From contig NZ_CP150241.1 in assembly GCF_037975235.1 (NCBI RefSeq), positions 1,054,001-1,118,000 on the forward strand: a stretch of 64,000 bases of DNA. The letters run 5' to 3'. The translations under genes were made by a program, and so were the position numbers. The DNA comes from Paenibacillus sp. FSL R5-0341 (lineage in GTDB: Bacteria; Bacillota; Bacilli; Paenibacillales; Paenibacillaceae). The notes under the pieces are model-generated. The model was given only the letters and a program-made list of their open reading frames with translations. It did not search any database and was not told the origin of the DNA. Below are positions 1-64,000 of the stretch, in pieces (position 1 is the first letter of the stretch; every line of letters starts with the position of its first letter).

Positions 1-161
1 CGGACCTGCTGGTGACCTGGCTCTACAAGCTCACGCTCGACAATAACAAGTTCAACATGGCTTCAGCGGTAGGCATTATCATTTTCCTCATTATTGCTTC
101 ATTCTCCATCTGGAACTTCCGCCGCTCCAAATCATTCAAGGAGGAGGACATGATTCAATGA
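1..161 (+). CDS. malF: Maltodextrin ABC permease MalF/MdxF, C-terminal end (partial)
   Basis: Only the last 52 codons are in the window (frame starts at base 3). They encode a final membrane helix (AVGIIIFLIIASFSIWNF) and a charged cytoplasmic tail, as at the end of MalF-type permeases. The stop TGA overlaps the ATG of the next permease gene by four bases (ATGA), so the two are translationally coupled and belong to one ABC importer for maltose or maltodextrins. The identification leans mostly on the MalG partner next door; the fragment itself carries little family-specific signal. Confidence 0.75.
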   Translation, partial: DLLVTWLYKLTLDNNKFNMASAVGIIIFLIIASFSIWNFRRSKSFKEEDMIQ

Positions 162-994
162 AGACACGTAATAATCCACTGCGCCTGGCTCTGAGTTATG
201 TGCTGTTGCTGATCATCGCCGTTGTCTCCATCTACCCGGTACTCTGGATCTTTCTCTCTTCCTTGAGACCCGGCGCGGCATTGTTCAGTGAACGGTTGTG
301 GCCCGAAGCATTTACGCTGACCCATTACGGTGAGCTGTTTAATAACCCGTCCTTTATGTACGGCAGATGGTATATGAATACGCTGAAAATTGCCTTTTTC
401 ACGATGATCTTCTCCACATTGATGGTGACACTTGGGATGTATGCACTGTCCCGCTTCCGGTTCCGTGGACGTAAAACCATTCTCTCCACCATGCTGATCC
501 TTGGCATGTTCCCAAGCTTTATGAGCATGATTGCGATCTATATCATTTTGCTGCAAATTAAATTGCTCGACACCCACGCTGCGCTCATCCTGGTCTATTC
601 TTCAGGGGCGGTACTGGGCGGATTTATCGTCAAAGGTTTCTTTGACACCATCCCGCGCAGTCTGGACGAAGCGGCGCGCATGGATGGTGCGAGTCACCTG
701 CGGGTATTCACCAGCATCATCCTGCCCTTATCCAAGCCGATGCTGACTTATGTGGCACTAACCAGTTTTACTGGTGCGTGGATGGACTTTATCTTCGCCC
801 GGCTGGTGCTGCGGACGAAGGAGAACTGGACGCTTGCAGTAGGCATGTGGGATCTGGTCAACCGGTATCAGGACAGTAACTTTACGATGTTCGCTGCGGG
901 TGCAGTTCTGATCGCCATTCCAATTACTCTGCTGTTCGTTTTCCTACAGCGATTCCTTGTTCAAGGGCTGACGGCAGGAGCTTCGAAAGGGTAA
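158..994 (+). CDS. malG: Maltodextrin ABC transporter permease MalG/MdxG
   Basis: A 278-residue inner-membrane permease with six predicted helices and the binding-protein-dependent transport motif (EAARMDGAS at about residues 171-179) that docks on the ATPase. The length and the C-terminal run after the last helix fit the MalG family (B. subtilis MdxG). It pairs with the upstream MalF to import linear maltodextrins released by extracellular amylases, which suits the CGTase and neopullulanase genes nearby. The start codon overlaps the malF stop. No gene follows closely, and a stem-loop lies about 50 bases downstream. Substrate is inferred from family and context. Confidence 0.88.
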   Translation: MKTRNNPLRLALSYVLLLIIAVVSIYPVLWIFLSSLRPGAALFSERLWPEAFTLTHYGELFNNPSFMYGRWYMNTLKIAFFTMIFSTLMVTLGMYALSRFRFRGRKTILSTMLILGMFPSFMSMIAIYIILLQIKLLDTHAALILVYSSGAVLGGFIVKGFFDTIPRSLDEAARMDGASHLRVFTSIILPLSKPMLTYVALTSFTGAWMDFIFARLVLRTKENWTLAVGMWDLVNRYQDSNFTMFAAGAVLIAIPITLLFVFLQRFLVQGLTAGASKG

Positions 995-1044
995 TACCGT
1001 GCCATAACAGCATAGTCAGCCGTGATACCTGCGGCACGCCAACC

Positions 1045-1098
1045 AGGCACTTCCGTGATGTCATGTCTTTGTCGACTGGCACTGCTGCGGAGGTGCCT
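1045..1098 (+). terminator. Stem-loop downstream of malG
   Basis: An 11-bp stem (AGGCACTTCCG at 1045-1055 with CGGAGGTGCCT at 1088-1098, one G-U pair) encloses a 32-base loop. The U-run is poor, so it may be a weak terminator or an mRNA-stabilising hairpin at the end of the mal operon. Confidence 0.35.
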
Positions 1099-1142
1099 GA
1101 TTCTGTATGGGCTCGAATCATGATTAGGGAGGAACGTGATAT

Positions 1143-2429
1143 ATGGGCATGGACCCGTCCAGTGAGCCCGAGATTATGGGATACCAAGATGGACAAGCTG
1201 CATTGCAAAATACCAAAGCTCCGCGAACACTTTGGCGTAATGTTACCTTTCGAAGGATTTTGTACGGCTACGGGATCTCGGTCTTTGGAGATTGCTTCAA
1301 TGGGATTGCGATCAGTCTGTGGGTGTTACAGACCACGGGGAGTGCGAAGAGCATGGCAGCCGTACAGATCTGCAATATGGCCGTCAGCTTTTTGTTTGGA
1401 TCGGTGGCGGGTACGGTTGCAGACCGATTGGATCGCAGGAAGCTAATGCTGGCCTCGGATGTATTTCGGGGCCTAATGGCGGTACTGATTGCGGTTAGCT
1501 TATTCGGTTGGCATGCGCCGTTCCCGGTGGTACTCTTATTACTCTCGCTCTCCATGTTTTCAAGTCTGTTTCAGGCACCTGCATTCCACGCCTCTGTAGC
1601 AAGTATGGTTGGCAGAGAGCATATTCAACAAGCGACCGGAACCATTCATATGGTGGATAACCTTGCCCGAATCAGCGGACTAGCGGCGGCGGGAGTGGCT
1701 GTTGCTGCTTTTGGCGGATTCGTTGCCATATTAATTACAGGGGCAACCTTCCTGTTGTCCGCAGTCTGTGTGCTGATGGCGGGCCGATTTCCAGAGGTAC
1801 AGCGATCCGATAGTCAGCAGACCACGTTTGCTCAGGAGTGGCGCAGTTCGTTTGGCTACATCTATCGAAATCCTTTGATCCGATCCATTGTATTGCTCAA
1901 TCCGGTGCTGATTTTATTTTTCATGTCAGCCATGATGCTGGTTCAAGTGATGGCGGTCAAGGTATGGGAGGCGAATCCGGTACAGTTTGGATTAATTGAG
2001 ACCTGTATTCCACTCGGATATATGATTGGCTCTGCGCTGCTAATTGCTTCGGGGAAACGATTGAAGCGAAGAGGGAGATGGGTATTTATCGGTCTGATTG
2101 TATTGGGGCCGATATATATATTTTTGGCGAATGTATCCTCACCGATCATGGCATTGCCTTTAATCGTAGGCGGAGGTGCGATGTTCGCCTGCTGTACGAT
2201 GCTCACCCAGATTATGCTGAGGACAGCCGTTCCAGACGAGCTGCAAGGAAGGGTCTATGGTGTCGTTGGAACAATCACCAGTACAGCGCCCATTCTGGGA
2301 TTGACGGTTGTCTCCGTATTGGCAGATCAATGGGGGGCAGCTTCTGTGCTGCAAGGCGTGGGCATACTGCTGCTGGCTACAGGTATTCTGGCAGCCACAA
2401 CATTGAAGTCGATTCGAACCTATCAATGA
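1143..2429 (+). CDS. MFS efflux transporter
   Basis: A 428-residue integral membrane protein of the major facilitator superfamily with about 12 helices. It has the MFS signature between helices 2 and 3 (GTVADRLDRRKLM at about residues 89-101). The N-terminal region (FGDCFNGIAISLWVLQTTGS) resembles the macrolide-efflux (MefA-like) branch, whose members expel drugs by proton antiport. The ATG is preceded by GGGAGGAACG at good spacing. It stands alone between the mal genes and the oppositely oriented CGTase, so no substrate can be inferred from neighbours. Another MFS protein of this general kind lies at 53627-54883. Confidence 0.8.
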   Translation: MGMDPSSEPEIMGYQDGQAALQNTKAPRTLWRNVTFRRILYGYGISVFGDCFNGIAISLWVLQTTGSAKSMAAVQICNMAVSFLFGSVAGTVADRLDRRKLMLASDVFRGLMAVLIAVSLFGWHAPFPVVLLLLSLSMFSSLFQAPAFHASVASMVGREHIQQATGTIHMVDNLARISGLAAAGVAVAAFGGFVAILITGATFLLSAVCVLMAGRFPEVQRSDSQQTTFAQEWRSSFGYIYRNPLIRSIVLLNPVLILFFMSAMMLVQVMAVKVWEANPVQFGLIETCIPLGYMIGSALLIASGKRLKRRGRWVFIGLIVLGPIYIFLANVSSPIMALPLIVGGGAMFACCTMLTQIMLRTAVPDELQGRVYGVVGTITSTAPILGLTVVSVLADQWGAASVLQGVGILLLATGILAATTLKSIRTYQ

Positions 2430-2530
2430 CATTCTCTGATACATCAAAATGATCTGAATTGAAACCACATGTACTCACTCAACAGAGAGATGATAGAAGC
2501 AATCGAAGCGACCTGGCTAGGTAAAAGCAA

Positions 2531-2568
2531 AACCCGGAGCATACGCAGCGTTAGCGTAACTCCGGGTT
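2531..2568. terminator. Bidirectional terminator hairpin
   Basis: A perfect 9-bp outer stem (AACCCGGAG at 2531-2539 with CTCCGGGTT at 2560-2568) and an inner 5-bp stem (TACGC/GCGTA) lie between two convergent genes, the MFS gene (+) and the CGTase gene (-). Confidence 0.75.
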
Positions 2569-2587
2569 AGTTTGTAGACTGTTTATC

Positions 2588-4744
2588 TTATTGCCAGTTT
2601 ACATTGACTGTCGCTGTACCACTGGTTGGTGTGGTGAACGTGTGGTTGGAACCACCTTCCCACGTAATGGTTGCACCATTTTTCTTGAAGAATTTGAACT
2701 CCAGTTGTTTTCCAGCGGGCACGCTCACATCATAGTACCAAGTTGGGTAGGCGTGGATAACTTGATTGAAAGCAGGGCCAATAGCTGTTGTACCCGTACT
2801 CCAGTTGCCCAGTTCTGCCACGTTACCTGTTAGATAGATGTTCTGACCCAGTGTGGTGGACGCATTGTTGATAACGAAACGTACAGTGACCTGATCACCC
2901 GTAAGGATGGTAAAGTTGTTATACGCATTGCTGTTAACGCCGTTCGCAGCTACTTTCACAGCATAATTGCCTGCGACAACAGCTGGAATGGTAACTTTGA
3001 TCTGCGTATCTTCCCAGGATGTGATCGCAGCACCGGTAACGGCTGTTGTACCGAAGTATACGGTGCCTTTGGTGGAACCAAATCCGCGTCCGCTAATCGT
3101 AACGACATTCCCCGGTTTGCCCATGACAGGACCTACATGTCCGATTGTTGGTGTAGTTTCGCTCGTTGTATACTGCCAGACCGCGGTTGCTCCGGCTGCC
3201 AGGGTGAATGAAGAGACGGTACCATTGGTAGAAGTGATGTTATTACCGTTCAGTGCGCCGCCCAGTACGTCGGTGTAGTTTCCTGTTGGCAGTGAAGTGC
3301 TTAGATTCGCAATGCTCGCTGGTGTGGAGAGATTACGGTTCACCGCAACAACGGCTACACTTTTGCCAAATTTGCGTTCATAGATATACACATCATTATT
3401 GATCCAGCGCTGCTGCGTGGAGCCATAGGCAATTGCCGGATTGGATTTGCGCAGAGGGGCCAGCTTACTGATCACGTTAAAAGCAGTCGTTGTTTTGGAG
3501 AAAGAAGGCATTTTGGCCCGATTATCAGGGTCTCCGTTTCCAGTCAGATATTGCTCGGTACCATAATAGATGGCAGGTACGCCGCGTGAAGTCAGCGTGA
3601 AGGCAAGCGCCTGTTCCAGACGACGATTGTTCACGGCACTTGTTTTGAACCGATCCATATCATGATTGTCGATGAATGTAACTTGATCATTCACCTGATT
3701 GTAATCTGCTGCTGTACCTGTGATCATCGAATCGAGGGCATACATGTTGGATGTGTTATCCCGGAAGACGTTACGTACGGCAGAGTTAAAGCGGAAATCA
3801 AGCAGGCTCATCCCGGATTCATTGGCAAATTCCGTGTTATCCGCATCGGAAGCAGCAGATCCTAAGAACCATTCACCGAAGGTGAATACAGGTTTATGTG
3901 CATAGATGGAGGACATCCAACTCTTTTGCCAGCCGAGAGGCATATGTTTCACCGCATCAACGCGAATGCCATCCACGCCCATGTCGAGCCATAGCTTGAT
4001 CGCGTCTTTGAAATATTGATCAATGGTGCTGTTATTGTGGTTCAGGTCAGCCAGGTCATAGAGGTTTTTGTAGATACCATTCTCCAGGGAGGAAAAATCG
4101 GAGCCGCCGTTGTGATGGAAATATCCATTTGTATCATTTGTGTATCCGCCAACAAGATTACCATTATCGTATAACTTGCCATTCTCAGCAAAGGAGGTAT
4201 CGGTCTCCATGGCAGGAGACGTGTGGTTCGGTGCAAAGTCAATGACGATCTTGATGCCTTTGGCATGAGCGGTTGTAATCAGATTTTGAAAGTCAGCCAT
4301 CGTTCCGAAATACGGATTGGTCTTCTTAAAATCACGTGCCCAGTAACCATGATAAGCTGTGTTGATCACGCCGCCGTAATTGATGGTGGCAAAGATATTT
4401 TCTACAGGCTGGGAGATCCAAAGTGCCGTAACGCCGAGATCGCTAAAATAGTTATCGTTGATTTTGTTGATCAAACCCTGCCAGTCGCCGCCACAATACA
4501 GCTTCAGGTTGCTACAAGTGGCATCGTAGGCAGCGCCGGTGGGATTGTTGGAAGGATTGCCGTCCAGGAAGCGGTCCGTAAAGATCTGATAGATGACGTC
4601 TGTACTAAAGTTCTGCTTGTTGGTAACTGCGGTATCCGCATCGGCATAGATCGCGGAAGCAGGCAGATAGGGAAGTGCGCCCCCTGCAAGTAAACTGAGT
4701 GTCAGTGTTGTGCTGAGGAGTACGCGTTTGGCCATTTGAAACAT
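2588..4744 (-). CDS. Secreted cyclomaltodextrin glucanotransferase (CGTase, GH13)
   Basis: A 718-residue extracellular enzyme that converts starch to cyclodextrins by transglycosylation. Start 4744 is preferred over the upstream in-frame start because AAGGGTGG sits seven bases before it and a signal peptide follows at once (residues 1 to about 33). The GH13 regions are all present: DFAPNH (169-174), GIRVDAVKH with nucleophile Asp263, FGEWFLG with acid/base Glu291, and FIDNHD with Asp362. The [13 protein letters not shown] stretch carries the central Tyr typical of CGTases and separates it from plain alpha-amylases. After the barrel come a domain C, an IPT/TIG-like domain D and a C-terminal CBM20 starch-binding domain ending TATVNVNWQ. 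This full A-E layout is CGTase-specific. The products would feed the MalFG importer and the cyclomaltodextrinase at 9800. A cre-like site lies upstream. Confidence 0.93.
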
Positions 4745-4805
4745 AGTAATCCACCCTTCTCGTGAATGTAGTAGTTTAAGATAAACAACCAACCTGGCTC
4801 TTGAA

Positions 4806-4819
4806 TAATAGCGCTTTCA
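4806..4819 (-). promoter_or_regulatory. cre-like CcpA operator upstream of CGTase
   Basis: On the minus strand the sequence TGAAAGCGCTATTA matches 13 of 14 positions of the cre consensus TGWAANCGNTNWCA. It lies 62-75 bases before the CGTase start, a usual position for catabolite repression of an amylase gene. Function is inferred from the match and the target. Confidence 0.6.
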
Positions 4820-4873
4820 ATACAGCGGAGTGTTACGCAGTGGATTGAAGACTTCCCTCCTTTTGACACGCCA

Positions 4874-4911
4874 ACAACCCCGGCATCTCCTTCGGGAGTT
4901 ACCGGGGTTGT
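4874..4911. other. GC-rich hairpin in the CGTase 5' region
   Basis: A 10-bp perfect outer stem (ACAACCCCGG at 4874-4883 with CCGGGGTTGT at 4902-4911) and an inner CTCC/GGAG stem closed by a TTCG loop. Neither side has a U-run, so a simple terminator is unlikely. It could be an mRNA leader structure or the end of an unannotated transcript. Confidence 0.4.
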
Positions 4912-5090
4912 CCTAAACCGCTCTGGTTTAAAAGCATGGCCCTCGAGTTATGATCACAACGTTATCGTAAGAAATATTGGATCTTATGTCAATAACTTTT
5001 TTGGGAGCATTTATTTTCTATTTTTATGTTTACAAAAGCACGTCCGGGGATTTAAACTATTCGCAGATTCACAATATAAGGGCTATGTAT

Positions 5091-5150
5091 CCCGGGACAC
5101 TTACGCGTGTTCTGGGACAACCCCGTCTCTTCTGAGGCGGGGTTATTTGT
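5091..5150 (+). terminator. Tandem hairpins just before the esterase gene
   Basis: Two adjacent stems: CCCGGGACAC (5091-5100) with GTGTTCTGGG (5107-5116), then AACCCCGTCTC (5119-5129) with GAGGCGGGGTT (5134-5144), loop TTCT, followed by ATTTGTTTGT. The second looks like an intrinsic terminator pointing into the cassette at 5198, so it may act as an attenuator in its leader or end a short transcript starting after 4912. The rest of 4912-5090 is AT-rich with no ORF that I trust. Confidence 0.5.
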
Positions 5151-5197
5151 TTGTATTATGCAGTCGAATCGGGAGAAGAAAGGCGGTTGATGATCAG

Positions 5198-6577
5198 TTG
5201 AGTAGCCATTCTGTTATCGAATGTTTGGAAGGTGTTCATGCGTCGCGGCTCGGCAATATCCGCAATATCCATGTGTATCTTCCACCCGGTTACCATGAGC
5301 AAGCAGATCGGCATTATCCTGTGCTGTACGTTCATGCAGGACAACGGGCTTTTGGTCCATCTGGGCCAGGCAATGAAACATGGCATATGGATCAGGCTGC
5401 GGACGGACTAATTGCCTCCGGGCAGATCGAATCCCTGATTATTGTCGGTATTGCACATGTCCGTCCAGTAACGCACAACGAATTCTACCACTTCATTGCT
5501 CCGAAGAGAGAGGCCGTGAGTGTGGGGTGCTCAGGCATCGACTATGAGCATTTCATCATTCATGAACTCAAGCCGCTCATTGATCATCGTTACCGTACAC
5601 TGCCGGACAAGTCGAATACCGGGTTGTTGGGTTCATCTGCCGCGGCACTTTGTACATTGCACATGGGGATGAGAAATCCGGATGTTTTCGGAAAACTGAT
5701 CATGATGTCGCCATTCTATGTGGATGTGCAGCTGGACGACACATCGGAAAGTGGACTGTTGGAAGAAAACATGTATCGCTTGCCAGAAGAGGTACCCGAC
5801 GTTCGAATGTGGATGGATATTGGAGATACGGAAGGTCTGTTTCTGCCTTCCCAGGTCAGAAGGGTAGCTCATCAATTACTTGAACGCGGAGTAGGATCGG
5901 GTGAGGAATTGGCATTTCTGGAACAGCCGGGTACCTGTCATCAGGAAGGTGACTGGGGAGCACGCGTGCACCTCCCGTTACTGTACATGTTCGGCCACGT
6001 GGGTAAGCCCTCCTCGCTCGAACTGCTTGGAAGGGATGTCATCGGACTACAGGGGGGGATGACCGTGTTCATCAATGCAAGAGTGCACTACGAGAGCGGA
6101 TTGGTTCAGAGTCTGCTGCATGGGAATTATACTTCGAGTGACCCGAATGTACTTCAGGTTCATGCGAGTGGAGAGTTGGTGCCTGTCGGTATTGGAAGTG
6201 CATCGATCACGCTGACGATGGGGGAACTGTCTACTACACGCATCTATACGGTTGTTCCTGAATTGTCCACTCATGTGGAGGTCTGCATTCATGCAGAGGT
6301 AACCTCAGAGGAAGAGACGGAGGAAACGATATATGGTGGGATGGGCATGAAGCTTGTCCGTTCCGGTAAAGGTCGATATGAAGGTTGTTACCGAGTCCCG
6401 CGTGATAGTGGGTTCTCCTTCCGATTTACTCGCGGTTTCCGTCGTTTCGAGACCGATGTGGATGGCAAACCTATTGCCAATCGGGTATTTCGAGCGACAG
6501 ATGATATGTCTGTGCATTACCTAATCCAATCCTGGGGTAGTACGTCAGCCAAAACGGGAACAGGAGGCCTAAAATGA
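5198..6577 (+). CDS. Esterase of the enterochelin-esterase/PF00756 type with Big-like and E-set domains
   Basis: About 459 residues from the proposed TTG start at 5198. An in-frame TTG exists at 5147 but lies inside the terminator tail, and GAGAAGAAAGGCGG precedes 5198. The N-terminal half is an alpha/beta hydrolase: strand and loop NIHVYLPPGYHE, nucleophile elbow LLGSSAAAL (GxSxx), and a His near the domain end (GTCHQEGDW). A Big2-like beta domain follows (NYTSSDPNVLQVHASGE). Last is an E-set module with the FRFTRGFRRFETDVDGKP motif seen beside PF00756 esterases. No signal peptide is evident, so it is probably cytoplasmic. It overlaps the next gene by four bases. By context it could release or edit an acyl group on the neighbouring carrier domain. 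A siderophore-ester hydrolase is the alternative. Confidence 0.7.
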   Translation: MSSHSVIECLEGVHASRLGNIRNIHVYLPPGYHEQADRHYPVLYVHAGQRAFGPSGPGNETWHMDQAADGLIASGQIESLIIVGIAHVRPVTHNEFYHFIAPKREAVSVGCSGIDYEHFIIHELKPLIDHRYRTLPDKSNTGLLGSSAAALCTLHMGMRNPDVFGKLIMMSPFYVDVQLDDTSESGLLEENMYRLPEEVPDVRMWMDIGDTEGLFLPSQVRRVAHQLLERGVGSGEELAFLEQPGTCHQEGDWGARVHLPLLYMFGHVGKPSSLELLGRDVIGLQGGMTVFINARVHYESGLVQSLLHGNYTSSDPNVLQVHASGELVPVGIGSASITLTMGELSTTRIYTVVPELSTHVEVCIHAEVTSEEETEETIYGGMGMKLVRSGKGRYEGCYRVPRDSGFSFRFTRGFRRFETDVDGKPIANRVFRATDDMSVHYLIQSWGSTSAKTGTGGLK

Positions 6578-7992
6578 TCATTCCTTCATTTGCTCCAGTG
6601 TTGGACATTCCCTATTATTATCCCTGCAATTTCCCTCTGATCCATGAAGTGCTCCATCGACAAGGATCTATCACAAGTCTTGCACTGCTGGCGGCAAGTC
6701 GGTTGTATAGCCTTCCTTCGTGCGGGGATAACGGACTGGTGAAGCCTTATTTTCACAAACTAGATTATATAGAGCCGATCTGGGAGATGTATGGTCAGCG
6801 GCAGCTGGACAGCTTCGAGGAAGGCAAGGCGGAGATCAGGCAGCATATCGGCGAAGGTGGGCTTTTTCTGGCTACAGGAACCAGTTATCATCTGCCTTAC
6901 TGTGAGGATTATCAGAATCCTGAGTACATCCGCAAACACGTGAAACAAGGCTCCCGACTGCATCTGGTAGACCATTGGATTGCCGTGTATGGTTTGGAAG
7001 AGGAGCATGTTCACGTCTATGATCCCGTGCCCTCCAAGTATAAGGGGAAGGTTGCCCAAAGAGCCTTTCATGATTTCTGGAAAGGGAACCAAAGCATACC
7101 CGAGCTTGCTCAGGCGAAGCGCAAAGAAGAACTCCGAACGTTTGGCACCATGGACATCCGGGCGACTGTGAAGCTTGACTCTGCGGGTTATCGAGATATG
7201 TTGACCCAGGCGTTAACAACGCAAATTGATGAGTTTCTAACAGGCCGGACGATTATACAAGGAGAGCGGAATTATTATTTTGGACATGCGGTGTCTTTGC
7301 AACTCCTAGATGCGTTGCATGCGGCGAATGAAGGTGATCAGGCCAATGAAATGTTAATATCCGGTCTGCTGTTTGATATGCGATGGAGCCGGTATTTTCT
7401 TCGAGATCTTCTTCAGGAGTCTGCGTTATGGCTGGGTTCTCCACTTGATCAATATGCAAGAGAATTCAGTAATATCATTGCACGGTGGGAGAAGGCATAC
7501 AATATGCTGCAGGTCAGCCGGATGAAGCACCGTGAGCAGTGGAAAGTACAGCTAACAGGTGTCATTAAGATGTTGGTCACGGATGAATGGCAATGGTATG
7601 AGTCACTTCGACAGTCCATACCTCAGGCAGATTGCTTTCAACGTCAGACCATGCCGATGATTGGAGAAGAACACAGGGAGGCCTTGCTCCGTATCGTATT
7701 GGATAGTTGCCGAGAGCTAAACGCTTACCACAATACATCGATTCCACTTGGTGAGGGTGGTAACGCTCCACTGTACGGACGAAGTGGCCAACTGGATTCG
7801 CTGGAACTGGTGTCATTGCTTGCAGTGGTAGAGCAGGGAATCGAAGATCGATGGGGAACAGGAATGAGCGCCGCTCTGGCGGAGATGGCTGCTGCTTCTT
7901 TGCCGGAAAGTCCTTATCAGACTGTAGGTTCACTTGTTGATTATCTCGCACAGCAATGGGCGCCTGCCCGTGAGGAGGATGCACAGTGGTAA
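6574..7992 (+). CDS. BtrH-like acyltransferase fused to a C-terminal acyl carrier domain
   Basis: 472 residues. The N-terminal part (to about 165) matches the BtrH_N fold, a papain/C39-like acyltransferase with a plausible Cys18 (PYYYPCNF), His134 (LVDHWIAVYG) and Asp150 (VHVYDP). Residues about 195-345 form a helical domain like the DUF4872 segment that usually follows BtrH_N. Residues about 365-462 look like an acyl/peptidyl carrier protein: GQLDSLELVSLL places the 4'-phosphopantetheine on Ser409. In butirosin synthesis BtrH moves an acyl group from a separate carrier (BtrI) to an amine; here the carrier appears fused to the transferase. It overlaps both neighbours (ATGA with the esterase, 7 bases with the ligase), so the three genes are one unit. 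The fusion and its role are my reading of the motifs. Confidence 0.72.
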   Translation: MIIPSFAPVLDIPYYYPCNFPLIHEVLHRQGSITSLALLAASRLYSLPSCGDNGLVKPYFHKLDYIEPIWEMYGQRQLDSFEEGKAEIRQHIGEGGLFLATGTSYHLPYCEDYQNPEYIRKHVKQGSRLHLVDHWIAVYGLEEEHVHVYDPVPSKYKGKVAQRAFHDFWKGNQSIPELAQAKRKEELRTFGTMDIRATVKLDSAGYRDMLTQALTTQIDEFLTGRTIIQGERNYYFGHAVSLQLLDALHAANEGDQANEMLISGLLFDMRWSRYFLRDLLQESALWLGSPLDQYAREFSNIIARWEKAYNMLQVSRMKHREQWKVQLTGVIKMLVTDEWQWYESLRQSIPQADCFQRQTMPMIGEEHREALLRIVLDSCRELNAYHNTSIPLGEGGNAPLYGRSGQLDSLELVSLLAVVEQGIEDRWGTGMSAALAEMAAASLPESPYQTVGSLVDYLAQQWAPAREEDAQW

Positions 7993-9410
7993 TCCAATTC
8001 TTGCTTGAACGATTCGCGGAACAGGGACAGCAACCTGCACTGATCTGGAAGGATCAGGAGTACAGCTATCGGTGGCTGCTGGAACAGGTTGGCATCATGG
8101 GTGAGTGGATTACAGCAGAAGGGCTGACGGGGCAACTTGTAACGCTGGAGGAAGACTACTCCCCCTATGCCGCGGCAGCATTGGTTGCTTTGCTCGGACA
8201 AGGGTGCATCGTGCTTCCCATGGATAGGTACCTGGTTGAAGCCAAACGAGAGGAATATATCCAACTGGCACAGGTGAAATGGCGTTTGGGCATTGAAGAA
8301 GGCAAGTTGTGTATTCGGCATACGTGTGAATCCTCTGGAGAGGTTCCCGTGTTGTTATCCTCGCTGGCACAGGAGGGCGTAGGGGGCCTGGTCCTCTTTT
8401 CATCCGGATCAACCGGAGTCAGTAAAGCGACTGTGCATCGTGCAGATCGGCTGTTACATCGTTTTCGGCGGCAGGTTCGGCCCTTGCGAACGATTCCATT
8501 CATGATGTTCGATCATATCGGCGGTGTAAATACGATGCTGCAATCCCTGTCCAGTGGGGGTTGTCTATGTATCATTGCAGATCGATCTCCTGAAGAAGTG
8601 TGCCGGACGATTGAGAAATTCCATGTTCAGGCCCTGCCAGCCTCACCGACGTTCATGAATCTGTTGATGTTGGGCAGAAATGATGAGGGATATGATCTAT
8701 CCAGTCTCGAAGTGGTGTCGTATGGATCGGAAGTGATGCCTGAATCCGTACTGGCAGCCTGGAACCGGAGATTTCCACAGATCAGGACGATACAAGCCTA
8801 TGGCATGTCTGAACTTGGTATTCTGCCAACCCGCTCCAAAGAGCCAGGTTCTCTGCTGTTCTCCATTCAAGATGAAGAGGTCAAGTATCGGGTGGTGGAA
8901 GGAGAATTGCAGATTTATACGGAAACCGCGATGATCGGATATCTGAATGCCCCATCCCCCTTTACAGAGGATGGATGGCTTCGTACAGGGGATGAAGCTG
9001 TGCTGGAGCAGGGGTACATTCGTATTCTGGGACGTCGTTCCGAGATCATTAACGTAGGGGGACGGAAAGTATATCCTGCCGAAGTTGAGGGTGTTTTGGA
9101 GCAGATGGAATGTATTGAAGCGGCCGTAGTTTCGGGAGACCAGAGCGGCATCACCGGTCAGAGGGTGAAGGTGACGGTACGACTGGCTACAGAATGTACT
9201 CTTACAGATCTGAGACGATCCATCTGGGAATATTGTCGGGACAAGCTGCCTTCATACAAAATTCCGCAGAAAATCGTGATTACGCAAGAGCTGCTCGTAA
9301 GTTCGAGAATGAAGAAAATACGAAAACCGATGACTTCGTTGCCGTTGGCCTCGGTTGGGGAAGAGGTCGCGGCAACCAATGAATATCAGGCGGGCATTAG
9401 AGAACGTTAA
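7986..9410 (+). CDS. ANL-family adenylating ligase (AMP-binding)
   Basis: 474 residues, GTG start overlapping the previous gene. ANL superfamily motifs are clear: A3 P-loop LFSSGSTGVSKATVH (137-151), A5 QAYGMSELG, A7/A8 GWLRTGDEAV and LGRRSEIINVGGRKVYP, and a C-terminal A10-like lysine region (SRMKKIRK). Such enzymes activate a carboxylic acid with ATP and transfer it to a pantetheine thiol. The obvious acceptor here is the carrier domain of the preceding protein. The substrate cannot be read by eye. It is shorter than typical acyl-CoA ligases (about 500-560 residues) and closer to stand-alone small-acid loaders. The cassette ends here; no termination hairpin follows until 9724. Confidence 0.82.
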   Translation: MVIQFLLERFAEQGQQPALIWKDQEYSYRWLLEQVGIMGEWITAEGLTGQLVTLEEDYSPYAAAALVALLGQGCIVLPMDRYLVEAKREEYIQLAQVKWRLGIEEGKLCIRHTCESSGEVPVLLSSLAQEGVGGLVLFSSGSTGVSKATVHRADRLLHRFRRQVRPLRTIPFMMFDHIGGVNTMLQSLSSGGCLCIIADRSPEEVCRTIEKFHVQALPASPTFMNLLMLGRNDEGYDLSSLEVVSYGSEVMPESVLAAWNRRFPQIRTIQAYGMSELGILPTRSKEPGSLLFSIQDEEVKYRVVEGELQIYTETAMIGYLNAPSPFTEDGWLRTGDEAVLEQGYIRILGRRSEIINVGGRKVYPAEVEGVLEQMECIEAAVVSGDQSGITGQRVKVTVRLATECTLTDLRRSIWEYCRDKLPSYKIPQKIVITQELLVSSRMKKIRKPMTSLPLASVGEEVAATNEYQAGIRER

Positions 9411-9482
9411 CCTATCTGGAAACGTGAACGGAACAGAAAAGGAGCTACCTCAAATAGCTTCACCTCGCTCGAATCGCTATCG

Positions 9483-9676
9483 CTAACGAACCTCAAACGT
9501 CGTATTAAGGGATAATCAAGAAAAGTAAAACCTAACGAATCTCAGTAACGTTATTGCATCAAAATACGGCTTCTGCTTGCGAAAATCGACTTATTGGACG
9601 AAATAAGGTTTCTCTGATTCGTTAGGCATTTAGCCCACGTATAATGAAGCAAATAACGTGTGCTGGGTTCGTTAGG
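9483..9676. repeat. Nested inverted-repeat element (REP/MITE-like)
   Basis: Two nested pairs of inverted repeats share the core CTAACGAA. The outer pair is CTAACGAACC (9483-9492) with GGTTCGTTAG (9666-9675). The inner pair is CCTAACGAATC (9531-9541) with GATTCGTTAGG (9616-9626). The roughly 195-base element has no convincing coding frame and fills much of the 390-base gap between the ligase gene and the convergent amylase gene. It looks like a small interspersed repeat; copy number in the genome cannot be seen here. Confidence 0.5.
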
Positions 9677-9723
9677 ATATGACGTATAAGATTCATAAGA
9701 TGTATCAGACATATAAGATACAG

Positions 9724-9766
9724 AAGAGGCTGTTCCCCGGGCGTATGACCTGGAGGACAGCCTCTT
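9724..9766. terminator. Bidirectional terminator
   Basis: A 10-bp stem AAGAGGCTGT (9724-9733) with ACAGCCTCTT (9757-9766) lies between convergent genes, 33 bases past the stop of the minus-strand amylase. Confidence 0.7.
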
Positions 9767-9799
9767 TGAAGTTATTTTACCTTGTTAGCTGTATTCATC

Positions 9800-11572
9800 T
9801 CAGGCCTCAGCTGGTTGTTTCACCTCAAGTTGCATCAGGGAGAATCCGTATGCTTCCAGATTGAGGGTCAGTTTATTTTGCCGAGCTTCCACGGTGTTTG
9901 CTGTGAATAGATTTCGCCAGACGTTACGATCTGCCAAGGGGAGTTCCAGTGTACACGGCTCATCACCCGCATTCAGCACAAGAAGCATACGTTCACCTGA
10001 ATTCGAATCCAATCGTTCGATGGCAAGACAAGGGTCTCCGGCTTTTGCATATACAATCTTCAGTTCCGTGCTGCGAAGGGCAGGGTGCTCTTTGCGAAGG
10101 GCAATCGTACGGGTGAAGAATTCCAGAAGTTCACGGTTCTGTTTGGTCTCATCCCACTCCATACACTTGCGGCAACCCGGATCATATCCCCCATCAAGAC
10201 CCACTTCGTCTCCATAATAGATACAGGGTACACCTGGATACGTAAGCAGCAACGTAACGGCAAGCTTCATCTTGCGTTCATCTCCATCACACAAGGACAG
10301 CAGTCTGGGCGTATCATGGCTTCCGAGCAGATTGAAAGCTGCTTCCGTTACAGGCTGTGAATAGGCTGCGAGCAGTTTGCCGATCTCATTCGCGAAGCCA
10401 AGTCCATCCAGCTTTCCGTGCACCGTGTAGTCCAATACCGAATTGGTAAATGGATAATTCATCACGGCATCGAACTGGTCTCCCTGAAGCCACATGAGCG
10501 AATCATGCCAGATCTCACCGAGCAGATAGGCGTCAGGCTTGATGGCCTTTACCGTCTGCCGGAATTCGCGCCAGAACTGATGATCCACCTCATTCGCCAC
10601 ATCTAGTCTCCAGCCGTCAATATCCATCTCCTCAATCCAGAAACGTCCTACCTCCAGCAGGTATGCCTTCACTTCAGGGTGTTCCGTATTCAGCTTCGGC
10701 ATGAGCGGCTCAAAGGCAAAGGTGTCATAAGTCGGTATACCATCCTCCACACGCGGCGGCCAATCCTTAATATAGAACCAATCTGCGTAGGAGGAGGCAG
10801 CTCCATTCTTCATCACATCCACAAAAGGAGGAAACTCTCTCCCGGAATGATTAAATACCGCATCCAGAACAACGCGTATACCTCGCTGATGACAGGCGTC
10901 CACAAAGGCTTTGAACTGTTCATTGGTTCCAAAGTGAGGATCAACTTTCATGTAATCGCCTGTATTGTATTTGTGATTCGTCGTGGCCTCGAACAGCGGA
11001 CAGAAGTAGATGGCATTGATACCGAGCTGGCTGATATGATCCAGATGATCAAGCACACCTTGCAGATCTCCACCAAAGAAGTTCACCGGTGTAGGTTCTC
11101 CTCCCCAGGGTTCCGCATTTTTGGGACTGATGAAGGGATCACCATTGGCATAACGTTCAGGGAAAATCTGATAAAACACAGCGTCCTTAACCCAGGCAGG
11201 CGGTTCAAATATGTCGACTGGGTTCATAAATGGAAAATCAAAGAATTCAAGTGGATGATCAGGCAACGCCTGCTCGAATCCACGCTCTGTCATCCAGACC
11301 GATTCCTCTCCCTGAATCAATTGGAACCCATACCGTAATCTGCGATAGGGAGGTGAAGTCTCGGCTTCCCAATAATCGAACATTTCATCTCGGGCAAAGA
11401 TGTGCATGGGGATGTGCGTGATCGTCCGATCCCAGGCATATTTGTCCCCGGTAATCGCAATCACCGCATCCAGATCCCCGCGTTTGGACCGAAGTCGCAG
11501 GTGCATGGTCGAGCGATCATAAGCATAGGACCAATTGAGTTTGGGGCGATGGTAAATGGCTTCAAGAATCAT
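9800..11572 (-). CDS. Neopullulanase / cyclomaltodextrinase / maltogenic amylase (GH13_20)
   Basis: 590 residues, no signal peptide, so a cytoplasmic enzyme that opens cyclodextrins and short maltodextrins after import. Start 11572 (ATG) is chosen over the GTG three codons upstream because GAGGAG is 8 bases from the ATG. Residues 1 to about 120 are the CBM34 dimerisation domain typical of this subfamily. The barrel shows DAVFNH, GWRLDVANE (nucleophile Asp324), LGEIWHD (acid/base Glu353) and LGSHDTPR (Asp420). The MPKLN motif is characteristic of GH13_20. With the CGTase and MalFG it completes an extracellular-to-intracellular cyclodextrin route. Confidence 0.92.
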   Translation of the reverse strand: MILEAIYHRPKLNWSYAYDRSTMHLRLRSKRGDLDAVIAITGDKYAWDRTITHIPMHIFARDEMFDYWEAETSPPYRRLRYGFQLIQGEESVWMTERGFEQALPDHPLEFFDFPFMNPVDIFEPPAWVKDAVFYQIFPERYANGDPFISPKNAEPWGGEPTPVNFFGGDLQGVLDHLDHISQLGINAIYFCPLFEATTNHKYNTGDYMKVDPHFGTNEQFKAFVDACHQRGIRVVLDAVFNHSGREFPPFVDVMKNGAASSYADWFYIKDWPPRVEDGIPTYDTFAFEPLMPKLNTEHPEVKAYLLEVGRFWIEEMDIDGWRLDVANEVDHQFWREFRQTVKAIKPDAYLLGEIWHDSLMWLQGDQFDAVMNYPFTNSVLDYTVHGKLDGLGFANEIGKLLAAYSQPVTEAAFNLLGSHDTPRLLSLCDGDERKMKLAVTLLLTYPGVPCIYYGDEVGLDGGYDPGCRKCMEWDETKQNRELLEFFTRTIALRKEHPALRSTELKIVYAKAGDPCLAIERLDSNSGERMLLVLNAGDEPCTLELPLADRNVWRNLFTANTVEARQNKLTLNLEAYGFSLMQLEVKQPAEA

Positions 11573-11626
11573 GTGAATCACTCCTCGTCAGATGATGAAA
11601 TTCATATCAATGCGGCCATATAAACG

Positions 11627-11666
11627 CAAAAAAGGCACAACCTCAATTGTTCACGAGGTTGTACCT
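11627..11666 (-). terminator. Intrinsic terminator of the 11796-12377 gene
   Basis: On the minus strand a 12-bp stem (arms 11655-11666 and 11633-11644, one G-U pair) is followed by six Ts (11628-11633). It ends transcription of the secreted-protein gene upstream of the amylase start. Confidence 0.8.
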
Positions 11667-11795
11667 TTCGGCAGCATAGCCTTTTGATTATAGTGCTATT
11701 ATACGAACTAACGTAGCAAAAGAAAACACTTTTTTTCCTTAAATTTCAAAATTATTTTATTCGAAATGTAGGACGCATATCTACAATTACTGTTT

Positions 11796-12377
11796 TTATA
11801 AATCAAATCCAAGTTTATTGGCATATGCAGAGAATTCTTTGTGAAACTTCTCGATATTTTTCTTGCCGGAATCAATTTTGGCATTGGCCTGTTTCAGGAC
11901 AGCGCTGTTTACCGTTGTTTTGGAGACCGCTTTTTTAGCGAGTTGGAATCCTTCCAGCTGTGCATAGCTACCTTTGATCAGGTTGGCATGGATTTTTTGC
12001 AATTCCGCATCTTGCGGTTTAATCAGCTTCAGCTTGGATACATATTTGGTGTAGTTAGGAATCGCTGTGTTATTCAGTTTCAGGAAAACGGACTTGCGAT
12101 TAGACGATGTAATGTAGAATCCACCTCCCAAAGCATTGAAGGCTTTCTCCTCATATACCGATGCCTTATCCAACTGATCAAGGTAGCTCAGGAAATCTTC
12201 TTCTTCAACTGTAGGAATCGGTTCTTGTTCTGACGTGTCAACTTCTTCATAGTATTCGTCTTCCGAATATGTAGTAGTTGAGTCATCCGCAGCAGCGGCA
12301 TAGGACCCTGCAGGTGCGAATACCCCACCAAGCAAAACAAAGCTCATAATAATGGATAGAACCCAAGATTTTTTCAC
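11796..12377 (-). CDS. Secreted protein of unknown function
   Basis: 193 residues. A classical signal peptide (MKKSWVLSIIMSFVLLGG, cleavage near AAA) is followed by an acidic, Ser/Thr/Glu-rich linker (about 28-55) and a helical domain of about 130 residues rich in Lys and Ala (YVSKLKLIKPQDAELQKIHANL), spaced like a soluble helical bundle. I do not recognise the family. It has its own terminator, and the pectate lyase gene diverges from it. A role at the cell surface or in the medium is all that can be inferred. Confidence 0.75.
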   Translation of the reverse strand: MKKSWVLSIIMSFVLLGGVFAPAGSYAAAADDSTTTYSEDEYYEEVDTSEQEPIPTVEEEDFLSYLDQLDKASVYEEKAFNALGGGFYITSSNRKSVFLKLNNTAIPNYTKYVSKLKLIKPQDAELQKIHANLIKGSYAQLEGFQLAKKAVSKTTVNSAVLKQANAKIDSGKKNIEKFHKEFSAYANKLGFDL

Positions 12378-12764
12378 GTAACAATTTCCCCTATCTATAG
12401 ATGTGATATTATTCCATTGGATAATCTAACATAGTACGACAAGAAATTACAGGTATCATTTTACAGTAATATGGATTTTCATATCGTTTCATGCTGTTGC
12501 ATATTGGTGCAGCGTCGTATAGAGCTGTAGTGGAAGCGGTTATTGTAACTAGGTACAAAGAGATATGGCTATGTTTAAACGTGTACATTTGTTCGGGTAT
12601 TTGAATGAAGTTGGTTCTTTCAGAATGTTTTCAGAAAGGATATATATGCAAAAGTATGCTGTACTTTGGGTTTATTAATTAATACTTTAAACCTATTTCC
12701 GTTTGTAGCGGTATGCCCGATAAATAGCATTGGAGTTGATTCATACATATTGGAGGAATAGTTC
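12378..12764. other. Intergenic region between divergent secreted-protein genes
   Basis: 387 AT-rich bases that must carry the promoters of both flanking genes. I see no convincing ORF, hairpin or operator. GGAGGAATAGTTC immediately precedes the pectate lyase ATG. Confidence 0.4.
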
Positions 12765-14864
12765 ATGAGTAGAAACAAACGTTTTACCAAAATGATGGTC
12801 CTGGCGCTAAGCATAAGTCTTGTGCTCTCATTTGGGCTGATTCATCCCGCTCAGGCGAGTGAATGGTCCCAGGATACTTTTGAGAATGGGGATACGCAGT
12901 GGACGTCTACCGGTGGTAGTTGGTCTGTCGTTCAAGATCAGGGGAACGCAGTGTATTACCAATCGGGCAAGAGCGAGGGCAGAAGTTCGGCAGGGGACGT
13001 GGAATGGAGTGATTACGCCGTGGCAGCGGATGTGAAAGTCGTTGATTTTAATGGATCGACTCGAACTTACGTAGCGGGCAGATATACGGATGCGAACAAC
13101 TACTATGCAGCTTCATTGTATAACAGTGGTGGCGGAAAACTTGAAATTCGCAAAAAAGTCAATGGATCAACCACAACACTTGCCACGAAATTGGATTATA
13201 AGCTGGCAGTGGATACATGGTATAACGTCAAACTTGAAATGAGCGGCCCATCCATTAACATGTACGTGAATGGTGTGTTGGAGCTGTCTGCTACAGATAC
13301 CGATATGACCAAAGGAAGTGCAGGGCTGGTAACGTTGAAGTCCATTGTCATGTACGATAATGTAACCATTTCGAATATCGGAGATCCGGTAACAGAAACG
13401 CCAACCGATCCAACGCCGGAGACTCCACCAACGGATCCTTCAACTGAAGTACCACCGACTGATCCGTCCACAGAAACACCACCTACCGATTCTACACCAG
13501 AGCCAGAAGTTCCGGATCAGACACCGGAAATGGCTGCATACAATGTGACTGGATTTGCCGCAGCAAATACGACCGGTGGAGGTATCATCGAGGATACCGA
13601 TTCACGTTATATGCGGGTATATAACGCCAGTGATCTGGCTGTAGCATTGAAGAAAGGTTCCAAAATCAAAGTGGTTGAGATCATGAATGATCTGGACTTG
13701 GGTTGGAATGAAATTCCCGCTTCAGCCAAGACGGCTCCTTTTAGCGCCCATAATAACGCCCTGACACATCCTGTACTGATGAAGACGGGTGTCAGCAGAG
13801 TGAGCATTGATAACTTTGATGGTCTGACGATTTTTTCGGCTACCGGAGCAACGATCAAACATGCCGCGTTTACATTCAAGCGGAGCAACAATATCATTAT
13901 TCGTAACCTGGCATTTGATGAACTATGGGAGTGGGACGAAGCTACCAAGGGCAATTATGACAAGAACGATTGGGATTACATTACCGTAGAGAATAGCAGC
14001 AACGTCTGGATTGACCATGCAACTTTCCACAAAGCCTATGATGGCCTTGTTGATGTGAAAAAAGGTAGCCGTGGCGTGACGATTTCATGGTCTTCTTTTG
14101 TAGGAGATGATCAAGGTCCGAACAGCTGGGTGACCCAGCAGGTGAATGCCCTCGAAGCGAATATGTCAGCTCATCCAATGTATGCTTACCTGAGAAGCAG
14201 TGCGGTTGGTATGAGTAAGGAACAGATTATTGCCATCGCATCCAGTCAGAAGAAAGGACATCTGATTGGGGCGACAGAGTTCGCCAGTGATAATGCTGAC
14301 CTGGAAGTGACCCTGCATCACAATTATTATAAAGATATTCAGGATCGCATGCCGCGTGTACGTGGAGGTAATGTACATGTGTACAATATTGTTATGGATA
14401 ATGCCGATACTTGGGAGATCAAAAAGAAGATTACATCGAGTATGTCCAAAGCGATCTCAGCTAAAGGATATCATTTTGGAATCACCAGTAATGGAGCAAT
14501 CTCTACAGAGGATGGCGCTGTATTGTTGGAGAAATCCGTCATTATTGGCGTACAGGACCCGCTGAGAAACAATCAGGTGAGTGCGTCCAAGAGTAATTAC
14601 ACGGGAAAAATCAAGGCAATCGATACGATATACGTATGGAATGGAGCAAGTTATCGAGGGGGAAGTGAGGATGCCAAAAGCCCACTGGCACCAGGCCCGG
14701 CAGCTGAGAAATCATTCGCTTGGAACGGATTTGCATCCTTGCCATATAATTACGAAGTAGTTGACCCGACTGACTTGCAGACGAAACTAAATGCTAGCGG
14801 TGGTGCCGGTGCGGGGCAGCTTGTATGGACACCCGTTCAGTGGCTGACAACCAGCTATAATTAA
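12765..14864 (+). CDS. Secreted multidomain pectate lyase (PL1)
   Basis: 699 residues. Signal peptide 1 to about 31 (AQA cleavage). Residues about 33-205 form a LamG/concanavalin-like carbohydrate-binding domain (DTFENGDTQW, YYAASLYNSGGGKLEIRKK). About 207-255 is a Pro/Thr/Glu linker with repeated PTDPSTE-type units. About 258-690 is a right-handed beta-helix pectate lyase: VWIDHATF is the vWiDH motif and RMPRVRGG holds the catalytic Arg of the RxPxxR motif. It cleaves polygalacturonate by beta-elimination using calcium. Good ribosome site (GGAGGAATAG). No pectin-uptake genes adjoin it. The presence of a plant-cell-wall enzyme fits a soil or rhizosphere bacterium. Confidence 0.9.
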   Translation: MSRNKRFTKMMVLALSISLVLSFGLIHPAQASEWSQDTFENGDTQWTSTGGSWSVVQDQGNAVYYQSGKSEGRSSAGDVEWSDYAVAADVKVVDFNGSTRTYVAGRYTDANNYYAASLYNSGGGKLEIRKKVNGSTTTLATKLDYKLAVDTWYNVKLEMSGPSINMYVNGVLELSATDTDMTKGSAGLVTLKSIVMYDNVTISNIGDPVTETPTDPTPETPPTDPSTEVPPTDPSTETPPTDSTPEPEVPDQTPEMAAYNVTGFAAANTTGGGIIEDTDSRYMRVYNASDLAVALKKGSKIKVVEIMNDLDLGWNEIPASAKTAPFSAHNNALTHPVLMKTGVSRVSIDNFDGLTIFSATGATIKHAAFTFKRSNNIIIRNLAFDELWEWDEATKGNYDKNDWDYITVENSSNVWIDHATFHKAYDGLVDVKKGSRGVTISWSSFVGDDQGPNSWVTQQVNALEANMSAHPMYAYLRSSAVGMSKEQIIAIASSQKKGHLIGATEFASDNADLEVTLHHNYYKDIQDRMPRVRGGNVHVYNIVMDNADTWEIKKKITSSMSKAISAKGYHFGITSNGAISTEDGAVLLEKSVIIGVQDPLRNNQVSASKSNYTGKIKAIDTIYVWNGASYRGGSEDAKSPLAPGPAAEKSFAWNGFASLPYNYEVVDPTDLQTKLNASGGAGAGQLVWTPVQWLTTSYN

Positions 14865-14914
14865 ACGGATTGTTAGTTTTTTTATGAGTGATTATGATTG
14901 AATATGCAAAATTG

Positions 14915-14955
14915 AAAACGCCTTGCCGTAGAGGAATTTACGGTGAGGCGTTTTT
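14915..14955 (+). terminator. Terminator after pectate lyase
   Basis: A 16-bp stem (14915-14930 with 14939-14954, two G-U pairs) followed by TTTTT, about 50 bases after the stop codon. Confidence 0.85.
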
Positions 14956-15154
14956 CTGTAGTCGAAAGAGAGTAACAAAAAAATTACATATATGTATTTA
15001 CGTAATGAGGATTATATTGACTTATATTATATGTATGAAGTCGAAATTACCTTGTTTAAAGCTGTTTATGGGCCTGACAAAGTTCGACATGACGTGAGAA
15101 CTTTTTCCAAATAAAATGCTTGTATAATGGATTCATCTCCATTACAATACAATT

Positions 15155-15173
15155 GATAATGAGATTCAATATC
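15155..15173 (+). promoter_or_regulatory. Fur box upstream of siderophore importer
   Basis: GATAATGAGATTCAATATC matches the 19-bp Fur consensus GATAATGATAATCATTATC at 16 of 19 positions. It lies just downstream of a TATAAT -10 element (15123-15128) and 30 bases before the lipoprotein start, so iron-bound Fur would block transcription. Confidence 0.85.
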
Positions 15174-15202
15174 ATTTACAGAGAAAAGGGGAGTCGGGTT
15201 AC

Positions 15203-16216
15203 ATGTTCCAAGTAAAGAAAAAGTTATATATTTATGCAGCACTTATTCTGATGATTTCACTGCTTGCTGGTTGTGCTTCAGGTGGAAGTGCTGAGACAAC
15301 GAATACATCCAGCTCGGCGGCAAGTAGTAATGAGAGTACTAATGAAAGCGGTACATCAGGTAGTGCAACAGATGATCAAGCAAGAGTGGTCAAACATGCT
15401 ATGGGTGAAACCACAATTAATGGAACCCCGCAAAAAATCGTGACCCTGTTCCAGGGTGCCAATGATGTTGTTGTAGCGCTCGGAGTGAAGCCGACAGGTG
15501 TTGTCGAATCCTGGGTTCAGCAGCCAGTCTACGAATATCTGAGAGCAGATCTGGACGGAGTAACACAAGTGGGTCAGGAATCCCAGCCCAATCTGGAAGA
15601 GATCAACAAGTTGAAACCGGACTTGATCATTGCTACCAAGATCAGACATGAAGAGATCTATGAGCAATTGTCCCAGATCGCACCAACGGTAGTGACGGAA
15701 ACGTTGTTTGACTGGAAAGAAACCGTGAAGACGACTGGTGAAGCGATGAATATGGTTGAGCAATCAGACAAGCTATTGTCCGATTGGGATGCTCGTGTAG
15801 CTGATTTCAAGGCGAAAATGGGTGACCGTCTGCCGATTGAAGCAACCATTACGAACTTTAGAGCCGATCAGGTTCGTATTTTCTACATGGGATACGCAGG
15901 TAAAATTCTGAATGAACTTGGGTTCACCAGACCTGCTGGACATGATGCAGACACATGGGGTGTTGAATTGACTTCCAAAGAGAACATTCCGGATATGAAT
16001 GCGGACATGATCTTTAACTTTAATTCAGGCACCGAAACCGATGCGATTCAGAAAAATTATGATGATTGGACCAGCAGTCCTCTTTGGAAAAATCTTGATG
16101 CAGTCAAGAACAACCAACTGATTCAGGTCGATGAAGTGGCCTGGAACATGGCAGGTGGATACACATCGGCCAACATGATGCTGGACGATCTATATAAGCA
16201 GTTCAACCTGAACTAA
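15203..16216 (+). CDS. Iron-siderophore ABC transporter substrate-binding lipoprotein
   Basis: 337 residues. Lipoprotein signal with LLAGC (lipidated Cys24), a Ser/Thr/Asn-rich tether to about residue 55, then a class III periplasmic-binding fold (PF01497): IVTLFQGANDVVVALGVKP at the start and NLEEINKLKPDLIIA in the middle. It resembles B. subtilis YfiY, which binds hydroxycarboxylate/hydroxamate siderophores, but ligand type is not readable. A Fur box precedes it and the two permeases and ATPase follow. It is separated from the permeases by a hairpin, which would allow higher expression of the binding protein. Confidence 0.92.
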   Translation: MFQVKKKLYIYAALILMISLLAGCASGGSAETTNTSSSAASSNESTNESGTSGSATDDQARVVKHAMGETTINGTPQKIVTLFQGANDVVVALGVKPTGVVESWVQQPVYEYLRADLDGVTQVGQESQPNLEEINKLKPDLIIATKIRHEEIYEQLSQIAPTVVTETLFDWKETVKTTGEAMNMVEQSDKLLSDWDARVADFKAKMGDRLPIEATITNFRADQVRIFYMGYAGKILNELGFTRPAGHDADTWGVELTSKENIPDMNADMIFNFNSGTETDAIQKNYDDWTSSPLWKNLDAVKNNQLIQVDEVAWNMAGGYTSANMMLDDLYKQFNLN

Positions 16217-16229
16217 TTAACAGGAGCAG

Positions 16230-16281
16230 GACCTGCCATGCACCAGGACATTCGTTAACGAAGTGTATGGGCAGGCAGGTC
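16230..16281 (+). terminator. Intercistronic hairpin between binding protein and permeases
   Basis: An 8-bp GC-rich stem GACCTGCC (16230-16237) with GGCAGGTC (16274-16281), an inner palindrome TTCGTTAACGAA (16251-16262), then CTTTTGTC. It probably attenuates read-through into the permease genes, a common way to make more binding protein than membrane complex. Confidence 0.65.
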
Positions 16282-16313
16282 TTTTGTCATTTTACAGATG
16301 AAAGAGTGAGAAT

Positions 16314-17327
16314 ATGTTTCCCCTTTTTACGAAGGCAAGTGCCAAAGTCTGTGGACTGGCTGGTTTATTCATATTGCTTCTACTTGCTTGCCTAGCCAGC
16401 ATGATTCTGGGACGCACGCATATCACGTTTCAGATGGCATGGGATGCGCTGCAATTCTATGACGAGAGCTCGGTGGAACATGTGGTGCTCTTGACGGAGC
16501 GGCTGCCACGTACCATTATTGCCGCTGTCGTTGGTGCAAGTTTGGCCGTGGCGGGTGGACTAATGCAGGCATTAACACGTAATCCGCTTGCATCACCGAG
16601 TGTGTTCGGGATCAACGCAGGTGCGATCTTTTTTATTGTCATTGCCATCGTTGTATTGTCCGTATCCTCTCTCACCACCATGATGTGGTTTGGCTTTGCG
16701 GGAGCTGCGGTTGCCGCGGCGATTGTATATGCGCTGGGTTCCCTCGGTCGTGATGGCCTGACACCGATCAAAATAGTACTGGCTGGGACGGCAATCTCAG
16801 CATTGTTTGCCTCGTTCACACAGGCTATACTGGTGCTGGATGGAACCGGATTGCAGGATGTATTGTTCTGGCTTGCCGGTTCAGTAAGTGGTCGAACGTT
16901 GGATATGTTATATCCTGTGTTGCCGTACATGACAGGTGCAGCTATTGTCTCTCTGTTCATGGGCAGAGCCATCAATCTGCTGCTGACGGGTGACGATATC
17001 GCCAAAGGCATGGGACAGAATGTACTTCTGGTCAAGGTGCTCATGGGTATTGTTACCGTATTGCTCGCGGGTGGTTCCGTTGCCGTAGCTGGTTCGATCG
17101 GTCTCGTAGGTCTGATTGTCCCGCATATCATGCGTGCACTGGTAGGCAACGATTACCGCTGGCTTGTTCCCTACTCTATTGTAGGGGGAGCGATTCTGCT
17201 GCTGTCTGCGGATGTGGTTGCAAGACTGGTAATCATGCCGCAGGAAGTTCCACTTGGTGTCATGACTGCACTCATTGGCGGACCTTTCTTCGTGTACATT
17301 GCCCGTAAGGGGGTGACGAAGATATGA
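16314..17327 (+). CDS. FecCD-family iron-siderophore ABC permease 1
   Basis: 337 residues with about 9-10 membrane helices and the FecCD hallmarks LPRTIIAAVVGASLAVAGG, TRNPLASPSVFGI and GLIVPHIMRALVG. With the following permease it forms the heterodimeric channel of a BtuCD-like importer. The stop overlaps the next gene by four bases. B. subtilis YfiZ is the closest type by architecture and order. Confidence 0.92.
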   Translation: MFPLFTKASAKVCGLAGLFILLLLACLASMILGRTHITFQMAWDALQFYDESSVEHVVLLTERLPRTIIAAVVGASLAVAGGLMQALTRNPLASPSVFGINAGAIFFIVIAIVVLSVSSLTTMMWFGFAGAAVAAAIVYALGSLGRDGLTPIKIVLAGTAISALFASFTQAILVLDGTGLQDVLFWLAGSVSGRTLDMLYPVLPYMTGAAIVSLFMGRAINLLLTGDDIAKGMGQNVLLVKVLMGIVTVLLAGGSVAVAGSIGLVGLIVPHIMRALVGNDYRWLVPYSIVGGAILLLSADVVARLVIMPQEVPLGVMTALIGGPFFVYIARKGVTKI

Positions 17328-18367
17328 GGAAGATGTTGACTTTCCGCAACAAAAAAGACACCATCTCGGTGCAATTGGAACGAAAATCACTGACTGTTAT
17401 CGGCATATGTATCCTCTTGTTCCTAGTGGCAGGGGTTGTCGGGACCAGTGTGGGCAGTGACTTTATATCTCCGCTGGATGTGCTCAGAACGATATTCGGT
17501 GTGAATGCAGGCGAGCATGATTTCGTCGTGCTGACCTTGAGACTGCCACGAGTATTACTATCTTTGCTCGTAGGTGCAGCTCTCGGGATGTCAGGTGCGC
17601 TCCTGCAAGGCATTATCCGTAACCCTCTGGCCTCACCGGATGTCATTGGTATCACTGGCGGAGCAGCTGTTGCGGCTGTAGGTTTTGTTACATTGCTGGG
17701 CGGAGCGGTAAGTATCAAGCTGTTACCACTGTTCGCCATCGTTGGTGCGCTTGTGACGACATTGATCATCTACATACTTGCTTGGAAAAAAGGAGTCAGT
17801 CCGATCCGCCTGGTGCTGATCGGGATCGGAGTATCGGCCATTACCGGAGCCGGAACAACCTTTATGCTAATCCTGAGTCCGTTCTACACGGCAGGTCAAG
17901 CCTATATCTGGCTGACAGGAAGTATATACGGAGCATCGTGGACCGATGTCCGAACCATTCTCCCGGTTATCATTATTGTTGTTCCTTTGGCGATCTGGTT
18001 CGCCCGCAGTCTGAATGCACAGGAGTTCGGAGATGATCTGGCTACAGGGCTGGGGGTGACTGTTCAATGGCATCGTTCAGCGTTATTGTTATGCAGTGTA
18101 CTACTGGCGGGAATCGCCGTAGCAGTTGCCGGAACCATTGGTTTTGTAGGCCTGATCGCTCCACATATTGCCCGAAAACTGGTTGGACGGATGTTCGGTA
18201 GTATGCTAATTGTGTCCGGACTGGTCGGGGCTTTGCTTGTATTCGTCGCAGATTTGATTGCTCGCACAGCCTTTCTACCGCTTGATGTTCCCGCAGGGGT
18301 ATTCACAGCAGGCGTAGGCGCACCATTTTTCCTGTATCTGTTGTTCAAAAATCGAAATCAGTTTTGA
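17324..18367 (+). CDS. FecCD-family iron-siderophore ABC permease 2
   Basis: 347 residues, the second half of the channel, with the same family signatures ([49 protein letters not shown]). A charged N-terminal extension of about 20 residues precedes the first helix. The start overlaps the previous gene (ATGA). Resembles YfhA of B. subtilis. Confidence 0.92.
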
Positions 18368-18380
18368 GGAGGAGAGAGCC

Positions 18381-19202
18381 GTGAGTATTCTGGAAGCCAA
18401 GGAGCTTACTATCTCCTATGGAGCAGACCCCATTATTGAAAATTTAAATTTGACCATTCCCAAGGGACAGATCACCGTCCTGATTGGTAGCAACGGCTGT
18501 GGCAAATCCACGCTGCTGCGCACGATGGCTCGTTTGCTGAAATCCAGTTCAGGTTCCGTGCTGCTGGATGGCGAAGAGATTGCCAAGCTGCCGACCAAGG
18601 AGATTTCAAGGCGCATGTCCATCCTGCCGCAGGGTCCGACCGCTCCAGAAGGATTGACAGTGAATCAGCTGGTCAAGCAAGGGCGTTATCCACATCAAAC
18701 GTGGCTGAAGCAATGGTCCCGAGAGGATGAGCGTATGGTCAAGCTGGCACTGGAGTCTACACATCTGACGGAACTCGCCGATCGGCCTGTGGATGCATTG
18801 TCCGGTGGACAGCGTCAGCGTGCCTGGATTGCGATGACCCTCGCGCAGGGAACCGAAACGCTGCTGCTGGATGAACCTACAACCTATCTGGATATGACAC
18901 ATCAGATTGATATCCTTGATCTGTTGTTCGAGTTGAACGAACGGGAAGGGCGTACCATTGTCATGGTGCTTCATGATCTGAATCTGGCATGTCGGTATGC
19001 ACATCACATTGTGGCTGTTCACAACAAGTCCATCTACGCGGAAGGTAAACCGGAGGATATCGTTACACAGGAGATGGTCCGTAAGGTTTTCCAGATGGAG
19101 TGTGAGATTGCGGTCGATCCGCTGTTCGGCACACCAACTTGCATCCCACATGGAAGAGGGAGGAAGCTGAATGGGGAACAGCGTTATACACAACTGGCTT
19201 GA
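18381..19202 (+). CDS. Iron-siderophore ABC transporter ATPase (FecE/FhuC type)
   Basis: 273 residues, GTG start after GAGGAGGAGAG. Walker [10 protein letters not shown] (about 36-44), Q-loop ILPQGP, ABC signature [12 protein letters not shown], Walker B TLLLDEPT and switch His in MVLHDLN are intact. It powers the two FecCD permeases upstream. Many Firmicutes share one such ATPase (YusV) among several importers; having a dedicated copy here makes the operon self-sufficient. Confidence 0.93.
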
Positions 19203-19289
19203 GGATCAAAAAGTCCGCTTTTGATTACTTCAATAATGATTCATCCATCCACACGAACTACATTGCATGAGCATGCAGATAACAAATTA

Positions 19290-19325
19290 GGCAAGCCATT
19301 GGTAAAACCGTATCCAAGGCTTGCC
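19290..19325 (+). terminator. Terminator of the siderophore importer operon
   Basis: GGCAAGCC plus TTGG (19290-19301, one bulged A) pairs with CCAA plus GGCTTGCC (19314-19325), giving 12 base pairs about 90 bases after the ATPase gene. A weaker stem, ATCAAAA/TTTTGAT, sits at 19205-19225. Confidence 0.6.
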
Positions 19326-19417
19326 CAGTTTGTTGTGCCTATTATTCGATAAAAGCATACCTACATCGACTCAAACCCCTACCGAATTACATCTTATTTT
19401 TCCTTAAAAGTTTATTA

Positions 19418-19447
19418 TTGACAATATAGCTCGAATTGCCATAAAAT
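19418..19447 (+). promoter_or_regulatory. Sigma-A promoter of the siderophore operon
   Basis: TTGACA (19418-19423) and TAAAAT (19442-19447) are 18 bases apart; the -35 is perfect and the -10 matches five of six. The Fur box begins 14 bases downstream, in the start region of transcription. Confidence 0.75.
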
Positions 19448-19461
19448 AGATCTTGTATGAT

Positions 19462-19480
19462 ATTGATAATCATTATCAAT
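19462..19480 (+). promoter_or_regulatory. Perfect Fur box of the siderophore operon
   Basis: ATTGATAATCATTATCAAT is a perfect palindrome containing the full 7-1-7 Bacillus Fur site TGATAATNATTATCA. It shows directly that the operon from 19782 on is iron-repressed. Confidence 0.93.
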
Positions 19481-19571
19481 TTATAATTACAAAAAAATGA
19501 TGAACGTATGAGCAATATAAGTTGAATTAATCATTTACATGCAACGGAGAGGACAGAAAAAACCTGAAAAA

Positions 19572-19672
19572 GCGAAGCGTTCGCCTAAAAGCTTTCTGAA
19601 AGAAAGCTACATCGGAAGCATACGCTTATCCCCGGATTTTTCCCTTGAGAAAAGGGAATCAAAAAAATCTGG
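19572..19672 (+). other. Structured leader of the siderophore operon
   Basis: Between the Fur box and the first start codon lie about 300 non-coding bases with three consecutive hairpins: GCGAA/TTCGC (19572-19584), AGCTTTCT/AGAAAGCT (19590-19608), and a long stem CCGGATTTTT (19632-19641) with AAAAAAATCTGG (19661-19672) topped by CCCTT/AAGGG. I do not recognise a known riboswitch. It could be a post-transcriptional control element or an interspersed repeat inserted in the leader. Confidence 0.5.
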
Positions 19673-19781
19673 CGATAACAGCGATTGGAAGGTTGTTCTG
19701 TCATTGTAGTGTCAGCGTAAATAATCTTTAATTCGACTTATATAGGCGCGAGTACCTTCATTCGATCGAGGAGGATTTTCA

Positions 19782-20807
19782 GTGTTTCCGAAAGGGATTC
19801 ATAATCTGCAAAACCGACTCATTATAAGCAAAGCGAGAGAAATGGGCATCGCCTGTGATCCACTTCTTGAGGGATGCGAAGATTTTCTGAAGCTGTCTGT
19901 AGGAGACAAGCAGATCATCATTAACAAAACCAGATCTCATCGTCTGCCGTTAATTGCTGGTTTGCTCGCGAAGAACAAGCAGGCATGTAATAGGTTGCTG
20001 CATGAACAGGGCATGCCCGTACCGTCATTTATCGTGATCCCGGAGATGGGAAGCGAAGCAGCAGATTTTCTGAAAAGACATAGCTCCATTGTGGTGAAAC
20101 CGCTGGATGCGAGCAGTAGTATGGGCGTGACGTTGGATGTGCGTACCGAAGATGAACTAGAGGCAGCCATTCGTCTTGCGGGTGTTCATGGCAGCAGCAT
20201 TATGCTACAGCAATATGTAACTGGAATTGATTACAGAGTGCTGATTATTAACGGTGAAGTGGCGGCTGTGAATGAGTATCGACCTGTCTATGTCGAGGGA
20301 AACGGGACTTCAACCGTTCGGGCGTTAATCAAGCAGTTGAATCAAGAGCGAATCGAGATGACGCACATTGGGGAGTATGAAGCTTTTCCCCAGGTTGATG
20401 CAGAAGCTGAACGTCTGCTGGAGGTATTACGAGCACAAGGGACAACACTGGATGAAGTACCTGACGCCGGAAAAGAAATCGAGCTATACGATCTCCGTAA
20501 CTCAGCCGCCGGAAAGATCAGTGAATTCTACAAGGATTGTACCGAAATCATTCATCCCGAGAATGCCCGAATGATCATTCAAGCTGCCAAAACTCTTCAG
20601 ATTGATGTCGCTGGAGTCGATGTTCGTTGTCGTGATATCCGCACGCCGATCTCCAGAGATCAGGGAGGCATCCTGGAAGTGAACGCTTTGCCAGATATGA
20701 CACACCACGTCTTTCCCCATGGTGGAACAACTCGTGATGTAGTTCGGTTATACCTGGAATACCTTTGTCAGGAGCTACTCGAGTATAAGACGTATAACAA
20801 CGTATAA
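19782..20807 (+). CDS. ATP-grasp amide ligase, cyanophycin-synthetase-like
   Basis: 341 residues, GTG start after GAGGAGGATTTTC. The ATP-grasp core is recognisable: SIVVKPLDASSSMGVTLDV (ATP-binding loop), MLQQYVTGIDYRVLIING, and C-terminal metal/ATP residues in GILEVNALPDMTHH. The RPVYVEGNGTSTVRALI segment is the hinge seen in cyanophycin synthetases and related gamma/beta-amide ligases. Such enzymes join an amino group to a carboxylate through an acyl phosphate. It is the first gene of the Fur-controlled operon and has no counterpart in the staphyloferrin B locus, so it may add an amino-acid unit to the siderophore or make its precursor. Substrate unknown. Confidence 0.78.
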   Translation: MFPKGIHNLQNRLIISKAREMGIACDPLLEGCEDFLKLSVGDKQIIINKTRSHRLPLIAGLLAKNKQACNRLLHEQGMPVPSFIVIPEMGSEAADFLKRHSSIVVKPLDASSSMGVTLDVRTEDELEAAIRLAGVHGSSIMLQQYVTGIDYRVLIINGEVAAVNEYRPVYVEGNGTSTVRALIKQLNQERIEMTHIGEYEAFPQVDAEAERLLEVLRAQGTTLDEVPDAGKEIELYDLRNSAAGKISEFYKDCTEIIHPENARMIIQAAKTLQIDVAGVDVRCRDIRTPISRDQGGILEVNALPDMTHHVFPHGGTTRDVVRLYLEYLCQELLEYKTYNNV

Positions 20808-20875
20808 AAGATATAAAACAAGAATCACAGGCAGCAAGTTCAGCCTGAATCGATTATAAGGAGCGTTATAGGGCT

Positions 20876-22231
20876 ATGTCAGTAGAGGTGCAGACGGAAT
20901 ATCTGAAGATGCAAAATGAGAAGGAATCCAATGCAAGATCGTACCCCAGACATTTCCCGCTTGTCATTAGCAAGGCCCATGGGGTGAAGATTACCGATAC
21001 GGAAGGCCGCGTATTCTACGACTGCCTGGCTGGTGCAGGAACATTGGCGCTGGGACATAACCATGACACGGTGGTCAACGCCATTCGCGATGTTCTGGAT
21101 CAGCAGATTCCGCTACATACACTGGATTTGGCAACGCCGCTGAAGCTTTCATATATGCAAGAACTATTCTCCATCCTTCCGGAAGAAATGCGAGATAAAG
21201 CCAAGATTCAGTTCTGTGGTCCAACCGGAGCGGATGCCGTAGAAGCAGCCATTAAGCTGGTCAAACATGCCACAGGTGGCAAGTCCATTCTTGCCTTTCA
21301 AGGTGGTTATCACGGTTCAACCCAAGCGACGATGTCGATGAGTGGCAATCTGAGCAAGAAACAGCATCTGCAAAGCCTGCTGCCGGATGTGCATTTCCTG
21401 CCGTTTCCTTATGAATACCGTTGCCCATTTGGTGTTGGTGAAGGCATGACGGCCCAATTAAGCGCACAGTATATCGAGAATTTGCTCGATGATTGCGAGA
21501 GCGGTATTGCGGCACCCTGCGGGGTCATTGTGGAGACCGTACAGGGAGAGGGCGGAGCGATTCCAGCGGATATCGAATGGCTCAAGGAGTTACGTCGTAT
21601 CACAGCAGAGCGAAATATTCCGCTCATTATTGACGAAGTGCAGACAGGCATCGGACGGACAGGGCGAATGTTTTCATTTGAACATGCCGGAATCATACCC
21701 GATGTAATCATCTGCTCCAAAGCGGTTGGCGGTAGTCTGCCAATGTCTGTTGTCATCTACAAAGAAGAGCTGGACCAATGGCAGCCTGGTGCACACACAG
21801 GTACGTTCCGTGGCAATCAGCTAGCCATGGCCGCGGGGCTTGCCACACTTCGCTATATCCGGGAACAGGATATTCTACAAAACGTGCAGCTGCGCAGTGA
21901 GCAGTTCATGAATCAACTGAATGCATTGAAAGAGCGGTATGCAGAGATTGGTGACGTGCGGGGCAGAGGGCTGATGATTGGCGTTGAAGTAGTTGATCCA
22001 ACAGGACGTAAGGATCGTCTGGGACATTATCTCCCCAATGGTGCGCTGGCTGAGTCAATTCAGCGTGAATGCTTCAAGAATGGATTAATTGTAGAACTGG
22101 GCGGGCGTCATTCAGCGGTTGTTCGTTTTCTGCCGCCGCTGAATATTACAGAGCAGGAATCGAACGCGATCCTCGCGATCTTTGAGAAATCGGTAACTGA
22201 AGCGATTACCTTAGCAACGGCCGCATGCTGA
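20876..22231 (+). CDS. Diaminobutyrate-2-oxoglutarate aminotransferase (RhbA/EctB-like)
   Basis: 451 residues, class III PLP aminotransferase. IIDEVQTGIGRTG (Asp253) and IICSKAVGGSLP (Lys282) hold the cofactor; THTGTFRGNQL-like residues (GAHTGTFRGNQLAM) bind its phosphate. FCGPTGADAVEAAIKLVK near residue 115 is typical of L-2,4-diaminobutyrate transaminases, which make Dab from aspartate semialdehyde and glutamate. In rhizobactin and schizokinen pathways this enzyme feeds 1,3-diaminopropane synthesis. Here it takes the place of SbnA/SbnB, which make diaminopropionate in S. aureus. The stop overlaps the MFS gene start. Confidence 0.88.
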   Translation: MSVEVQTEYLKMQNEKESNARSYPRHFPLVISKAHGVKITDTEGRVFYDCLAGAGTLALGHNHDTVVNAIRDVLDQQIPLHTLDLATPLKLSYMQELFSILPEEMRDKAKIQFCGPTGADAVEAAIKLVKHATGGKSILAFQGGYHGSTQATMSMSGNLSKKQHLQSLLPDVHFLPFPYEYRCPFGVGEGMTAQLSAQYIENLLDDCESGIAAPCGVIVETVQGEGGAIPADIEWLKELRRITAERNIPLIIDEVQTGIGRTGRMFSFEHAGIIPDVIICSKAVGGSLPMSVVIYKEELDQWQPGAHTGTFRGNQLAMAAGLATLRYIREQDILQNVQLRSEQFMNQLNALKERYAEIGDVRGRGLMIGVEVVDPTGRKDRLGHYLPNGALAESIQRECFKNGLIVELGGRHSAVVRFLPPLNITEQESNAILAIFEKSVTEAITLATAAC

Positions 22232-23658
22232 AGCTGTCCCTGATGAAGAGGCATGCAGTATTACTCGCGATTCTGATCGGTGCTTTTTCGCTGGTGCTGA
22301 CCAACAGTGCATTTAACCTGCTGCTGCCTTATTTTGTGCAATACTATCAGATCTCTACGACAGCAGGCGGATGGATCATCGCATTGTACATGCTCGCCAT
22401 GACGTTAACGATGCCGCTGGCTTCCCTGATCGTGGACCGACTGGGCCGTAAACAGACGTATATGTTGGGCATCAGTATCTATGGACTCTTCTCGGTGGCA
22501 GGTGCGTTGTTTTATCACTCCATCGAAGTGCTCTTGCTGGTCCGTTTCATGCATGGGGTTGCCGCCGGGCTGATGATTCCGTTATCGCTTGTGCTGCTGT
22601 TTGATGTATACGGACCGGAGGTAAGGGGGCGAATTACCGGAGCGTGGGGCTTGCTGCTTATGCTGGCTCCGGCTGCTGGTCCAACGCTGGGTGGTTTTAT
22701 CATTCAGTACGGAAGGCTTGAAATGCTGTTCTGGCTCAATGTGCCGCTGGCTGTGTTTTCTTTTATCGGGTGCGGCCGAGTCATTCAAACTTATATCCCT
22801 GCCCGCAGGAAAAAATGGCATCCTTTCAGTGTCATGCTGCTAATCTGTGCGGTAGGTGCCCTTAGTCTGGGGGTACAGTTGTACGCAAGTCCTGTCGTGG
22901 CAGTATGGGTACCTTGGCTGCTGATTGCGCTGGGTGTAGTGTTACTCATTCGTTTTGTCCAGACAGAGAACGGTCGCAAGGAACCGTTGATCCGGTACCA
23001 GTTGCTGCGGCGTAATGCCGTCTTTCCGCTGACCGTGCTGATCTCGACCATTCAGGATTGTGTCATGTTTGGCGTGATCTTTGCATTGCCGTTGTTGTTC
23101 CAGGACGTCTTCCACCTGTCGCCGGCCCTGTCCGGTGCGCTGTTCATTCCCTTGTCGATCTGTACAAGTCTGTTCATGTGGATTGGCGGCAGCTTGCTGG
23201 ATCGCGGTCGGTCCAGGCATTTTATCGCATGGGGCACGTTGTTGGTGTCGATATCGATCTTGTCGTTTGCAGTTCTGCCCATGGGAGCATCAATCTGGAT
23301 CATCGGAATACTCATGGCGTGCCGGGGAATTGGCGTTGGCCTGTCAGGCATGAGTATCTCTGCTATCGGTTTACAAGCATTACCGGACGAAGACATGCAC
23401 GAAGGGTCGGTGTTATCGACGACGATTGAGCGGCTGGCTTCTTCGTTTGCGGTGATGGGCATGACGCTGTATTACGATATGCGTTGGCAATGGCTTGCCG
23501 GGGCAGGAACGTCCATGGAGATGGCCAAATGGGGAGCGCTCAAAGAAATCTGTATCGGACTTGGCTGCGCCATACTGCTTACACTTCCCCTGGTCTTACT
23601 TATAACCCGAAAGAAGGTTGGCATCATTGTTCGAGATGGAAAACAAGCTCCGGTCTGA
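22225..23658 (+). CDS. MFS exporter, putative siderophore efflux (SbnD-position)
   Basis: 477 residues with about 14 helices, DHA2/EmrB-QacA type: motif A LIVDRLGRKQTYMLG and motif C region LLLMLAPAAGPTLGG. It lies in the operon between the aminotransferase and the first siderophore synthetase, the same position as sbnD in the staphyloferrin B cluster, so export of the finished siderophore is the natural role. S. aureus SbnD is a shorter MFS protein, so this may be a functional replacement and not an orthologue. It overlaps the preceding gene by seven bases. Confidence 0.82.
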   Translation: MLKLSLMKRHAVLLAILIGAFSLVLTNSAFNLLLPYFVQYYQISTTAGGWIIALYMLAMTLTMPLASLIVDRLGRKQTYMLGISIYGLFSVAGALFYHSIEVLLLVRFMHGVAAGLMIPLSLVLLFDVYGPEVRGRITGAWGLLLMLAPAAGPTLGGFIIQYGRLEMLFWLNVPLAVFSFIGCGRVIQTYIPARRKKWHPFSVMLLICAVGALSLGVQLYASPVVAVWVPWLLIALGVVLLIRFVQTENGRKEPLIRYQLLRRNAVFPLTVLISTIQDCVMFGVIFALPLLFQDVFHLSPALSGALFIPLSICTSLFMWIGGSLLDRGRSRHFIAWGTLLVSISILSFAVLPMGASIWIIGILMACRGIGVGLSGMSISAIGLQALPDEDMHEGSVLSTTIERLASSFAVMGMTLYYDMRWQWLAGAGTSMEMAKWGALKEICIGLGCAILLTLPLVLLITRKKVGIIVRDGKQAPV

Positions 23659-25420
23659 GACTGAGCAGCAGGCCCATGAACATTCGTGCAAGCTGCTGCT
23701 GAACTGTTACATCCGTGAGCTTGCGTTAGAAAAGGAAAGCGATATTCGGATCAATCCGAATACGCTGACGTACGCTGTTGCTTTTCAAGCCAGCGGGGTG
23801 AAGGTGACGGGACAGCTGGCCTATCACTCTGCCATGGGAGAGCATGAATACCTCAGCATGCAATCTGGCGGGGAAGCGGTGCATTATCGCGACCTGGTTC
23901 GCTGGATCACATCTGAGCTAAGTGGAGATACGGCACGGGGAGCGAGTTCTTATTCCCATGGAATACCTAAGAGTGCGATGGAAATGAAGAGTTCACTTGA
24001 GGTGGATATTGCACATCCAAAGGGCGAGAATACGAATCGTGACGAGGCGGCGTATGCCAGAGATTTTGCACAAAAGGTAGATAACAGTGTGGGCAACCTT
24101 ACGTTGTATATCGAACAAGCAGCCGGTCTCGACATCCACGACTATCGCACATCGGAACAGTCACTGTTGTATGGTCATCCGTTCCATCCGTTTCCGAAGA
24201 ACTCCAAAGGCTTTAGCGAGCAGGATGTACAGAAGTACAGTCCGGAGCTACGGACATCGTTTCAACTCTGTTATATCGCCGTGAGGCAGGATGTCTATGT
24301 GCAGGAATGGGTGGATGACGAGGCGGTAATGGATTTGCATGGTCTCCTGCGGAGCCATGTGGAGCCGATTTTAAAAGAAAAGAGTGGAATGTATGGGCTT
24401 CTGCCCGTCCATCCATGGCAATACGCGTACATATCACAGCTGTCCGAAGTACAGCACTATATTCGAGATGAAAAATTAATTCTGCTTGGCAGTGCGGGGC
24501 CAATCGTCTATCCGACTTCTTCGGTCCGTACGGTTTATATTCCGGCATGGAACTGCAATATCAAGCTGTCACTGAACATGCAGATCACCAACATGATTCG
24601 TATCAACAGTGCCGAGCAGATGCGCAGAACATTGGATGCCTCCAGATACGTCAGGCAGCATGACTGTTTCGGTGCTGAACCGCACACCCATATTGCGTAT
24701 GAGACAGGTGTAGCGACATGTGCCTTTGATGATGAAGAATTAACCAGTCTATTTACGATAGCTTATCGGCCCATTGAGTTCGACCCTGCGAATACGTATG
24801 TCTTATCCAGTCTGGTTGAAGCACCCCTTCCTGGGATGCGATCGCGGCTGATGACGTTGCTGGGCGGTGACCGTGACATAGCTGAGCGCTGGCTGGATCG
24901 ATATCTGCAATGTTCTCTACTGCCGATTGTACGGGCGGCGGGTGAGAAAGGAATTCATTTTGAAGCTCATTTGCAGAATACCCTTGTGACCTTAAAGGAT
25001 GGAATGCCTGTCGATTTTATCGTCCGCGATCTGGAAGGGGTCAGTGTGGATGAGGAACTTATAAGTGAGCAGGAACGTGCAGTGTCCGATTTACTATTTT
25101 ATTCGCGAGAGAAAGCCTGGGCGCGGACATCGTACTATTTTATCGTCAATCATCTGGGGTCTTTGATTCATGCGATGGCGCGAGATGTGAACGTCCCGGA
25201 GGAGCATTTCTGGAAACAGGTACGTGAGGTACTTGTGGAGGAACTGGAACGAACGGGCAATGCATATGTGCAACATCTGCTGACAACGGATGCATTTCTG
25301 GCCAAACAAAATTTGGTGAGTTGTCTAAGGGGTATCAGCCAGACCCCGGCCTACGTGCCGGTGAGCAATGTAATGAAACGAATAGGGAGTGAAGTTCGTG
25401 GGAGTGGGATACAGGGCTGA
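23636..25420 (+). CDS. IucA/IucC-family NIS siderophore synthetase 1 (SbnE-like position)
   Basis: About 594 residues. The start is uncertain: ATG 23636 is listed, but TTG 23627 has the better-spaced AAGAAGG; both lie inside the end of the MFS gene. NIS synthetase motifs are intact: GHPFHPFPKNSKGF (carboxylate/ATP region), LLPVHPWQY, a KLSLNMQITN stretch and HFEAHLQNTLV (ATP/metal). These enzymes adenylate citrate or 2-oxoglutarate and form an amide with an amine. Order and neighbours correspond to sbnE. Three distinct synthetases in one operon imply three condensations, as in staphyloferrin B. The overlap with the next gene shows tight coupling. Confidence 0.9.
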   Translation: MENKLRSETEQQAHEHSCKLLLNCYIRELALEKESDIRINPNTLTYAVAFQASGVKVTGQLAYHSAMGEHEYLSMQSGGEAVHYRDLVRWITSELSGDTARGASSYSHGIPKSAMEMKSSLEVDIAHPKGENTNRDEAAYARDFAQKVDNSVGNLTLYIEQAAGLDIHDYRTSEQSLLYGHPFHPFPKNSKGFSEQDVQKYSPELRTSFQLCYIAVRQDVYVQEWVDDEAVMDLHGLLRSHVEPILKEKSGMYGLLPVHPWQYAYISQLSEVQHYIRDEKLILLGSAGPIVYPTSSVRTVYIPAWNCNIKLSLNMQITNMIRINSAEQMRRTLDASRYVRQHDCFGAEPHTHIAYETGVATCAFDDEELTSLFTIAYRPIEFDPANTYVLSSLVEAPLPGMRSRLMTLLGGDRDIAERWLDRYLQCSLLPIVRAAGEKGIHFEAHLQNTLVTLKDGMPVDFIVRDLEGVSVDEELISEQERAVSDLLFYSREKAWARTSYYFIVNHLGSLIHAMARDVNVPEEHFWKQVREVLVEELERTGNAYVQHLLTTDAFLAKQNLVSCLRGISQTPAYVPVSNVMKRIGSEVRGSGIQG

Positions 25421-27230
25421 AGCAGGCGGCAAGACAGAAGCAGTCTACGTGGGTGTACAGGAACGGATCATGCGGCAGACGTTGGAGGCAATGTGGTTCG
25501 AAGGCATTCTGGACAGTCATGTAAGTGGGAGCGAATGGCGAACCGAGGGACTTACATCTTCTGGTCATTCTGTTGCGTACACGTGTGAAGCGGAGCGAAA
25601 GTTTTCATTTGGCCGGGTGAAGGTGAAGAAGGGTTCGATTCAAAGAGAGGGCGTACCTTGCACCGATCTGGATCTGTTTTTGGAGGAAATCGTACTGAAC
25701 GCGTTGAAGGGTGCAAACGTCACAGCTTTTATCCAGGAACTGCTCGAAACGATGGCAAAGGACAGTCAGTGCCGGACCATATTACCCTTGAATATTCCGA
25801 GTGAGGATCGGCATTATGATGCGCTCGAAAGTCACATGACCGACGGTCATCTGTACCACCCGAGCTATAAGTCGAGGTTGGGATTTTCTTTGAAAGACAA
25901 TCTCGCCTATGGCCCAGAGTTTAACACGGAGGTTGCATTAGTCTGGGTTGCTGTGAAAAAAGAATTGGCTCAGACCGCTGTATCCACAGGGTATAGCTCT
26001 GAAGAATTGGTGGGGCAGCATCTGACCGTAGAGGACGTACAGCGATTCCATCAGATGCTGGAGTGCGATGGGAAAGAAGCTTCTGACATTGGTGATCGAT
26101 TTGTGTTCATTCCGGTTCATCCATGGCAGTGGGAGCACCAGTTGGAGACGGTATATGCCCGTCAACTTATGGATGGGGACATTGTGTATCTTGGTCCATC
26201 GTCTTCGCCCTATCGTGCACAGCAATCGATCCGTTCGCTGTCTAACAGAGTGAACCCGGAATCTCCTTACATCAAGCTTGCCCTCAGCATCACCAACACG
26301 TCGAGCACGCGTATTCTGGCACAGCATACGACCCAGAACGCGCCACTGATCAGCGATTGGCTGGATGAACTTGTTCGTGAAGATGAGCTGTTGCAGCAGG
26401 TGCAGTTTGGCATTTTGAAAGAAATCATGGGACTGTCGTTCCGTTATGAGCAGTTGCCTGCAACCCAGTATGGACGGGCCTACGGTACACTCGGTGCGAT
26501 CTGGCGGGAGAATGTATCGGTTCATCTAAAGGAAGGCGAGACCGCATGGCCGCTGAATGCGCTGATGTTGGTGCAGCCGGATGGTGTTCCATTTATTCAG
26601 GATGCTGTAGAACGACATGGTGTGAAAAAGTGGAGCGAGGCCCTTGTTCGCACAGTTACCCTGCCGATTATTCATTTGCTCTATGCACACGGGATTGCGC
26701 TGGAATCTCATGCTCAGAATATCATTTTGGTACTGGAAGATGATCTGCCGAAACGAATCATTATCAAGGATCTGCATGATGGTGTTCGCTACTTACCGGA
26801 TCAACTGTTGCACCCGGAAAGGGCTCCGAAGCTGAACCCCGAGCCGGAAACCCACCGCAAGTTCAATCGGTATTCCTTCATCTATGCCGGAGATGTGTCG
26901 GAAGTTCGTGACTATACGTATGATGCATTCTTCTTTATCTGCATGACGGATATTGCGTTGGCGCTTGAGAAGTTTGGTTTGGCAGAGGAAGCATTCTGGC
27001 AACTGTGCGCAGGTGTGATTGTAGATTATCAGAAGCAGCACCCGGAATACGCAGAGCGGTTTGTTGCATTTGACCTTTTTGCCGAAGATGCACTGATCGA
27101 AGAGATGACCAAGCGTCGTCTGTATGGAGATGGAGAGTTATATTTCCGTAAGGCGAGCAATCCACTCAAGGTATCAAAGGATGCACTTGAATCAAAGAGA
27201 ACACACGAATTAAAGGGAATCGTCGAATGA
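25398..27230 (+). CDS. IucA/IucC-family NIS siderophore synthetase 2 (SbnF-like position)
   Basis: About 610 residues. GTG 25398 is chosen (AGGGAG 8 bases upstream) over GTG 25389. Motifs: GHLYHPSYKSRLGFS, FIPVHPWQW, ALSITNTSSTRI, and ALESHAQNIILV with IIKDLHDGV. The family forms amides between citrate-like acids and amines using ATP. Position directly after the SbnE-like gene and before the SbnG-like gene matches sbnF. The start lies inside the previous gene and the stop overlaps the next by four bases. Confidence 0.9.
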   Translation: MGVGYRAEAGGKTEAVYVGVQERIMRQTLEAMWFEGILDSHVSGSEWRTEGLTSSGHSVAYTCEAERKFSFGRVKVKKGSIQREGVPCTDLDLFLEEIVLNALKGANVTAFIQELLETMAKDSQCRTILPLNIPSEDRHYDALESHMTDGHLYHPSYKSRLGFSLKDNLAYGPEFNTEVALVWVAVKKELAQTAVSTGYSSEELVGQHLTVEDVQRFHQMLECDGKEASDIGDRFVFIPVHPWQWEHQLETVYARQLMDGDIVYLGPSSSPYRAQQSIRSLSNRVNPESPYIKLALSITNTSSTRILAQHTTQNAPLISDWLDELVREDELLQQVQFGILKEIMGLSFRYEQLPATQYGRAYGTLGAIWRENVSVHLKEGETAWPLNALMLVQPDGVPFIQDAVERHGVKKWSEALVRTVTLPIIHLLYAHGIALESHAQNIILVLEDDLPKRIIIKDLHDGVRYLPDQLLHPERAPKLNPEPETHRKFNRYSFIYAGDVSEVRDYTYDAFFFICMTDIALALEKFGLAEEAFWQLCAGVIVDYQKQHPEYAERFVAFDLFAEDALIEEMTKRRLYGDGELYFRKASNPLKVSKDALESKRTHELKGIVE

Positions 27231-28003
27231 GGATTAACACGCTGAAGGAAAAGATTGCACGCAAACAGCCAGTCTATGGCCTTTTTGTATCCATACCACA
27301 CCCGGTCATCATCGAGATGATCGGCCATGCGGAATATGACTTTGTCATTATTGATCTGGAACATGCCGCAACATCGATGGAATCGGTGGAAGAGTTGATT
27401 CGTGCGGCGGAACTGGTGGGCCTAACCCCGTTGGTTCGTATCTCGAAGGTGGAGCGAGCGGAGATTCTTAAAGTGCTTGACTGTGGCGCCCAAGGCATCG
27501 TCATTCCACATGTTGAGCAACTGGAGCAGGTGGAGGAAGCGGTTCGTCACGCCTACTATCATCCGGTTGGTATGCGCAGCTTGAATAGTGGTCGTCCCGG
27601 CGAATTCGGTAAATATCCGCTCACGGGATACATTGGGGAAGCGAACCAACAGGTGATGGTTGTACCCATGATCGAAAGTGTGGAGGGCGTGCGACAAAGT
27701 GCACAGATTCTGTCTCACCCTCAGGTGAGTTTTGTATTGGAAGGCGCGGCGGATCTGTCGCAATCCCTCGGCGTACCATGGCAGACCGAGCACCCAGAAG
27801 TGAGACGTGCACTGGATGAATTGCATGCTACCGCGCAGCAGTGCGAAGTACCTTATGCAACGGTCACGAGAGGCGTGGAAGACATGTCGCTCTGGGCTGA
27901 GCGGGGAGTACATATATACGTGCTGGGTGATGATCGGAATACTGCGTTTCGGGCGTATGCCCAAAAACGGAATGACTACAGGAATGCGGGTGGGCAGATA
28001 TGA
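27227..28003 (+). CDS. SbnG-like citrate synthase (HpcH/HpaI aldolase fold)
   Basis: 258 residues, TIM-barrel of the HpcH/HpaI family: FVIIDLEHAATSMESV (substrate/metal loop), VRISKVERAEILKVLDCGAQGIVIPHV and VVPMIESVEGV. In S. aureus SbnG condenses oxaloacetate with acetyl-CoA to give a dedicated citrate pool for staphyloferrin B. Its place between two synthetase genes and the SbnH-like gene supports the same job, freeing the pathway from the TCA-cycle citrate synthase under iron starvation. ATGA overlaps join it to both neighbours. Confidence 0.87.
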   Translation: MRINTLKEKIARKQPVYGLFVSIPHPVIIEMIGHAEYDFVIIDLEHAATSMESVEELIRAAELVGLTPLVRISKVERAEILKVLDCGAQGIVIPHVEQLEQVEEAVRHAYYHPVGMRSLNSGRPGEFGKYPLTGYIGEANQQVMVVPMIESVEGVRQSAQILSHPQVSFVLEGAADLSQSLGVPWQTEHPEVRRALDELHATAQQCEVPYATVTRGVEDMSLWAERGVHIYVLGDDRNTAFRAYAQKRNDYRNAGGQI

Positions 28004-29313
28004 AACCTAGTGTATGGCAGGTGATTGATGAACTACAACGCGGATTGGAAGACCCGGTATGTGCGTATGTCTACGATCTGGCCGGTATTCAGAAACAGGT
28101 ACGTCAGATGCTGGGAAGCATGCCCGGAAACACAGAATTATTCTACGCCATTAAGGCGAATCCAGATCCGCGAATCATTGAGGCGTTGCTTCCATTGGTG
28201 AAGGGCTTTGAAGTGGCTTCGATTGGAGAGTTGCTCAAGGTTAGAGCTGTAAGCCAAGAGGTTCCAATTTTGTTCGGAGGTCCGGGTAAGAAAGAGAGCG
28301 AACTGCGGCTAGCCATTGAGAATGGCGTGAGCTACATCCATGTGGAGAGTCTGCTGGAGCTGCGGCGCATCATTGCGATTGCGAAAGAGCGTGAGATGGA
28401 GCATGAGCAGGTGCAAGAAAATGAGCCGAAACACAAACAACAACAGGGGCGAGCGCAGGAGGTTCGCATTCTGCTCCGAATCAATCTGCGAAGCAGTACG
28501 TTACCTCGGACGAAGATTGTCATGGGCGGTGGGCCGAGTCCTTTTGGAATCGATGAAGAGGCGGTGGAAGAAGCCATTGAACTCATTCGTGTGGAAGGCG
28601 CGGGTGTGGTTCGACTGAGCGGGTTCCACTTTCACTCCTTGTCCAACAATATGGATGCCAGGCTGCATGCTGAGATGATCGAGCTGTATTTGCAAAAGGT
28701 GGAACAGTGGCAGCACAAGTATGATCTACCTGTGGAAGTGGTGAATGCAGGAGGTGGATTCGGTGTCACGTATGATGGCAGCCCCGGATTCGACTGGCCC
28801 TTGTTCACTTTCCTGCTGGAGCAAAGTGAAGCCAGACAGCGCCTTGCCTCACGCGGAGGTCAGCTGTATTTTGAATCGGGTCGACTGCTGGTAGCAGACC
28901 ACGGGTATTATGCCGCAGAGGTTACGGATATCAAAACCTCTCATGATCAGTATTTTGCCGTGTTAAGGGGAGGTACGCACCACAATCGTCTGCCTGCTTC
29001 ATGGGGACATAACCATCCGTTTCAGATTATGGCGACGGATCGTTGGAAGCACTCGTTTGTCCGTCCAGAGGTAAGAGATCGTCGTGTTCATATTGTAGGT
29101 GAGCTATGCACACCCAAGGATCGCATGCATTCCGATGCGGAGGTAGCGCTGCTAAGGGTAGGAGACATTGTTGTATTTGAAAAGTCTGGAGCTTATTGCT
29201 GGACCATCTCGCATCATGATTTTCTGGGGCATCCGCACCCGGCATTCCATTATCTAACGGAGGACAATGATCATGTCAACACTGATGAAGCGTTCCAGTC
29301 TGCAAGCCGCTGA
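28000..29313 (+). CDS. SbnH-like PLP-dependent decarboxylase (fold type III)
   Basis: 437 residues, related to diaminopimelate/ornithine decarboxylases. PLP Lys52 in FYAIKANPDP; NAGGGFG binds the phosphate; ELCTPKDRM supplies the active-site Cys; FESGRLLVADHG and SGAYCWTISHHDF complete the site. SbnH decarboxylates the citryl-diaminopropionate intermediate to citryl-ethylenediamine; with Dab as the amine here the product would be a 1,3-diaminopropane amide (inference). Residues about 128-152 are a Glu/Gln/Lys-rich low-complexity insertion encoded partly by CAA repeats. The 3' end overlaps the next gene by about 41 bases. Confidence 0.87.
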   Translation: MKPSVWQVIDELQRGLEDPVCAYVYDLAGIQKQVRQMLGSMPGNTELFYAIKANPDPRIIEALLPLVKGFEVASIGELLKVRAVSQEVPILFGGPGKKESELRLAIENGVSYIHVESLLELRRIIAIAKEREMEHEQVQENEPKHKQQQGRAQEVRILLRINLRSSTLPRTKIVMGGGPSPFGIDEEAVEEAIELIRVEGAGVVRLSGFHFHSLSNNMDARLHAEMIELYLQKVEQWQHKYDLPVEVVNAGGGFGVTYDGSPGFDWPLFTFLLEQSEARQRLASRGGQLYFESGRLLVADHGYYAAEVTDIKTSHDQYFAVLRGGTHHNRLPASWGHNHPFQIMATDRWKHSFVRPEVRDRRVHIVGELCTPKDRMHSDAEVALLRVGDIVVFEKSGAYCWTISHHDFLGHPHPAFHYLTEDNDHVNTDEAFQSASR

Positions 29314-31117
29314 ACGCCGGATTATGGCGGATTTGATGAATTCATTCTTGTCGGAGCAATTGCTTCCACTGGAGGAGTGTTCGTTCATTGATTTTGCCGC
29401 GGCACCTGCACCGTTCCGTCGATTGTATAAGGAATATGACGGTGAAGAGAATCAGAATGTAGCTTCTCGCTATAGATTGCACACTCAAGGTGTACTGTGT
29501 CTGGTTGAAACAGGAGTAAGACAGGGGACTCAATGGGTTCAGGGTTCACCGATCTATGAGGAGAAAGCAGATGGAAGCTGGGTTCTCCTTGATTTTCCTG
29601 TAGAAGTTGGACGTGCCGTGTTACAGAAGGCTTTGTCGAATGAGGCTTATGCGCAACCTGGGGTGGCGGAGTTTCTTGCTAGTCTGGGCGTTGCTGTGGA
29701 GCAGTTTGCTCTGGGCTGGGAACAAGTCCAGTATCTGTCCGCCAACGTCCCGGCGTCTGCTTATGAGTGGTTTATCAAGGGTGAGCGCGTTGCGGCATTG
29801 CGGGATCGTCCATTTCACCCATCGTCCAAAGCCAAGGTGGGATTCAACGCAGAAGATGTAACACGCTATGCAGCGGAATTCGGAAAGGCGATTTCGCTGC
29901 GCTGGGTGGCTATACGGCTGGATGCCGTGCAGCAAGGTTGTGAAGATGGGCTGTCCATTTTGGACGTGTTAGACGATGTTCAGCGCGGAGTGGTGGAAGC
30001 TGAGTTTGCCCGAAAAGGAATCACGTTGGACGAATATCTGCCGATGCCTGTACATCCGTGGCAATTGCAGCATGTGATTCTGCCTCGTTTCACTGGGGAG
30101 ATCGAAGAAGGCGGCATAGTCGTATTGGATGTAGAAGTGGGCGACGTACAGGCAACATCCTCTCTGCGCTCGATGGCTGCATCAACCGAATCTAATCTGA
30201 TGCTCAAGCTACCGGTTAGTGTGCTGTCACTGGGGGCTGCTCGCTATCTTCCGGTGGTCAAGCTGCTGAATGGTCTTGCTGGGGAACGGATGCTACGACA
30301 GGCCGTTGCTTGTGACGAGACGTTGAAGGACAAGGTGTATATGTGTGAAGAGCAGAACTGGTGGGGCTTCATGCCAGAATCCATGGGACTGTTCGATGAT
30401 CATCCACGCCATCTGGCTGCACAGATTCGTGTGTATCCTGCTGAATTGCTTAATGAAGCCTACAAAGTCATTCCAATGGCTGCACTGGGTGTGAATCTGG
30501 AAGGTAACCATTTACTAAAGGACATTCTGGGTGATGATCTGAGCAGCACGGATGTCCTCGACTTTTATACCAGCATAGCTACGACGTTCTATGATATCGT
30601 GATGCGTCTGTTCAAGGTGGGCGTTGTACCTGAGATTCATGGTCAGAACTGCTGTCTGGTGTTACGGGATAATCAGGTAAAAGGTCTATTGTTCCGCGAT
30701 CATGATTCCGTGCGTCTGCATCAGCCTTACCTGGACAAGCATGGGATCGCAGACCCTGCTTATCATATTCGCCCAGGCTACTCGAACAGCTTGTATAACG
30801 AGACGATCCAGAAGCTGATCTTCTATGTGCAGTCGCTGGGGACGCAGGTGAATCTGGCTGCGATCATGGAGGCACTGAGCGAGGTGTATCACATCCCGGA
30901 AACGAAGTTATGGGAGATCACGGAGCAGGCTTGGAAGGAAGCGCTGCAACAAGTGCAGCTTCCCGATTCTGACCGGGCCGCGATCGCTCATGCGGTATTC
31001 GAGAGCGAGGAGTGGCCCGTGAAGTTAGTTGTCCGTCCGCTGCTTGAAGCGGATGGGGTGCCTGGCGCGATGCCATCGGGCAAAGGCAAAGGGTGGAACC
31101 CTTTTTACAAGAGATAG
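29273..31117 (+). CDS. IucA/IucC-family NIS siderophore synthetase 3 (SbnC-like)
   Basis: 614 residues. ATG 29273 is preferred to ATG 29267 because GGAGG lies 9 bases before it. Motifs: DRPFHPSSKAKVGFN, PMPVHPWQLQHV, LMLKLPVSVLSLGAARYLP, EIHGQNCCLVL and LFRDHDSVRLH. The ending KGKGWNPFYKR is typical of this family. It is the last gene of the operon; in S. aureus the third synthetase (sbnC) lies before sbnD, so gene order differs only by its move to the end. It probably makes the second amide on the citrate core. Confidence 0.9.
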   Translation: MSTLMKRSSLQAAERRIMADLMNSFLSEQLLPLEECSFIDFAAAPAPFRRLYKEYDGEENQNVASRYRLHTQGVLCLVETGVRQGTQWVQGSPIYEEKADGSWVLLDFPVEVGRAVLQKALSNEAYAQPGVAEFLASLGVAVEQFALGWEQVQYLSANVPASAYEWFIKGERVAALRDRPFHPSSKAKVGFNAEDVTRYAAEFGKAISLRWVAIRLDAVQQGCEDGLSILDVLDDVQRGVVEAEFARKGITLDEYLPMPVHPWQLQHVILPRFTGEIEEGGIVVLDVEVGDVQATSSLRSMAASTESNLMLKLPVSVLSLGAARYLPVVKLLNGLAGERMLRQAVACDETLKDKVYMCEEQNWWGFMPESMGLFDDHPRHLAAQIRVYPAELLNEAYKVIPMAALGVNLEGNHLLKDILGDDLSSTDVLDFYTSIATTFYDIVMRLFKVGVVPEIHGQNCCLVLRDNQVKGLLFRDHDSVRLHQPYLDKHGIADPAYHIRPGYSNSLYNETIQKLIFYVQSLGTQVNLAAIMEALSEVYHIPETKLWEITEQAWKEALQQVQLPDSDRAAIAHAVFESEEWPVKLVVRPLLEADGVPGAMPSGKGKGWNPFYKR

Positions 31118-31181
31118 AGGTTGAGTAGTGTTGGTGTAGGAGTGTATAGAGAAGAAGTGGAGTGCTAAAGGATCGATCTAG

Positions 31182-31212
31182 AAGGTGACCCGTTTGATGG
31201 GTTGCCTTTTTG
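31182..31212 (+). terminator. Terminator of the siderophore operon
   Basis: AAGGTGACCC (31182-31191) pairs with GGGTTGCCTT (31199-31208, two G-U pairs), followed by TTTT. Confidence 0.8.
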
Positions 31213-31309
31213 GCTTGTTATCATTGAGAGTTGAAATGCTTGGAGGGATGAAACGTTCATCATTCTGGCTAAAAAATCTTATGAAATGAAGGTACAGGAA
31301 AGAGACTGA

Positions 31310-31318
31310 TGGTATAAT
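31310..31318 (+). promoter_or_regulatory. Extended -10 promoter of the beta-galactosidase gene
   Basis: TGGTATAAT is a perfect TGnTATAAT extended -10. The -35 is weak. Transcription would start near 31325, upstream of the operator-like repeat. Confidence 0.6.
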
Positions 31319-31351
31319 CGGGTTATGTGTTATAGTCATACTTGTGTATTA

Positions 31352-31367
31352 CCGAAAAGGTTTTCGG
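31352..31367 (+). promoter_or_regulatory. Operator-like inverted repeat
   Basis: CCGAAAA-GG-TTTTCGG, two perfect 7-bp half-sites with a 2-bp spacer, lies between the promoter and the start codon at 31431. The position suits a repressor that responds to a sugar. No regulator gene adjoins it. Confidence 0.5.
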
Positions 31368-31430
31368 AAAAAGCGACAGCTACTGTTGAAACCGTAATCA
31401 TAATTTACTTGAAGAAAGTGAGAATCTACC

Positions 31431-34400
31431 ATGAATCAGAAGAGGCTTTTTAATGATGGATGGCAATTTGCGAAAAGCAAGCTGGATGTTATGGAACCTG
31501 CGGGTCTGGTATTTGAACCTGTGGAGCTTCCCCATGATTGGCTGATATATAATACGCTTGAACTGTATGAAGACAGCATTGGATGGTACCGCAAGACGTT
31601 CCATTATACGAAGGATGAGCGGCAGCTTTTGCTTTGTTTTGATGGCGTATACATGGATTCTTCGGTGTATGTGAACGGGCAGTTGGTTGGAGAGTGGAAG
31701 TATGGCTATTCTGCTTTTGAACATGAGATCACGAAAGCACTGGTGGAAGGCGACAATGAGATTGTGGTCAAAGTGGCACATCAGAGCCCGAACAGCAGAT
31801 GGTATTCCGGGGCCGGAATCTATCGCCATGTGTGGCTGAAGACGAGAGACCGCAATCATATTGTTACGGATGGGACTTATGTATCCATCAAGCAACAGAC
31901 GGGTGGCTGGCAGGTGGAAGTGGATACGGAGCTGAACCTAGAACAGAATCAGCAGGCAAAACTGGTGCATACGATCTTGTATGAAGGTCAGGTAGTAGTA
32001 TCCACCCAAGCGAATGTTAAGACTTCGGCAGGTCAGAATGCGTCTGCATCGACAGATAGCCAACAGATCAGTATGGAGAATCCAAACCTGTGGAGCCCGG
32101 ATGCACCGCATCTGTATGAACTGGTCACCGAACTGAGACTAATCACGGATGATCAGAGTGAGGAGATCATTGAAACCGTAACCCAACGTATTGGATTTAA
32201 GGACGTTAAGCTGGATCCTAGTGAAGGTTTCTATCTGAATGGAGTCCACACGAAGATGAACGGCGTGTGCGAACACCACGATCTCGGGGCCCTGGGAGCT
32301 GCGTTTAACCTGACGGCATTGCGTAGAAGATTTGTTTTGCTCAAAGAAATGGGCGTTAACGCCATCCGGACTGCGCATAATATGCCTGCCAAAGAGTTCA
32401 TGGAACTTGCCGATGAGATGGGTATGCTGGTTGTGTCTGAGGCCTTTGATATGTGGGAACGTGCCAAAACGCCATACGACTATGCGAGATTTTTCCCGGA
32501 GTGGGTGCATACCGATGTGAAGAGTTGGGTGAAGCGCGACCGTAACCATCCCAGCCTGATCATGTGGAGTATCGGGAACGAAATTTACGACACCCATGCG
32601 GATGAGCGTGGACAGGAAGTTACTCGGATGCTGATGGATTATGTGCTGGAATTTGATCCAAAAGGCAATGCTGGCGTGACGATTGGTTCCAACTACATGC
32701 CTTGGGAAAATGCACAAAAATGCGCGGATATCGTGAAGCTGGCAGGCTACAACTATGCGGAAAAATATTACGACAAACATCATGAAGAGCATCCGGACTG
32801 GATCATCTATGGTAGTGAGACGTCTTCCGTAGTACAGAGTCGTGGCATCTATCACTTCCCGCTCGAACAGCCAATTCTGGCAGATGATGATGAGCAGTGC
32901 TCGGCTTTGGGTAACAGTACGACGAGCTGGGGCGCGAAGTCGGCAGAATACTGCATTTTGGCAGAGCGGGATCGTCCTTACTCATTGGGTCAATTCCTAT
33001 GGACTGGATTCGATTATATTGGAGAGCCGACACCGTATCATACGAAGAATTCGTATTTTGGACAGCTGGATACAGCAACGTTCCCGAAAGACTCTTATTT
33101 CATTTACCAAGCGGCTTGGACGGATTATAAGAAAAGCCCGATGGTTCACCTGTTCCCGTATTGGGATTTCAGCCCGGGTCAGATTATTGATGTACGCGTG
33201 TGCAGCAACGCGCCGAAGATTGAGCTGCAACTCAATGGTAAAACCATTGGCACGTACGATATCGATCATGCCAATGGAACACAGCTGTCTGGCTGGTGGA
33301 AAGTGCCTTATGAAGAGGGCGAGCTGAAAGCGATCGCTTATGATGAGAACGGTCAAATCATTGCAACCGATGTGCAAAGATCCTATACGGATGCGAAGAA
33401 GATTTGTCTGCAAGCGGATCGGGAGCAGTTGCAAGCGAATGGTACAGACCTGATTTTTGTAGAAATTGATGTGGAAGATGAAGCGGGTAATCCGGTGCAC
33501 AATGCGAACAACCGTATGCAAGTTAAGGTAACTGGTGCTGGACGATTGCTGGGTCTGGATAACGGGGACAGCACGGACTATGATCCATACAAAGGGTTGA
33601 GTAGAAGACTGTTCAGCGGCAAACTGATGGCAATCATCGGAGCGACAAATGAAGCTGGAACGGTGCGGATTGAAGTTTCTTCTGAAGGGTTGGAAGGGGC
33701 TACGGCTGAGTTTGAATCTCGGGTTGTGGATAGAGAACTTGATGGTGAAAAACAAGTGCAGCCTGTCTTCATGAACAATGAAGAGCGTCCGGTGCTGACG
33801 GGGAATGCTCAGGAGATTCCTTTGCGGAAAATCGAGATCATCAGTAGTGCAGGACAGTTGCTCGATCCGTCCAACCCGGAGCTGACTGTAACCGCTAAAC
33901 TGTATCCGGAGAACACTTCCTATCGCGACATCGAGTGGGCTGTTGTGAATGATGCGGGGATCGAGTCCAACATTGCCAAGGTGGAAGCTGTTCAAGCGGG
34001 AACGGGCGACAACGGCGAGCATCAACATGCGGTGAAAGTATCTGCTATAGGTGACGGGGAGTTCCGACTTCGCGCAACGAGTACCAACGGTACCGATAAA
34101 ACGAAACTCATCTCCCAGCTGGAGTTCAAGGCGGATGGTCTCGGTACAGCCTACAAAGATCCATACGGCTTCATCACGGGCGGACTGTACGATTACACCA
34201 AAGGTGAAGTTGGCAACGGCAACGAACGTGGGGTAGCGACAAGTCGCGATGGAGAGACACATGTAGGCTTCCGTAATATTGACTTCGGACCATACGGCTC
34301 TGATACGATTACCATTCCGATCTTTACGTTATCCACTGAGGATTACTTCATTCAGATCTGGGAAGGTATGCCGGATGAAGAGGGAAGTACGATGATCGCG

Positions 34401-34913
34401 GATGTGGTATATGACAAAGAGTCCATCTGGAATGTGTACCAGGAAGAGACTTATCATCTGTCCAAACGCCTTAGCGGGATTACATCGATCTGTTTTGTGC
34501 TGAAGCAGAAGATTCATATTAAAGGATTCTCCTTTGAGCGCCAGAGTCGGGCCTTTGAACAGAATGCCGCTGCATCCTGTGACCATCTCTATGGAGATAC
34601 GTTCAAAATTGAGGGTGATCGAGTAGAAGGTATCGGAAACAATGTGTCGTTGGAGTTTGAAAATATGGACTTTACGGCAGAAGGCACGTCGAAGCTCGTG
34701 ATCTACGGTCATTCGCCGATTGATAAAAATACGATTCATATTCGCTTCGCAGGTGAGGACGGACAGAGCAACCAGTTGGTTGAGTTCACACAGTCGGGTG
34801 GATATGAGGAGCGGGTGTTTGAGCTTGAGCAGGTGACAGGTGAGCAGAAAGTAAGCTTTATCTTCCTGCCAGGCAGTCAGTTTGACTTCGGTTGGTTCCG
34901 ATTCGAGAAATAA
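31431..34913 (+). CDS. Large GH2 beta-galactosidase-type glycoside hydrolase
   Basis: 1160 residues with no signal peptide. Residues 1 to about 260 form the sugar-binding and immunoglobulin-like domains (GWYRKTFHY, YSGAGIYRHVWL). About 262-560 is the TIM barrel: SIGNEIYD holds acid/base Glu384 and IYGSETSS holds nucleophile Glu463. It continues with a DUF4982-like domain, further Ig-like modules and a C-terminal galactose-binding/CBM-like region (about 900-1160), giving a protein longer than E. coli LacZ. The family removes beta-linked galactose or, in some members, glucuronic acid; the exact substrate is open. It stands alone with its own promoter and operator-like repeat. A galactokinase gene lies at 55160. 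Confidence 0.88.
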   Translation: MNQKRLFNDGWQFAKSKLDVMEPAGLVFEPVELPHDWLIYNTLELYEDSIGWYRKTFHYTKDERQLLLCFDGVYMDSSVYVNGQLVGEWKYGYSAFEHEITKALVEGDNEIVVKVAHQSPNSRWYSGAGIYRHVWLKTRDRNHIVTDGTYVSIKQQTGGWQVEVDTELNLEQNQQAKLVHTILYEGQVVVSTQANVKTSAGQNASASTDSQQISMENPNLWSPDAPHLYELVTELRLITDDQSEEIIETVTQRIGFKDVKLDPSEGFYLNGVHTKMNGVCEHHDLGALGAAFNLTALRRRFVLLKEMGVNAIRTAHNMPAKEFMELADEMGMLVVSEAFDMWERAKTPYDYARFFPEWVHTDVKSWVKRDRNHPSLIMWSIGNEIYDTHADERGQEVTRMLMDYVLEFDPKGNAGVTIGSNYMPWENAQKCADIVKLAGYNYAEKYYDKHHEEHPDWIIYGSETSSVVQSRGIYHFPLEQPILADDDEQCSALGNSTTSWGAKSAEYCILAERDRPYSLGQFLWTGFDYIGEPTPYHTKNSYFGQLDTATFPKDSYFIYQAAWTDYKKSPMVHLFPYWDFSPGQIIDVRVCSNAPKIELQLNGKTIGTYDIDHANGTQLSGWWKVPYEEGELKAIAYDENGQIIATDVQRSYTDAKKICLQADREQLQANGTDLIFVEIDVEDEAGNPVHNANNRMQVKVTGAGRLLGLDNGDSTDYDPYKGLSRRLFSGKLMAIIGATNEAGTVRIEVSSEGLEGATAEFESRVVDRELDGEKQVQPVFMNNEERPVLTGNAQEIPLRKIEIISSAGQLLDPSNPELTVTAKLYPENTSYRDIEWAVVNDAGIESNIAKVEAVQAGTGDNGEHQHAVKVSAIGDGEFRLRATSTNGTDKTKLISQLEFKADGLGTAYKDPYGFITGGLYDYTKGEVGNGNERGVATSRDGETHVGFRNIDFGPYGSDTITIPIFTLSTEDYFIQIWEGMPDEEGSTMIADVVYDKESIWNVYQEETYHLSKRLSGITSICFVLKQKIHIKGFSFERQSRAFEQNAAASCDHLYGDTFKIEGDRVEGIGNNVSLEFENMDFTAEGTSKLVIYGHSPIDKNTIHIRFAGEDGQSNQLVEFTQSGGYEERVFELEQVTGEQKVSFIFLPGSQFDFGWFRFEK

Positions 34914-35029
34914 TGAAGCTTCACTAATAGCGAGAGGGATGCAAGGGTCCTTTTCATCCTCAAGGTGTTAGTGGAGTAGCTACAGATGCGATGTATTAAT
35001 TAATCATCTGGTAGTTTATGAAGACACAA

Positions 35030-35064
35030 AAACCTGCGAAGCCGAGGCTTTGCAGGTTTTTTTT
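35030..35064. terminator. Strong bidirectional terminator
   Basis: A nearly perfect stem (35030-35043 with 35046-35059) followed by eight or more Ts, between the convergent GH2 and VOC genes. Confidence 0.88.
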
Positions 35065-35094
35065 GCGACCATATAAAGGTGAAAAATCATGGGA

Positions 35095-35544
<450 letters not shown>

Positions 35545-35625
35545 TCATTTATTATACCTTAGAGCTCAGTTAGATCGACATCGTATGAGAAACACAATTA
35601 AGCAGGATGAATAAGGGAGGTACAT

Positions 35626-36531
35626 ATGAAAATTATTTTTAGTAGTTCGCCGCTGGATGAGAAGAAGGTAGATGAGAGTTATGAACAGGAGTATGTATGT
35701 GCCAAGGAACTTGGCTTTGAGGTGGGACTGGTTCATCTGGAAGAACTAATAGTGAACAAGCGTCCGGAACTCGCTGTGAGACGATTGAAGCACGCAACAG
35801 AACGGGAGGATGTACTGTACCGGGGCTGGATGCTGACACCGGAAGCGTACGGGCTACTATATAAGGCGCTGGCATCGAAAAATCTATATCTCATTAATAC
35901 ACCAGAGCAATACAAGCATTGCCATTATCTGCCCGAGTCATATGACGTAATTAAAGGATATACACCGCACTCGGTCTGGGTGCCCATGTCAGTGATTCAG
36001 GCTTCACCAGATGCCGTTAAGGAGGCCACTCGCCAGTTTGGTAATCGGCCAATTATCGTTAAGGATTATGTGAAATCTCGTAAACATGAGTGGAAGGAAG
36101 CCTGTTACATCCCAGATGCTGCGGATGAGGAGCATGTGAAGCAGGTTGTGCATAACTTTGTGAGGCTACAAGGTGAAGAGTTGAATGTAGGGCTTGTGTT
36201 CAGGGAGTATGTTCAGTTGGAGTTTCTGTCCTACCACGACCAGAGCGGTATGCCGTTATCCCGAGAGATGCGGGTGTTTATGTTAGACGGTAAGCCTGCA
36301 TACATCTCTAACTATTGGGATGAAGGACAGGACGAAGCGTTTAGAGATGCACTCACTTCATTTCTGGACATTGCACAAACGATTCAAAGCCGTTTCTACA
36401 CGATGGATTTTGCCAAGGTGGAAGGCGGCTCCTGGATTGTTCTTGAACTCGGTGACGGCCAGGTGGCGGGGTTACCGGATTATGCGGATCCGTTGACGTT
36501 TTATGAGCAATTGAAGATAGCATTAGTGTAA
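35626..36531 (+). CDS. ATP-grasp domain protein of unknown substrate (R2K/DUF4343-like)
   Basis: 301 residues. The C-terminal two thirds carry an ATP-grasp-like pattern: RPIIVKDYVKSRKHEW (ATP loop with Lys), VFREYVQLEF, a MRVFMLDGKPAYISNYW strand pair, and YTMDFAKVEGGSWIVLELGDG with the acidic metal ligands. This resembles the small R2K clade of ATP-grasp enzymes, some linked to nucleic-acid or peptide modification in conflict systems. Good ribosome site (GGGAGG). It is flanked by its own terminator and has no partner gene, so its acceptor is unknown. Confidence 0.7.
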   Translation: MKIIFSSSPLDEKKVDESYEQEYVCAKELGFEVGLVHLEELIVNKRPELAVRRLKHATEREDVLYRGWMLTPEAYGLLYKALASKNLYLINTPEQYKHCHYLPESYDVIKGYTPHSVWVPMSVIQASPDAVKEATRQFGNRPIIVKDYVKSRKHEWKEACYIPDAADEEHVKQVVHNFVRLQGEELNVGLVFREYVQLEFLSYHDQSGMPLSREMRVFMLDGKPAYISNYWDEGQDEAFRDALTSFLDIAQTIQSRFYTMDFAKVEGGSWIVLELGDGQVAGLPDYADPLTFYEQLKIALV

Positions 36532-36540
36532 ACAATTAAA

Positions 36541-36575
36541 AAGAGTTAACTCATGGTGATCATGAATTAACTCTT
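36541..36575. terminator. Bidirectional terminator overlapping a gene end
   Basis: A 15-bp stem with one mismatch (36541-36555 with 36561-36575, loop GTGAT). It includes the last codons of the minus-strand gene ending at 36567. Confidence 0.75.
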
Positions 36576-37025
36576 CTTTAAGTTAAGTTTAAATGGGATG
36601 ACGATATCGTGTTGTCTTGCCAAGTCTGAACGGGCTTTAATCTCAAAAGTGAGATCCAACTGCTCCGGAAGATCACGAACCTGATCTGTGATGGTCGTGA
36701 TGTAGTAATGCTTGTCTCCAAGTTTATGAATGTTGCCGAAGGCTGAATCAGCGAATATGTCATTTTTATTATAAAATACATATTCCAAATCATTCTCAGA
36801 CTGTCCACCGCCCTGAATCTCATAACCCAAATGCACTTCTTGATCTGTATAGGTTGCATTACGCAGTGTGATGGTAAGTCCATTTATGGTTTTAGTTTGA
36901 AGTGAGATGTTTGAATCGGGAAGTGCGGATTCTGCTTTATTAGTAACAGAGAAATAAAGCACAATGGGGAGTATCAATATGATAAGACCAATAATGATAG
37001 CGATGATGACACTCTTTTTGCTCAT
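36567..37025 (-). CDS. Membrane-anchored extracellular protein, anti-sigma-ectodomain-like
   Basis: 152 residues from ATG 37025 (AAAGGAG upstream). One N-terminal transmembrane helix (IIAIIIGLIILILPIVLYFSV), then an outward beta-rich domain (TKTINGLTITLRNATYTDQEVHLGY-type strands) like the domains found in DUF4179/DUF5643 anti-sigma-factor ectodomains. There is no cytoplasmic sigma-binding part and no sigma factor nearby, so it is an orphan ectodomain. Function unknown. Confidence 0.65.
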   Translation of the reverse strand: MSKKSVIIAIIIGLIILILPIVLYFSVTNKAESALPDSNISLQTKTINGLTITLRNATYTDQEVHLGYEIQGGGQSENDLEYVFYNKNDIFADSAFGNIHKLGDKHYYITTITDQVRDLPEQLDLTFEIKARSDLARQHDIVIPFKLNLKKS

Positions 37026-37114
37026 TGTGTATGCTCCTTTCAGAGGTAAAGCATATCTGATAAAATTCAATTCATCTTAATATCCAATTATATCATATTT
37101 TGGAGGAGGATTTA

Positions 37115-37495
37115 ATGAAGCGGTTCTTGATATTGTGTGTGTTGATACTCGTATTGACAGGTTGTGGTCAGAACAATAGAGAGAAAGCCATTGAATATCT
37201 AACGCAAAATCAGAGAAATGATGCATCACTCATTGTATTTACCGACCGTCTTTCGGAGCGGCCATTTATTGTTGATTTACAGACGCAATTAAATGAAGTG
37301 AATAACGAAAATTTGAGATCAGAAGGCCCAATTACCAGTGTGAATTTTTATAATGTGCGTGATGATAATAAGTTTAATTATGAGAAGATTTTCGGTCTAT
37401 AATCATATCCGTACATGATCCTGTTCGAGAAAGGCCACATCACATTGGAAACCCAGGAACCGGAAGAGATCGTTCAGTATTTTAAACAGAAGTAA
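37115..37495 (+). pseudogene. Lipoprotein gene interrupted by an in-frame stop
   Basis: Starts at ATG 37115 (GGAGGA upstream). Lipoprotein signal with LVLTGCG, then a short alpha/beta domain (DASLIVFTDRLSERPFIVDLQ). TAA at 37400-37402 ends the 95-residue product, but the same frame stays open for 30 further codons (SYPYMILFEKGHITLETQEP and on) to a second TAA at 37493. The tail has normal protein-like composition, so the gene probably once encoded about 126 residues and suffered a nonsense mutation. A sequencing error or a still-functional shorter product is possible. Confidence 0.6.
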
Positions 37496-37662
37496 GACTC
37501 CATGAATAACATGCACGAATATGCAAAATATCTGGCTATCAAATGTTCCTTGTCTACTGAATCTTTAACAAGAAAATGAATCCTCCGTTTGATTCCAATC
37601 AAACTCTTCACTTGTTAAAATTTAGGTATAACTACTATGGTCAGGTTGGCGGTGAAGATGGT

Positions 37663-38808
37663 ATGCAACGTATTCAGGTACATCCCGATGTGTTGGACGA
37701 AAAAGCTCGATTGGTTCAGCAGAAGAAGTTGGAACTCGATCGAATCGTTAGAGAACTGGAGAAATCCATCTATATGTTGCAATCCGAATGGTCGGGTGTG
37801 ACAGGAGAGCGATTCTTCTGGGATTTTATGCAAGTGAAGGAAGTGTTCCCAACTACACTTGGGCTGTTGGACAAGATCCAGAATGAGTTTACGTTTATCG
37901 CGAGGAACTTCAGAACAACGGACGGTTCAGGCGAGGTTGCACTGTATATTCCAGAGGAACTAAAGCGAAATTTCGCTGTAGGGCTGCTCGATCAATCTAT
38001 AGGAGAAACAATAACGGGATTGGGCCAGACGGCAGAAGCTTTCTTCTCTAACCCGTTCAGTACATTAAGCAGTGTGGCATATGCCATGACAGTGGGCAAA
38101 GTTGTTGACGTTGGACGTGGTATTCAGTTTGCATGGGATACCGCCTGGGGCAAGGGAACGGCTAGGTCTGATATAGAGCAATTTGTAGAGAATCAGAAGA
38201 AGCAGATTGATGAGAGTGGAGCAGGATATTACGGTGGGGCGATGACAGGACAGGCTCTGGCGTATGTTTTGTTTGGGAAAGCTCTTCGTTCGAAAGATGA
38301 CATTGGGGCTGGTGGAAGTAAGCCTGAGTCGGGGAAAGGGAAAGCAGGAATAGGTAAAAATGAGATTGAACTAACTAGACCAAGTAATTCCCCGAGCTCT
38401 AATGCAACGCCGAAAGGATATCCAGCAAAAATTCGTCCACAAGATGACAAAGAAACAGTACGTGGGCGTGAACGGGAAAATGAGGCAGCAAAAATATTAG
38501 CCGAAAAAGGATATGATATCACACAAAGCCCTCAATTACCTGGACAAAATAAGAAGCCAGATTATTTAATTGAGGGTAATGTTTTTGATTGTTTCTCACC
38601 AAAAGGGGAAAAATCTCCTCGGAATATATGGTCAAAATTGATAAATGAAAAACTAGCAGAAGGACAAGCTAACCGATTTGTTGTAAATTTGGACGATTGG
38701 TCTGGTGATGTTGATATATTGAAAAAACAATTTAATGATTGGCCTGCTGAGGGGCTGGAAGAGATTATAGCTATAAAAAATGGAAAAATTATAAATATAT
38801 ATCCCTGA
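37663..38808 (+). CDS. WXG-type polymorphic toxin with CdiA_C-like tRNase C-terminus
   Basis: 381 residues from ATG 37663; an earlier in-frame ATG (37576) has no ribosome site. Residues 1 to about 95 are a WXG100-like helical hairpin (W43-S-G45) that would target the type VII (Ess) secretion system. The middle holds small Gly/Ala-rich helices and a Lys/Gly/Ser linker. From about residue 292 (RGRERENEAAKIL) the C-terminus fits the CdiA_C nuclease domain: KPDYLIEGNVFDCFSP, RNIWSKL, RFVVNLDDWSGD, LKKQFNDWP, EEIIAIKNGKI. That family cleaves tRNA in rivals. Base composition becomes clearly more AT-rich in the C-terminal third, as expected for a swapped toxin end. The immunity candidate follows 19 bases later. 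Confidence 0.8.
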   Translation: MQRIQVHPDVLDEKARLVQQKKLELDRIVRELEKSIYMLQSEWSGVTGERFFWDFMQVKEVFPTTLGLLDKIQNEFTFIARNFRTTDGSGEVALYIPEELKRNFAVGLLDQSIGETITGLGQTAEAFFSNPFSTLSSVAYAMTVGKVVDVGRGIQFAWDTAWGKGTARSDIEQFVENQKKQIDESGAGYYGGAMTGQALAYVLFGKALRSKDDIGAGGSKPESGKGKAGIGKNEIELTRPSNSPSSNATPKGYPAKIRPQDDKETVRGRERENEAAKILAEKGYDITQSPQLPGQNKKPDYLIEGNVFDCFSPKGEKSPRNIWSKLINEKLAEGQANRFVVNLDDWSGDVDILKKQFNDWPAEGLEEIIAIKNGKIINIYP

Positions 38809-38827
38809 TCTATAAGGAGGAATTATA

Positions 38828-39295
38828 ATGGCAACGGACTGCTCCTTGAAATGTGAAGAAGTTGTGCTGTCAAAAGAAATCCTGATTGAGAAATTAACTA
38901 AGATCAATATTATTTGTGATGAAGTAATACAATTAGACAAAGGATTAAAAATTGATGAAACAGTAAATAAAGTTGGATTTTCAATTGCTTTAATTGATAC
39001 TTCGGCTAGTCCATTTGGTTACGATTCAGAGTTTCTTGCCAATGATTTTAAATATAATCAGAGTTTAAATTTTCGAATAGATAATGACTGGGATAGTATA
39101 GAGGCAATTACTCACATTCTTGTACTAGTCTTTGAAATAATCGATTCGACGGAAAGTAACCTGTTGTTTCTTCTTAATGATAATGAATGTGTTTATAGAA
39201 TTGATGGGATTTTAAGAATTAATAACGAAGACGGTTTTTGGGATCGAGTAGAGTACAAAAGGTTTATTGAAACTAGAGAATATAAAGATATGTAG
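38828..39295 (+). CDS. Candidate immunity protein 1
   Basis: 155 residues, excellent ribosome site (AAGGAGGAATTATA). Acidic, AT-rich, alpha/beta, with ITHILVLVFEIIDSTESNLLFLLND near the C-terminus, a pattern shared with the next gene (YTEGNLLFLEDGS) and loosely with the one at 40211. The shape resembles SitI3-type immunity proteins, but I am not certain. Its position 19 bases after the toxin makes it the natural inhibitor of the CdiA_C-like domain. Confidence 0.6.
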   Translation: MATDCSLKCEEVVLSKEILIEKLTKINIICDEVIQLDKGLKIDETVNKVGFSIALIDTSASPFGYDSEFLANDFKYNQSLNFRIDNDWDSIEAITHILVLVFEIIDSTESNLLFLLNDNECVYRIDGILRINNEDGFWDRVEYKRFIETREYKDM

Positions 39296-39356
39296 AATTT
39301 TTTTTAGTGAGATATTTCAATAGGGTTCTACTCATCAAATAGAGGAGGATCAGTAC

Positions 39357-39830
39357 ATGGATTACGAATTATTTCTACGATCTAATTTAGATCTTAATTC
39401 TTTAGGGAAACTGTTTCGAAGATATACTACTGAATTTGTTAACGGATCGGTTTCATTTAATAGTAACGATAAAGAAATAGTAATTGGTTCTGATTTTTTC
39501 TCTTTGACACTTGAGATAGAGGATACTTCTGATATCACTTTTGTTAAAAAACATTATAACTTAGATGTTAATGTATGTATTAGAACTCAGGTATTTGGCA
39601 TTACTTTTTCTGAAGGGATAGAGCATATTTTCAGAATTATTAGTAAACTTATAAAATATACTGAGGGTAATCTTTTGTTCCTAGAAGATGGTTCTACACA
39701 ACTGCTTAGAATGGAGAATGGTCTGTTGACGGTCAATAATCGGTTGGATGAATATCAAACTAAATATCTAACTTCAAGCCTTCTTCTTTTACTTGACCGT
39801 CCTTATATTGAAAAGGAGTTATTAAGCTAA
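39357..39830 (+). CDS. Candidate immunity protein 2 (paralogue)
   Basis: 157 residues, ribosome site GAGGAGGATCAG. MDYELFLRSNLDLNSLGKLF and IEHIFRIISKLIKYTEGNLLFLEDG give the same overall layout as the 38828 and 40211 products. It has no toxin end directly before it now, so it is either an extra immunity gene that protects from related toxins or the survivor of a lost module. Confidence 0.58.
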   Translation: MDYELFLRSNLDLNSLGKLFRRYTTEFVNGSVSFNSNDKEIVIGSDFFSLTLEIEDTSDITFVKKHYNLDVNVCIRTQVFGITFSEGIEHIFRIISKLIKYTEGNLLFLEDGSTQLLRMENGLLTVNNRLDEYQTKYLTSSLLLLLDRPYIEKELLS

Positions 39831-39869
39831 AAAAGTAGCAGGTAAATGAAATAATGATACTACTTGAAA

Positions 39870-39920
39870 GCACTTCTACCATACAAACGTAGAGGTGCTT
39901 CTTACTATAAAATCCTAGGA
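39870..39920 (+). repeat. 51-bp direct repeat, copy 1
   Basis: Identical at 50 of 51 bases to 40726-40776. In one frame it encodes ALLPYKRRGASYYKILG, which looks like the junction between the constant part and the variable end of a toxin. The two copies enclose one toxin-end/immunity module. Confidence 0.85.
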
Positions 39921-40192
39921 CGAGTTCCAAAAGAGATCCCGATTTTAGAATTGAAGGGCGTATATTTGACTGTTATGCACCAACTGAAAATAAAGGTATT
40001 AGAGGTATTTGGAGTGAGGTCCAGGAAAAGGTAGTGATTAAACAACAAACCAAGAATGTGGTGATTAATTTAACAAAGTGGTCTGGAGATGATTCTGCGT
40101 TGCTTAAGCAATTTAAAGAATGGGAAATCCAAGGTTTAGAAGAAGTTATCGCAATAAAAAAGGACGGTAAGATCATATCGGTATTCCCTTAA
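39870..40192 (+). pseudogene. Orphan CdiA_C-like toxin end (silent cassette)
   Basis: No start codon or ribosome site. The junction motif ALLPYKRRGASYYKIL reads in one frame. After a frame change near 39920-39935 another frame encodes DPDFRIEGRIFDCYAPTENK, then GIWSEVQ, VVINLTKWSGDDSALLKQF, KEWEIQGLEEVIAIKKDGK, ending at TAA 40190. This is clearly homologous to the C-terminus of the toxin at 37663 (PDYLIEGNVFDCFSP, NLDDWSGD, EEIIAIKNGK). It is a displaced toxin-end cassette, unexpressed as it stands, followed by its own immunity gene. Confidence 0.78.
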
Positions 40193-40210
40193 AGTAGAGG
40201 AGACAAGTCT

Positions 40211-40699
40211 ATGGAGTATGCACTGAAGTTGAATGGAAAACAAGATCCGTTGTGGTTGAAAAAACTAATTGAAAGTAAGAAATTTGAAGTGAATTATATG
40301 AACCGACAACAGAATGCATTGTTCATTCATGAGTTTGATCTAAGCGGTGGTTTGAAAATAACTGCTTATGATAATAATTTTCCGCCTGGTCATCCAGCAG
40401 CATCTTATGAAACGATGTTTCAAGAAGAGGATTTTATTTATCAACAAACAATGTCTTTTGAATTGGAGAATAATCAACAATATGAGTTATGGTATAAAAC
40501 AATGTATGAAATTTCTTTCGCTATCTTAGAATCACTTAGAGTAGATGGCGTATTCTATCATACTTCTGGAGAAGAGATATTTCTCTTCAAAAACAGAAAG
40601 TATACATTCAACGGAACATATCTTGAATTGCTCCAGACTCATTATGGAGAACTCCTTGAGAATATCGAGTATTCGGTTTTTACGAAACCTCACAACTGA
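40211..40699 (+). CDS. Candidate immunity protein 3, partner of the orphan toxin end
   Basis: 162 residues, AGGAGACAAG before the ATG. MEYALKLNGKQDPLWLKKLI and FAILESLRVDGVFYHTSGEE align in layout with the two immunity candidates upstream, although identity looks low. It lies 18 bases after the silent CdiA_C-like end, reproducing the toxin-immunity order. Retaining an intact immunity gene beside a dead toxin is expected where kin still carry the active module. Confidence 0.58.
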   Translation: MEYALKLNGKQDPLWLKKLIESKKFEVNYMNRQQNALFIHEFDLSGGLKITAYDNNFPPGHPAASYETMFQEEDFIYQQTMSFELENNQQYELWYKTMYEISFAILESLRVDGVFYHTSGEEIFLFKNRKYTFNGTYLELLQTHYGELLENIEYSVFTKPHN

Positions 40700-40725
40700 A
40701 TTACAGATAAATAATGCATAAAGGC

Positions 40726-40776
40726 GCACTTCTACCATACAAACGTAGAGGTGCTTCTTACTATAAAATTCTAGGA
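40726..40776 (+). repeat. 51-bp direct repeat, copy 2
   Basis: Second copy of the sequence at 39870-39920 with one mismatch. It begins the next broken module and gives homology for recombination that could swap or delete the 806-bp segment between the copies. Confidence 0.85.
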
Positions 40777-41313
40777 GAACAGCTCGCCATGATGAAAAGT
40801 GCGATTATAAATAATGATATTTTATTTGACCAAATACTTAAGAATGACAAAATAACAAACGAGATGGTTGAGGATGGAGAACAAGCCAGCCAGCTTTATT
40901 ACAACTTTAAGGATATGACGCAGATTATAAATAAGTATAACTTGATGAATCTAAATTTCAGTGAAGAAGCCAATTGGCTGGTAAAACCCGCAACTTTATT
41001 CACGAACGATCTAGGTATAGATGATGTAATGCCACCTACGCTTCACCGTATGCGAATGACGTTCGAGAGGCTGGATATAACCAGTTATCCTGTAACACCT
41101 GAACTTAGAGCCCGGATTGAGGAGTATCAGCAGTTAAATCATCGATGGCTGAACATTGTTGGGGACTTTGAATCCAAGGAAATTAACGAGAAGGATTGGC
41201 CCCAATCTTGAATGATCTGGAGCAAGAGACTCGAGCTTATTTTAGTGAAAAAAAGGTTGATTTCGTGGATGATGAAGTTTGGAGAGATGCTTTGAATCCA
41301 AGGTACGAATGAC
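40726..41313 (+). pseudogene. Second orphan toxin-end module, frameshifted, family unknown
   Basis: Starts with the junction motif GALLPYKRRGASYYKILG and continues open to TGA at 41209 (about 160 residues: MKSAIINNDILFDQILKND, RMRMTFERLDITSYPVT, RWLNIVGDFESKEINEKDW). The only ATG before it (40714) has no ribosome site. Just before the stop the protein-like signal moves to another frame (LNDLEQETRAYFSEKK, then VDFVDDEVWRDALNPRYE) and ends at 41313, so a one-base loss near 41205 is likely. I do not recognise the domain; it could be a toxin end or a fused immunity protein. Confidence 0.5.
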
Positions 41314-41353
41314 GAGTAAGAGTGACTTTTGATCAAGATATGCTTTGCACCAA

Positions 41354-41405
41354 AAGTGGAGTACTTCTGCCATTCAGAGGGAATAGAAAGTACTCCATTT
41401 TTTTA
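41354..41405. terminator. Terminator built on a junction-like sequence
   Basis: A 13-bp stem (41354-41366 with 41388-41400, one G-U pair) and a run of Ts end the toxin locus. In one frame the 5' arm and loop read SGVLLPFRGNRKYS, similar to the GALLPYKRRGASYY junction, so the site may be a third, degenerate junction. Confidence 0.7.
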
Positions 41406-41425
41406 TTCACATACTGATTTTTAAT

Positions 41426-42307
41426 CTAATTTAATAGTTTATTCTTTAAATGGTTGTATTCTTCTATACTAATGAGCTTCTTTTCAAGTAGATCCGATAG
41501 TTTTAATAATTCATCTGCTACAGAAGAGTGAGCAAATATTTTTTCTTCTTCTTTTCTAGATTCAATAAGTGTAGTTTGTTCTTCTTGATCCACTGTTTTA
41601 ATGAGGTAACTAAGAAGGTTATGCCAATGAGTAGCTTTGTCGTTTGCTATTATAAATGAAGAAGAATTCTTAGCGACAGGTTGTTCGAACAAAGCAAAGT
41701 TAATCCTATAAAATGATCTTTGAGGATCATTAACAACAACCTGTAATTGTATTGATCTAACATGGGTTTGAGAAGTTTGAAGTGCACTGAGACCACCGAT
41801 GATCGCACCAACGTTTCCGCCAACTAGGCTCCCAATCATGGCACCACCGACTTGGCTAGATCTTGAGGTTTTGGTGTGAGTTACTCCATCAATAATAATC
41901 TCGGACTGGAGTATATCTTCATACTGAAATATTTTCGTTTCATAATTAAACTTGGAGAGAGTACGAGAGAGTTCAACCCCTTGGTTATCATGTGTGTTAT
42001 ACATAAAACATACTTGCTGCTTCATTTCGTCAATTGCAATCATACTCTCTAAATCTACGGAACGGAACTCCTGACTAGCAGCGAATTGACTTGTACGATT
42101 AAGAGTCATATCCATTACTCCATCCATATCTTCAGCAAATCTCCTCTTCCTAACTTCACCAAGAATAAGAGCTCCGAAGTTGAATATGGCGAACCCCACT
42201 ACTCCAAACCAAAAAACAAATTTACTATCATTGGAGATACCTAGCAAACTAATTGATCCAAAAATGATCATACCCAAACAACCTACACCATACCACAAAC
42301 TACTCAC
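41426..42307 (-). CDS. Membrane protein with C-terminal SHOCT domain
   Basis: 293 residues. Two N-terminal transmembrane helices, a cytosolic region with a PH/WYL-like beta character (YEDILQSEIIIDGVTHTKT), a Gly-rich stretch QVGGAMIGSLVGGNVGAIIGG, and a C-terminal SHOCT helix pair (LKLSDLLEKKLISIEEYNHL). SHOCT domains often mediate oligomerisation at membranes. The listed GTG start has AGGAG very close; TTG at 42298 is better spaced. It faces away from the helicase gene at 42470. Possible link to defence by location only. Confidence 0.7.
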   Translation of the reverse strand: MSSLWYGVGCLGMIIFGSISLLGISNDSKFVFWFGVVGFAIFNFGALILGEVRKRRFAEDMDGVMDMTLNRTSQFAASQEFRSVDLESMIAIDEMKQQVCFMYNTHDNQGVELSRTLSKFNYETKIFQYEDILQSEIIIDGVTHTKTSRSSQVGGAMIGSLVGGNVGAIIGGLSALQTSQTHVRSIQLQVVVNDPQRSFYRINFALFEQPVAKNSSSFIIANDKATHWHNLLSYLIKTVDQEEQTTLIESRKEEEKIFAHSSVADELLKLSDLLEKKLISIEEYNHLKNKLLN

Positions 42308-42469
42308 ACTCCTAATTATGTATAATTAAAATACGATCTGTTATATTTATCGGAATTTATCTAGGAAATTGAATAAGAAAGGATTCTATACTATCGGTAG
42401 TAAATAGGGATATATAGAGATTTACAATACGTTATCTACAAACATCCTACACCCACACGAGGTACATTT

Positions 42470-45400
42470 ATGAAACAAGGCATATATGAACAGCTTATCA
42501 ACACTATCACCAGGCAAGAGATTTCGGCGCTGGACCCGGATGTGTATAACATTGGGACCGAGAAGCTGGATGCAGAGGAAGCGCGCAAGCTGCTGTCCAC
42601 GTATTTGGCGGCGGTGACTCGGCGAGCGCTCAAGATTGTGCGGGAACAGACGGAAGATAAGACGGCAGTGTTGGCGCAGATTCGAACGTGTAATGAGATT
42701 ATTGCTACCCTGAAAGGCACACTGGGGGAAGAAGAGTACAATGAATTGCAACTGGATGAGCAGGGGGAAGTGCTGACCCATGTATATTCCAAACTGAACA
42801 GCATTCGTGCGGTCCGGGATACCAAAATCGTTCGTCCAGATACGCCAATCTCCCAAAGCTCTTTGTTCACAGGTGCAAAGTCCGAGCCGAGTATGTTATT
42901 GGAGCTGCAAAAGGAGATCGTGACCGCCGATCGGATCGATTGGCTGGTATCGTTTATCAAATTCAGCGGGCTTCGCCTGCTTCTGGAACAGCTTCAGCAA
43001 TTTACAGCATGTGGCGGGAAGCTGCGTATCATCACAACTACATACATGGAAGCAACCGACCTTAAGGCCATCACTGAACTTAGCAAACTGCCCAACACGG
43101 AAATCCAGATTTCGTATGATACCAAAGTGACTCGACTGCACGCCAAAACGTACATTTTCCACCGTGATACTGGCTTCACTACAGCCTATGTCGGCTCCTC
43201 TAACCTTTCCAACCCGGCGCTAACCAGTGGTATGGAGTGGAACCTCAAGGTGACGGAGAAGGATTCACTCGACGTGCTGCGCAAGATTGAAGCGACCTTC
43301 GAGAGTTACTGGAATGACCGTGAATTTACGCGATATGTAGCTGAGGATGAAGGCCATGAGGCACAGTTGAAGGCGGCTCTGAATCGTAAAAAAGATCAGT
43401 CCAGCTACTTTCACCTCGACATCCAGCCTTACGATTATCAAAAGGAAGTGCTGGAGCAGCTGCACGCCGAGCGTACGCTGTACGGACGAAACCGCAACCT
43501 GATCGTCGCCGCCACAGGCGTTGGCAAGACGGTCATCTCTGCCTTCGACTACAAGCGATTCCGTGCAAGCCATGCGGGAGCAAAGCTGCTTTTTGTCGCC
43601 CATCGGGAAGAAATCTTGAAGCAAAGTCGGGATACGTTCCGGTATATCCTGAAGGATATGAATTTTGGCGAGCTGCATGTCGGGAATCACCGAGCTGAGG
43701 CGCTGGACCATCTGTTTGTTAGCATTCAGAGTCTTAACTCTATGAAGTTGACGGAGATCACCAGCCCTGATTATTACGATTACATCATTGTGGATGAATT
43801 CCATCATGCGGCTGCTCCTTCATACCAGAAGCTGTTGTCCCATTACGAACCGAAGATTTTGCTGGGACTCACAGCCACGCCGGAACGGATGGATGACAAA
43901 GACATTACCGCCTACTTCGATCATACGATTGCCGCCGAGATCCGTCTAACCGATGCCATTGACCGGAAACTACTGAGTCCTTTCCAGTATTTTGGCGTCA
44001 CCGATACTGTCGATCTATCTCAGGTAAAGTGGTCGCGCAAAGGCTACGATCTGAACGAACTGGAGAAACTCTATACCCATAACAAAATCCGTGCCAACCA
44101 GATCATCCAAAGTCTGAACAAATACGTAACCGATCTCGACGATGTGAAGGGACTTGGGTTCTGCGTAGGGGTGGATCATGCGATGTATATGGCAAAAATA
44201 TTTAACAAAGCCGGCATTCCATCCATGGCCCTGCATGGCGGGTCGAGCGAACAGGAACGTCATGCTGCGAAAGGACAGCTGGTGAACGGGGAACTGCGCA
44301 TGATCTTTGTCGTGGATCTGTACAATGAGGGCGTGGATATCCCTGAAGTGAACACCGTCCTGTTCCTGCGTCCTACCGAGAGTCTGACCGTATTCCTGCA
44401 ACAGTTGGGACGTGGGCTCCGGATGGCGGATGGCAAAGAGTGCCTGACCGTGCTCGACTTCATCGGACAAGCGCATCAGGAATACAGGTTCCGGGATAAA
44501 TTCCGCGCCCTGATCGGCGCTACTAAACATTCTATCTCGTACTACGTTGAGAATGGATTTTCGAACTTACCACGCGGCACGTTCATTCAATTGGAAAAGC
44601 AAGCGAAGGAATACGTCATGCGCAACCTCAAGCAGATGAGTCGTAATCGCAGAGCGTTGATCCAGAAGCTGCAAACGTTCCAGCAAGACACCGGACTGCC
44701 GCTGACCTTGGCTGGTTTTGTAGAGCATCATGGGATGACATTGTATGAATTGTATGGTGGACGTACGGGCAAAAGGTATTTCCGGGGTATGTTGGCCGAG
44801 GCCGGACTGACAGAGCCAATAGAGAGTGAGCAGGATGAGTACATCCGCAGACTGCCGTCTGTGCTGACGATCAACTCCCGAAGCTGGCTGACGTTCCTGA
44901 TCGACTTTATTGAAAAAGGCAAAGAACCAACCAACGCGGATGAACAGCGCATGTTGATTATGTTCTATTACACCTTCCACCGGGCCGCGCCTGAGAAACT
45001 AGGGTTGAGCAGCATTGAAGAGGGTGTGCAGCGTGTGCTGTCTTGTGAAGCATTCCGAGCAGAGCTTGTGGATATTTTCAAATATAATCTGGCTCATCTG
45101 CGATTTGTGGATAAAAGTAATTCGTTCCCGTACACTTGTCCACTGGATATCCACTGTATGTACTCCATCGACCAAGTGCTTGCCGCCTTTGGCTACTGGA
45201 ACGCTGAGCAATCACCCGCCTTCCGTGAAGGCGTGAAGTATTTTGCCGATGAACAGACCGATATCTTCTTCATTACATTGAACAAATCGGACAAAGATTT
45301 CTCACCATCTACGCTGTATGAGGATTATGCGATCAACGAGCGTTTATTCCACTGGCAGACACAGAGCAGGGTGTCGGAGCATACAGCTACCGCACAGCGG

Positions 45401-45607
45401 TATATCCATCATCGAGAGACGGGCAACCAGATCGTGCTTTTCGTGAGGGAGTATAAGGAGGAGCATGGCTATACGTCTCCGTTTGTGTTTCTGGGCGAAG
45501 CCGATTATGTAAGTCATGAGGGGAACAAACCGATGAGCTTTGTATGGCGACTGCATGAAGAGATGCCTGCGAAGATGGTAGCGGTGGCGAATAAGTGTAT
45601 TGTTTAA
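42470..45607 (+). CDS. DExH helicase with N-terminal PLD nuclease-like domain and DUF3427-like C-terminus
   Basis: 1045 residues. Residues about 125-280 form a phospholipase-D-type module: RLHAKTYIF and YVGSSNLSNPAL give one HxK...SSN active-site half. About 320-700 is a superfamily 2 helicase: Walker A AATGVGKT, DEFHH (DExH), GLTATPER, and motif VI LQQLGRGLRM. The last 300 residues match the DUF3427-type tail found on such helicases (FVEHHGMTLYELYGG). Enzymes of this layout unwind and probably cut nucleic acid, and are often found in defence islands. Codon use is like the chromosome, unlike the AT-rich operon downstream, so it may be an older resident. Broad ribosome-site evidence is weak (CACGAGGT). 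Confidence 0.82.
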   Translation: MKQGIYEQLINTITRQEISALDPDVYNIGTEKLDAEEARKLLSTYLAAVTRRALKIVREQTEDKTAVLAQIRTCNEIIATLKGTLGEEEYNELQLDEQGEVLTHVYSKLNSIRAVRDTKIVRPDTPISQSSLFTGAKSEPSMLLELQKEIVTADRIDWLVSFIKFSGLRLLLEQLQQFTACGGKLRIITTTYMEATDLKAITELSKLPNTEIQISYDTKVTRLHAKTYIFHRDTGFTTAYVGSSNLSNPALTSGMEWNLKVTEKDSLDVLRKIEATFESYWNDREFTRYVAEDEGHEAQLKAALNRKKDQSSYFHLDIQPYDYQKEVLEQLHAERTLYGRNRNLIVAATGVGKTVISAFDYKRFRASHAGAKLLFVAHREEILKQSRDTFRYILKDMNFGELHVGNHRAEALDHLFVSIQSLNSMKLTEITSPDYYDYIIVDEFHHAAAPSYQKLLSHYEPKILLGLTATPERMDDKDITAYFDHTIAAEIRLTDAIDRKLLSPFQYFGVTDTVDLSQVKWSRKGYDLNELEKLYTHNKIRANQIIQSLNKYVTDLDDVKGLGFCVGVDHAMYMAKIFNKAGIPSMALHGGSSEQERHAAKGQLVNGELRMIFVVDLYNEGVDIPEVNTVLFLRPTESLTVFLQQLGRGLRMADGKECLTVLDFIGQAHQEYRFRDKFRALIGATKHSISYYVENGFSNLPRGTFIQLEKQAKEYVMRNLKQMSRNRRALIQKLQTFQQDTGLPLTLAGFVEHHGMTLYELYGGRTGKRYFRGMLAEAGLTEPIESEQDEYIRRLPSVLTINSRSWLTFLIDFIEKGKEPTNADEQRMLIMFYYTFHRAAPEKLGLSSIEEGVQRVLSCEAFRAELVDIFKYNLAHLRFVDKSNSFPYTCPLDIHCMYSIDQVLAAFGYWNAEQSPAFREGVKYFADEQTDIFFITLNKSDKDFSPSTLYEDYAINERLFHWQTQSRVSEHTATAQRYIHHRETGNQIVLFVREYKEEHGYTSPFVFLGEADYVSHEGNKPMSFVWRLHEEMPAKMVAVANKCIV

Positions 45608-45795
45608 AAACTAGAAAAGAAGTACTGAGTAAAAAGTATGTATCGTCTTATAGTTATGGTATATTTATCCTATAATTACGTTTTATCAGGGGGGCTTTGG
45701 TACTTGAAAATTTAGTTGTGGAATAAGGGGCAATCTTTTGCCAATAATTTTAATTTTTGCGTAATAAAAAAAATTATAATGAAGGTGTAGTATTT

Positions 45796-47805
45796 ATGAA
45801 AAATGTTAATTTACCTAAATTAATATCTATAAACATTGAAAATTATTCATTATATAAAAAATCTCCTACTTTTAAATTTAATTTTCATGATGGTATTTCT
45901 GCAATAATTGGAGGAAATGGTATTGGAAAGACTACTTTTGTAGAAACTATTCTTTTTGGATTATTAGGTCATAGGAAAATATATACGGTGCCTGGAAAGA
46001 AGAAAATAAAAACTAAAGAGAAGATTTCAAATCCTGATTTCTTTACAGTTAGGATGAACGAATCTTATAAAAATAATAACCTCGCTAGTGTTAGTTTAGA
46101 CTACAATATCGGTAGTAATAAAATACTTATTCAAAGAAGCCTTTTCAATGATAAGATCTTATATTTGAGAATCAATGATCATGAGTATGATGAAAATGTG
46201 GAAGAAGAGTTTTATCAAAGTGCTATCTTAAATATGACTGGTCTCAGTTCTTATCAGAATTTCGATAAAATTGTAAGAACTTTTTTGTTTTTTGATGAAA
46301 GAAGAGACAACATCGCCTGGGATCCACAAGTACAAGATGAAATTTTAAGAATTTTATTCTTTGAAGAAAGCTTTCTTGAAAAATTTAAAGAACTAGAAAA
46401 CGAAGTAATTACTCTCGATACAATGGGACGGCATAGAAGTGAGGCTAGAAGAACAGAGGCAGAGTCTTTAGAAGATCTTAAAAATGAAAAAAGTAAATTA
46501 TATACTTCGCTAAACTTAAGTGAAGATTCTGATGAACAAAATGATCTTGAAAAGTTGTTGGATCGTAAAAATATTTTGGAGGAGGAGCGCCATGATATCG
46601 AACAAAAATTAGAGGTGATTCTTGAAGAGTTTAGTAAAATTAAATCAAAAGCCGATACAGCAATTGGAGAGCGTAACGAATTTTTTATGAGTATGGAGAA
46701 TGTGGATACTGAAGTTTCAAAACTAGAATCAAAATTATATAAAAGCATATATAATCAATTACCTGATTATTACGTTTCTATTGAAAAGGTTCTTATAAGC
46801 GAGGGAAAGTGTCTGGCTTGTGGTAATAAAAATAAATCAGCTAGAGAAAAGGCGATAGAAAGAAAAAAGGAAAATAAGTGTTTGATTTGTGCATCAGAAC
46901 TACAGATTGTAGAAGAGTACGACTCTCAAACAATTGGAAAGATTAACGAAATTGCAAAAATAAAAACTGAGTTAGAGATAAAAATAAGCAATAAGGATTA
47001 TTTAGTATCTCAACTTCAAGACCAAGTTCAAAATTGTAATATTGAAATAGTTACTTTAAGAGACTTACTAAATAATAAACACAGGGAGTTAATTAATTTA
47101 GAGTCTTTAATAGCAAGAGAAAATCTAGCTAATGGGCCAGATACCTATTCTCAGATCATAGAAGCAAAAAACAGAAGAATTGAAGTGTTAAAAAAAGAGG
47201 TAGAGGGCATTTACAATCTAAGAGACCAAAAGAAAAAGGAATTAAACAAAATAAATAATCAATTTAAGGAAATTGTAATTAATTTAAACCAACATTTATC
47301 TCATTTTTTTAATAAATATGCCAGTACTTTCCTTGGATTGAATTGTGAATTGACAGTTGAAGAGCGAATGGTTAATAAAATACCTCACATCCTTTATTTG
47401 CCAAGAATCAGCGGGAGTATTAGGGAAGGAACTACATCCGTTTCAGAATCACAGCGTTTTTTTTTGGATCAGGCTTTTAGAATGGCAATTATCGATTATT
47501 TACAGAATACTATCCCCGGATTTGAAACATTTTTTATCACAGAGACTCCAGAAGGTAGCCTTGACATAGTATATGAGTCCCAAGTAGCAGCGATGTTTCT
47601 TTTATTTGCTAAGTCTTCAAATAATATTATTTTTACATCTAATTTAAATAGTTCAAATTTTTTAATGAAATTGTATGACTCTTTTGATATGGAAGAACGC
47701 AATCTACGTACTCTTAACCTTTTAGAAAAGGGGAACCCTACAAAACTTCAAAGAGATAATAAAGATTTACAAGCCTTATATATTCAGTTATTAGGAAGTG
47801 AATAA
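45796..47805 (+). CDS. Rad50/SMC-like ABC ATPase of a multi-gene defence operon
   Basis: 669 residues; ATG 45796 follows GAAGGTG. Walker A IIGGNGIGKTTF (about 38-49), a central coiled coil (about 195-500) interrupted by two CxxC pairs (C339/C342 and C362/C365) that would form a zinc ribbon or hook, then the C-terminal half-ATPase with an SVSESQRFFLDQAFRM signature-like motif and a Walker-B/H-loop region (FFITETPEGSLDIV). This is the Rad50/AAA_23 layout. The gene is far more AT-rich than the flanking chromosome. It starts an operon with a small protein, a PD-(D/E)XK-like nuclease and a methyltransferase. ABC three-component conflict systems have such an ATPase first. Role as DNA-sensing motor is inferred. 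Confidence 0.82.
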   Translation: MKNVNLPKLISINIENYSLYKKSPTFKFNFHDGISAIIGGNGIGKTTFVETILFGLLGHRKIYTVPGKKKIKTKEKISNPDFFTVRMNESYKNNNLASVSLDYNIGSNKILIQRSLFNDKILYLRINDHEYDENVEEEFYQSAILNMTGLSSYQNFDKIVRTFLFFDERRDNIAWDPQVQDEILRILFFEESFLEKFKELENEVITLDTMGRHRSEARRTEAESLEDLKNEKSKLYTSLNLSEDSDEQNDLEKLLDRKNILEEERHDIEQKLEVILEEFSKIKSKADTAIGERNEFFMSMENVDTEVSKLESKLYKSIYNQLPDYYVSIEKVLISEGKCLACGNKNKSAREKAIERKKENKCLICASELQIVEEYDSQTIGKINEIAKIKTELEIKISNKDYLVSQLQDQVQNCNIEIVTLRDLLNNKHRELINLESLIARENLANGPDTYSQIIEAKNRRIEVLKKEVEGIYNLRDQKKKELNKINNQFKEIVINLNQHLSHFFNKYASTFLGLNCELTVEERMVNKIPHILYLPRISGSIREGTTSVSESQRFFLDQAFRMAIIDYLQNTIPGFETFFITETPEGSLDIVYESQVAAMFLLFAKSSNNIIFTSNLNSSNFLMKLYDSFDMEERNLRTLNLLEKGNPTKLQRDNKDLQALYIQLLGSE

Positions 47806-48444
47806 ATGAAAAGCTCCGATCTAATAATGAAAAATGATTTGTTGATAATTGCCTACAATATGAGTGAGGATGGATGGTCAGGGGCAAACAAATCAACTTT
47901 CCAAAGAATACTATATTTTTCCGCTGCACTATCGCCAATATTTATACCAAATAATATATGGAGTTATAACTTCTCGAATACTTTATTTGGTCCTTATAAT
48001 AATGAAATCAGTGTGCAAATGAATGATTTACATGTTAAAGGTTTTTTTGAATTAGAGAGCAGGAAGATATATGCAACCCGTGTCGAGGATAGATATTCGA
48101 TTTCAGATCGCGGCAAAGCAGTATGCCGAAATAATCTGTTTTTAATAGATACTCTAAGGAGTAAAGTTGCGTGGTTTAATATTCTTGTTAAGGCTCTTAG
48201 TATATATGGAGAAGATTTTTTATCTAAACTGATTAAAGAGGATCCAAATGTTTTTTATCAAAATGCCATGAACAGAAGAGCGAAATTAATTACAGACGAA
48301 TCAGAAGAAAACCTGACAAAAGAGTTCTTCGAATACATCAAAGTAAAAGGAAAAAGAGATTTGAATCTAGAGTTACAAGATGATCAAGATTATCTTCTAT
48401 TATTTTTTGATGTATTATATCAAAAATATAAAGGGGATAGTTAA
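47806..48444 (+). CDS. Small middle component of the ABC defence operon
   Basis: 212 residues, start immediately after the ATPase stop with AGGAAGTGA as ribosome site. MKNDLLIIAYNMSEDGWSGAN and LFGPYNNEISVQMNDLHVKGFFELE are followed by YSISDRGKAV, a winged-helix-like element. Its size, and its place between the ATPase and the effector, match the 'middle component' proteins of ABC-3C systems, which are wHTH adaptors. Assignment is by context and overall look; no catalytic residues are evident. Confidence 0.6.
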   Translation: MKSSDLIMKNDLLIIAYNMSEDGWSGANKSTFQRILYFSAALSPIFIPNNIWSYNFSNTLFGPYNNEISVQMNDLHVKGFFELESRKIYATRVEDRYSISDRGKAVCRNNLFLIDTLRSKVAWFNILVKALSIYGEDFLSKLIKEDPNVFYQNAMNRRAKLITDESEENLTKEFFEYIKVKGKRDLNLELQDDQDYLLLFFDVLYQKYKGDS

Positions 48445-49566
48445 ATGCAGTTTGATGCTTACGAGTTTGGAATAAAAAAAGTGTATCAGAAAAATCCCCT
48501 ATTTAAACTCCAAGATTTACTTAAAGAAGGGAATATAGATATCGATCCTGGAGAACTTTTAAACTTATTTATTTATATAAAGAAAGAATGGGAATCAGTT
48601 AAACATTTTAATGTCCAAGGCGCTATTATTATTTCCGATAGTACCACAGTTACTGGGGATGTTAGTTTTAGGAAAAATGAACTAATAAAAGATATTCAAA
48701 ATGTTATACAGTCAGCGAAAAAATGTATTATTTACAATCTTAATACTAATGGCTTTATTGGTCACGTTGAATTAAAAAATGATAAGTTCACATATGAGGA
48801 CTTAGTTATCCATTCAAAAGAACACCATATAATTTCTATTTATATGGGAATAAAGGGTATAGATATTATAATTAACGGGATACCTTTTGAAAGTGAAAAT
48901 AGAATGGAAAACTATTCTGATGTTATTAACTATAGAAGTTTAGTTGATATTTCTAACTATAAGGAACTATTAAATAGATTTTTCAAAGAAAGAATTCAAT
49001 ATGATCCTTTTAAAAGTCTTTTCGTGTACAAAAATGAGTTGCCAAAATCTTTACATTCATTAATTGAAGAAAACCCGAAATTATTAAAAGTGAAGCCAGA
49101 AGAAAGGTTCCAAAAGGAGCTTGAATACTTTCTTAAGCAAAACTGTCTTGGGAAGGTGTTAACAGAAGTTAAAAATAAGTTTGGCGAGCGCTATGATGTC
49201 TGGATTTCTACGAGTGATGACAAGCTATATGTTTTTGAAATAAAATGGCTTGGCAAATCACTAACAGCTGAGGGGAATATTTTCAAAGGATATAATGACC
49301 CGGTTAGGGTTATGGAGGGAGCACACCAATTAAAGAAATACATCGATGATGCAGAGGGCCATTCACAAGCTCTTGGTGGGGATTTCAGAATTTATTGTGG
49401 AGTACTAATTACCTACGATGCCAGAGAGGATATGACGGAATTTGATGATTTTAATGAATTCACAGGGTATCCCCAATTGGATTTAAAGCAACATTTTAAA
49501 ATTGAAAAAGACAAAATACCTGCGAGCAAATATTATAAAAAAGTAATACAATCAAAAGCAAAGTAA
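48445..49566 (+). CDS. Putative PD-(D/E)XK nuclease effector
   Basis: 373 residues, directly after the previous gene without a gap. The N-terminal part (1 to about 200) is unrecognised but contains GAIIISDSTTVTGDVSF. The C-terminal part shows a restriction-endonuclease-like core: ERFQKELEYFL (Glu225 candidate), RYDVWIS (Asp251), and LYVFEIKWLG (Glu265-Ile-Lys267), i.e. the D...ExK pattern with strand spacing expected. A nuclease paired with an ABC ATPase and a methyltransferase would cut foreign DNA that lacks the host mark. Catalysis is inferred from the motif only. Confidence 0.65.
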   Translation: MQFDAYEFGIKKVYQKNPLFKLQDLLKEGNIDIDPGELLNLFIYIKKEWESVKHFNVQGAIIISDSTTVTGDVSFRKNELIKDIQNVIQSAKKCIIYNLNTNGFIGHVELKNDKFTYEDLVIHSKEHHIISIYMGIKGIDIIINGIPFESENRMENYSDVINYRSLVDISNYKELLNRFFKERIQYDPFKSLFVYKNELPKSLHSLIEENPKLLKVKPEERFQKELEYFLKQNCLGKVLTEVKNKFGERYDVWISTSDDKLYVFEIKWLGKSLTAEGNIFKGYNDPVRVMEGAHQLKKYIDDAEGHSQALGGDFRIYCGVLITYDAREDMTEFDDFNEFTGYPQLDLKQHFKIEKDKIPASKYYKKVIQSKAK

Positions 49567-49633
49567 ATTATTTTCCTATCAGAACTTTAATCTGTTACAA
49601 TTGATTAATAGTCTATCAGGGAAGGCGAATTAC

Positions 49634-50929
49634 ATGCTATCATTTAATGCTACAAGAATTACAGACTGGTCTGAAGATTATTTGAATTTTATGAGTGCAC
49701 ACCGTAACAAAAAAGAAGCAGTAAATAGATGGTTCCCTATACTGGAGGGTTTCTCTAACAGCTTTGTACAATCAATCATTCATGAACAAAAACTTGGAGA
49801 ATTAACGTGTTTGGATCCTTTTTCCGGTGGGGGCACAACTTCACTAGTTGCGCAAGATTTGGGGATTAAGTGTCATTCATTTGAGGTTAGTCCCTTTATG
49901 AGTCAAGTATGCAGAGCGAAACTAGGGAAAAGTTATAAATCTGTAGAGTTCATTGAAATAATCGACCGTATAGAAACCATGCTTAGTAAGTGTCAAACTC
50001 ATAATTATAAAATTGGACTTAAGACAATTTCAAAAAAAAACAATTTAAAAAAATGGCTCTATCATAAAACTGCTCTAGACTCTTTATTGTGTATACGCAG
50101 GGCAATTGACGAAGTTACTGAAGTATTTCCACAATATAAAGATATACTTTATGTAACCCTTGGTTCAATTTTACTGCAATTTAGTAATGTCAATAGAGAT
50201 GGAAAAGCTCTCAAATATAAAGAAAATTGGGATAAAAAAATATATAGAAGAAAATTGATTTATTCCACATTTATTGAAAAATGTAAAACCAGTGTTTTAG
50301 ATGACATCCTAAATGTTGAGCGCAAATCATATGATAACCTTGTTAACAACATAGAATTGTTAAAAACAGGCGATTGTAGAGAATTAATTGATCAAATAGA
50401 GAATTCTTCTGTTGATTTGGTTATTACTTCTCCGCCTTATCTAAATTCCCGCGATTATACTGATTCGCACATGATTGAATTGTGGATTCTAGGGCATGTT
50501 AATTCTTACGAAGATGTTAGGTTTTTACGTAGACAAACGATGAGATCTCATGTTCAGGTTAAATGGGGACAATATGTACTTCCAAACAGCATGCTTTTAG
50601 AAGATAGATTAAATAAAGTATTACTACACAAAGAAAGATTTTGGAACAGTAGTATTCCAAGTATGATTGCTGGATATTTTTGTGATTTAGAAGATCTTCT
50701 ATTGAGTCTTAAATCGAAATGCAAGTCAGGCGCTTTACTATATATTAATGTTGCTAATTCATCATACTTTGGCGTAGTGATTGAGACTGATCGGATTATA
50801 GAAGAGATAGCGAATAATTTAAATTATAAGGTTCTCGAAATAAGATTAGCTCGAAAAATTAAAACAAGCAGTCAACAATCTTCCGAAGTTAAATGGCTTC
50901 GTGAAACTGTTATAGTGTTGCAAGCCTAA
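49634..50929 (+). CDS. DNA methyltransferase (amino-methylating, TSPPY type)
   Basis: 431 residues from ATG 49634 (GGGAAGG nine bases before). Motif I DPFSGGGTT (61-69) binds S-adenosylmethionine; catalytic motif IV is TSPPY (265-269), the variant most common in N4-cytosine enzymes, though N6-adenine cannot be excluded. Motif I comes before motif IV with about 200 residues between them, room for a target-recognition region. It is 67 bases after the nuclease gene, in the same AT-rich block and followed by a strong terminator, so it is very likely co-transcribed and marks host DNA as self. Confidence 0.85.
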   Translation: MLSFNATRITDWSEDYLNFMSAHRNKKEAVNRWFPILEGFSNSFVQSIIHEQKLGELTCLDPFSGGGTTSLVAQDLGIKCHSFEVSPFMSQVCRAKLGKSYKSVEFIEIIDRIETMLSKCQTHNYKIGLKTISKKNNLKKWLYHKTALDSLLCIRRAIDEVTEVFPQYKDILYVTLGSILLQFSNVNRDGKALKYKENWDKKIYRRKLIYSTFIEKCKTSVLDDILNVERKSYDNLVNNIELLKTGDCRELIDQIENSSVDLVITSPPYLNSRDYTDSHMIELWILGHVNSYEDVRFLRRQTMRSHVQVKWGQYVLPNSMLLEDRLNKVLLHKERFWNSSIPSMIAGYFCDLEDLLLSLKSKCKSGALLYINVANSSYFGVVIETDRIIEEIANNLNYKVLEIRLARKIKTSSQQSSEVKWLRETVIVLQA

Positions 50930-50949
50930 GGAGGCTTGCAATTTTTTTT
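50918..50949 (+). terminator. Strong terminator of the defence operon
   Basis: TTGCAAGCCT (50918-50927) pairs perfectly with AGGCTTGCAA (50932-50941) and is followed by eight Ts. The 5' arm overlaps the last codons of the methyltransferase gene. Confidence 0.95.
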
Positions 50950-51290
50950 GATTTCAAATTTCAGTATCTAAAATGAACTTCAATAAATAGCTCATTTATA
51001 GACCCAGTAGGCGTCTTTGCTATGTATTTTGTGAAAGTGTAATGAATAAGGATAGGACCGGTGATGTACAGAGGAATAGTATCATTCCCATTATGGATAT
51101 TATTCCTTAAGTTTATGGTAGTAGTTACCATAGGAGTTAGCATTTAGCAGCAGTATTGTGAGGCTAGGTGTTTTGAGAATATTTCTATTAAATCAACCCA
51201 TCCCTCCACATAGCAACTTGTATAATGGCAACAAGGGAGATTCTGGATCGAGGCTGGGAGACTTCAAGAGCAGAAAGGATGTTATACCAC
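50950..51290. other. Intergenic region after the defence operon
   Basis: About 340 bases without a convincing gene. Composition rises from AT-rich to normal near 51180. TATAAT at 51221-51226 could be the -10 of the MazG-like gene. No att site, integrase or direct repeat is visible at this edge. Confidence 0.4.
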
Positions 51291-51617
51291 ATGCCTACAT
51301 ACAACAAATTGGTACGGGACAAGATTCCGCATATTATCACATCCAGCGGTAAGGAATGCCGCACACGCATTCTGGACCCGGAGGAGTACAAGCAAGAATT
51401 AAGAACGAAGTTGCAAGAAGAATCGGATGAGTATGTAAAAGCAGCAAGCGATCAGGAAGCTCTGGAAGAATTGGCAGACATGCTCGAAGTGATTCGGGCG
51501 CTGGCGGAGGTGCATGGTGCGAATGCGGCGCAGCTGGATAAGCTACGGGCAGACAAAGCTGAGGAGCGTGGTGGATTCCAGGAACGGGTGTATCTGATCG
51601 ATGTCGACGAAGCTTAA
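51291..51617 (+). CDS. MazG-like nucleotide pyrophosphohydrolase
   Basis: 108 residues. MPTYNKLVRDKIPHII is the usual start of this small family (phosphoribosyl-ATP pyrophosphohydrolase-like, all-alpha NTP-PPase fold), so ATG 51291 is chosen over the ATG at 51279. EESDEYVKA and EELADMLEVI supply the ExxE...ExxD metal-binding acidic residues. It hydrolyses nucleoside triphosphates to monophosphates, as house-cleaning or as a nucleotide-depleting defence. It overlaps the start of a PLD-helicase relic. Confidence 0.85.
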   Translation: MPTYNKLVRDKIPHIITSSGKECRTRILDPEEYKQELRTKLQEESDEYVKAASDQEALEELADMLEVIRALAEVHGANAAQLDKLRADKAEERGGFQERVYLIDVDEA

Positions 51618-51921
51618 CGTAAAACTCATTACAGATAACTTGGCAGACGAACTCATTTCCCGGATGCAGCATGCGTCCCGGATTTATATTATGACGTCCT
51701 TTATTATGCAGTCCGGGAAAACTACTGACCCCGCACTTAAAGCGGGCGGCGGAGCGTGGGGGCCGAGGTGCGGATGCTCGCGGGAGGCTATCTGTATATC
51801 ACACAGCTGGAAGGCTTGCGGGCGCTCTGTGAGGTCGATCCACGAATTGATACACGGCTGTGGCAAAGTATGGGCATTTTTTTTCACACGAAAGCTTATC
51901 TGTTCGATGCTGATTGTATAA
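51601..51921 (+). pseudogene. Truncated PLD-domain/helicase relic
   Basis: Begins at ATG 51601 inside the MazG-like gene: MSTKLNVKLITDNLADELIS, then SRIYIMTSFIMQSG, the start of a PLD-type nuclease domain. After about residue 39 the frame breaks, and another frame (from about 51756) continues EVRMLAGGYLYITQLEGLRA and SMGIFFHTKAYLFD. The His-x-Lys active site survives as HTK, but the gene is cut off near 51920 where the minus-strand MerR gene ends. It is the N-terminal stub of a helicase-nuclease of the kind at 42470. Confidence 0.7.
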
Positions 51922-52666
51922 AAACCATAATCGCTTCATACAAAAACCTCAAAAAATCCTCATTGCCAAACTGACCGAAATAACCCACATAGCGACGATC
52001 TGTCGTATAGGCTTCAGCGATACACCTCAAAATCTCATCATCACAGCTCATAAACTGCTCCAGACAACCCTTCCATTCTCCCACCAACACTTGCACCTCA
52101 CCAGAAGCAGGAGACAGATTCTTATGCTTCGCCAACTCCCGAAATACCTGCTCCATGTTGACCGAGAACTGCTGGTAGGCTTTTTCTTGTTCTTCCACAG
52201 ACAGTTGGTTCACATTAGCTTCGAATTCCTGATATTTCTCGGTGTCTCCATAGATGAACTTCGCCTCGGATTCATATTGCTCTTGAATGGAAAGTATGGA
52301 AGAGTCGTCGAACAGATGAAGATGAGAGATATCTGTACCATCTACATACTCGTCCAATTGGTCGATGATGGTTTCGAGTTTTTGTTTGCGTTGAACGAGT
52401 GTACTGCGATGCTCTCTCAGGATATCTTTCTGTTCTTCTTTCGAAAGTTGCATCATGGCTGCAATGTCTTTCAAGGAGAAATTCATTTCTTTGAACAAGA
52501 GAATCATCTGCAGATTCCCCAGTGCCTCTTGATCGTAATACCGATAGCCATTGTCCTCGACTCTGCTCGGTTTTAAGAGATCGGTTTTATCGTAATAATG
52601 TAATGCGCGTTTGGTGATGCCTGTAATCTGAATGATATCTTTAACGGTGAAATAGGGTGTCTTCAT
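51896..52666 (-). CDS. MerR-family regulator with TipAS-like effector domain
   Basis: 256 residues from ATG 52666 (AAAGGAC upstream). N-terminal winged helix YFTVKDIIQITGITKRALHYY with the RYYDQEAL wing, a dimerising coiled coil (KQKLETIIDQLDEY), and a C-terminal helical TipAS-like antibiotic-sensing domain (about 130-250). It overlaps the upstream metalloprotease gene by 26 bases and lies in the same direction as the MFS gene at 53627, so it may control that exporter in response to a drug. Confidence 0.85.
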   Translation of the reverse strand: MKTPYFTVKDIIQITGITKRALHYYDKTDLLKPSRVEDNGYRYYDQEALGNLQMILLFKEMNFSLKDIAAMMQLSKEEQKDILREHRSTLVQRKQKLETIIDQLDEYVDGTDISHLHLFDDSSILSIQEQYESEAKFIYGDTEKYQEFEANVNQLSVEEQEKAYQQFSVNMEQVFRELAKHKNLSPASGEVQVLVGEWKGCLEQFMSCDDEILRCIAEAYTTDRRYVGYFGQFGNEDFLRFLYEAIMVFIQSASNR

Positions 52667-53567
52667 TCCAAAAGTCCTTTGTTTCAGCAAGGATAACACT
52701 TGCCGGAGTGATGGTTGCTTGGGTAATCGGTGTACCTGTTTTGTTCAGATAATATTGAATTAAGTGATAACCGCAGGCATAGCCAGCCGCATAGGGCATA
52801 CCTACGGGCGTGAAGTTTTGCAGTGTGGCAAGTTCATCGCCGTATAGATACGGATTGATCTGGTCAAAACCGGTGACATGTAGCTGGTCTTTCATCTTTG
52901 GTTTGATAACGTTATTCAAATTCTCCATATCCGTTTTGGCTACCCAGGGTCCTAGCAGTTCTTCTCCATACAGGGATGTCGCAAAGCTCTCAGCCAGCCC
53001 CTCGCTAACAACCATCTCGCCAAGCGTAATCTGTGGATTCCACTGGATATATTGATATCTCACATTATGATTGCATTCATGGGCTAACACGGATTGCATA
53101 CGAGGTAGAGTATACCCATTGGGGATCAGGTTCGCAATAATATAACCCGGGATTCCACCATCTCCGCTGATGCCTTCGTTCATGGTGAGTGAAGGACTAT
53201 TCTTGTCGCCTAATAAAATCGTATATAGATATTCGGAGACCGATAGCTCAATCCCGTGCTCTGTAAAGGTCGATAGACTCGTACAAATAGCTTCATGACA
53301 CTGTTGCCAGAATACTTCAGACGAAATCGCTGCTAACGATTCGTTAATCTCGGTCGTGATATCTTCGGGAGCGATATTCATAAAGTTATTCATCATGATC
53401 ACATCGAAGCCATTAGGTTCGCTTGATCGAAACGGGATCTGTTGAATGTTCCATTTGTTCATGAATGGACTCATCATTCGCTCGCGGTATAACTCCACTT
53501 TCTCATCGGGTGCAGCCTGGATGATCTCCTCATAGATTTGATCTGAACGTAAAGCGGTAATCTTCAT
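52641..53567 (-). CDS. DUF2268-type putative zinc metalloprotease
   Basis: 308 residues from ATG 53567 (AAGGAGAG seven bases before; the ATG 18 bases upstream is part of that ribosome site). VLAHECNHNVRY gives an HExxH zinc site and VVSEGLAESFATSL the downstream Glu ligand, as in gluzincin-like DUF2268 proteins. No signal peptide, so cytoplasmic. Its substrate is unknown. It overlaps the MerR gene and follows the MFS gene by 59 bases, consistent with one operon. Confidence 0.82.
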   Translation of the reverse strand: MKITALRSDQIYEEIIQAAPDEKVELYRERMMSPFMNKWNIQQIPFRSSEPNGFDVIMMNNFMNIAPEDITTEINESLAAISSEVFWQQCHEAICTSLSTFTEHGIELSVSEYLYTILLGDKNSPSLTMNEGISGDGGIPGYIIANLIPNGYTLPRMQSVLAHECNHNVRYQYIQWNPQITLGEMVVSEGLAESFATSLYGEELLGPWVAKTDMENLNNVIKPKMKDQLHVTGFDQINPYLYGDELATLQNFTPVGMPYAAGYACGYHLIQYYLNKTGTPITQATITPASVILAETKDFWNEDTLFHR

Positions 53568-53626
53568 CCTTAATCTCTCCTTCATGTAAGCTTGAGATCA
53601 TTATCAAGTATGACCTAACGTTACAG

Positions 53627-54883
53627 TCAAGCGTTGATGTTAGGCTGCTGATTCTCTGAATGATTCTCCATCTTCATTGCGAATATCAGAGCAGAGAGGA
53701 TATAGATCAGGCTTAACAAGAGATAAGGGAGTTGCAGCGAAAATACGCGATCAAATGTCGTCTCACTAACCCGCACCAATAATCCGCCGAGAAGCGTACC
53801 AATGGCACTGATGCCAAAGGATAGAAAGCGAAACACACTTCCGACCCTGCCAAGCATCTCATTAGGAACGGAACGTTGCAGGATGGAGGAACGGGTAACA
53901 TTGTAGACAATAATGAAAAATGCAGCACAGAAGTACAGACTACCTACCATATACGCATTTGTAGTTAGACCCACCACACCGTAGATGATTCCCATGCACA
54001 AAATGGAGAAAATAATCAATTGTTTTGTACTCCATTTCTTGCGCATATAAGCAACAGCCTGACTTCCTACAATGCTGCCGATTGTTGCAATGGAGATGAG
54101 AATACCGAATGCAAAAGCATCCAACTGAAGCACATCTCGTACAAAGAAAATCTGAGTAGCGAGAATGATCGAATACATCAGCGTAATGGTAACAGATAGA
54201 ATGGCTAGTCCGCGGAGAAAACGATCATGATAGACATATCGAATACCGGACCACATCTCACGTTTCCAATTCTTCATCGGGCGAACTTCCTTCCGGGTTG
54301 CTTCCGTATCCCCTGGATAGAATTTTCCCTTCATACTAATTAAAAAGAGCAGAGCAATAACAGCCGTTACGGCGTCTATGGCAAAAGGGAAAACAATATG
54401 CAGGGTTATAATGAACCCTCCCAGAGCAACGCCCAGAATATCACTCGTGATTAACTGTCCGGCGGTGAACTGCCCATTCGCTTTCTCCAATTTACTTTCA
54501 TCTACAAGTTGTGGGATGACCGTCTGCACTGTACTGTCGAATACAACTCGGCTCAGGCCGATACCAAACATGAACAGAGCCAGAATCGGAATGCTCACCC
54601 ATCCTCCCCAGATGCACAATGTCAGAGCAAGTAGAAGGAACATTCGAGTAAAGCCTGCGCCAATCAGCATATGTTTGCGTGAGTAACGGTCGATGAGGAC
54701 ACCTACAGGTAGACTGAAGAGAAGCCAGGGTAAACGAAGTGCCGTCATCGTGACGGAGGCATACAACGTATCGCTTGTAAGGGTTGATATGAGCCAAGGA
54801 ACCGCAGCCAGTGTAAGTCCATCACCCAAAAATGTAAGCGAAAATGCACCGAATAACTTGGTATAATTCGATTTGATTTTCAT
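53627..54883 (-). CDS. MFS efflux transporter
   Basis: 418 residues from ATG 54883 (GGAGG five bases before). Twelve predicted helices with motif A LPVGVLIDRYSRKHMLIG and a C-terminal half typical of the enterobactin-exporter/MefA-like drug efflux group. First gene of a likely three-gene operon with the metalloprotease and the MerR/TipAS regulator, which points to drug resistance. The substrate is not evident. Confidence 0.83.
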   Translation of the reverse strand: MKIKSNYTKLFGAFSLTFLGDGLTLAAVPWLISTLTSDTLYASVTMTALRLPWLLFSLPVGVLIDRYSRKHMLIGAGFTRMFLLLALTLCIWGGWVSIPILALFMFGIGLSRVVFDSTVQTVIPQLVDESKLEKANGQFTAGQLITSDILGVALGGFIITLHIVFPFAIDAVTAVIALLFLISMKGKFYPGDTEATRKEVRPMKNWKREMWSGIRYVYHDRFLRGLAILSVTITLMYSIILATQIFFVRDVLQLDAFAFGILISIATIGSIVGSQAVAYMRKKWSTKQLIIFSILCMGIIYGVVGLTTNAYMVGSLYFCAAFFIIVYNVTRSSILQRSVPNEMLGRVGSVFRFLSFGISAIGTLLGGLLVRVSETTFDRVFSLQLPYLLLSLIYILSALIFAMKMENHSENQQPNINA

Positions 54884-55159
54884 CGTTTCCTCCACCAATA
54901 AGATGTAAAGCATAGTAACTTTGAGTCTGGAAAATAATGTGTTTTCACTTAAACCTAATTTAAGTTATTGCAAAATGGTTTTCAATCCTATTTTTACAAC
55001 AAATAACTTCACAAAACGCTTACAAACTTTCAATTCTACCCTACCTTTTCCGCTACGAAGCTGAGATAATGGGAGAGGAATAAGGTATGAAACAGATGCG
55101 ACAACCATGTTCACTAACAGCCCAAAAATAAAAGCTGCACATCCATAGGAGGATTATTA

Positions 55160-56458
55160 ATGACGACACAACCATTGAATCTGATCCAATCCACGGAGGG
55201 CCAAGCGTTGCTTGCCCAAATGTATGGACAATCACAAGTAGAGGAACAGACTGCACGTTACACCAAGCTGAACGCGACGTTCGAAGAGTACTTTGGTGCG
55301 CAAGAGGAAAGCAAGTTGTTCAGCGCAGCAGGACGCAGTGAGATTGGCGGCAACCACACGGATCACAACCATGGTAAAGTGCTAGCGGGCAGCATTACGC
55401 TGGATACGATTGCCGTGGCTGCACCAACTGCGGAGTCGGTTATTACGTTTTACTCAGAAGGCTATGACAAGAAATATGTAATCGATCTCACGAACCTCAC
55501 GCCAAATACGGAAGACGATGGCACAACAGCATTGATTCGTGGTATGGCTGCGGGATTTGGAGAATTTGGATATAAGGTTGGCGGCTTTCAGGCGTATCTC
55601 TCCAGTAACGTGTTCTCGGCATCTGGGGTGAGTTCTTCGGCGTCATTCGAGATGCTGATCTGTACGATTTTGAATCACTTCTATAATGACGGTGCACTGG
55701 ATGTTGTCACCTTGGCGAAAATCGGTCAGTATGCGGAGAACCACTATTGGAACAAACCTTCCGGTCTGTTGGATCAGATGGCTTGTGCGTACGGCGGACT
55801 CATTGCTATTGATTTTGAAAATCCCGCACAGCCTGTCATTGAACCTGTTCAGTGGGATTTCCAACAAAATGGCTACTCATTAGTCATTGTAAATACAGGC
55901 GGTAACCACGCTGATCTGACGGAAGATTACGCTGCTGTACCTTATGAGATGAGAGCGGTTGCTCAGGCACTGGGCAGTGAGTATGTTCGGGAAATTACAG
56001 CTGACGCCATCTATGCCAACCTCAAGAAGGTTCGTGAAGCGGCTGGGGATCGTGCTGTGCTGCGTGCACTTCATTTCCTGGAAGAAAACAATCGTGTCGA
56101 TGGTCAGGTTCAGGCGTTGCGTGATGGACGTTTTGCTGATTTCTTGAAACTGATTACGGCGTCTGGTAACTCGTCATGGAAGTGGCTGCAGAATGTATAT
56201 CAGAGTGGTGCTGTGAAGGAACAGGAGATTGGCATCGCGTTGGCACTGACCGAGAATTATCTGCAAAACCTGGGTGATGGTGCTTGTCGGATTCATGGTG
56301 GTGGATTCGCAGGGGTTATTCTGACGATCCTTCCGAACGAAAAAGTAGAAGAGTATATGTCCTGGATGCACGACATGTTGGACACGCCGATTATTGTCGT
56401 TAATGTGCGTGCACAAGGTGCAGTATGCTTGAATGCATTGATCCCTAACGCGAGCTAA
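55160..56458 (+). CDS. galK: Galactokinase
   Basis: 432 residues, AGGAGG upstream. GRSEIGGNHTDHNHG (about 58-72) is the galactokinase signature that binds galactose; VFSASGVSSSASFE is the GHMP ATP loop; GDGACRIHGGGFAGV is the third GHMP motif. It phosphorylates galactose at C1 for the Leloir pathway. It is monocistronic here, without galE or galT. The somewhat diverged signature (SEIGGNH instead of NLIGEH) is notable but the family is clear. It could process galactose freed by the GH2 enzyme. Confidence 0.9.
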   Translation: MTTQPLNLIQSTEGQALLAQMYGQSQVEEQTARYTKLNATFEEYFGAQEESKLFSAAGRSEIGGNHTDHNHGKVLAGSITLDTIAVAAPTAESVITFYSEGYDKKYVIDLTNLTPNTEDDGTTALIRGMAAGFGEFGYKVGGFQAYLSSNVFSASGVSSSASFEMLICTILNHFYNDGALDVVTLAKIGQYAENHYWNKPSGLLDQMACAYGGLIAIDFENPAQPVIEPVQWDFQQNGYSLVIVNTGGNHADLTEDYAAVPYEMRAVAQALGSEYVREITADAIYANLKKVREAAGDRAVLRALHFLEENNRVDGQVQALRDGRFADFLKLITASGNSSWKWLQNVYQSGAVKEQEIGIALALTENYLQNLGDGACRIHGGGFAGVILTILPNEKVEEYMSWMHDMLDTPIIVVNVRAQGAVCLNALIPNAS

Positions 56459-56496
56459 ATAACACTCAGTTAAATAGTTCTAGCATGATTCTACGA

Positions 56497-56521
56497 AGTC
56501 CGGGCTATGTCCGGGCTTTTT
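56497..56521 (+). terminator. Terminator after galK
   Basis: AGTCCGG (56497-56503) with CCGGGCT (56511-56517), one G-U pair, then TTTT. Confidence 0.7.
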
Positions 56522-56607
56522 GGGTTGTCCATTTTTTGAAAAATCTTCAAACCTTGAAGGTCTGTAATGTGTTATTTAAGTAGTGGTTTAGTGAGGAAGG
56601 TAGTGAC

Positions 56608-56706
56608 ATGGAATACAGGCGTACTAATGATGGTTCGAAAATGATGGTTCGAATAGGTGAGAGGCAGTATCTCAATAATGTGCTCATGGGAGGAAGGATC
56701 AGATGA
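56608..56706 (+). CDS. Possible small ORF coupled to the next gene
   Basis: 32 codons from ATG 56608, preceded by GAGGAAGG at 7-base spacing. The stop TGA (56704-56706) overlaps the ATG of the 88-residue gene (ATGA). The product (MEYRRTNDGSKMMVR and on) is basic and has no recognisable domain. It could be a leader peptide for translational coupling. It may also be chance. Confidence 0.35.
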   Translation: MEYRRTNDGSKMMVRIGERQYLNNVLMGGRIR

Positions 56707-56969
56707 TTACACCTACAGTGGCTGGGCAGGAAGAGGCTCAATTATACGAGGAATTGCGGCGTGCGATCGATGAATTCGAAGAGGCCGAGCAGCGGCAAAT
56801 CGTTCTCAATCGGATGATCAGACGGCTCAGGTTTGCCAAGTGGCGCAAAGATCGAATGCGCAAGGTCGATGCATACTGCCAAAGGATCAAGCCCGCCACA
56901 CTCTGGATCATCCTAGCCACAGGCGTACTTGCTCCAGTCTTGTTATTTAGCATGTTCATCTGGGTATAG
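56703..56969 (+). CDS. Small tail-anchored membrane protein
   Basis: 88 residues, GGGAGGAAGG ribosome site. An acidic then basic coiled-coil segment (EEAQLYEELRRAIDEFEEAE) leads to a C-terminal transmembrane helix (LWIILATGVLAPVLLFSMFIW). No family recognised. Confidence 0.6.
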   Translation: MITPTVAGQEEAQLYEELRRAIDEFEEAEQRQIVLNRMIRRLRFAKWRKDRMRKVDAYCQRIKPATLWIILATGVLAPVLLFSMFIWV

Positions 56970-57100
56970 TTGTGGGTGGAATAAAATGAGGAAATGCAAA
57001 GAATAGGGCGAGGTTAGGCAGAGACGATCCTAATTATATATAAAGGGTCATTTTTTTACAAAGCTCCTAGGTATTATCAATTCTTCTTGCGCTAACACAT

Positions 57101-57427
57101 CTACTTAAGAGGTTTTATGTCATCAGGTATTGAGCCTGTTTTGACTTCATTAGTATCATAATCCACCATTGTAAATATTTCTTGACTCTTATTTCCTTTT
57201 ACGTGCCCTGTCAGTGACACCGTATGAGACAAGTCAGACGGAATGAATTTGTGGCCTGTAACCTCAACATCAATTCCATAGATTTCTTTAAAATATGCTT
57301 TGCTTGCAATCTCAGCTTTTTGTACAATTTCTTTTTGCTCGTTCGACATGCAACCGCAAAATACAGTGATACTTATAACAATCATTATTAGTACGGTTAG
57401 AGCTGTACGATATTTAATACTGAGCAT
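57101..57427 (-). CDS. Cystatin-like lipoprotein 1 (candidate lipase immunity)
   Basis: 108 residues from ATG 57427 (AAGGAG upstream). Signal with VFCGC lipobox, then a small alpha/beta domain: a helix (IASKAYFKEIYGIDVEVTGHKF) followed by strands SHTVSLTGHVKGNKSQEIF and VDYDTNEVKTG. Two paralogues lie at 57462 and 59028. The layout resembles the cystatin-fold lipoproteins (DUF4467/TilA type) that protect S. aureus from the type VII lipase toxin TslA at the outer face of the membrane. Immunity role is inferred from the lipase next door. Confidence 0.68.
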   Translation of the reverse strand: MLSIKYRTALTVLIMIVISITVFCGCMSNEQKEIVQKAEIASKAYFKEIYGIDVEVTGHKFIPSDLSHTVSLTGHVKGNKSQEIFTMVDYDTNEVKTGSIPDDIKPLK

Positions 57428-57461
57428 ATCTATTACTCCTTGTTGGAACTTACTTGGTTTT

Positions 57462-57776
57462 TTAGTCAAGTAACTCTTTTGGTACAACGGCTGTTTGAAC
57501 TTCAAACGTGTCATAATCAATGATGATGGTAATTTCGGTTTCTTTATTATTTTTAACATGACCACTCAAACTGATATTGTGACTAAGATCTTTTGGCATA
57601 AATGTATGATCAGTGAATTCCACTTCAGTATTATAGTGATCAATAAAGTATTGATGACCCACTTGAGTTGCTTCTTCAATAGTTTTGTCTTGATTTGGAA
57701 TATAATTACATCCTCCCAATATAAGGGCTAAGATTATAATTGTAATAGATACAAGTTGAATATTTTTAAAAATAAT
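57462..57776 (-). CDS. Cystatin-like lipoprotein 2, apparent ATT start
   Basis: 104 residues if translation begins at ATT 57776, six bases after a perfect AGGAGG (57788-57783). No ATG, GTG or TTG lies between that site and the lipobox LALILGGC except a TTG inside the lipobox itself, which would remove the signal peptide. From the ATT a proper signal (IFKNIQLVSITIIILALILGG) and the same domain as its paralogues follow (SHNISLSGHVKNNKETEITI, IDYDTFEVQTA). So it uses a rare non-AUG start or has lost its start codon. Candidate immunity protein. Confidence 0.6.
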   Translation of the reverse strand: MIFKNIQLVSITIIILALILGGCNYIPNQDKTIEEATQVGHQYFIDHYNTEVEFTDHTFMPKDLSHNISLSGHVKNNKETEITIIIDYDTFEVQTAVVPKELLD

Positions 57777-57856
57777 CTTTAACCTCCTATATATTTGAAC
57801 TTAACACATTATAATATACTTTAACTTTTTAGATCAGTAAACAGAGAAGAGTTTTT

Positions 57857-58071
57857 ATGGATACCTATATAACTGATCAAACATATAAGGAAATTTCAGA
57901 ACGGTCCTATCTTAATTTGTATGAAGGAGAGAAGATTTCGTAATCGCTGATCAGCAACGACTTGTACAACAGAAGATATGTACCATTCATGGAAGGTTGC
58001 AGCAGGATGCAGTGATTGTCTATATCTGCTCACAAGTAAATAGTCAGATAGGAAGTAAGCTTCCCACCTAA
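57857..58071 (+). pseudogene. Collapsed relic of a lipase/WXG100 pair
   Basis: From ATG 57857, MDTYITDQTYKEISERSYLN matches the start of the intact lipase at 59453 (MTYINDKTYWTIADEVYI) and stops after 28 codons. From 57931 another frame reads EDFVIADQ, the lipase C-terminus (QDFVLADQ), and runs straight on into QRLVQQKICTIHGRLQ, the middle of the WXG100 partner (QRLIQQEQQMRNIYGRLQ). The interior of the lipase and the intergenic spacer are gone. It is the remains of a second module, next to its still present lipoprotein gene. Confidence 0.75.
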
Positions 58072-58135
58072 CTATTGTTGCTTCATTCATACAATTGTAT
58101 CGATTGAAGTCACTTGCGTAAGGAGCTAATACTGA

Positions 58136-58669
58136 TTAGTGTAAATCAGTATTATTCTTGTTCAAAGTTTGAATTTTCTCTTGCATATACTGGCGGTAAT
58201 CACGGAAGCTGCTGATGTGATGCAAAGAATCGGAGTTCTCAGACTGAATCTTTATTTTACCGTCCTGAGGCAATTTTTTCATCTCAGCCACGACGGATTT
58301 GGAACCTTGGATATCACCGGACATGTCTTGAATTCGCTGTAATAATGCGGGATGGCCTTCATGTTGGAGCATTTCGGCGAGGGGTCTCATTTCCTCCAGC
58401 TTTTGGCTCGATCGTTCAAGTGTGGTTATCACTTTGTCTCCATCTGTACTTGCACTAAGTGAAACCATTCGGTGGATATGATCTTTCTCCATACGCTCAA
58501 GTGCCTCAAGATGAGAAGCTTCTAGTCGTTTGGGATCGCTCCAACTCTCCAACCGAACGGTGTCATTCTGTTGCTGGGAAGCATTATTCGTAGTGCCATT
58601 ACCACAGCCCCATAACAGAGTTGAGCAAGTTAACACAGTTCCAACGACAATGATACTTTTTAACCTCAT
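58136..58669 (-). CDS. Lipoprotein of unknown function
   Basis: 177 residues, AAGGAGTG upstream. Signal with LLWGCG lipobox. The rest is a long helical, charged domain (KRLEASHLEALERMEKDHIH, VITTLERSSQKLEEMRPLAE) ending in a helix FRDYRQYMQEKIQTLNK. It is unlike the three cystatin-like lipoproteins around it. No family recognised; it might be an additional helper or immunity protein of the lipase locus. Confidence 0.65.
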   Translation of the reverse strand: MRLKSIIVVGTVLTCSTLLWGCGNGTTNNASQQQNDTVRLESWSDPKRLEASHLEALERMEKDHIHRMVSLSASTDGDKVITTLERSSQKLEEMRPLAEMLQHEGHPALLQRIQDMSGDIQGSKSVVAEMKKLPQDGKIKIQSENSDSLHHISSFRDYRQYMQEKIQTLNKNNTDLH

Positions 58670-59027
58670 GCTGTCACTCCTTCGATAATTTTCCTGAAGG
58701 TAGTATGAGCTATAATATCCAAAATCATGCTTATTCTCTTCATTTCTATCCCATAATTAAGCATATCATTAATTTTTTTGGTAAAAATGGCCTAGACGGA
58801 TTTCCATATTATTTTGCTATTCAAACTCAAATTACAGACTTTCTACTTATTTTTGTAGGCATGAGTTTTCGGGTGTGTGGATATTGATTTATAATGAATG
58901 GATATATACAGGAAAATTGTTACAAATAAACTACGTCTAACAACTGCATAAAAAAGAGACCTGGACGTTTTCTCCAGGTCATTCCTAATGAGACATATAA
59001 ATTGGTGTATCACTTTGCAGTTTTTTC
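58670..59027. other. AT-rich intergenic region
   Basis: About 360 bases. A 60-codon ORF at 58705 lacks homology signal and is probably spurious. A minus-strand terminator is at 58949-58980. Confidence 0.4.
58949..58980 (-). terminator. Terminator of lipoprotein 3 gene
   Basis: GACCTGGA/TCCAGGTC, a perfect 8-bp stem at 58958-58980, followed on the minus strand by a run of Ts (AAAAAA on the plus strand at 58949-58955). Confidence 0.85.
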
Positions 59028-59372
59028 TCAGGAAGAAGGTACTTCCTTTTTCGGATTTCGACTATCGATAAACCAGCCTGGTCCTTGTACACTGATAACC
59101 TCCTGCGTATCGTAGTCATAGGAAATGGTAATTTGTTCATCTTCATGTCCCTTTATGTGACCGTTTAGGTATAGGCGTGAATGGATGTAAGGGGCGTCAA
59201 TATCGTGACTTGTTACAATAAAGTCCGCATCATAGTACTTCTTTATGTACTGAACACTTATTGGTGTAGCTGTATCTACAATACTTTGCTTATCTGAGGT
59301 AGACATACTTGAACATCCTCCTAATAAGAATAGAAAAATAAGTAAGGTCAGAGCTATAGGCTTTACTTGCAT
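59028..59372 (-). CDS. Cystatin-like lipoprotein 3 (candidate lipase immunity)
   Basis: 114 residues from ATG 59372 (AAAGGAG 11 bases before). Lipobox FLLGGC, then ISVQYIKKYYDADFIVTSHD, SRLYLNGHIKGHEDEQITI and YDYDTQEVISVQ, the same fold as the lipoproteins at 57101 and 57462. It is transcribed away from the intact lipase gene, which begins 80 bases away, so a shared regulatory region is likely. By analogy with TilA it would guard the membrane against the lipase. Confidence 0.7.
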   Translation of the reverse strand: MQVKPIALTLLIFLFLLGGCSSMSTSDKQSIVDTATPISVQYIKKYYDADFIVTSHDIDAPYIHSRLYLNGHIKGHEDEQITISYDYDTQEVISVQGPGWFIDSRNPKKEVPSS

Positions 59373-59452
59373 AAGCGTTAATTCTCCTTTTATGGAAATA
59401 AACTCTAAAGACACTTTAATACAAATTATTGTAATAGACAAGGTGGGGTATC

Positions 59453-60895
59453 ATGACATACATAAATGATAAGACCTATTGGACCATTGCTGATGAGGTA
59501 TACATACGAGAATTACCATCATCCGGATATAAAAATGAAAATCTTCCAGGTTGGACAATAGTTGAACCGAAGGGAGCAATACTCCACGATACAAATGGTT
59601 CGGGGTTTGATGCTTCAGTGTTTTACAATGAAGATATTAATCAAGTTATTATTGGGTATAGAGGAACTGAACCACCTGATCGTCCCAAATGGAGTGTACT
59701 AACAGATTGGGAGACTGATTTAAATGATGTTGTGGGTAATCGAACCAAAAATTTGGAGGAAACTCACAATTATATGGAGCAATATAAGGAAGAGATTTCG
59801 TCACTACCTCTACATAAACAAATGCCATTTATTGAAGCTGAATCTAGGTACCAGAATAATCAGTTTGTTCAGGCAATGAACCTCTTTGATAAAGTGAAGG
59901 AGGCGTACCCAGAAGCTGCAATATCAACGACTGGACACTCGTTGGGAGGCGCTCAGGCGGAATATGTCGCGATTCGTAATGGAATATCGTCAGCTAGTTA
60001 TAATCCGCCAAGTATTGTACATTTACTTCCTGATGATTTGCAAGAGAAGGTTCGGAACGGAGACTATCTGAAAACGAATGTGGCTTATGTCCATCCAGGG
60101 GATTCTGTGGGTTCTGGTGTGAAGAGTGCTGAGCAGCATGTCGGTGCTACTTATTATATCAATTCCACTTTTGAAGATGCTAATCGATACGAGACAATTC
60201 CCATGTTCTTACCTATACCTCGGGAGACGTGGTGGGAACAAAGATTGTTCGGTAACAAGTGGTCGTTTGAATTTATTCGTGTTCCTTCCATAACTGGAGA
60301 ACAGAGTGTACTATCTAAGTTTTTGGATTCCATGTTAGTCGGTCAGAAAACACATAGTATGGATCATTTTACATTCGATGAGAAAGGGAACATAAGTAAC
60401 ACATTGTATACGATAGATGGGCGACGTGTGGATGGTCAGCCTAGAGTAGATAACTATTCAGAGATGATGAAGGCAAGAGAAGAGTTTAAGGAAGCGATGA
60501 ATACGCTTGTTGAGAAGCATGGTTCTGCTATGGGAGGTTTCGGACAACTTGCGGCAGCAGTATTAGGGATCAGCCCAGTCGATATGCATAGACAGAACTC
60601 AGCGTACTATGTTGGCGACCAACACGGGAGAACCATTCAGCTAACACCTGAGGAGCTTGGACATGCTTCCAGACAGATGCGGGATAGTCTACATGGTTTT
60701 GCCAATGATGCTCGCTCTTCAATCCAGATGTTCCAAGCGCATATATCAACAAGTGAGAGCCAGTCCTTTACTCCTATTGCTTATGATGCTACAGCAACGT
60801 TGGAGCGGATCAATCGGTGGTACCAAGAATCTATTACAGAGATCGCAGATTATATCGAACGTAAAAGACAGGATTTTGTTCTGGCAGATCAATAA
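59453..60895 (+). CDS. TslA-like type VII lipase effector (lipase first, WXG/LXG-like end)
   Basis: 480 residues, AAGGTGGGG before the ATG. The N-terminal part (1 to about 330) is a class 3 lipase/DUF6792-like hydrolase: VIIGYRGTEPP (oxyanion region), TTGHSLGGAQAEYVA (nucleophile Ser of GxSxG), and Asp/His candidates in YVHPGDSVGS and HSMDHFTF. The last 100 residues are helical and Gln/Ser-rich (SIQMFQAHISTSESQSF, RINRWYQESITEIADYIERK), as in the reverse-domain S. aureus effector TslA, where a C-terminal LXG-like domain directs secretion. No N-terminal signal peptide. A WXG100-like gene follows and lipoproteins surround it. Secretion and toxicity are inferred. Confidence 0.75.
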   Translation: MTYINDKTYWTIADEVYIRELPSSGYKNENLPGWTIVEPKGAILHDTNGSGFDASVFYNEDINQVIIGYRGTEPPDRPKWSVLTDWETDLNDVVGNRTKNLEETHNYMEQYKEEISSLPLHKQMPFIEAESRYQNNQFVQAMNLFDKVKEAYPEAAISTTGHSLGGAQAEYVAIRNGISSASYNPPSIVHLLPDDLQEKVRNGDYLKTNVAYVHPGDSVGSGVKSAEQHVGATYYINSTFEDANRYETIPMFLPIPRETWWEQRLFGNKWSFEFIRVPSITGEQSVLSKFLDSMLVGQKTHSMDHFTFDEKGNISNTLYTIDGRRVDGQPRVDNYSEMMKAREEFKEAMNTLVEKHGSAMGGFGQLAAAVLGISPVDMHRQNSAYYVGDQHGRTIQLTPEELGHASRQMRDSLHGFANDARSSIQMFQAHISTSESQSFTPIAYDATATLERINRWYQESITEIADYIERKRQDFVLADQ

Positions 60896-60931
60896 TAGCC
60901 TAGATTTAATGAACGTACAGGAGGTGTACAT

Positions 60932-61225
60932 ATGGGGAGAATATCTGTCTCTCTGTCAGATCTGAGAAGAGCGATCCAGCAGTGTGAACAGTTGCAGCAA
61001 CGCTTGATTCAACAGGAACAGCAGATGCGAAACATATATGGAAGGCTGCAAGACTGGAAGGGAGAGTCTGCAGTACAGTTGTCTGCAAAAATGTCGACAT
61101 TTCTTGAAGGGACTACATCCAAATTAGCAGAGCTAGAAGCACACAAAGAACAATTAAAACAATATATAAGGAAGATGGAAGAGGCAGACCTCGAAAATCG
61201 ACGTAAAGCTCAGTCCCCTTATTAA
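60932..61225 (+). CDS. WXG100-like partner protein
   Basis: 97 residues, GGAGGTG upstream. Two helices with a WKG turn (LQDWKGESA, about 44-52), the WXG100 signature, and heavy Gln content. Such proteins pair with LXG/WXG effectors for type VII export; the partner here would be the C-terminal helices of the lipase 36 bases upstream (compare Tla proteins of S. aureus TslA). No secretion machinery genes lie in the window. Confidence 0.78.
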   Translation: MGRISVSLSDLRRAIQQCEQLQQRLIQQEQQMRNIYGRLQDWKGESAVQLSAKMSTFLEGTTSKLAELEAHKEQLKQYIRKMEEADLENRRKAQSPY

Positions 61226-61254
61226 TCGATTTTATTTCCGAGCGAGGAGGAATT

Positions 61255-61617
61255 ATGTTTATCTACATCAATTCGATCTGGCGCTGGGCCATCAATCTTC
61301 TGTATCCTGCCATTATCTTTGTCTTCAAGAGCTGGGGACCGATATTGGATTCTTGGATAGGTCCTATTTTGTTCGTCGCGGTGTTCTGCTTTCTATGGAG
61401 CGATGTAAAAGACATGTTCGTTTCGACAGGATTGACATGGTTTATTGCCATCCCGTGTTGGTGGTATTGGATTGAGCGTCCGAAACCATCGTTTGGTGCG
61501 GAGAATTTTGCCGCACATCTATGGTTAATTGTACTTATGTATATTGTCTTTGTGCTCATTCCTCAGACCTTAATCCTGACTACTCGGTTGCGGGTAATGG
61601 ATTATTATAAAAAGTGA
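61255..61617 (+). CDS. Small multi-pass membrane protein
   Basis: 120 residues, GAGGAGG ribosome site. Three or four hydrophobic helices, Trp-rich (RWAINLLYPAIIFVFKSWG, LTWFIAIPCWWYWIE, LWLIVLMYIVFVLIP). Follows the WXG100 gene by 29 bases, so probably the same operon. No family recognised; could be an immunity or accessory membrane protein. Confidence 0.65.
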   Translation: MFIYINSIWRWAINLLYPAIIFVFKSWGPILDSWIGPILFVAVFCFLWSDVKDMFVSTGLTWFIAIPCWWYWIERPKPSFGAENFAAHLWLIVLMYIVFVLIPQTLILTTRLRVMDYYKK

Positions 61618-61697
61618 AAGTCAATTTAGAGTAATCAGCCCTTGCCATCATTTTATAAATTGATGGTAGTAAAGAAGGTGTACAGAGAGGTATGCGT

Positions 61698-62273
61698 ATG
61701 ACACGTAATTGGAAAAGGACAGCGTACGTGTTGTTCTTTGTATTGGTCGCTCTGTTTTTGATACGCTCTTGTGGTCCGCAGGACATCGACACAATCTTAA
61801 GCGAAGAAGGTATTCCCCCAGAACAGGTAAAGCTAGTTACAACTATTGAAACGCGAACTCAATTGGTTTTATATCAAGATCTCACTACGAATAACCTGAC
61901 TCCTGCTTTGATCCAGCAAAAGATGTGGTTCACTGAACTGGCCAGAATAGGCGGGGGTTTGCAGGATAATCAGGCCGAGCCGCTGACTTCTCATATATCA
62001 GGATACGAGGAGTCTAAAGGCAAAATGATCTATATTATATACGGGTATCTTCACGACGCTGACATTACCCAGCTGCATATACGTTACGAACCCAAACCAG
62101 TATCTTCACAGGTGGAAGCGAAAATCGTGGAACCTTCTCCCGATCAATCCAGCGGCAGGTTGTGGTATGCGGTAATTCAGCAGCCGATTCACGAGATGAT
62201 TTGGGACATAAAAGGATTGAACGACGAAGGTCACGTCATCTACTCATCTCTCGATAGTGAGGTTAGGAGGTAG
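61698..62273 (+). CDS. Membrane-anchored extracellular protein
   Basis: 191 residues from ATG 61698 (AGAGG seven bases before; ATG 61692 is too close). One N-terminal helix (AYVLFFVLVALFLIRSC) followed by an outward alpha/beta domain (SEEGIPPEQVKLVTTIETRT, KMIYIIYGYLHDADITQLHI). It is not a recognised family. It is closely followed by the next membrane-protein gene and shares its direction with the lipase operon. Confidence 0.6.
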   Translation: MTRNWKRTAYVLFFVLVALFLIRSCGPQDIDTILSEEGIPPEQVKLVTTIETRTQLVLYQDLTTNNLTPALIQQKMWFTELARIGGGLQDNQAEPLTSHISGYEESKGKMIYIIYGYLHDADITQLHIRYEPKPVSSQVEAKIVEPSPDQSSGRLWYAVIQQPIHEMIWDIKGLNDEGHVIYSSLDSEVRR

Positions 62274-62276
62274 CAT

Positions 62277-62780
62277 ATGAGTCGCTTAAAAAGAATCAAC
62301 AAGCCATACTTCATCTTCCTCATCTGGAACTTACTCATGATTGGTGCCGTACAGGGGTTAACCTTTCAGCATGAACCCGGCAGAGGGGTGTCTGGTAACG
62401 GTAATCTAGGGCTTTTGGTGTTATTTCCATCTCTTCTGACCTTTCTGATTCTATGTATCTGGACGACCACTTTGTCCAAATGGTGGTTGTACGATCAGCG
62501 TCAGCGCTGGGGAGGGAAGATGCATGCCTTGATACCCCTGGTTGCTTTCCTACTGTGTGTGTTGTCTGTCGCTTGGGAGTTACACATCATCGATGAATTA
62601 CGCATGCAACTCAACGGATTTACGAATGATTCGGATTCCGCAGTGTACCGTTTTGGCTGGCTGAATCAGTACACGAACACCTTGTTTTACAATATTCCAA
62701 TCCTGCTGTTCGGTCTGTCTTTCTCCATATGGATTGGCTGGCTGATGGAATGGAAACTTCGCAGTCACAGACCTGTATGA
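62277..62780 (+). CDS. Four-helix membrane protein
   Basis: 167 residues, AGGAGG seven bases before the ATG, three bases after the previous stop. About four transmembrane helices (FLIWNLLMIGAVQGL, LLVLFPSLLTFLILCIW, LIPLVAFLLCVLSVAW, IPILLFGLSFSIWIGW). No family recognised. Probably acts with the preceding protein. Confidence 0.62.
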   Translation: MSRLKRINKPYFIFLIWNLLMIGAVQGLTFQHEPGRGVSGNGNLGLLVLFPSLLTFLILCIWTTTLSKWWLYDQRQRWGGKMHALIPLVAFLLCVLSVAWELHIIDELRMQLNGFTNDSDSAVYRFGWLNQYTNTLFYNIPILLFGLSFSIWIGWLMEWKLRSHRPV

Positions 62781-62813
62781 CCCGAACTGCAAACGAACTA
62801 TATCCACATACAC

Positions 62814-62856
62814 AAACACCCCTTATCCGTCGTTTCATACGGGCAAAGGGGTGTTT
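62814..62856. terminator. Bidirectional terminator
   Basis: AAACACCCCTT (62814-62824) pairs perfectly with AAGGGGTGTTT (62846-62856) between convergent genes. Confidence 0.85.
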
Positions 62857-62866
62857 CGCGTTCTTG

Positions 62867-64000
62867 CTATACTTTGCGTTTATATTTCCCTGTATACGGG
62901 ATAGTAAGATGGATCTTGAGATCCTGGATCGAATCTTCCGTAAGCATCATCTTACTCCCATTGTTGGATAACTTACGCCAGAGTTTCGGATTTTTGCGAT
63001 ACAGCTTCTCCTGAAGACCGTAAATATCCACCCCACGCTCAAGGCCGTGACGGTAGGTCTGCATGATCTGTTCCCGCAACTTCACTTCACTGATCTGGAT
63101 CATCTCTTCATAAGAGGTGGGCACCAGATATTCGTACAACGCGGTTAGGTATTGGGCATCAATGTTGAACTTGACCTCTTCACCTTGAATGACAGGCTTA
63201 ATTTTGATCTTCGGCAATCCTACACTGAGTGCCCCATAGATCGTTCCGTCCTTCTGGACAAGTAGGGGAGCACGCCGCATGTCCTTGATTAGCCAGTGAT
63301 AACCGGGAAGCTGACTGCGTGGCAGGAATTCGAAGTTAACCCCCGTCCTTTCAAAAAAGGCCCCCTCGACCAGAAACAGATCATGTTTCTTTTGGTTTTC
63401 AGACCATTGAGTATTGTTCAATGCAATACTCGGCAGATACGTGGTGGTAGCCGGATCATTATGCGTTGCAATGAGCTTGAAGCTGAGGACGGGCGGGTAC
63501 AACGATTCTTCCATATAAGTGGGCAGCGGGTTATGAAGAATGCTATCCAGTGGCGACATATTGTAGATGGACGTTGCACTCAGGATTTTTTCCAGAGGCT
63601 CTCGTGTTCCATATACCCAGGTTGTATAACGAGATTCTGGAAACCGTCCCAGCATGTCGAACACTTCTTTGATATGTTTACTGGTGAGCACACCTTCTGC
63701 CATAACGATGGCGGTCACATGCCCCCAGGCCATATGCAATTGAGCCGTACGGAACAACTCGTTGAGCGCAAGGCTCATGGTTTTCCCTTCGGCATGGCCG
63801 ACCCACACAGGTGGGGTATCTGCACTTTTGGTCGAACTTTCACTTTTGGCAACACTGGCAAAATCCAGCGTTTGCACATACAGATGATACATGCCGTCCT
63901 TATAATCAATCCCAAAGGCTTTGGCGTAGTCTACCTGTTGGATTTCAAATGCACTCCAGCATCCACTCGTCATCACGCACATCGATAGGCTTAACAGACT
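62867..64000 (-). CDS. Ger(x)C-family spore germination lipoprotein (5' end outside the window)
   Basis: At least 377 residues; the frame stays open to the window edge (SLLSLS before Met at 63982), so the true start lies beyond 64000. A lipoprotein-like signal ends at TSGC. The body shows family hallmarks: YAKAFGIDYKDGMYHLYVQTL, WGHVTAIVMAEGVL, and the C-terminal RHGLERGVDIYGLQEKLYRKNPKLWRKL stretch split across the conserved helix. GerC subunits sit on the outer face of the inner spore membrane in a complex with GerA and GerB proteins that senses nutrients. It supports a spore-forming host. Confidence 0.9.
   Translation of the reverse strand, partial: SLLSLSMCVMTSGCWSAFEIQQVDYAKAFGIDYKDGMYHLYVQTLDFASVAKSESSTKSADTPPVWVGHAEGKTMSLALNELFRTAQLHMAWGHVTAIVMAEGVLTSKHIKEVFDMLGRFPESRYTTWVYGTREPLEKILSATSIYNMSPLDSILHNPLPTYMEESLYPPVLSFKLIATHNDPATTTYLPSIALNNTQWSENQKKHDLFLVEGAFFERTGVNFEFLPRSQLPGYHWLIKDMRRAPLLVQKDGTIYGALSVGLPKIKIKPVIQGEEVKFNIDAQYLTALYEYLVPTSYEEMIQISEVKLREQIMQTYRHGLERGVDIYGLQEKLYRKNPKLWRKLSNNGSKMMLTEDSIQDLKIHLTIPYTGKYKRKV

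Follow-up and report, generated by a model that had tools for sequence, protein, structure and literature searches.

A transferase-carrier fusion, its own ligase and an esterase form a probable acyl-conjugation unit in a candidate starch regulon of Paenibacillus

The window analyzed here, the whole stretch of 64,000 nucleotides from Paenibacillus sp. FSL R5-0341, contains a unit of three overlapping genes that is probably, as judged from sequence, a carrier-dependent acyl-conjugation pathway inside a starch regulon. It is most aptly seen as a transferase-carrier fusion accompanied by a dedicated ligase and a CE1-like esterase, and its leader RNA is one that starch genes also have. Sequence support was obtained for the domain identities, residue conservation, gene linkage, the shared covarying leader RNA and the co-occurrence with CGTase. 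That the pathway is self-contained and expressed as part of a starch/cyclodextrin regulon seems to us rather likely. If this is true, the pathway would rank as a very small one of the carrier-protein type, in which the papain-like condensing domain and its carrier are one polypeptide; it would be tied to starch metabolism and lie outside any recognised antibiotic or siderophore cluster. Among the papers searched, none dealt with a riboswitch of CGTase genes or with a fusion of BtrH_N to a carrier.

Gene organization and proposed pathway

Open reading frame calling located the esterase gene at 5198..6577, the transferase-carrier gene at 6574..7992 and the ligase gene at 7986..9410, all on the + strand, where the preliminary description had placed them, with overlaps of 4 nt (esterase/transferase) and 7 nt (transferase/ligase). 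Divergent from the unit is a gene for a secreted CGTase-like alpha-amylase with GH13, TIG and CBM20 domains (2588..4792, - strand), and the intergenic region between the two was found to carry two copies of one element in opposite orientation, i.e., the leader RNA of the unit (5070..5151, +) and a second copy 5′ of the CGTase gene (4869..4952, -). The same starch neighbourhood includes a MalG-like ABC sugar transporter permease (158..994, +), and a cyclomaltodextrinase/maltogenic amylase of GH13 (9800..11581, -) is the downstream neighbour of the unit. An MFS exporter-like protein (PF05977; 1143..2429, +) is usually close to the unit. Elsewhere in the window, a series of large ORFs, overlapping or closely spaced and all on the + strand, was noticed at 22225-31117.

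Carrier loading, acyl transfer, the class of acceptor, the role of the esterase and starch-dependent expression are steps that we infer. A host PPTase would attach phosphopantetheine to Ser409 of the carrier, and the ligase would adenylate a carboxylic acid and load it on the phosphopantetheine arm. Cys18 of the transferase would then take the acyl group in a Cys-His-Asp ping-pong reaction as for CcbD and hand it on, the acceptor being most likely an amine and possibly an amino sugar; this mechanism is proposed by analogy, since it follows the CcbD and BtrH_N/C39 precedents. A PhyH oxygenase, in most genera, would hydroxylate the acid or the product, and the CE1-type esterase may hydrolyse or re-transfer an acyl ester, in acid supply, proof-reading or product release. 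One and the same type of attenuator-like leader RNA probably controls transcription of both the unit and the secreted CGTase; the product would then be formed during the attack on starch, and the shared leader suggests growth on starch as the time of its formation.

Carrier domain and ligase

The transferase had been described as ending in its own carrier domain. Its C-terminal segment (residues 365-462; 7666..7959, +) contains LDSLELVSLL with Ser409, the predicted phosphopantetheine site (codon 7798-7800, +), and this serine was invariant in 33/33 homologues having the same neighbours. Stand-alone homologues of about 105 aa were found in eight genomes, and those that were aligned have this serine motif too; the homologues matched DltC/ACP models (best 1.6e-4, DltC) and, weakly, AsbD. 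A profile of the carrier domain and these homologues was searched against the PDB (matches taken at E<=10), and 11 of the 15 matches were acyl or D-alanyl carrier proteins, the best with an E value of 0.009. The AlphaFold model, of modest confidence (block means ~45-83), revealed four helices, the second of which begins at Ser409, where a four-helix carrier domain has the invariant serine of (L)(D/N)S(L/V/I). By hhalign against NRPS PCPs, the scores were not apart from those of control segments of the same protein. We consider the carrier identity of the segment established by homology. Both the fold and the conserved serine of the preliminary description were retained. Three ACPS-family matches in the genome of the strain indicate that a PPTase is available.

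The third gene encodes a protein of 474 aa, and its assignment as an acid-activating ligase of the ANL superfamily agrees with a Pfam AMP-binding match above the cut-off (1e-29), with conserved SGSTG, YGMSE and GRRSE motifs and with the C-terminal lysines; its nearest solved relatives, by profile matches, were 4-chlorobenzoate-CoA and OSB-CoA ligases. Ligase homologues with 38-46% identity were situated within ~1.2 kb of the stand-alone carrier in 8/8 loci (L062-L067, L101 and L102), which come from two distant groups. In one of these, L064, a BtrH-like protein, a carrier and a ligase are encoded by consecutive separate genes, an arrangement that appears as the unfused counterpart of the fusion in the window. 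The homologous pair was also seen in SDR/GNAT settings, with KASIII-like fragments in L062 and with nonulosonate genes in L063, L101 and L102; the pairs of these loci perhaps serve acylated surface sugars.

Two known systems that combine an ANL ligase with a small carrier were compared. In DltA-DltC D-alanylation, the DltC models and structures are matched by the carrier homologues of the unit, whereas the unit is without an MBOAT protein such as DltB and has a papain-like, cytosolic transferase. In the petrobactin system, AsbC-AsbD-AsbE (ANL ligase, small carrier and transferase, respectively) form an amide, AsbE presumably being a DUF6005 protein. The weak AsbD matches of the carrier homologues connect the unit to this system, but AsbC, AsbD and AsbE are three separate proteins and no other siderophore genes were noticed near the unit. 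DUF6005 has only recently been recognised as a papain-like family, and it is placed in the vicinity of siderophore genes (PMC10318531).

Transferase domain

The fusion protein consists of a papain-like, BtrH_N-related domain followed by a helical region and the carrier, and it is 99% identical to that of P. amylolyticus strain Heshi-A3. Its predicted catalytic residues are Cys18 (codon 6625-6627), His134 (6973-6975) and Asp150 (7021-7023), all on the + strand; His134 and Asp150 were invariant in 33/33 homologues, and Cys18 in all 32 whose fragment covers the cysteine. The domain had been labelled BtrH_N/DUF4872. Of this label the relation to BtrH_N stood, although the Pfam match (E 2.6e-05, 24.9 bits) was below the cut-off of 29.7 and covered only the C-terminal half of the model, while DUF4872 found no support, with no Pfam match in the transferase at E<=1. 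Thus, of the features of the BtrH family (PF14399), the conserved C39-like Cys/His/Asp was found, but neither the gathering score nor the C-terminal DUF4872. The unit appears to work like a BtrH/CcbD-type carrier-dependent acyl transfer system, with a transferase that is outside the BtrH family by score and by DUF4872.

BtrH_N has been placed next to C39 (PMC10318531), and in sequence searches the C39 peptidase ComA aligned weakly to the transferase at His/Asp; AziU3-type chains were also matched weakly. The best Foldseek matches of the transferase model were AziU2-U3, CcbD (bound to its carrier) and CtaG, all weak (E 0.04-1). The AlphaFold models of the transferase and the esterase were low in overall confidence (mean pLDDT 47 and 53), and therefore Foldseek matches were used only as leads. 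AziU2-U3 and CtaG differ from the fusion in being stand-alone proteins of NRPS-type clusters, with no fused carrier or esterase.

CcbD operates by a Cys-His-Glu ping-pong mechanism that transfers a carrier-bound prolyl group to an amino sugar (PMC12945683). The transferase resembles BtrH of butirosin side-chain transfer in being, by prediction, a papain-like, C39-related, acyl-carrier-dependent acyltransferase with Cys/His/Asp, but it has a C-terminal fused carrier and an ANL ligase, has no aminoglycoside genes around it, and differs in its sub-cut-off BtrH_N score and missing DUF4872 match. The lincosamide condensing enzymes CcbD/LmbD share with the proposed reaction a cysteine-protease-like triad, a carrier-bound acyl donor, amide formation to an amino sugar and a Cys-thioester ping-pong (PMC12945683), whereas they are separate proteins of actinobacterial antibiotic clusters, with Glu in place of Asp in the triad and no esterase. 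BtrH, the precedent first proposed, is still relevant, but CcbD/LmbD (reviewed in PMC12945683) are a better precedent than BtrH alone. The reaction proposed at that time, in which the ligase loads the fused carrier and the Cys/His/Asp domain transfers the acyl group, gains support at the sequence level from the conserved catalytic residues, the 8/8 split loci and the CcbD/AziU2/CtaG-type resemblance.

By analogy, the amine acylated by the unit might belong to a sugar, glycan or surface polymer, with no free small molecule being made, as may be so for the related ligase-carrier pairs of nonulosonate/polysaccharide clusters. The acceptors of CcbD and BtrH are indeed amino sugars (PMC12945683, PMC10318531), and ligase and carrier homologues lie beside NeuB-like, SDR and GNAT genes in L063, L101 and L102; however, the unit is without glycosyltransferase, amino-sugar or polymer genes and in locus L051 the four genes of unit and oxygenase occupy a housekeeping setting, and we regard such a role as quite improbable.

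In the region 1100-11128 (+) of locus L105, an NRPS (three C domains, A and PCP by Pfam) was noticed, the C-terminal residues ~2967-3293 of which are ~26% identical to the transferase domain; this stretch is possibly a papain-like terminal domain.

Esterase

The esterase ORF is open from TTG 5147 or TTG 5198. The latter is the likely start, because it agrees with the N-termini of homologues, while TTG 5147 is located immediately behind the leader hairpin (5119-5144). The Pfam Esterase family (PF00756) was matched with E 7.5e-25 and 88.6 bits, reaching the family score, and the conserved Ser147, Asp207/Asp210 and His248 (numbering from TTG 5198) correspond to the catalytic triad of a PF00756/CE1-like alpha/beta hydrolase. 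The extra beta domains mentioned previously were also recovered, by a sub-threshold Big-like Pfam match and by Foldseek matches of the AlphaFold model to Big_2-CBM56. The C-terminal beta domain matched no Pfam or PDB family, and for this reason no starch-binding role is claimed for it. No hydrophobic N-terminal signal was seen, and the enzyme is therefore probably cytosolic. In catalytic domain and Ser/Asp/His layout it is like the CE1/PF00756 feruloyl esterases (5vol, 7b5v, 6rzo), but these have an N-terminal CBM48, whereas the esterase of the window has the C-terminal Big-like and unassigned beta domains and no signal peptide was seen in it.

The role of the esterase is the weakest part of the model, and the idea that it "releases or edits" the product was a guess of the preliminary description. 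It could be argued that the unit is instead catabolic, the probably cytosolic esterase stripping aromatic acyls from imported plant oligosaccharides, the ligase and transferase re-conjugating the acid to a harmless amide and the MFS pump exporting it. This would fit with an esterase nearest in sequence and fold to feruloyl/acetyl-xylan esterases, with the ligase profile matches to 4-chlorobenzoate-CoA and OSB-CoA ligases, and with the starch neighbourhood and the nearby MFS. However, it is arabinoxylan and not starch that is typically feruloylated, a dedicated fused carrier would be costly for detoxification, and no import or aromatic-degradation genes were linked to the unit. We consider this salvage function of low probability.

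Leader RNA shared with starch genes

The element consists, in order, of an (A/G)AGGGC-N-(A/C)TG box, a hairpin (P1) and a terminator-like hairpin (P2) with ACAACCCCG...CGGGGTT. P1 and upper P2 were found to covary, with 104 double-changed cells versus 41.7 in shuffled alignments; none of 500 shuffles reached the score, slid controls were far lower, and single-sequence folds had z values of -4 to -6. Thus covariation supports the helices of a structured RNA. Rfam 15 gave no gathering match in the window, only four weak unrelated ones (E 0.9-2). The intergenic regions between CGTase and esterase genes were also inspected for cre-like sites, of which there were none. In the 6.57-Mb genome of the strain, the covariance model identified exactly two sites, 5′ of the esterase and CGTase genes; a third pattern match, without a P1-like hairpin or terminator, looks like chance. 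A leader peptide was considered and dropped, since among the leaders read the spacing after the conserved ATG-like triplet was not kept in frame.

The covariance model was run on 171 Paenibacillaceae genomes; 20 of these carry the unit, and in each of the 20 the leader was 5′ of it. Among the 80 strongest matches, which were classified, 41 were followed by CGTase genes or CMDase-CGTase operons and 20 by the unit, and the other 19 lay at further sites. For most of these 19 the downstream genes were read; they encode MalEFG-like transporters, a CBM21 starch-binding protein, a pullulanase and products unconnected with starch. The leader pattern also preceded 19 of 20 further CGTase genes, 15 of them in genomes without the unit, and for the twentieth (in G002) the leader was found by the covariance model. 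The three strongest matches outside Paenibacillaceae were each 5′ of a CGTase homologue, in three other families. In Bacilli, the leader may represent a new attenuator-like cis-regulatory RNA for CGTase and starch genes, and such a family would control industrially used CGTases. The unit seems to be wired into starch use, because its leader is common to starch-degrading genes. This link of the leader to starch is not exclusive, since non-starch genes, i.e., aac(3)-type acetyltransferase, Rhs-like and ABC genes, were also preceded by it, mostly with weaker matches.

Among such loci, a leader of the same pattern with a shorter P2 is 5′ of aac(3)-type N-acetyltransferase genes unrelated to starch in L176, L180 and L181 (G099, G034 and G077, respectively), and another gene of this type is behind a weak leader match in L178. 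In L169 (G100:C16) the leader is joined directly to a 5′-truncated MFS gene and looks like a remnant.

A CGTase orthologue was present in each of the 38 genomes with the unit, against 44 of the 263 without it (Fisher 1.3e-25, and 3.3e-10 outside the genus, relatedness uncorrected; p = 0.017 in a genus-level test). The shared leader and the co-occurrence are partly explained by the divergent layout and common descent, and the unit could have been inserted beside CGTase and taken an inverted leader copy while being unrelated to starch. In most loci the two leaders lie side by side in divergent orientation and many CGTase genomes have no unit, as would be expected from such an insertion; on the other hand, the large unit loci that were fetched have the leader pattern 5′ of the esterase gene, and among them L051, L052 and L054 keep it with no CGTase within the fetched flanks of ~8 kb, and in genus g12 the listed unit genomes are the CGTase-orthologue genomes (7/7). 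A hitch-hiking association of this kind is in our opinion unlikely, and expression with the starch genes is preferred. Unit and CGTase are far apart in G003, G036, G256 and G156. It is possible, if somewhat doubtful, that through a new cis-regulatory RNA class the breakdown of starch outside the cell by CGTase is coupled to a pathway of four genes (esterase, transferase-carrier fusion, ligase and PhyH) making an undescribed acyl conjugate, e.g., an N-acyl amino sugar or a cyclodextrin guest molecule.

Distribution and neighbouring genes

The genome survey suggested earlier found the unit intact in 38 of about 300 Paenibacillaceae genomes, and order and phylum samples contained no full-length match to it outside this family. 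In every fetched unit locus outside the genus of the window, a PhyH 2OG/Fe(II) oxygenase gene was present as a fourth gene 3′ of the ligase, and in L051 these four genes stand alone among housekeeping genes. The unit had been called minimal, without other biosynthetic genes. This is only partly right: the genome of the strain studied has no PhyH oxygenase, but the loci with PhyH do have a further gene, and the description had missed the leader RNA common to the unit, the adjoining CGTase gene and starch genes elsewhere.

In genus g1, the MFS gene was present in 25/25 unit genomes and in 0/19 others, and its product (1143..2429) is a candidate exporter. As an obligatory partner of the unit it was rejected, genomes G104, G120, G136 and G240 of genus g12 having the MFS without the unit. 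It was also noticed that in L040 (Paenibacillus sp. OVF10) the esterase, transferase and ligase frames are each broken, by sequencing error or decay.

Follow-up and report, generated by a model that had tools for sequence, protein, structure and literature searches.

The siderophore systems with which the locus described here can best be compared are those for staphyloferrin B (sbn), achromobactin (acs) and vibrioferrin (pvs). SbnG of the staphyloferrin B pathway functions as a citrate synthase. In achromobactin, diaminobutyrate takes the place of diaminopropionate, with AcsF as its putative source (available text of PMC3179956), and relatives of the SbnH-like decarboxylase act on citryl-diaminopropionate or citrylserine (PMC7857480, in the part available). 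In the vibrioferrin system PvsA has been proposed to make an ester bond, the functions of the enzymes being untested according to the available portion of PMC5577590. A similar ester-bond proposal for PvsA appears in the accessible part of PMC6836290, and PMC4431377, as far as its text is available, cites a vibrioferrin paper for ATP-grasp enzymes in siderophores.

Gene content of the operon and its leader

The locus lies in the 6.57 Mb, single-contig genome of Paenibacillus sp. FSL R5-0341, within a stretch of 64,000 nucleotides that was analysed as a whole (the window), and comprises eight genes on the same strand, the last ending at 31117 (Table 1). The first gene starts with GTG behind the ribosome site GAGGAGG and encodes 341 amino acids, with VYVEGNGTSTV at residues 169-179; open reading frame, Pfam and box all bear out the original prediction that an ATP-grasp gene with this stretch heads a siderophore operon preceded by a perfect Fur box. 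IucA/IucC-FhuF synthetases, an exporter, uptake genes and a Fur box, the features by which an NIS siderophore operon is recognised, are all present. The gap between the ligase and the next gene is 68 nt and the later genes overlap by 4-47 nt; co-transcription of the operon genes can be inferred.

Table 1. Features of the operon and its flanks, in window positions
Feature	Position	Strand	Evidence
Upstream ABC genes for iron-siderophore uptake (lipoprotein, two permeases, ATPase)	15203..19202	+	Pfam, NCBIfam
Sigma-70-like promoter TTGACA-18-TAAAAT	19418..19447	+	11/12 consensus positions
Perfect Fur box (7-1-7) TGATAATCATTATCA	19464..19478		Consensus match scan
MITE-like multicopy palindromic repeat in operon leader	19511..19750 (ends approximate)	+	Genome matches, empty site, fold
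ATP-grasp carboxylate-amine ligase (subject gene)	19782..20807	+	ORF, Pfam, NCBIfam, PDB, alignment, tree
L-2,4-diaminobutyrate:2-oxoglutarate aminotransferase, AcsF-like	20876..22231	+	NCBIfam PRK06938, 730.9 bits, above cut-off 671
MFS exporter, SbnD/YhcA-like	22225..23658	+	Pfam MFS_1; 33% to MFS of Sodalis acs-like cluster
NIS1, NIS synthetase, SbnE position	23618..25420	+	Pfam IucA_IucC + FhuF
NIS2, NIS synthetase, SbnF/AcsC-like	25389..27230	+	NCBIfam SbnF, 494 bits, below cut-off 900; PDB AsbB 3to3
HpcH/HpaI-fold enzyme, SbnG/AcsB-like	27227..28003	+	Top PDB match 4tv5/4tv6, E 3e-60
PLP decarboxylase, SbnH/AcsE/PvsE-like	28000..29313	+	Top PDB match 6knh, E 2e-101
NIS3, NIS synthetase, SbnC/AcsA-like	29267..31117	+	NCBIfam SbnC, 384 bits, below cut-off 700; PDB 7cbb
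Terminator-like hairpin and U run	31181..31211	+	-17 kcal/mol, z -4.8

The biosynthetic genes were compared with annotated plasmid-borne clusters of Pseudonocardia, Vibrio, Thalassospira and Sodalis, on which the Sbn, Acs and Pvs letters are assigned by position; the structures matched by the HpcH/HpaI-fold enzyme and the decarboxylase are presumably those of SbnG and SbnH, respectively. NIS1 scored highest against the SbnE-position protein of the Pseudonocardia sbn-type cluster (222 bits), followed by the PvsD-position protein of Vibrio (141), the Thalassospira protein (114) and the AcsD-like protein of Sodalis (105), and its closest solved structures are IucA and then AcsD. NIS2 and NIS3 are closest, among these plasmid clusters, to the synthetases of Thalassospira and Sodalis. 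The decarboxylase is 38-41% identical to the PvsE-, SbnH- and AcsE-position proteins, with the PvsE-position enzyme on top (299 bits versus 281 and 265).

Set against the sbn cluster of S. aureus, the window operon has counterparts of SbnC, D, E, F, G and H in the order D-E-F-G-H-C, with a diaminobutyrate aminotransferase and an ATP-grasp gene instead of SbnA/SbnB, the pair for L-2,3-diaminopropionate, neither of which was found among the operon genes. An AcsF-type aminotransferase, an exporter, three NIS synthetases, an HpcH aldolase and a decarboxylase are common to the operon and to achromobactin (acs genes as given in Table 3 of PMC3329529, in the part available), whereas the ATP-grasp gene is extra and NIS1 is nearer to the SbnE-position than to the AcsD-like enzyme. 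Because the aminotransferase is as in achromobactin, SbnA and SbnB are missing from the operon and the nearest matches are mixed, the gene set is, by sequence, an Sbn/Acs hybrid; diaminobutyrate probably stands in for diaminopropionate. The staphyloferrin B frame of the original prediction is thus right for SbnC, F, G and H and has to give way at the achromobactin-type aminotransferase and the missing SbnA/SbnB.

The first uptake gene encodes a binding protein, the top NCBIfam match of which is of the Fe(3+)-dicitrate type, below cut-off. Of the 17 named Paenibacillus loci, 15 have this binding protein and both permeases close to the operon, as do 17 of the 18 further operon loci considered below. 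A weaker Fur-box-like site, formed by two overlapping matches with three mismatches, is located just upstream of the uptake lipoprotein gene (15154-15174); matches of this kind occur at only about twice the chance frequency over the window. About 4.5 kb downstream of the operon, at 35626-36531, lies another ATP-grasp gene, which Pfam places in the R2K_3 family.

Promoter-like sites occur at chance frequency over the region, and the one in the operon leader, weak on its own, gains support because the Fur box adjoins it. The box lies just downstream of this site and about 300 nt before the ligase start codon, and boxes with up to two mismatches are expected by chance 0.68 times per window. When 900 nt upstream were scanned (in genome G084, upstream of the NIS gene; L069 and L070 left out), all 36 NIS-linked loci scanned proved to have an upstream Fur box of two mismatches or fewer, 24 of the boxes being perfect and the farthest at 358 nt; the same distance upstream of three lone relatives of the ligase contained no Fur box with up to three mismatches. 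The leader repeat, of about 240 nt, lies downstream of the Fur box and ahead of the first gene and would thus be part of the transcript. A 206 nt portion of it matches no fewer than 39 further sites in the genome (45 rows, including five short pieces, with 40 of 204 first-look candidates scored), its site is empty in locus L002, and its RNA fold has a z of -5.7. A riboswitch in this long leader was considered and rejected, the sole Rfam match (E<=0.1) being to a microRNA family, at 29 bits against a gathering score of 80, and lying outside the repeat. The hairpin that follows the operon was not listed by a consensus terminator scan.

Linkage of the ligase to the siderophore genes

A search for the ligase at E <= 1e-30 covered 392 genomes of the order, with NIS2 searched in the same draw and NIS3 likewise in 392 genomes, the taxonomic spread of the survey being given by kinship. 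Matches were obtained in 51 genomes, 44 with frames of up to 381 residues and seven with frames of 618-949, six of which are of cyanophycin-synthetase size. Eight of the 44 rows were flagged with one internal stop, taken as the match overrunning the end; seven were re-cut as whole frames and the eighth (G029) was left as it stood. The original prediction had proposed a survey for co-occurrence of the ligase with Sbn-like operons, and this co-occurrence is tight: in 43 of the 44 standalone-ligase genomes NIS2 is present among the matches listed, at 58-100% identity and within about 7 kb on the same contig and strand. In all 17 named Paenibacillus loci the biosynthetic set is present as far as the retrieved sequence reaches, with some genes as split hits; the nearest of these for the ligase is P. 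amylolyticus Heshi-A3 (99% at protein level). All 18 further operon loci have NIS1 and NIS2 with the ligase. One of them (L067) is without the aminotransferase, and five others (L052-L055, L065), which were counted as operons, gave no MFS hit in the interval from aminotransferase to NIS1. The ligase belongs to the NIS operon.

Beyond the order, a class draw of 398 genomes contained at least five further members among the matches listed. Two of these stand in a full operon in other families of Bacilli (L107, with several genes split, and L108), and three are lone genes (L109, L110 and L111, near 10000-11000) with 42-43% identity to the ligase. The genomes of the three lone relatives carry a two-NIS cluster elsewhere, and G500, of the same genus, has NIS genes and no standalone homologue among the matches listed. 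In L109 and L110 the lone gene adjoins rsgA, and an S-layer/phosphodiester glycosidase gene (Pfam) is present in L110. Among plasmid records 127 match the ligase, every one at less than 60% identity. For the 20 that were listed, the genes that carry a name encode cyanophycin synthetase, NAGGN synthetase or, once, a protein of the CapA family; several of these records have no annotation at the match, and the tally of the remaining 107 includes Paenibacillus and Legionella records. The outcome that the original prediction named as its refutation, a gene unlinked to siderophore genes in all relatives, is not what is seen, although three distant relatives are unlinked. These three, with neither a Fur box nor NIS neighbours, would accord with the ligase being a passenger behind the Fur box, such as an enzyme of a peptide or storage polymer with no role in the siderophore. 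Such a passenger is highly improbable, as in four families the ligase has stayed next to the same NIS genes, at identities as low as 45%, and has no cyanophycin Mur-ligase domain.

Two genomes of the order depart from the common arrangement. In the 44th genome (G084; cluster L066, 10001-16271), a homologue of 40% identity overlaps an MFS gene, which in turn overlaps an NIS gene; the cluster also has uptake genes and one more NIS gene, which is divergent, aminotransferase and decarboxylase are absent, and the NIS genes of this two-synthetase cluster are nearest to the rhizoferrin FslA model, below cut-off. In G275, a genome of the genus (L067, 11027-11320), the aminotransferase has been lost together with most of the MFS gene, while the NIS genes and the ligase, with the Asp305 discussed below, are kept; the best other aminotransferase match in this genome is at 39%.

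NIS3 was present in 74 of the 392 genomes, namely the 43 with the ligase operon and 31 others. These 31 have a diverged NIS2/NIS3 pair (NIS2 of lower identity, among the matches listed) and gave no standalone ATP-grasp gene in the search at E <= 1e-30. Fifteen were inspected: four have the order aminotransferase-MFS-NIS1-NIS2-HpcH-SbnH-NIS3, five have an aminotransferase and NIS genes without an HpcH or decarboxylase hit, and in the remaining six the NIS genes are not headed by any aminotransferase hit. The ligase-free clusters L072, L079, L083 and L084, from the same family, share their gene order with the window operon at 32-64% identity. An ATP-grasp hit is absent from all four, and the full ORF lists of L072 and L083 contain nothing in the place of the ligase.

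The ligase might replace one amide bond otherwise made by an NIS synthetase, in which case the product would be no larger than that of the ligase-free sister clusters. This would accord with the lower conservation of NIS1 than of NIS2 (48-61% versus 58-72% in L052-L065) and with the identity of only 32-37% between NIS1 and its counterparts in the four same-order ligase-free clusters. Replacement is nevertheless quite unlikely: NIS1 retains stretches that align with HPWQ, SSxRT, IKxSLN, HLQN and RDxEG of IucA and AcsD and has strong Pfam matches to IucA_IucC and FhuF, and three NIS synthetases are common to the ligase operons and the same-order ligase-free clusters. Because these clusters keep three synthetases and NIS1 keeps its active-site stretches, the ligase looks like an addition to the NIS synthetases and not a substitute for one of them.

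Active-site residues and phylogeny of the ligase

The ATP-grasp enzyme nearest to the ligase by sequence is the central G domain of CphA1, with which it has ATP and Mg residues in common. Cyanophycin synthetase gives the top NCBIfam match (217.7 bits across residues 14-328, against a family cut-off of 877), the entry that matches best in the PDB is 7wac, a cyanophycin synthase (E 4.5e-42), and Pfam assigns the ATP-grasp domains RimK (40.1 bits) and Dala_Dala_lig_C (34.7 bits). An AlphaFold model built with 18 close sequences has a mean pLDDT of 50.9. To call the enzyme cyanophycin-synthetase-like, as had been done at the outset, is apt in this respect, but the protein consists of the central domain alone, and the arginines that bind aspartate are altered. 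For these two reasons the ligase is not regarded as a cyanophycin synthetase: it is a standalone protein of 341 residues against about 870, without the N-terminal or Mur-ligase domain, with the positions of R323 and R458 replaced, and in a clade of its own. Glutathione synthetase (GshF/GshB) and N-acetylglutaminylglutamine (NAGGN) synthetase were also rejected, the ligase scoring below both NCBIfam cut-offs (137.5 bits against 425 and 144.5 against 569, respectively) and standing apart from both in the tree.

In a tree of 38 proteins, 24 operon ligases group together (100/99), and their sister (92/79) consists of the G084 ligase and the three lone relatives. These 28 are set apart (100/99) from the rows for cyanophycin synthetase (two), NAGGN synthetase (seven) and a GshB-like protein, the last group being one long-branched row in a midpoint-rooted tree for which the tool warned of long branches. 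Alignment A1 consisted of 23 chosen sequences; a control with a 618-residue frame (L071) was left out of both A1 and the tree. Of the seven NAGGN rows, L113 was labelled from NCBIfam-checked neighbours and the others by their similar neighbouring ORFs.

Residues K66, K106, R152, D280, E299 and N301 are present in all 24 operon ligases and correspond to K220, K261, R309, D431, E450 and N452 of TeCphA1. With the exception of N452, these hold ATP or Mg or stabilise the acyl phosphate in TeCphA1, where R323 and R458 bind the carboxylates of aspartate, N394 is another aspartate contact and E215 holds the arginine side chain of cyanophycin (all from the available part of PMC9427784). Most of the residues for the incoming aspartate have changed: R323 is replaced by Tyr166, specific to the clade, in every operon ligase and R458 by Thr, Ile, Val, Ser or Ala, S396 is still Ser in three of the 24, and N394 is still Asn in 18. 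E215 is replaced by Leu or Phe. Loss of R458 also extends outside the operon clade, to Ala in the seven NAGGN rows and Tyr in the GshB row. Within the clade N48, R51 and R282 are invariant and K49 is present in 23 of 24. The position of TeCphA1 G456 is occupied by Asp305 in all 24 operon ligases; the 15 other rows have Gly (14) or Ala (one), with Gly in G084 and the lone relatives, in cyanophycin synthetase and in the NAGGN rows, and Ala in the GshB row. The neighbourhoods of the G084 and lone-relative genes gave no aminotransferase hit. It would appear that the catalytic chemistry has been retained and the substrates changed, with the acidic Asp305 placed where an amine could be held.

The vibrioferrin-type cluster examined, on a plasmid of Vibrio sp. 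THAF190c (L151), has an ATP-grasp gene first, then NIS, MFS, NIS and PLP decarboxylase genes, an order that we take to be pvsABCDE. Two NIS synthetases and no aminotransferase are found there, against three and an aminotransferase in the window operon. Its ATP-grasp protein, of 403 residues and ATP-grasp_4/CPSase-like, is unlike the window ligase. Comparison of the ligase with this one PvsA-like protein gave a BLASTP E of 1.7 and an hhalign probability of 7% (E 0.005), and orthology with PvsA was rejected on this lack of significant similarity and on the difference in ATP-grasp subfamily. That the vibrioferrin-type enzyme belongs to another subfamily suggests independent recruitment of the window clade into an NIS operon. 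It had been stated that neither staphyloferrin B nor schizokinen pathways use an enzyme of this kind; the vibrioferrin-type cluster, left unmentioned there, is a precedent for ATP-grasp genes in NIS operons, and what looks new is the occurrence of the window clade in one of Sbn/Acs type. The open-access literature (titles and the beginnings of abstracts, subscription journals being mostly outside) yielded no paper on such a Paenibacillus cluster, and a search there for ATP-grasp together with NIS synthetases or with staphyloferrin found nothing. The available part of PMC13293324 contains nothing on a window-type cluster.

Proposed role in siderophore assembly

The ligase is reasonably likely to be a dedicated, iron-regulated carboxylate-amine ligase that adds one amide-linked unit to a siderophore of the staphyloferrin B/achromobactin type. 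Directly observed are its intact residues for ATP and Mg, its leading place in the operon, linkage that holds across genera and its separate clade. In the pathway proposed, the aminotransferase would supply L-2,4-diaminobutyrate and the SbnG-like enzyme citrate, NIS1 would couple the two, and the SbnH-like enzyme would decarboxylate the citrate-diaminobutyrate adduct. As in staphyloferrin B and achromobactin, another diamino acid and 2-oxoglutarate would then be attached by NIS2 and NIS3. The ligase itself would activate a carboxylate as acyl phosphate and couple this to an amine, forming one further amide bond. The amine acceptor, most likely derived from diaminobutyrate as argued from a few aligned positions, would be either a building block made beforehand or part of the chain under assembly. 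The product would be a staphyloferrin B/achromobactin-like siderophore with one extra unit, larger than a simple staphyloferrin B analogue and probably a new variant. Several observations point the other way: R458 is also missing outside the operon clade, the aspartate contact N394 is kept in 18 of 24 operon ligases, G275 keeps the ligase and its Asp305 without the aminotransferase, the three lone relatives lack a Fur box, and G500 has NIS genes with no such homologue among the matches listed.

The ligase could also act before the siderophore chain, making a free dipeptide-like amine precursor for NIS1 to couple to citrate. Its position as the first gene, directly before the aminotransferase, is compatible with such a step, as is the two-NIS cluster of G084, where the absence of aminotransferase and decarboxylase implies that the ligase may use ordinary amino acids. 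The order of genes does not show the order of steps, however, and a precursor role, which is unlikely, would be a variant of the extra-unit pathway and not its opposite. Returning to the addition of an extra unit, a broader view may be put forward tentatively, and is quite possible without being probable: that Bacilli, separately from the vibrioferrin lineage, recruited a cyanophycin-synthetase-type ligase into a diaminobutyrate NIS pathway, where it would form a peptide-type bond between diaminobutyrate-derived units and give an undescribed scaffold that mixes NIS condensation with ATP-grasp ligation.

If the proposed role is correct, one added gene would distinguish two siderophore clusters that are alike in other respects and belong to related bacteria, providing a natural experiment on how NIS siderophores acquire new groups. 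The role of ATP-grasp enzymes in NIS pathways, described as untested for vibrioferrin in the available portion of PMC5577590, would become directly testable. The ligase clade, together with the NIS genes, would serve as a sequence signature for this type of siderophore in the Paenibacillaceae and in other Bacilli.
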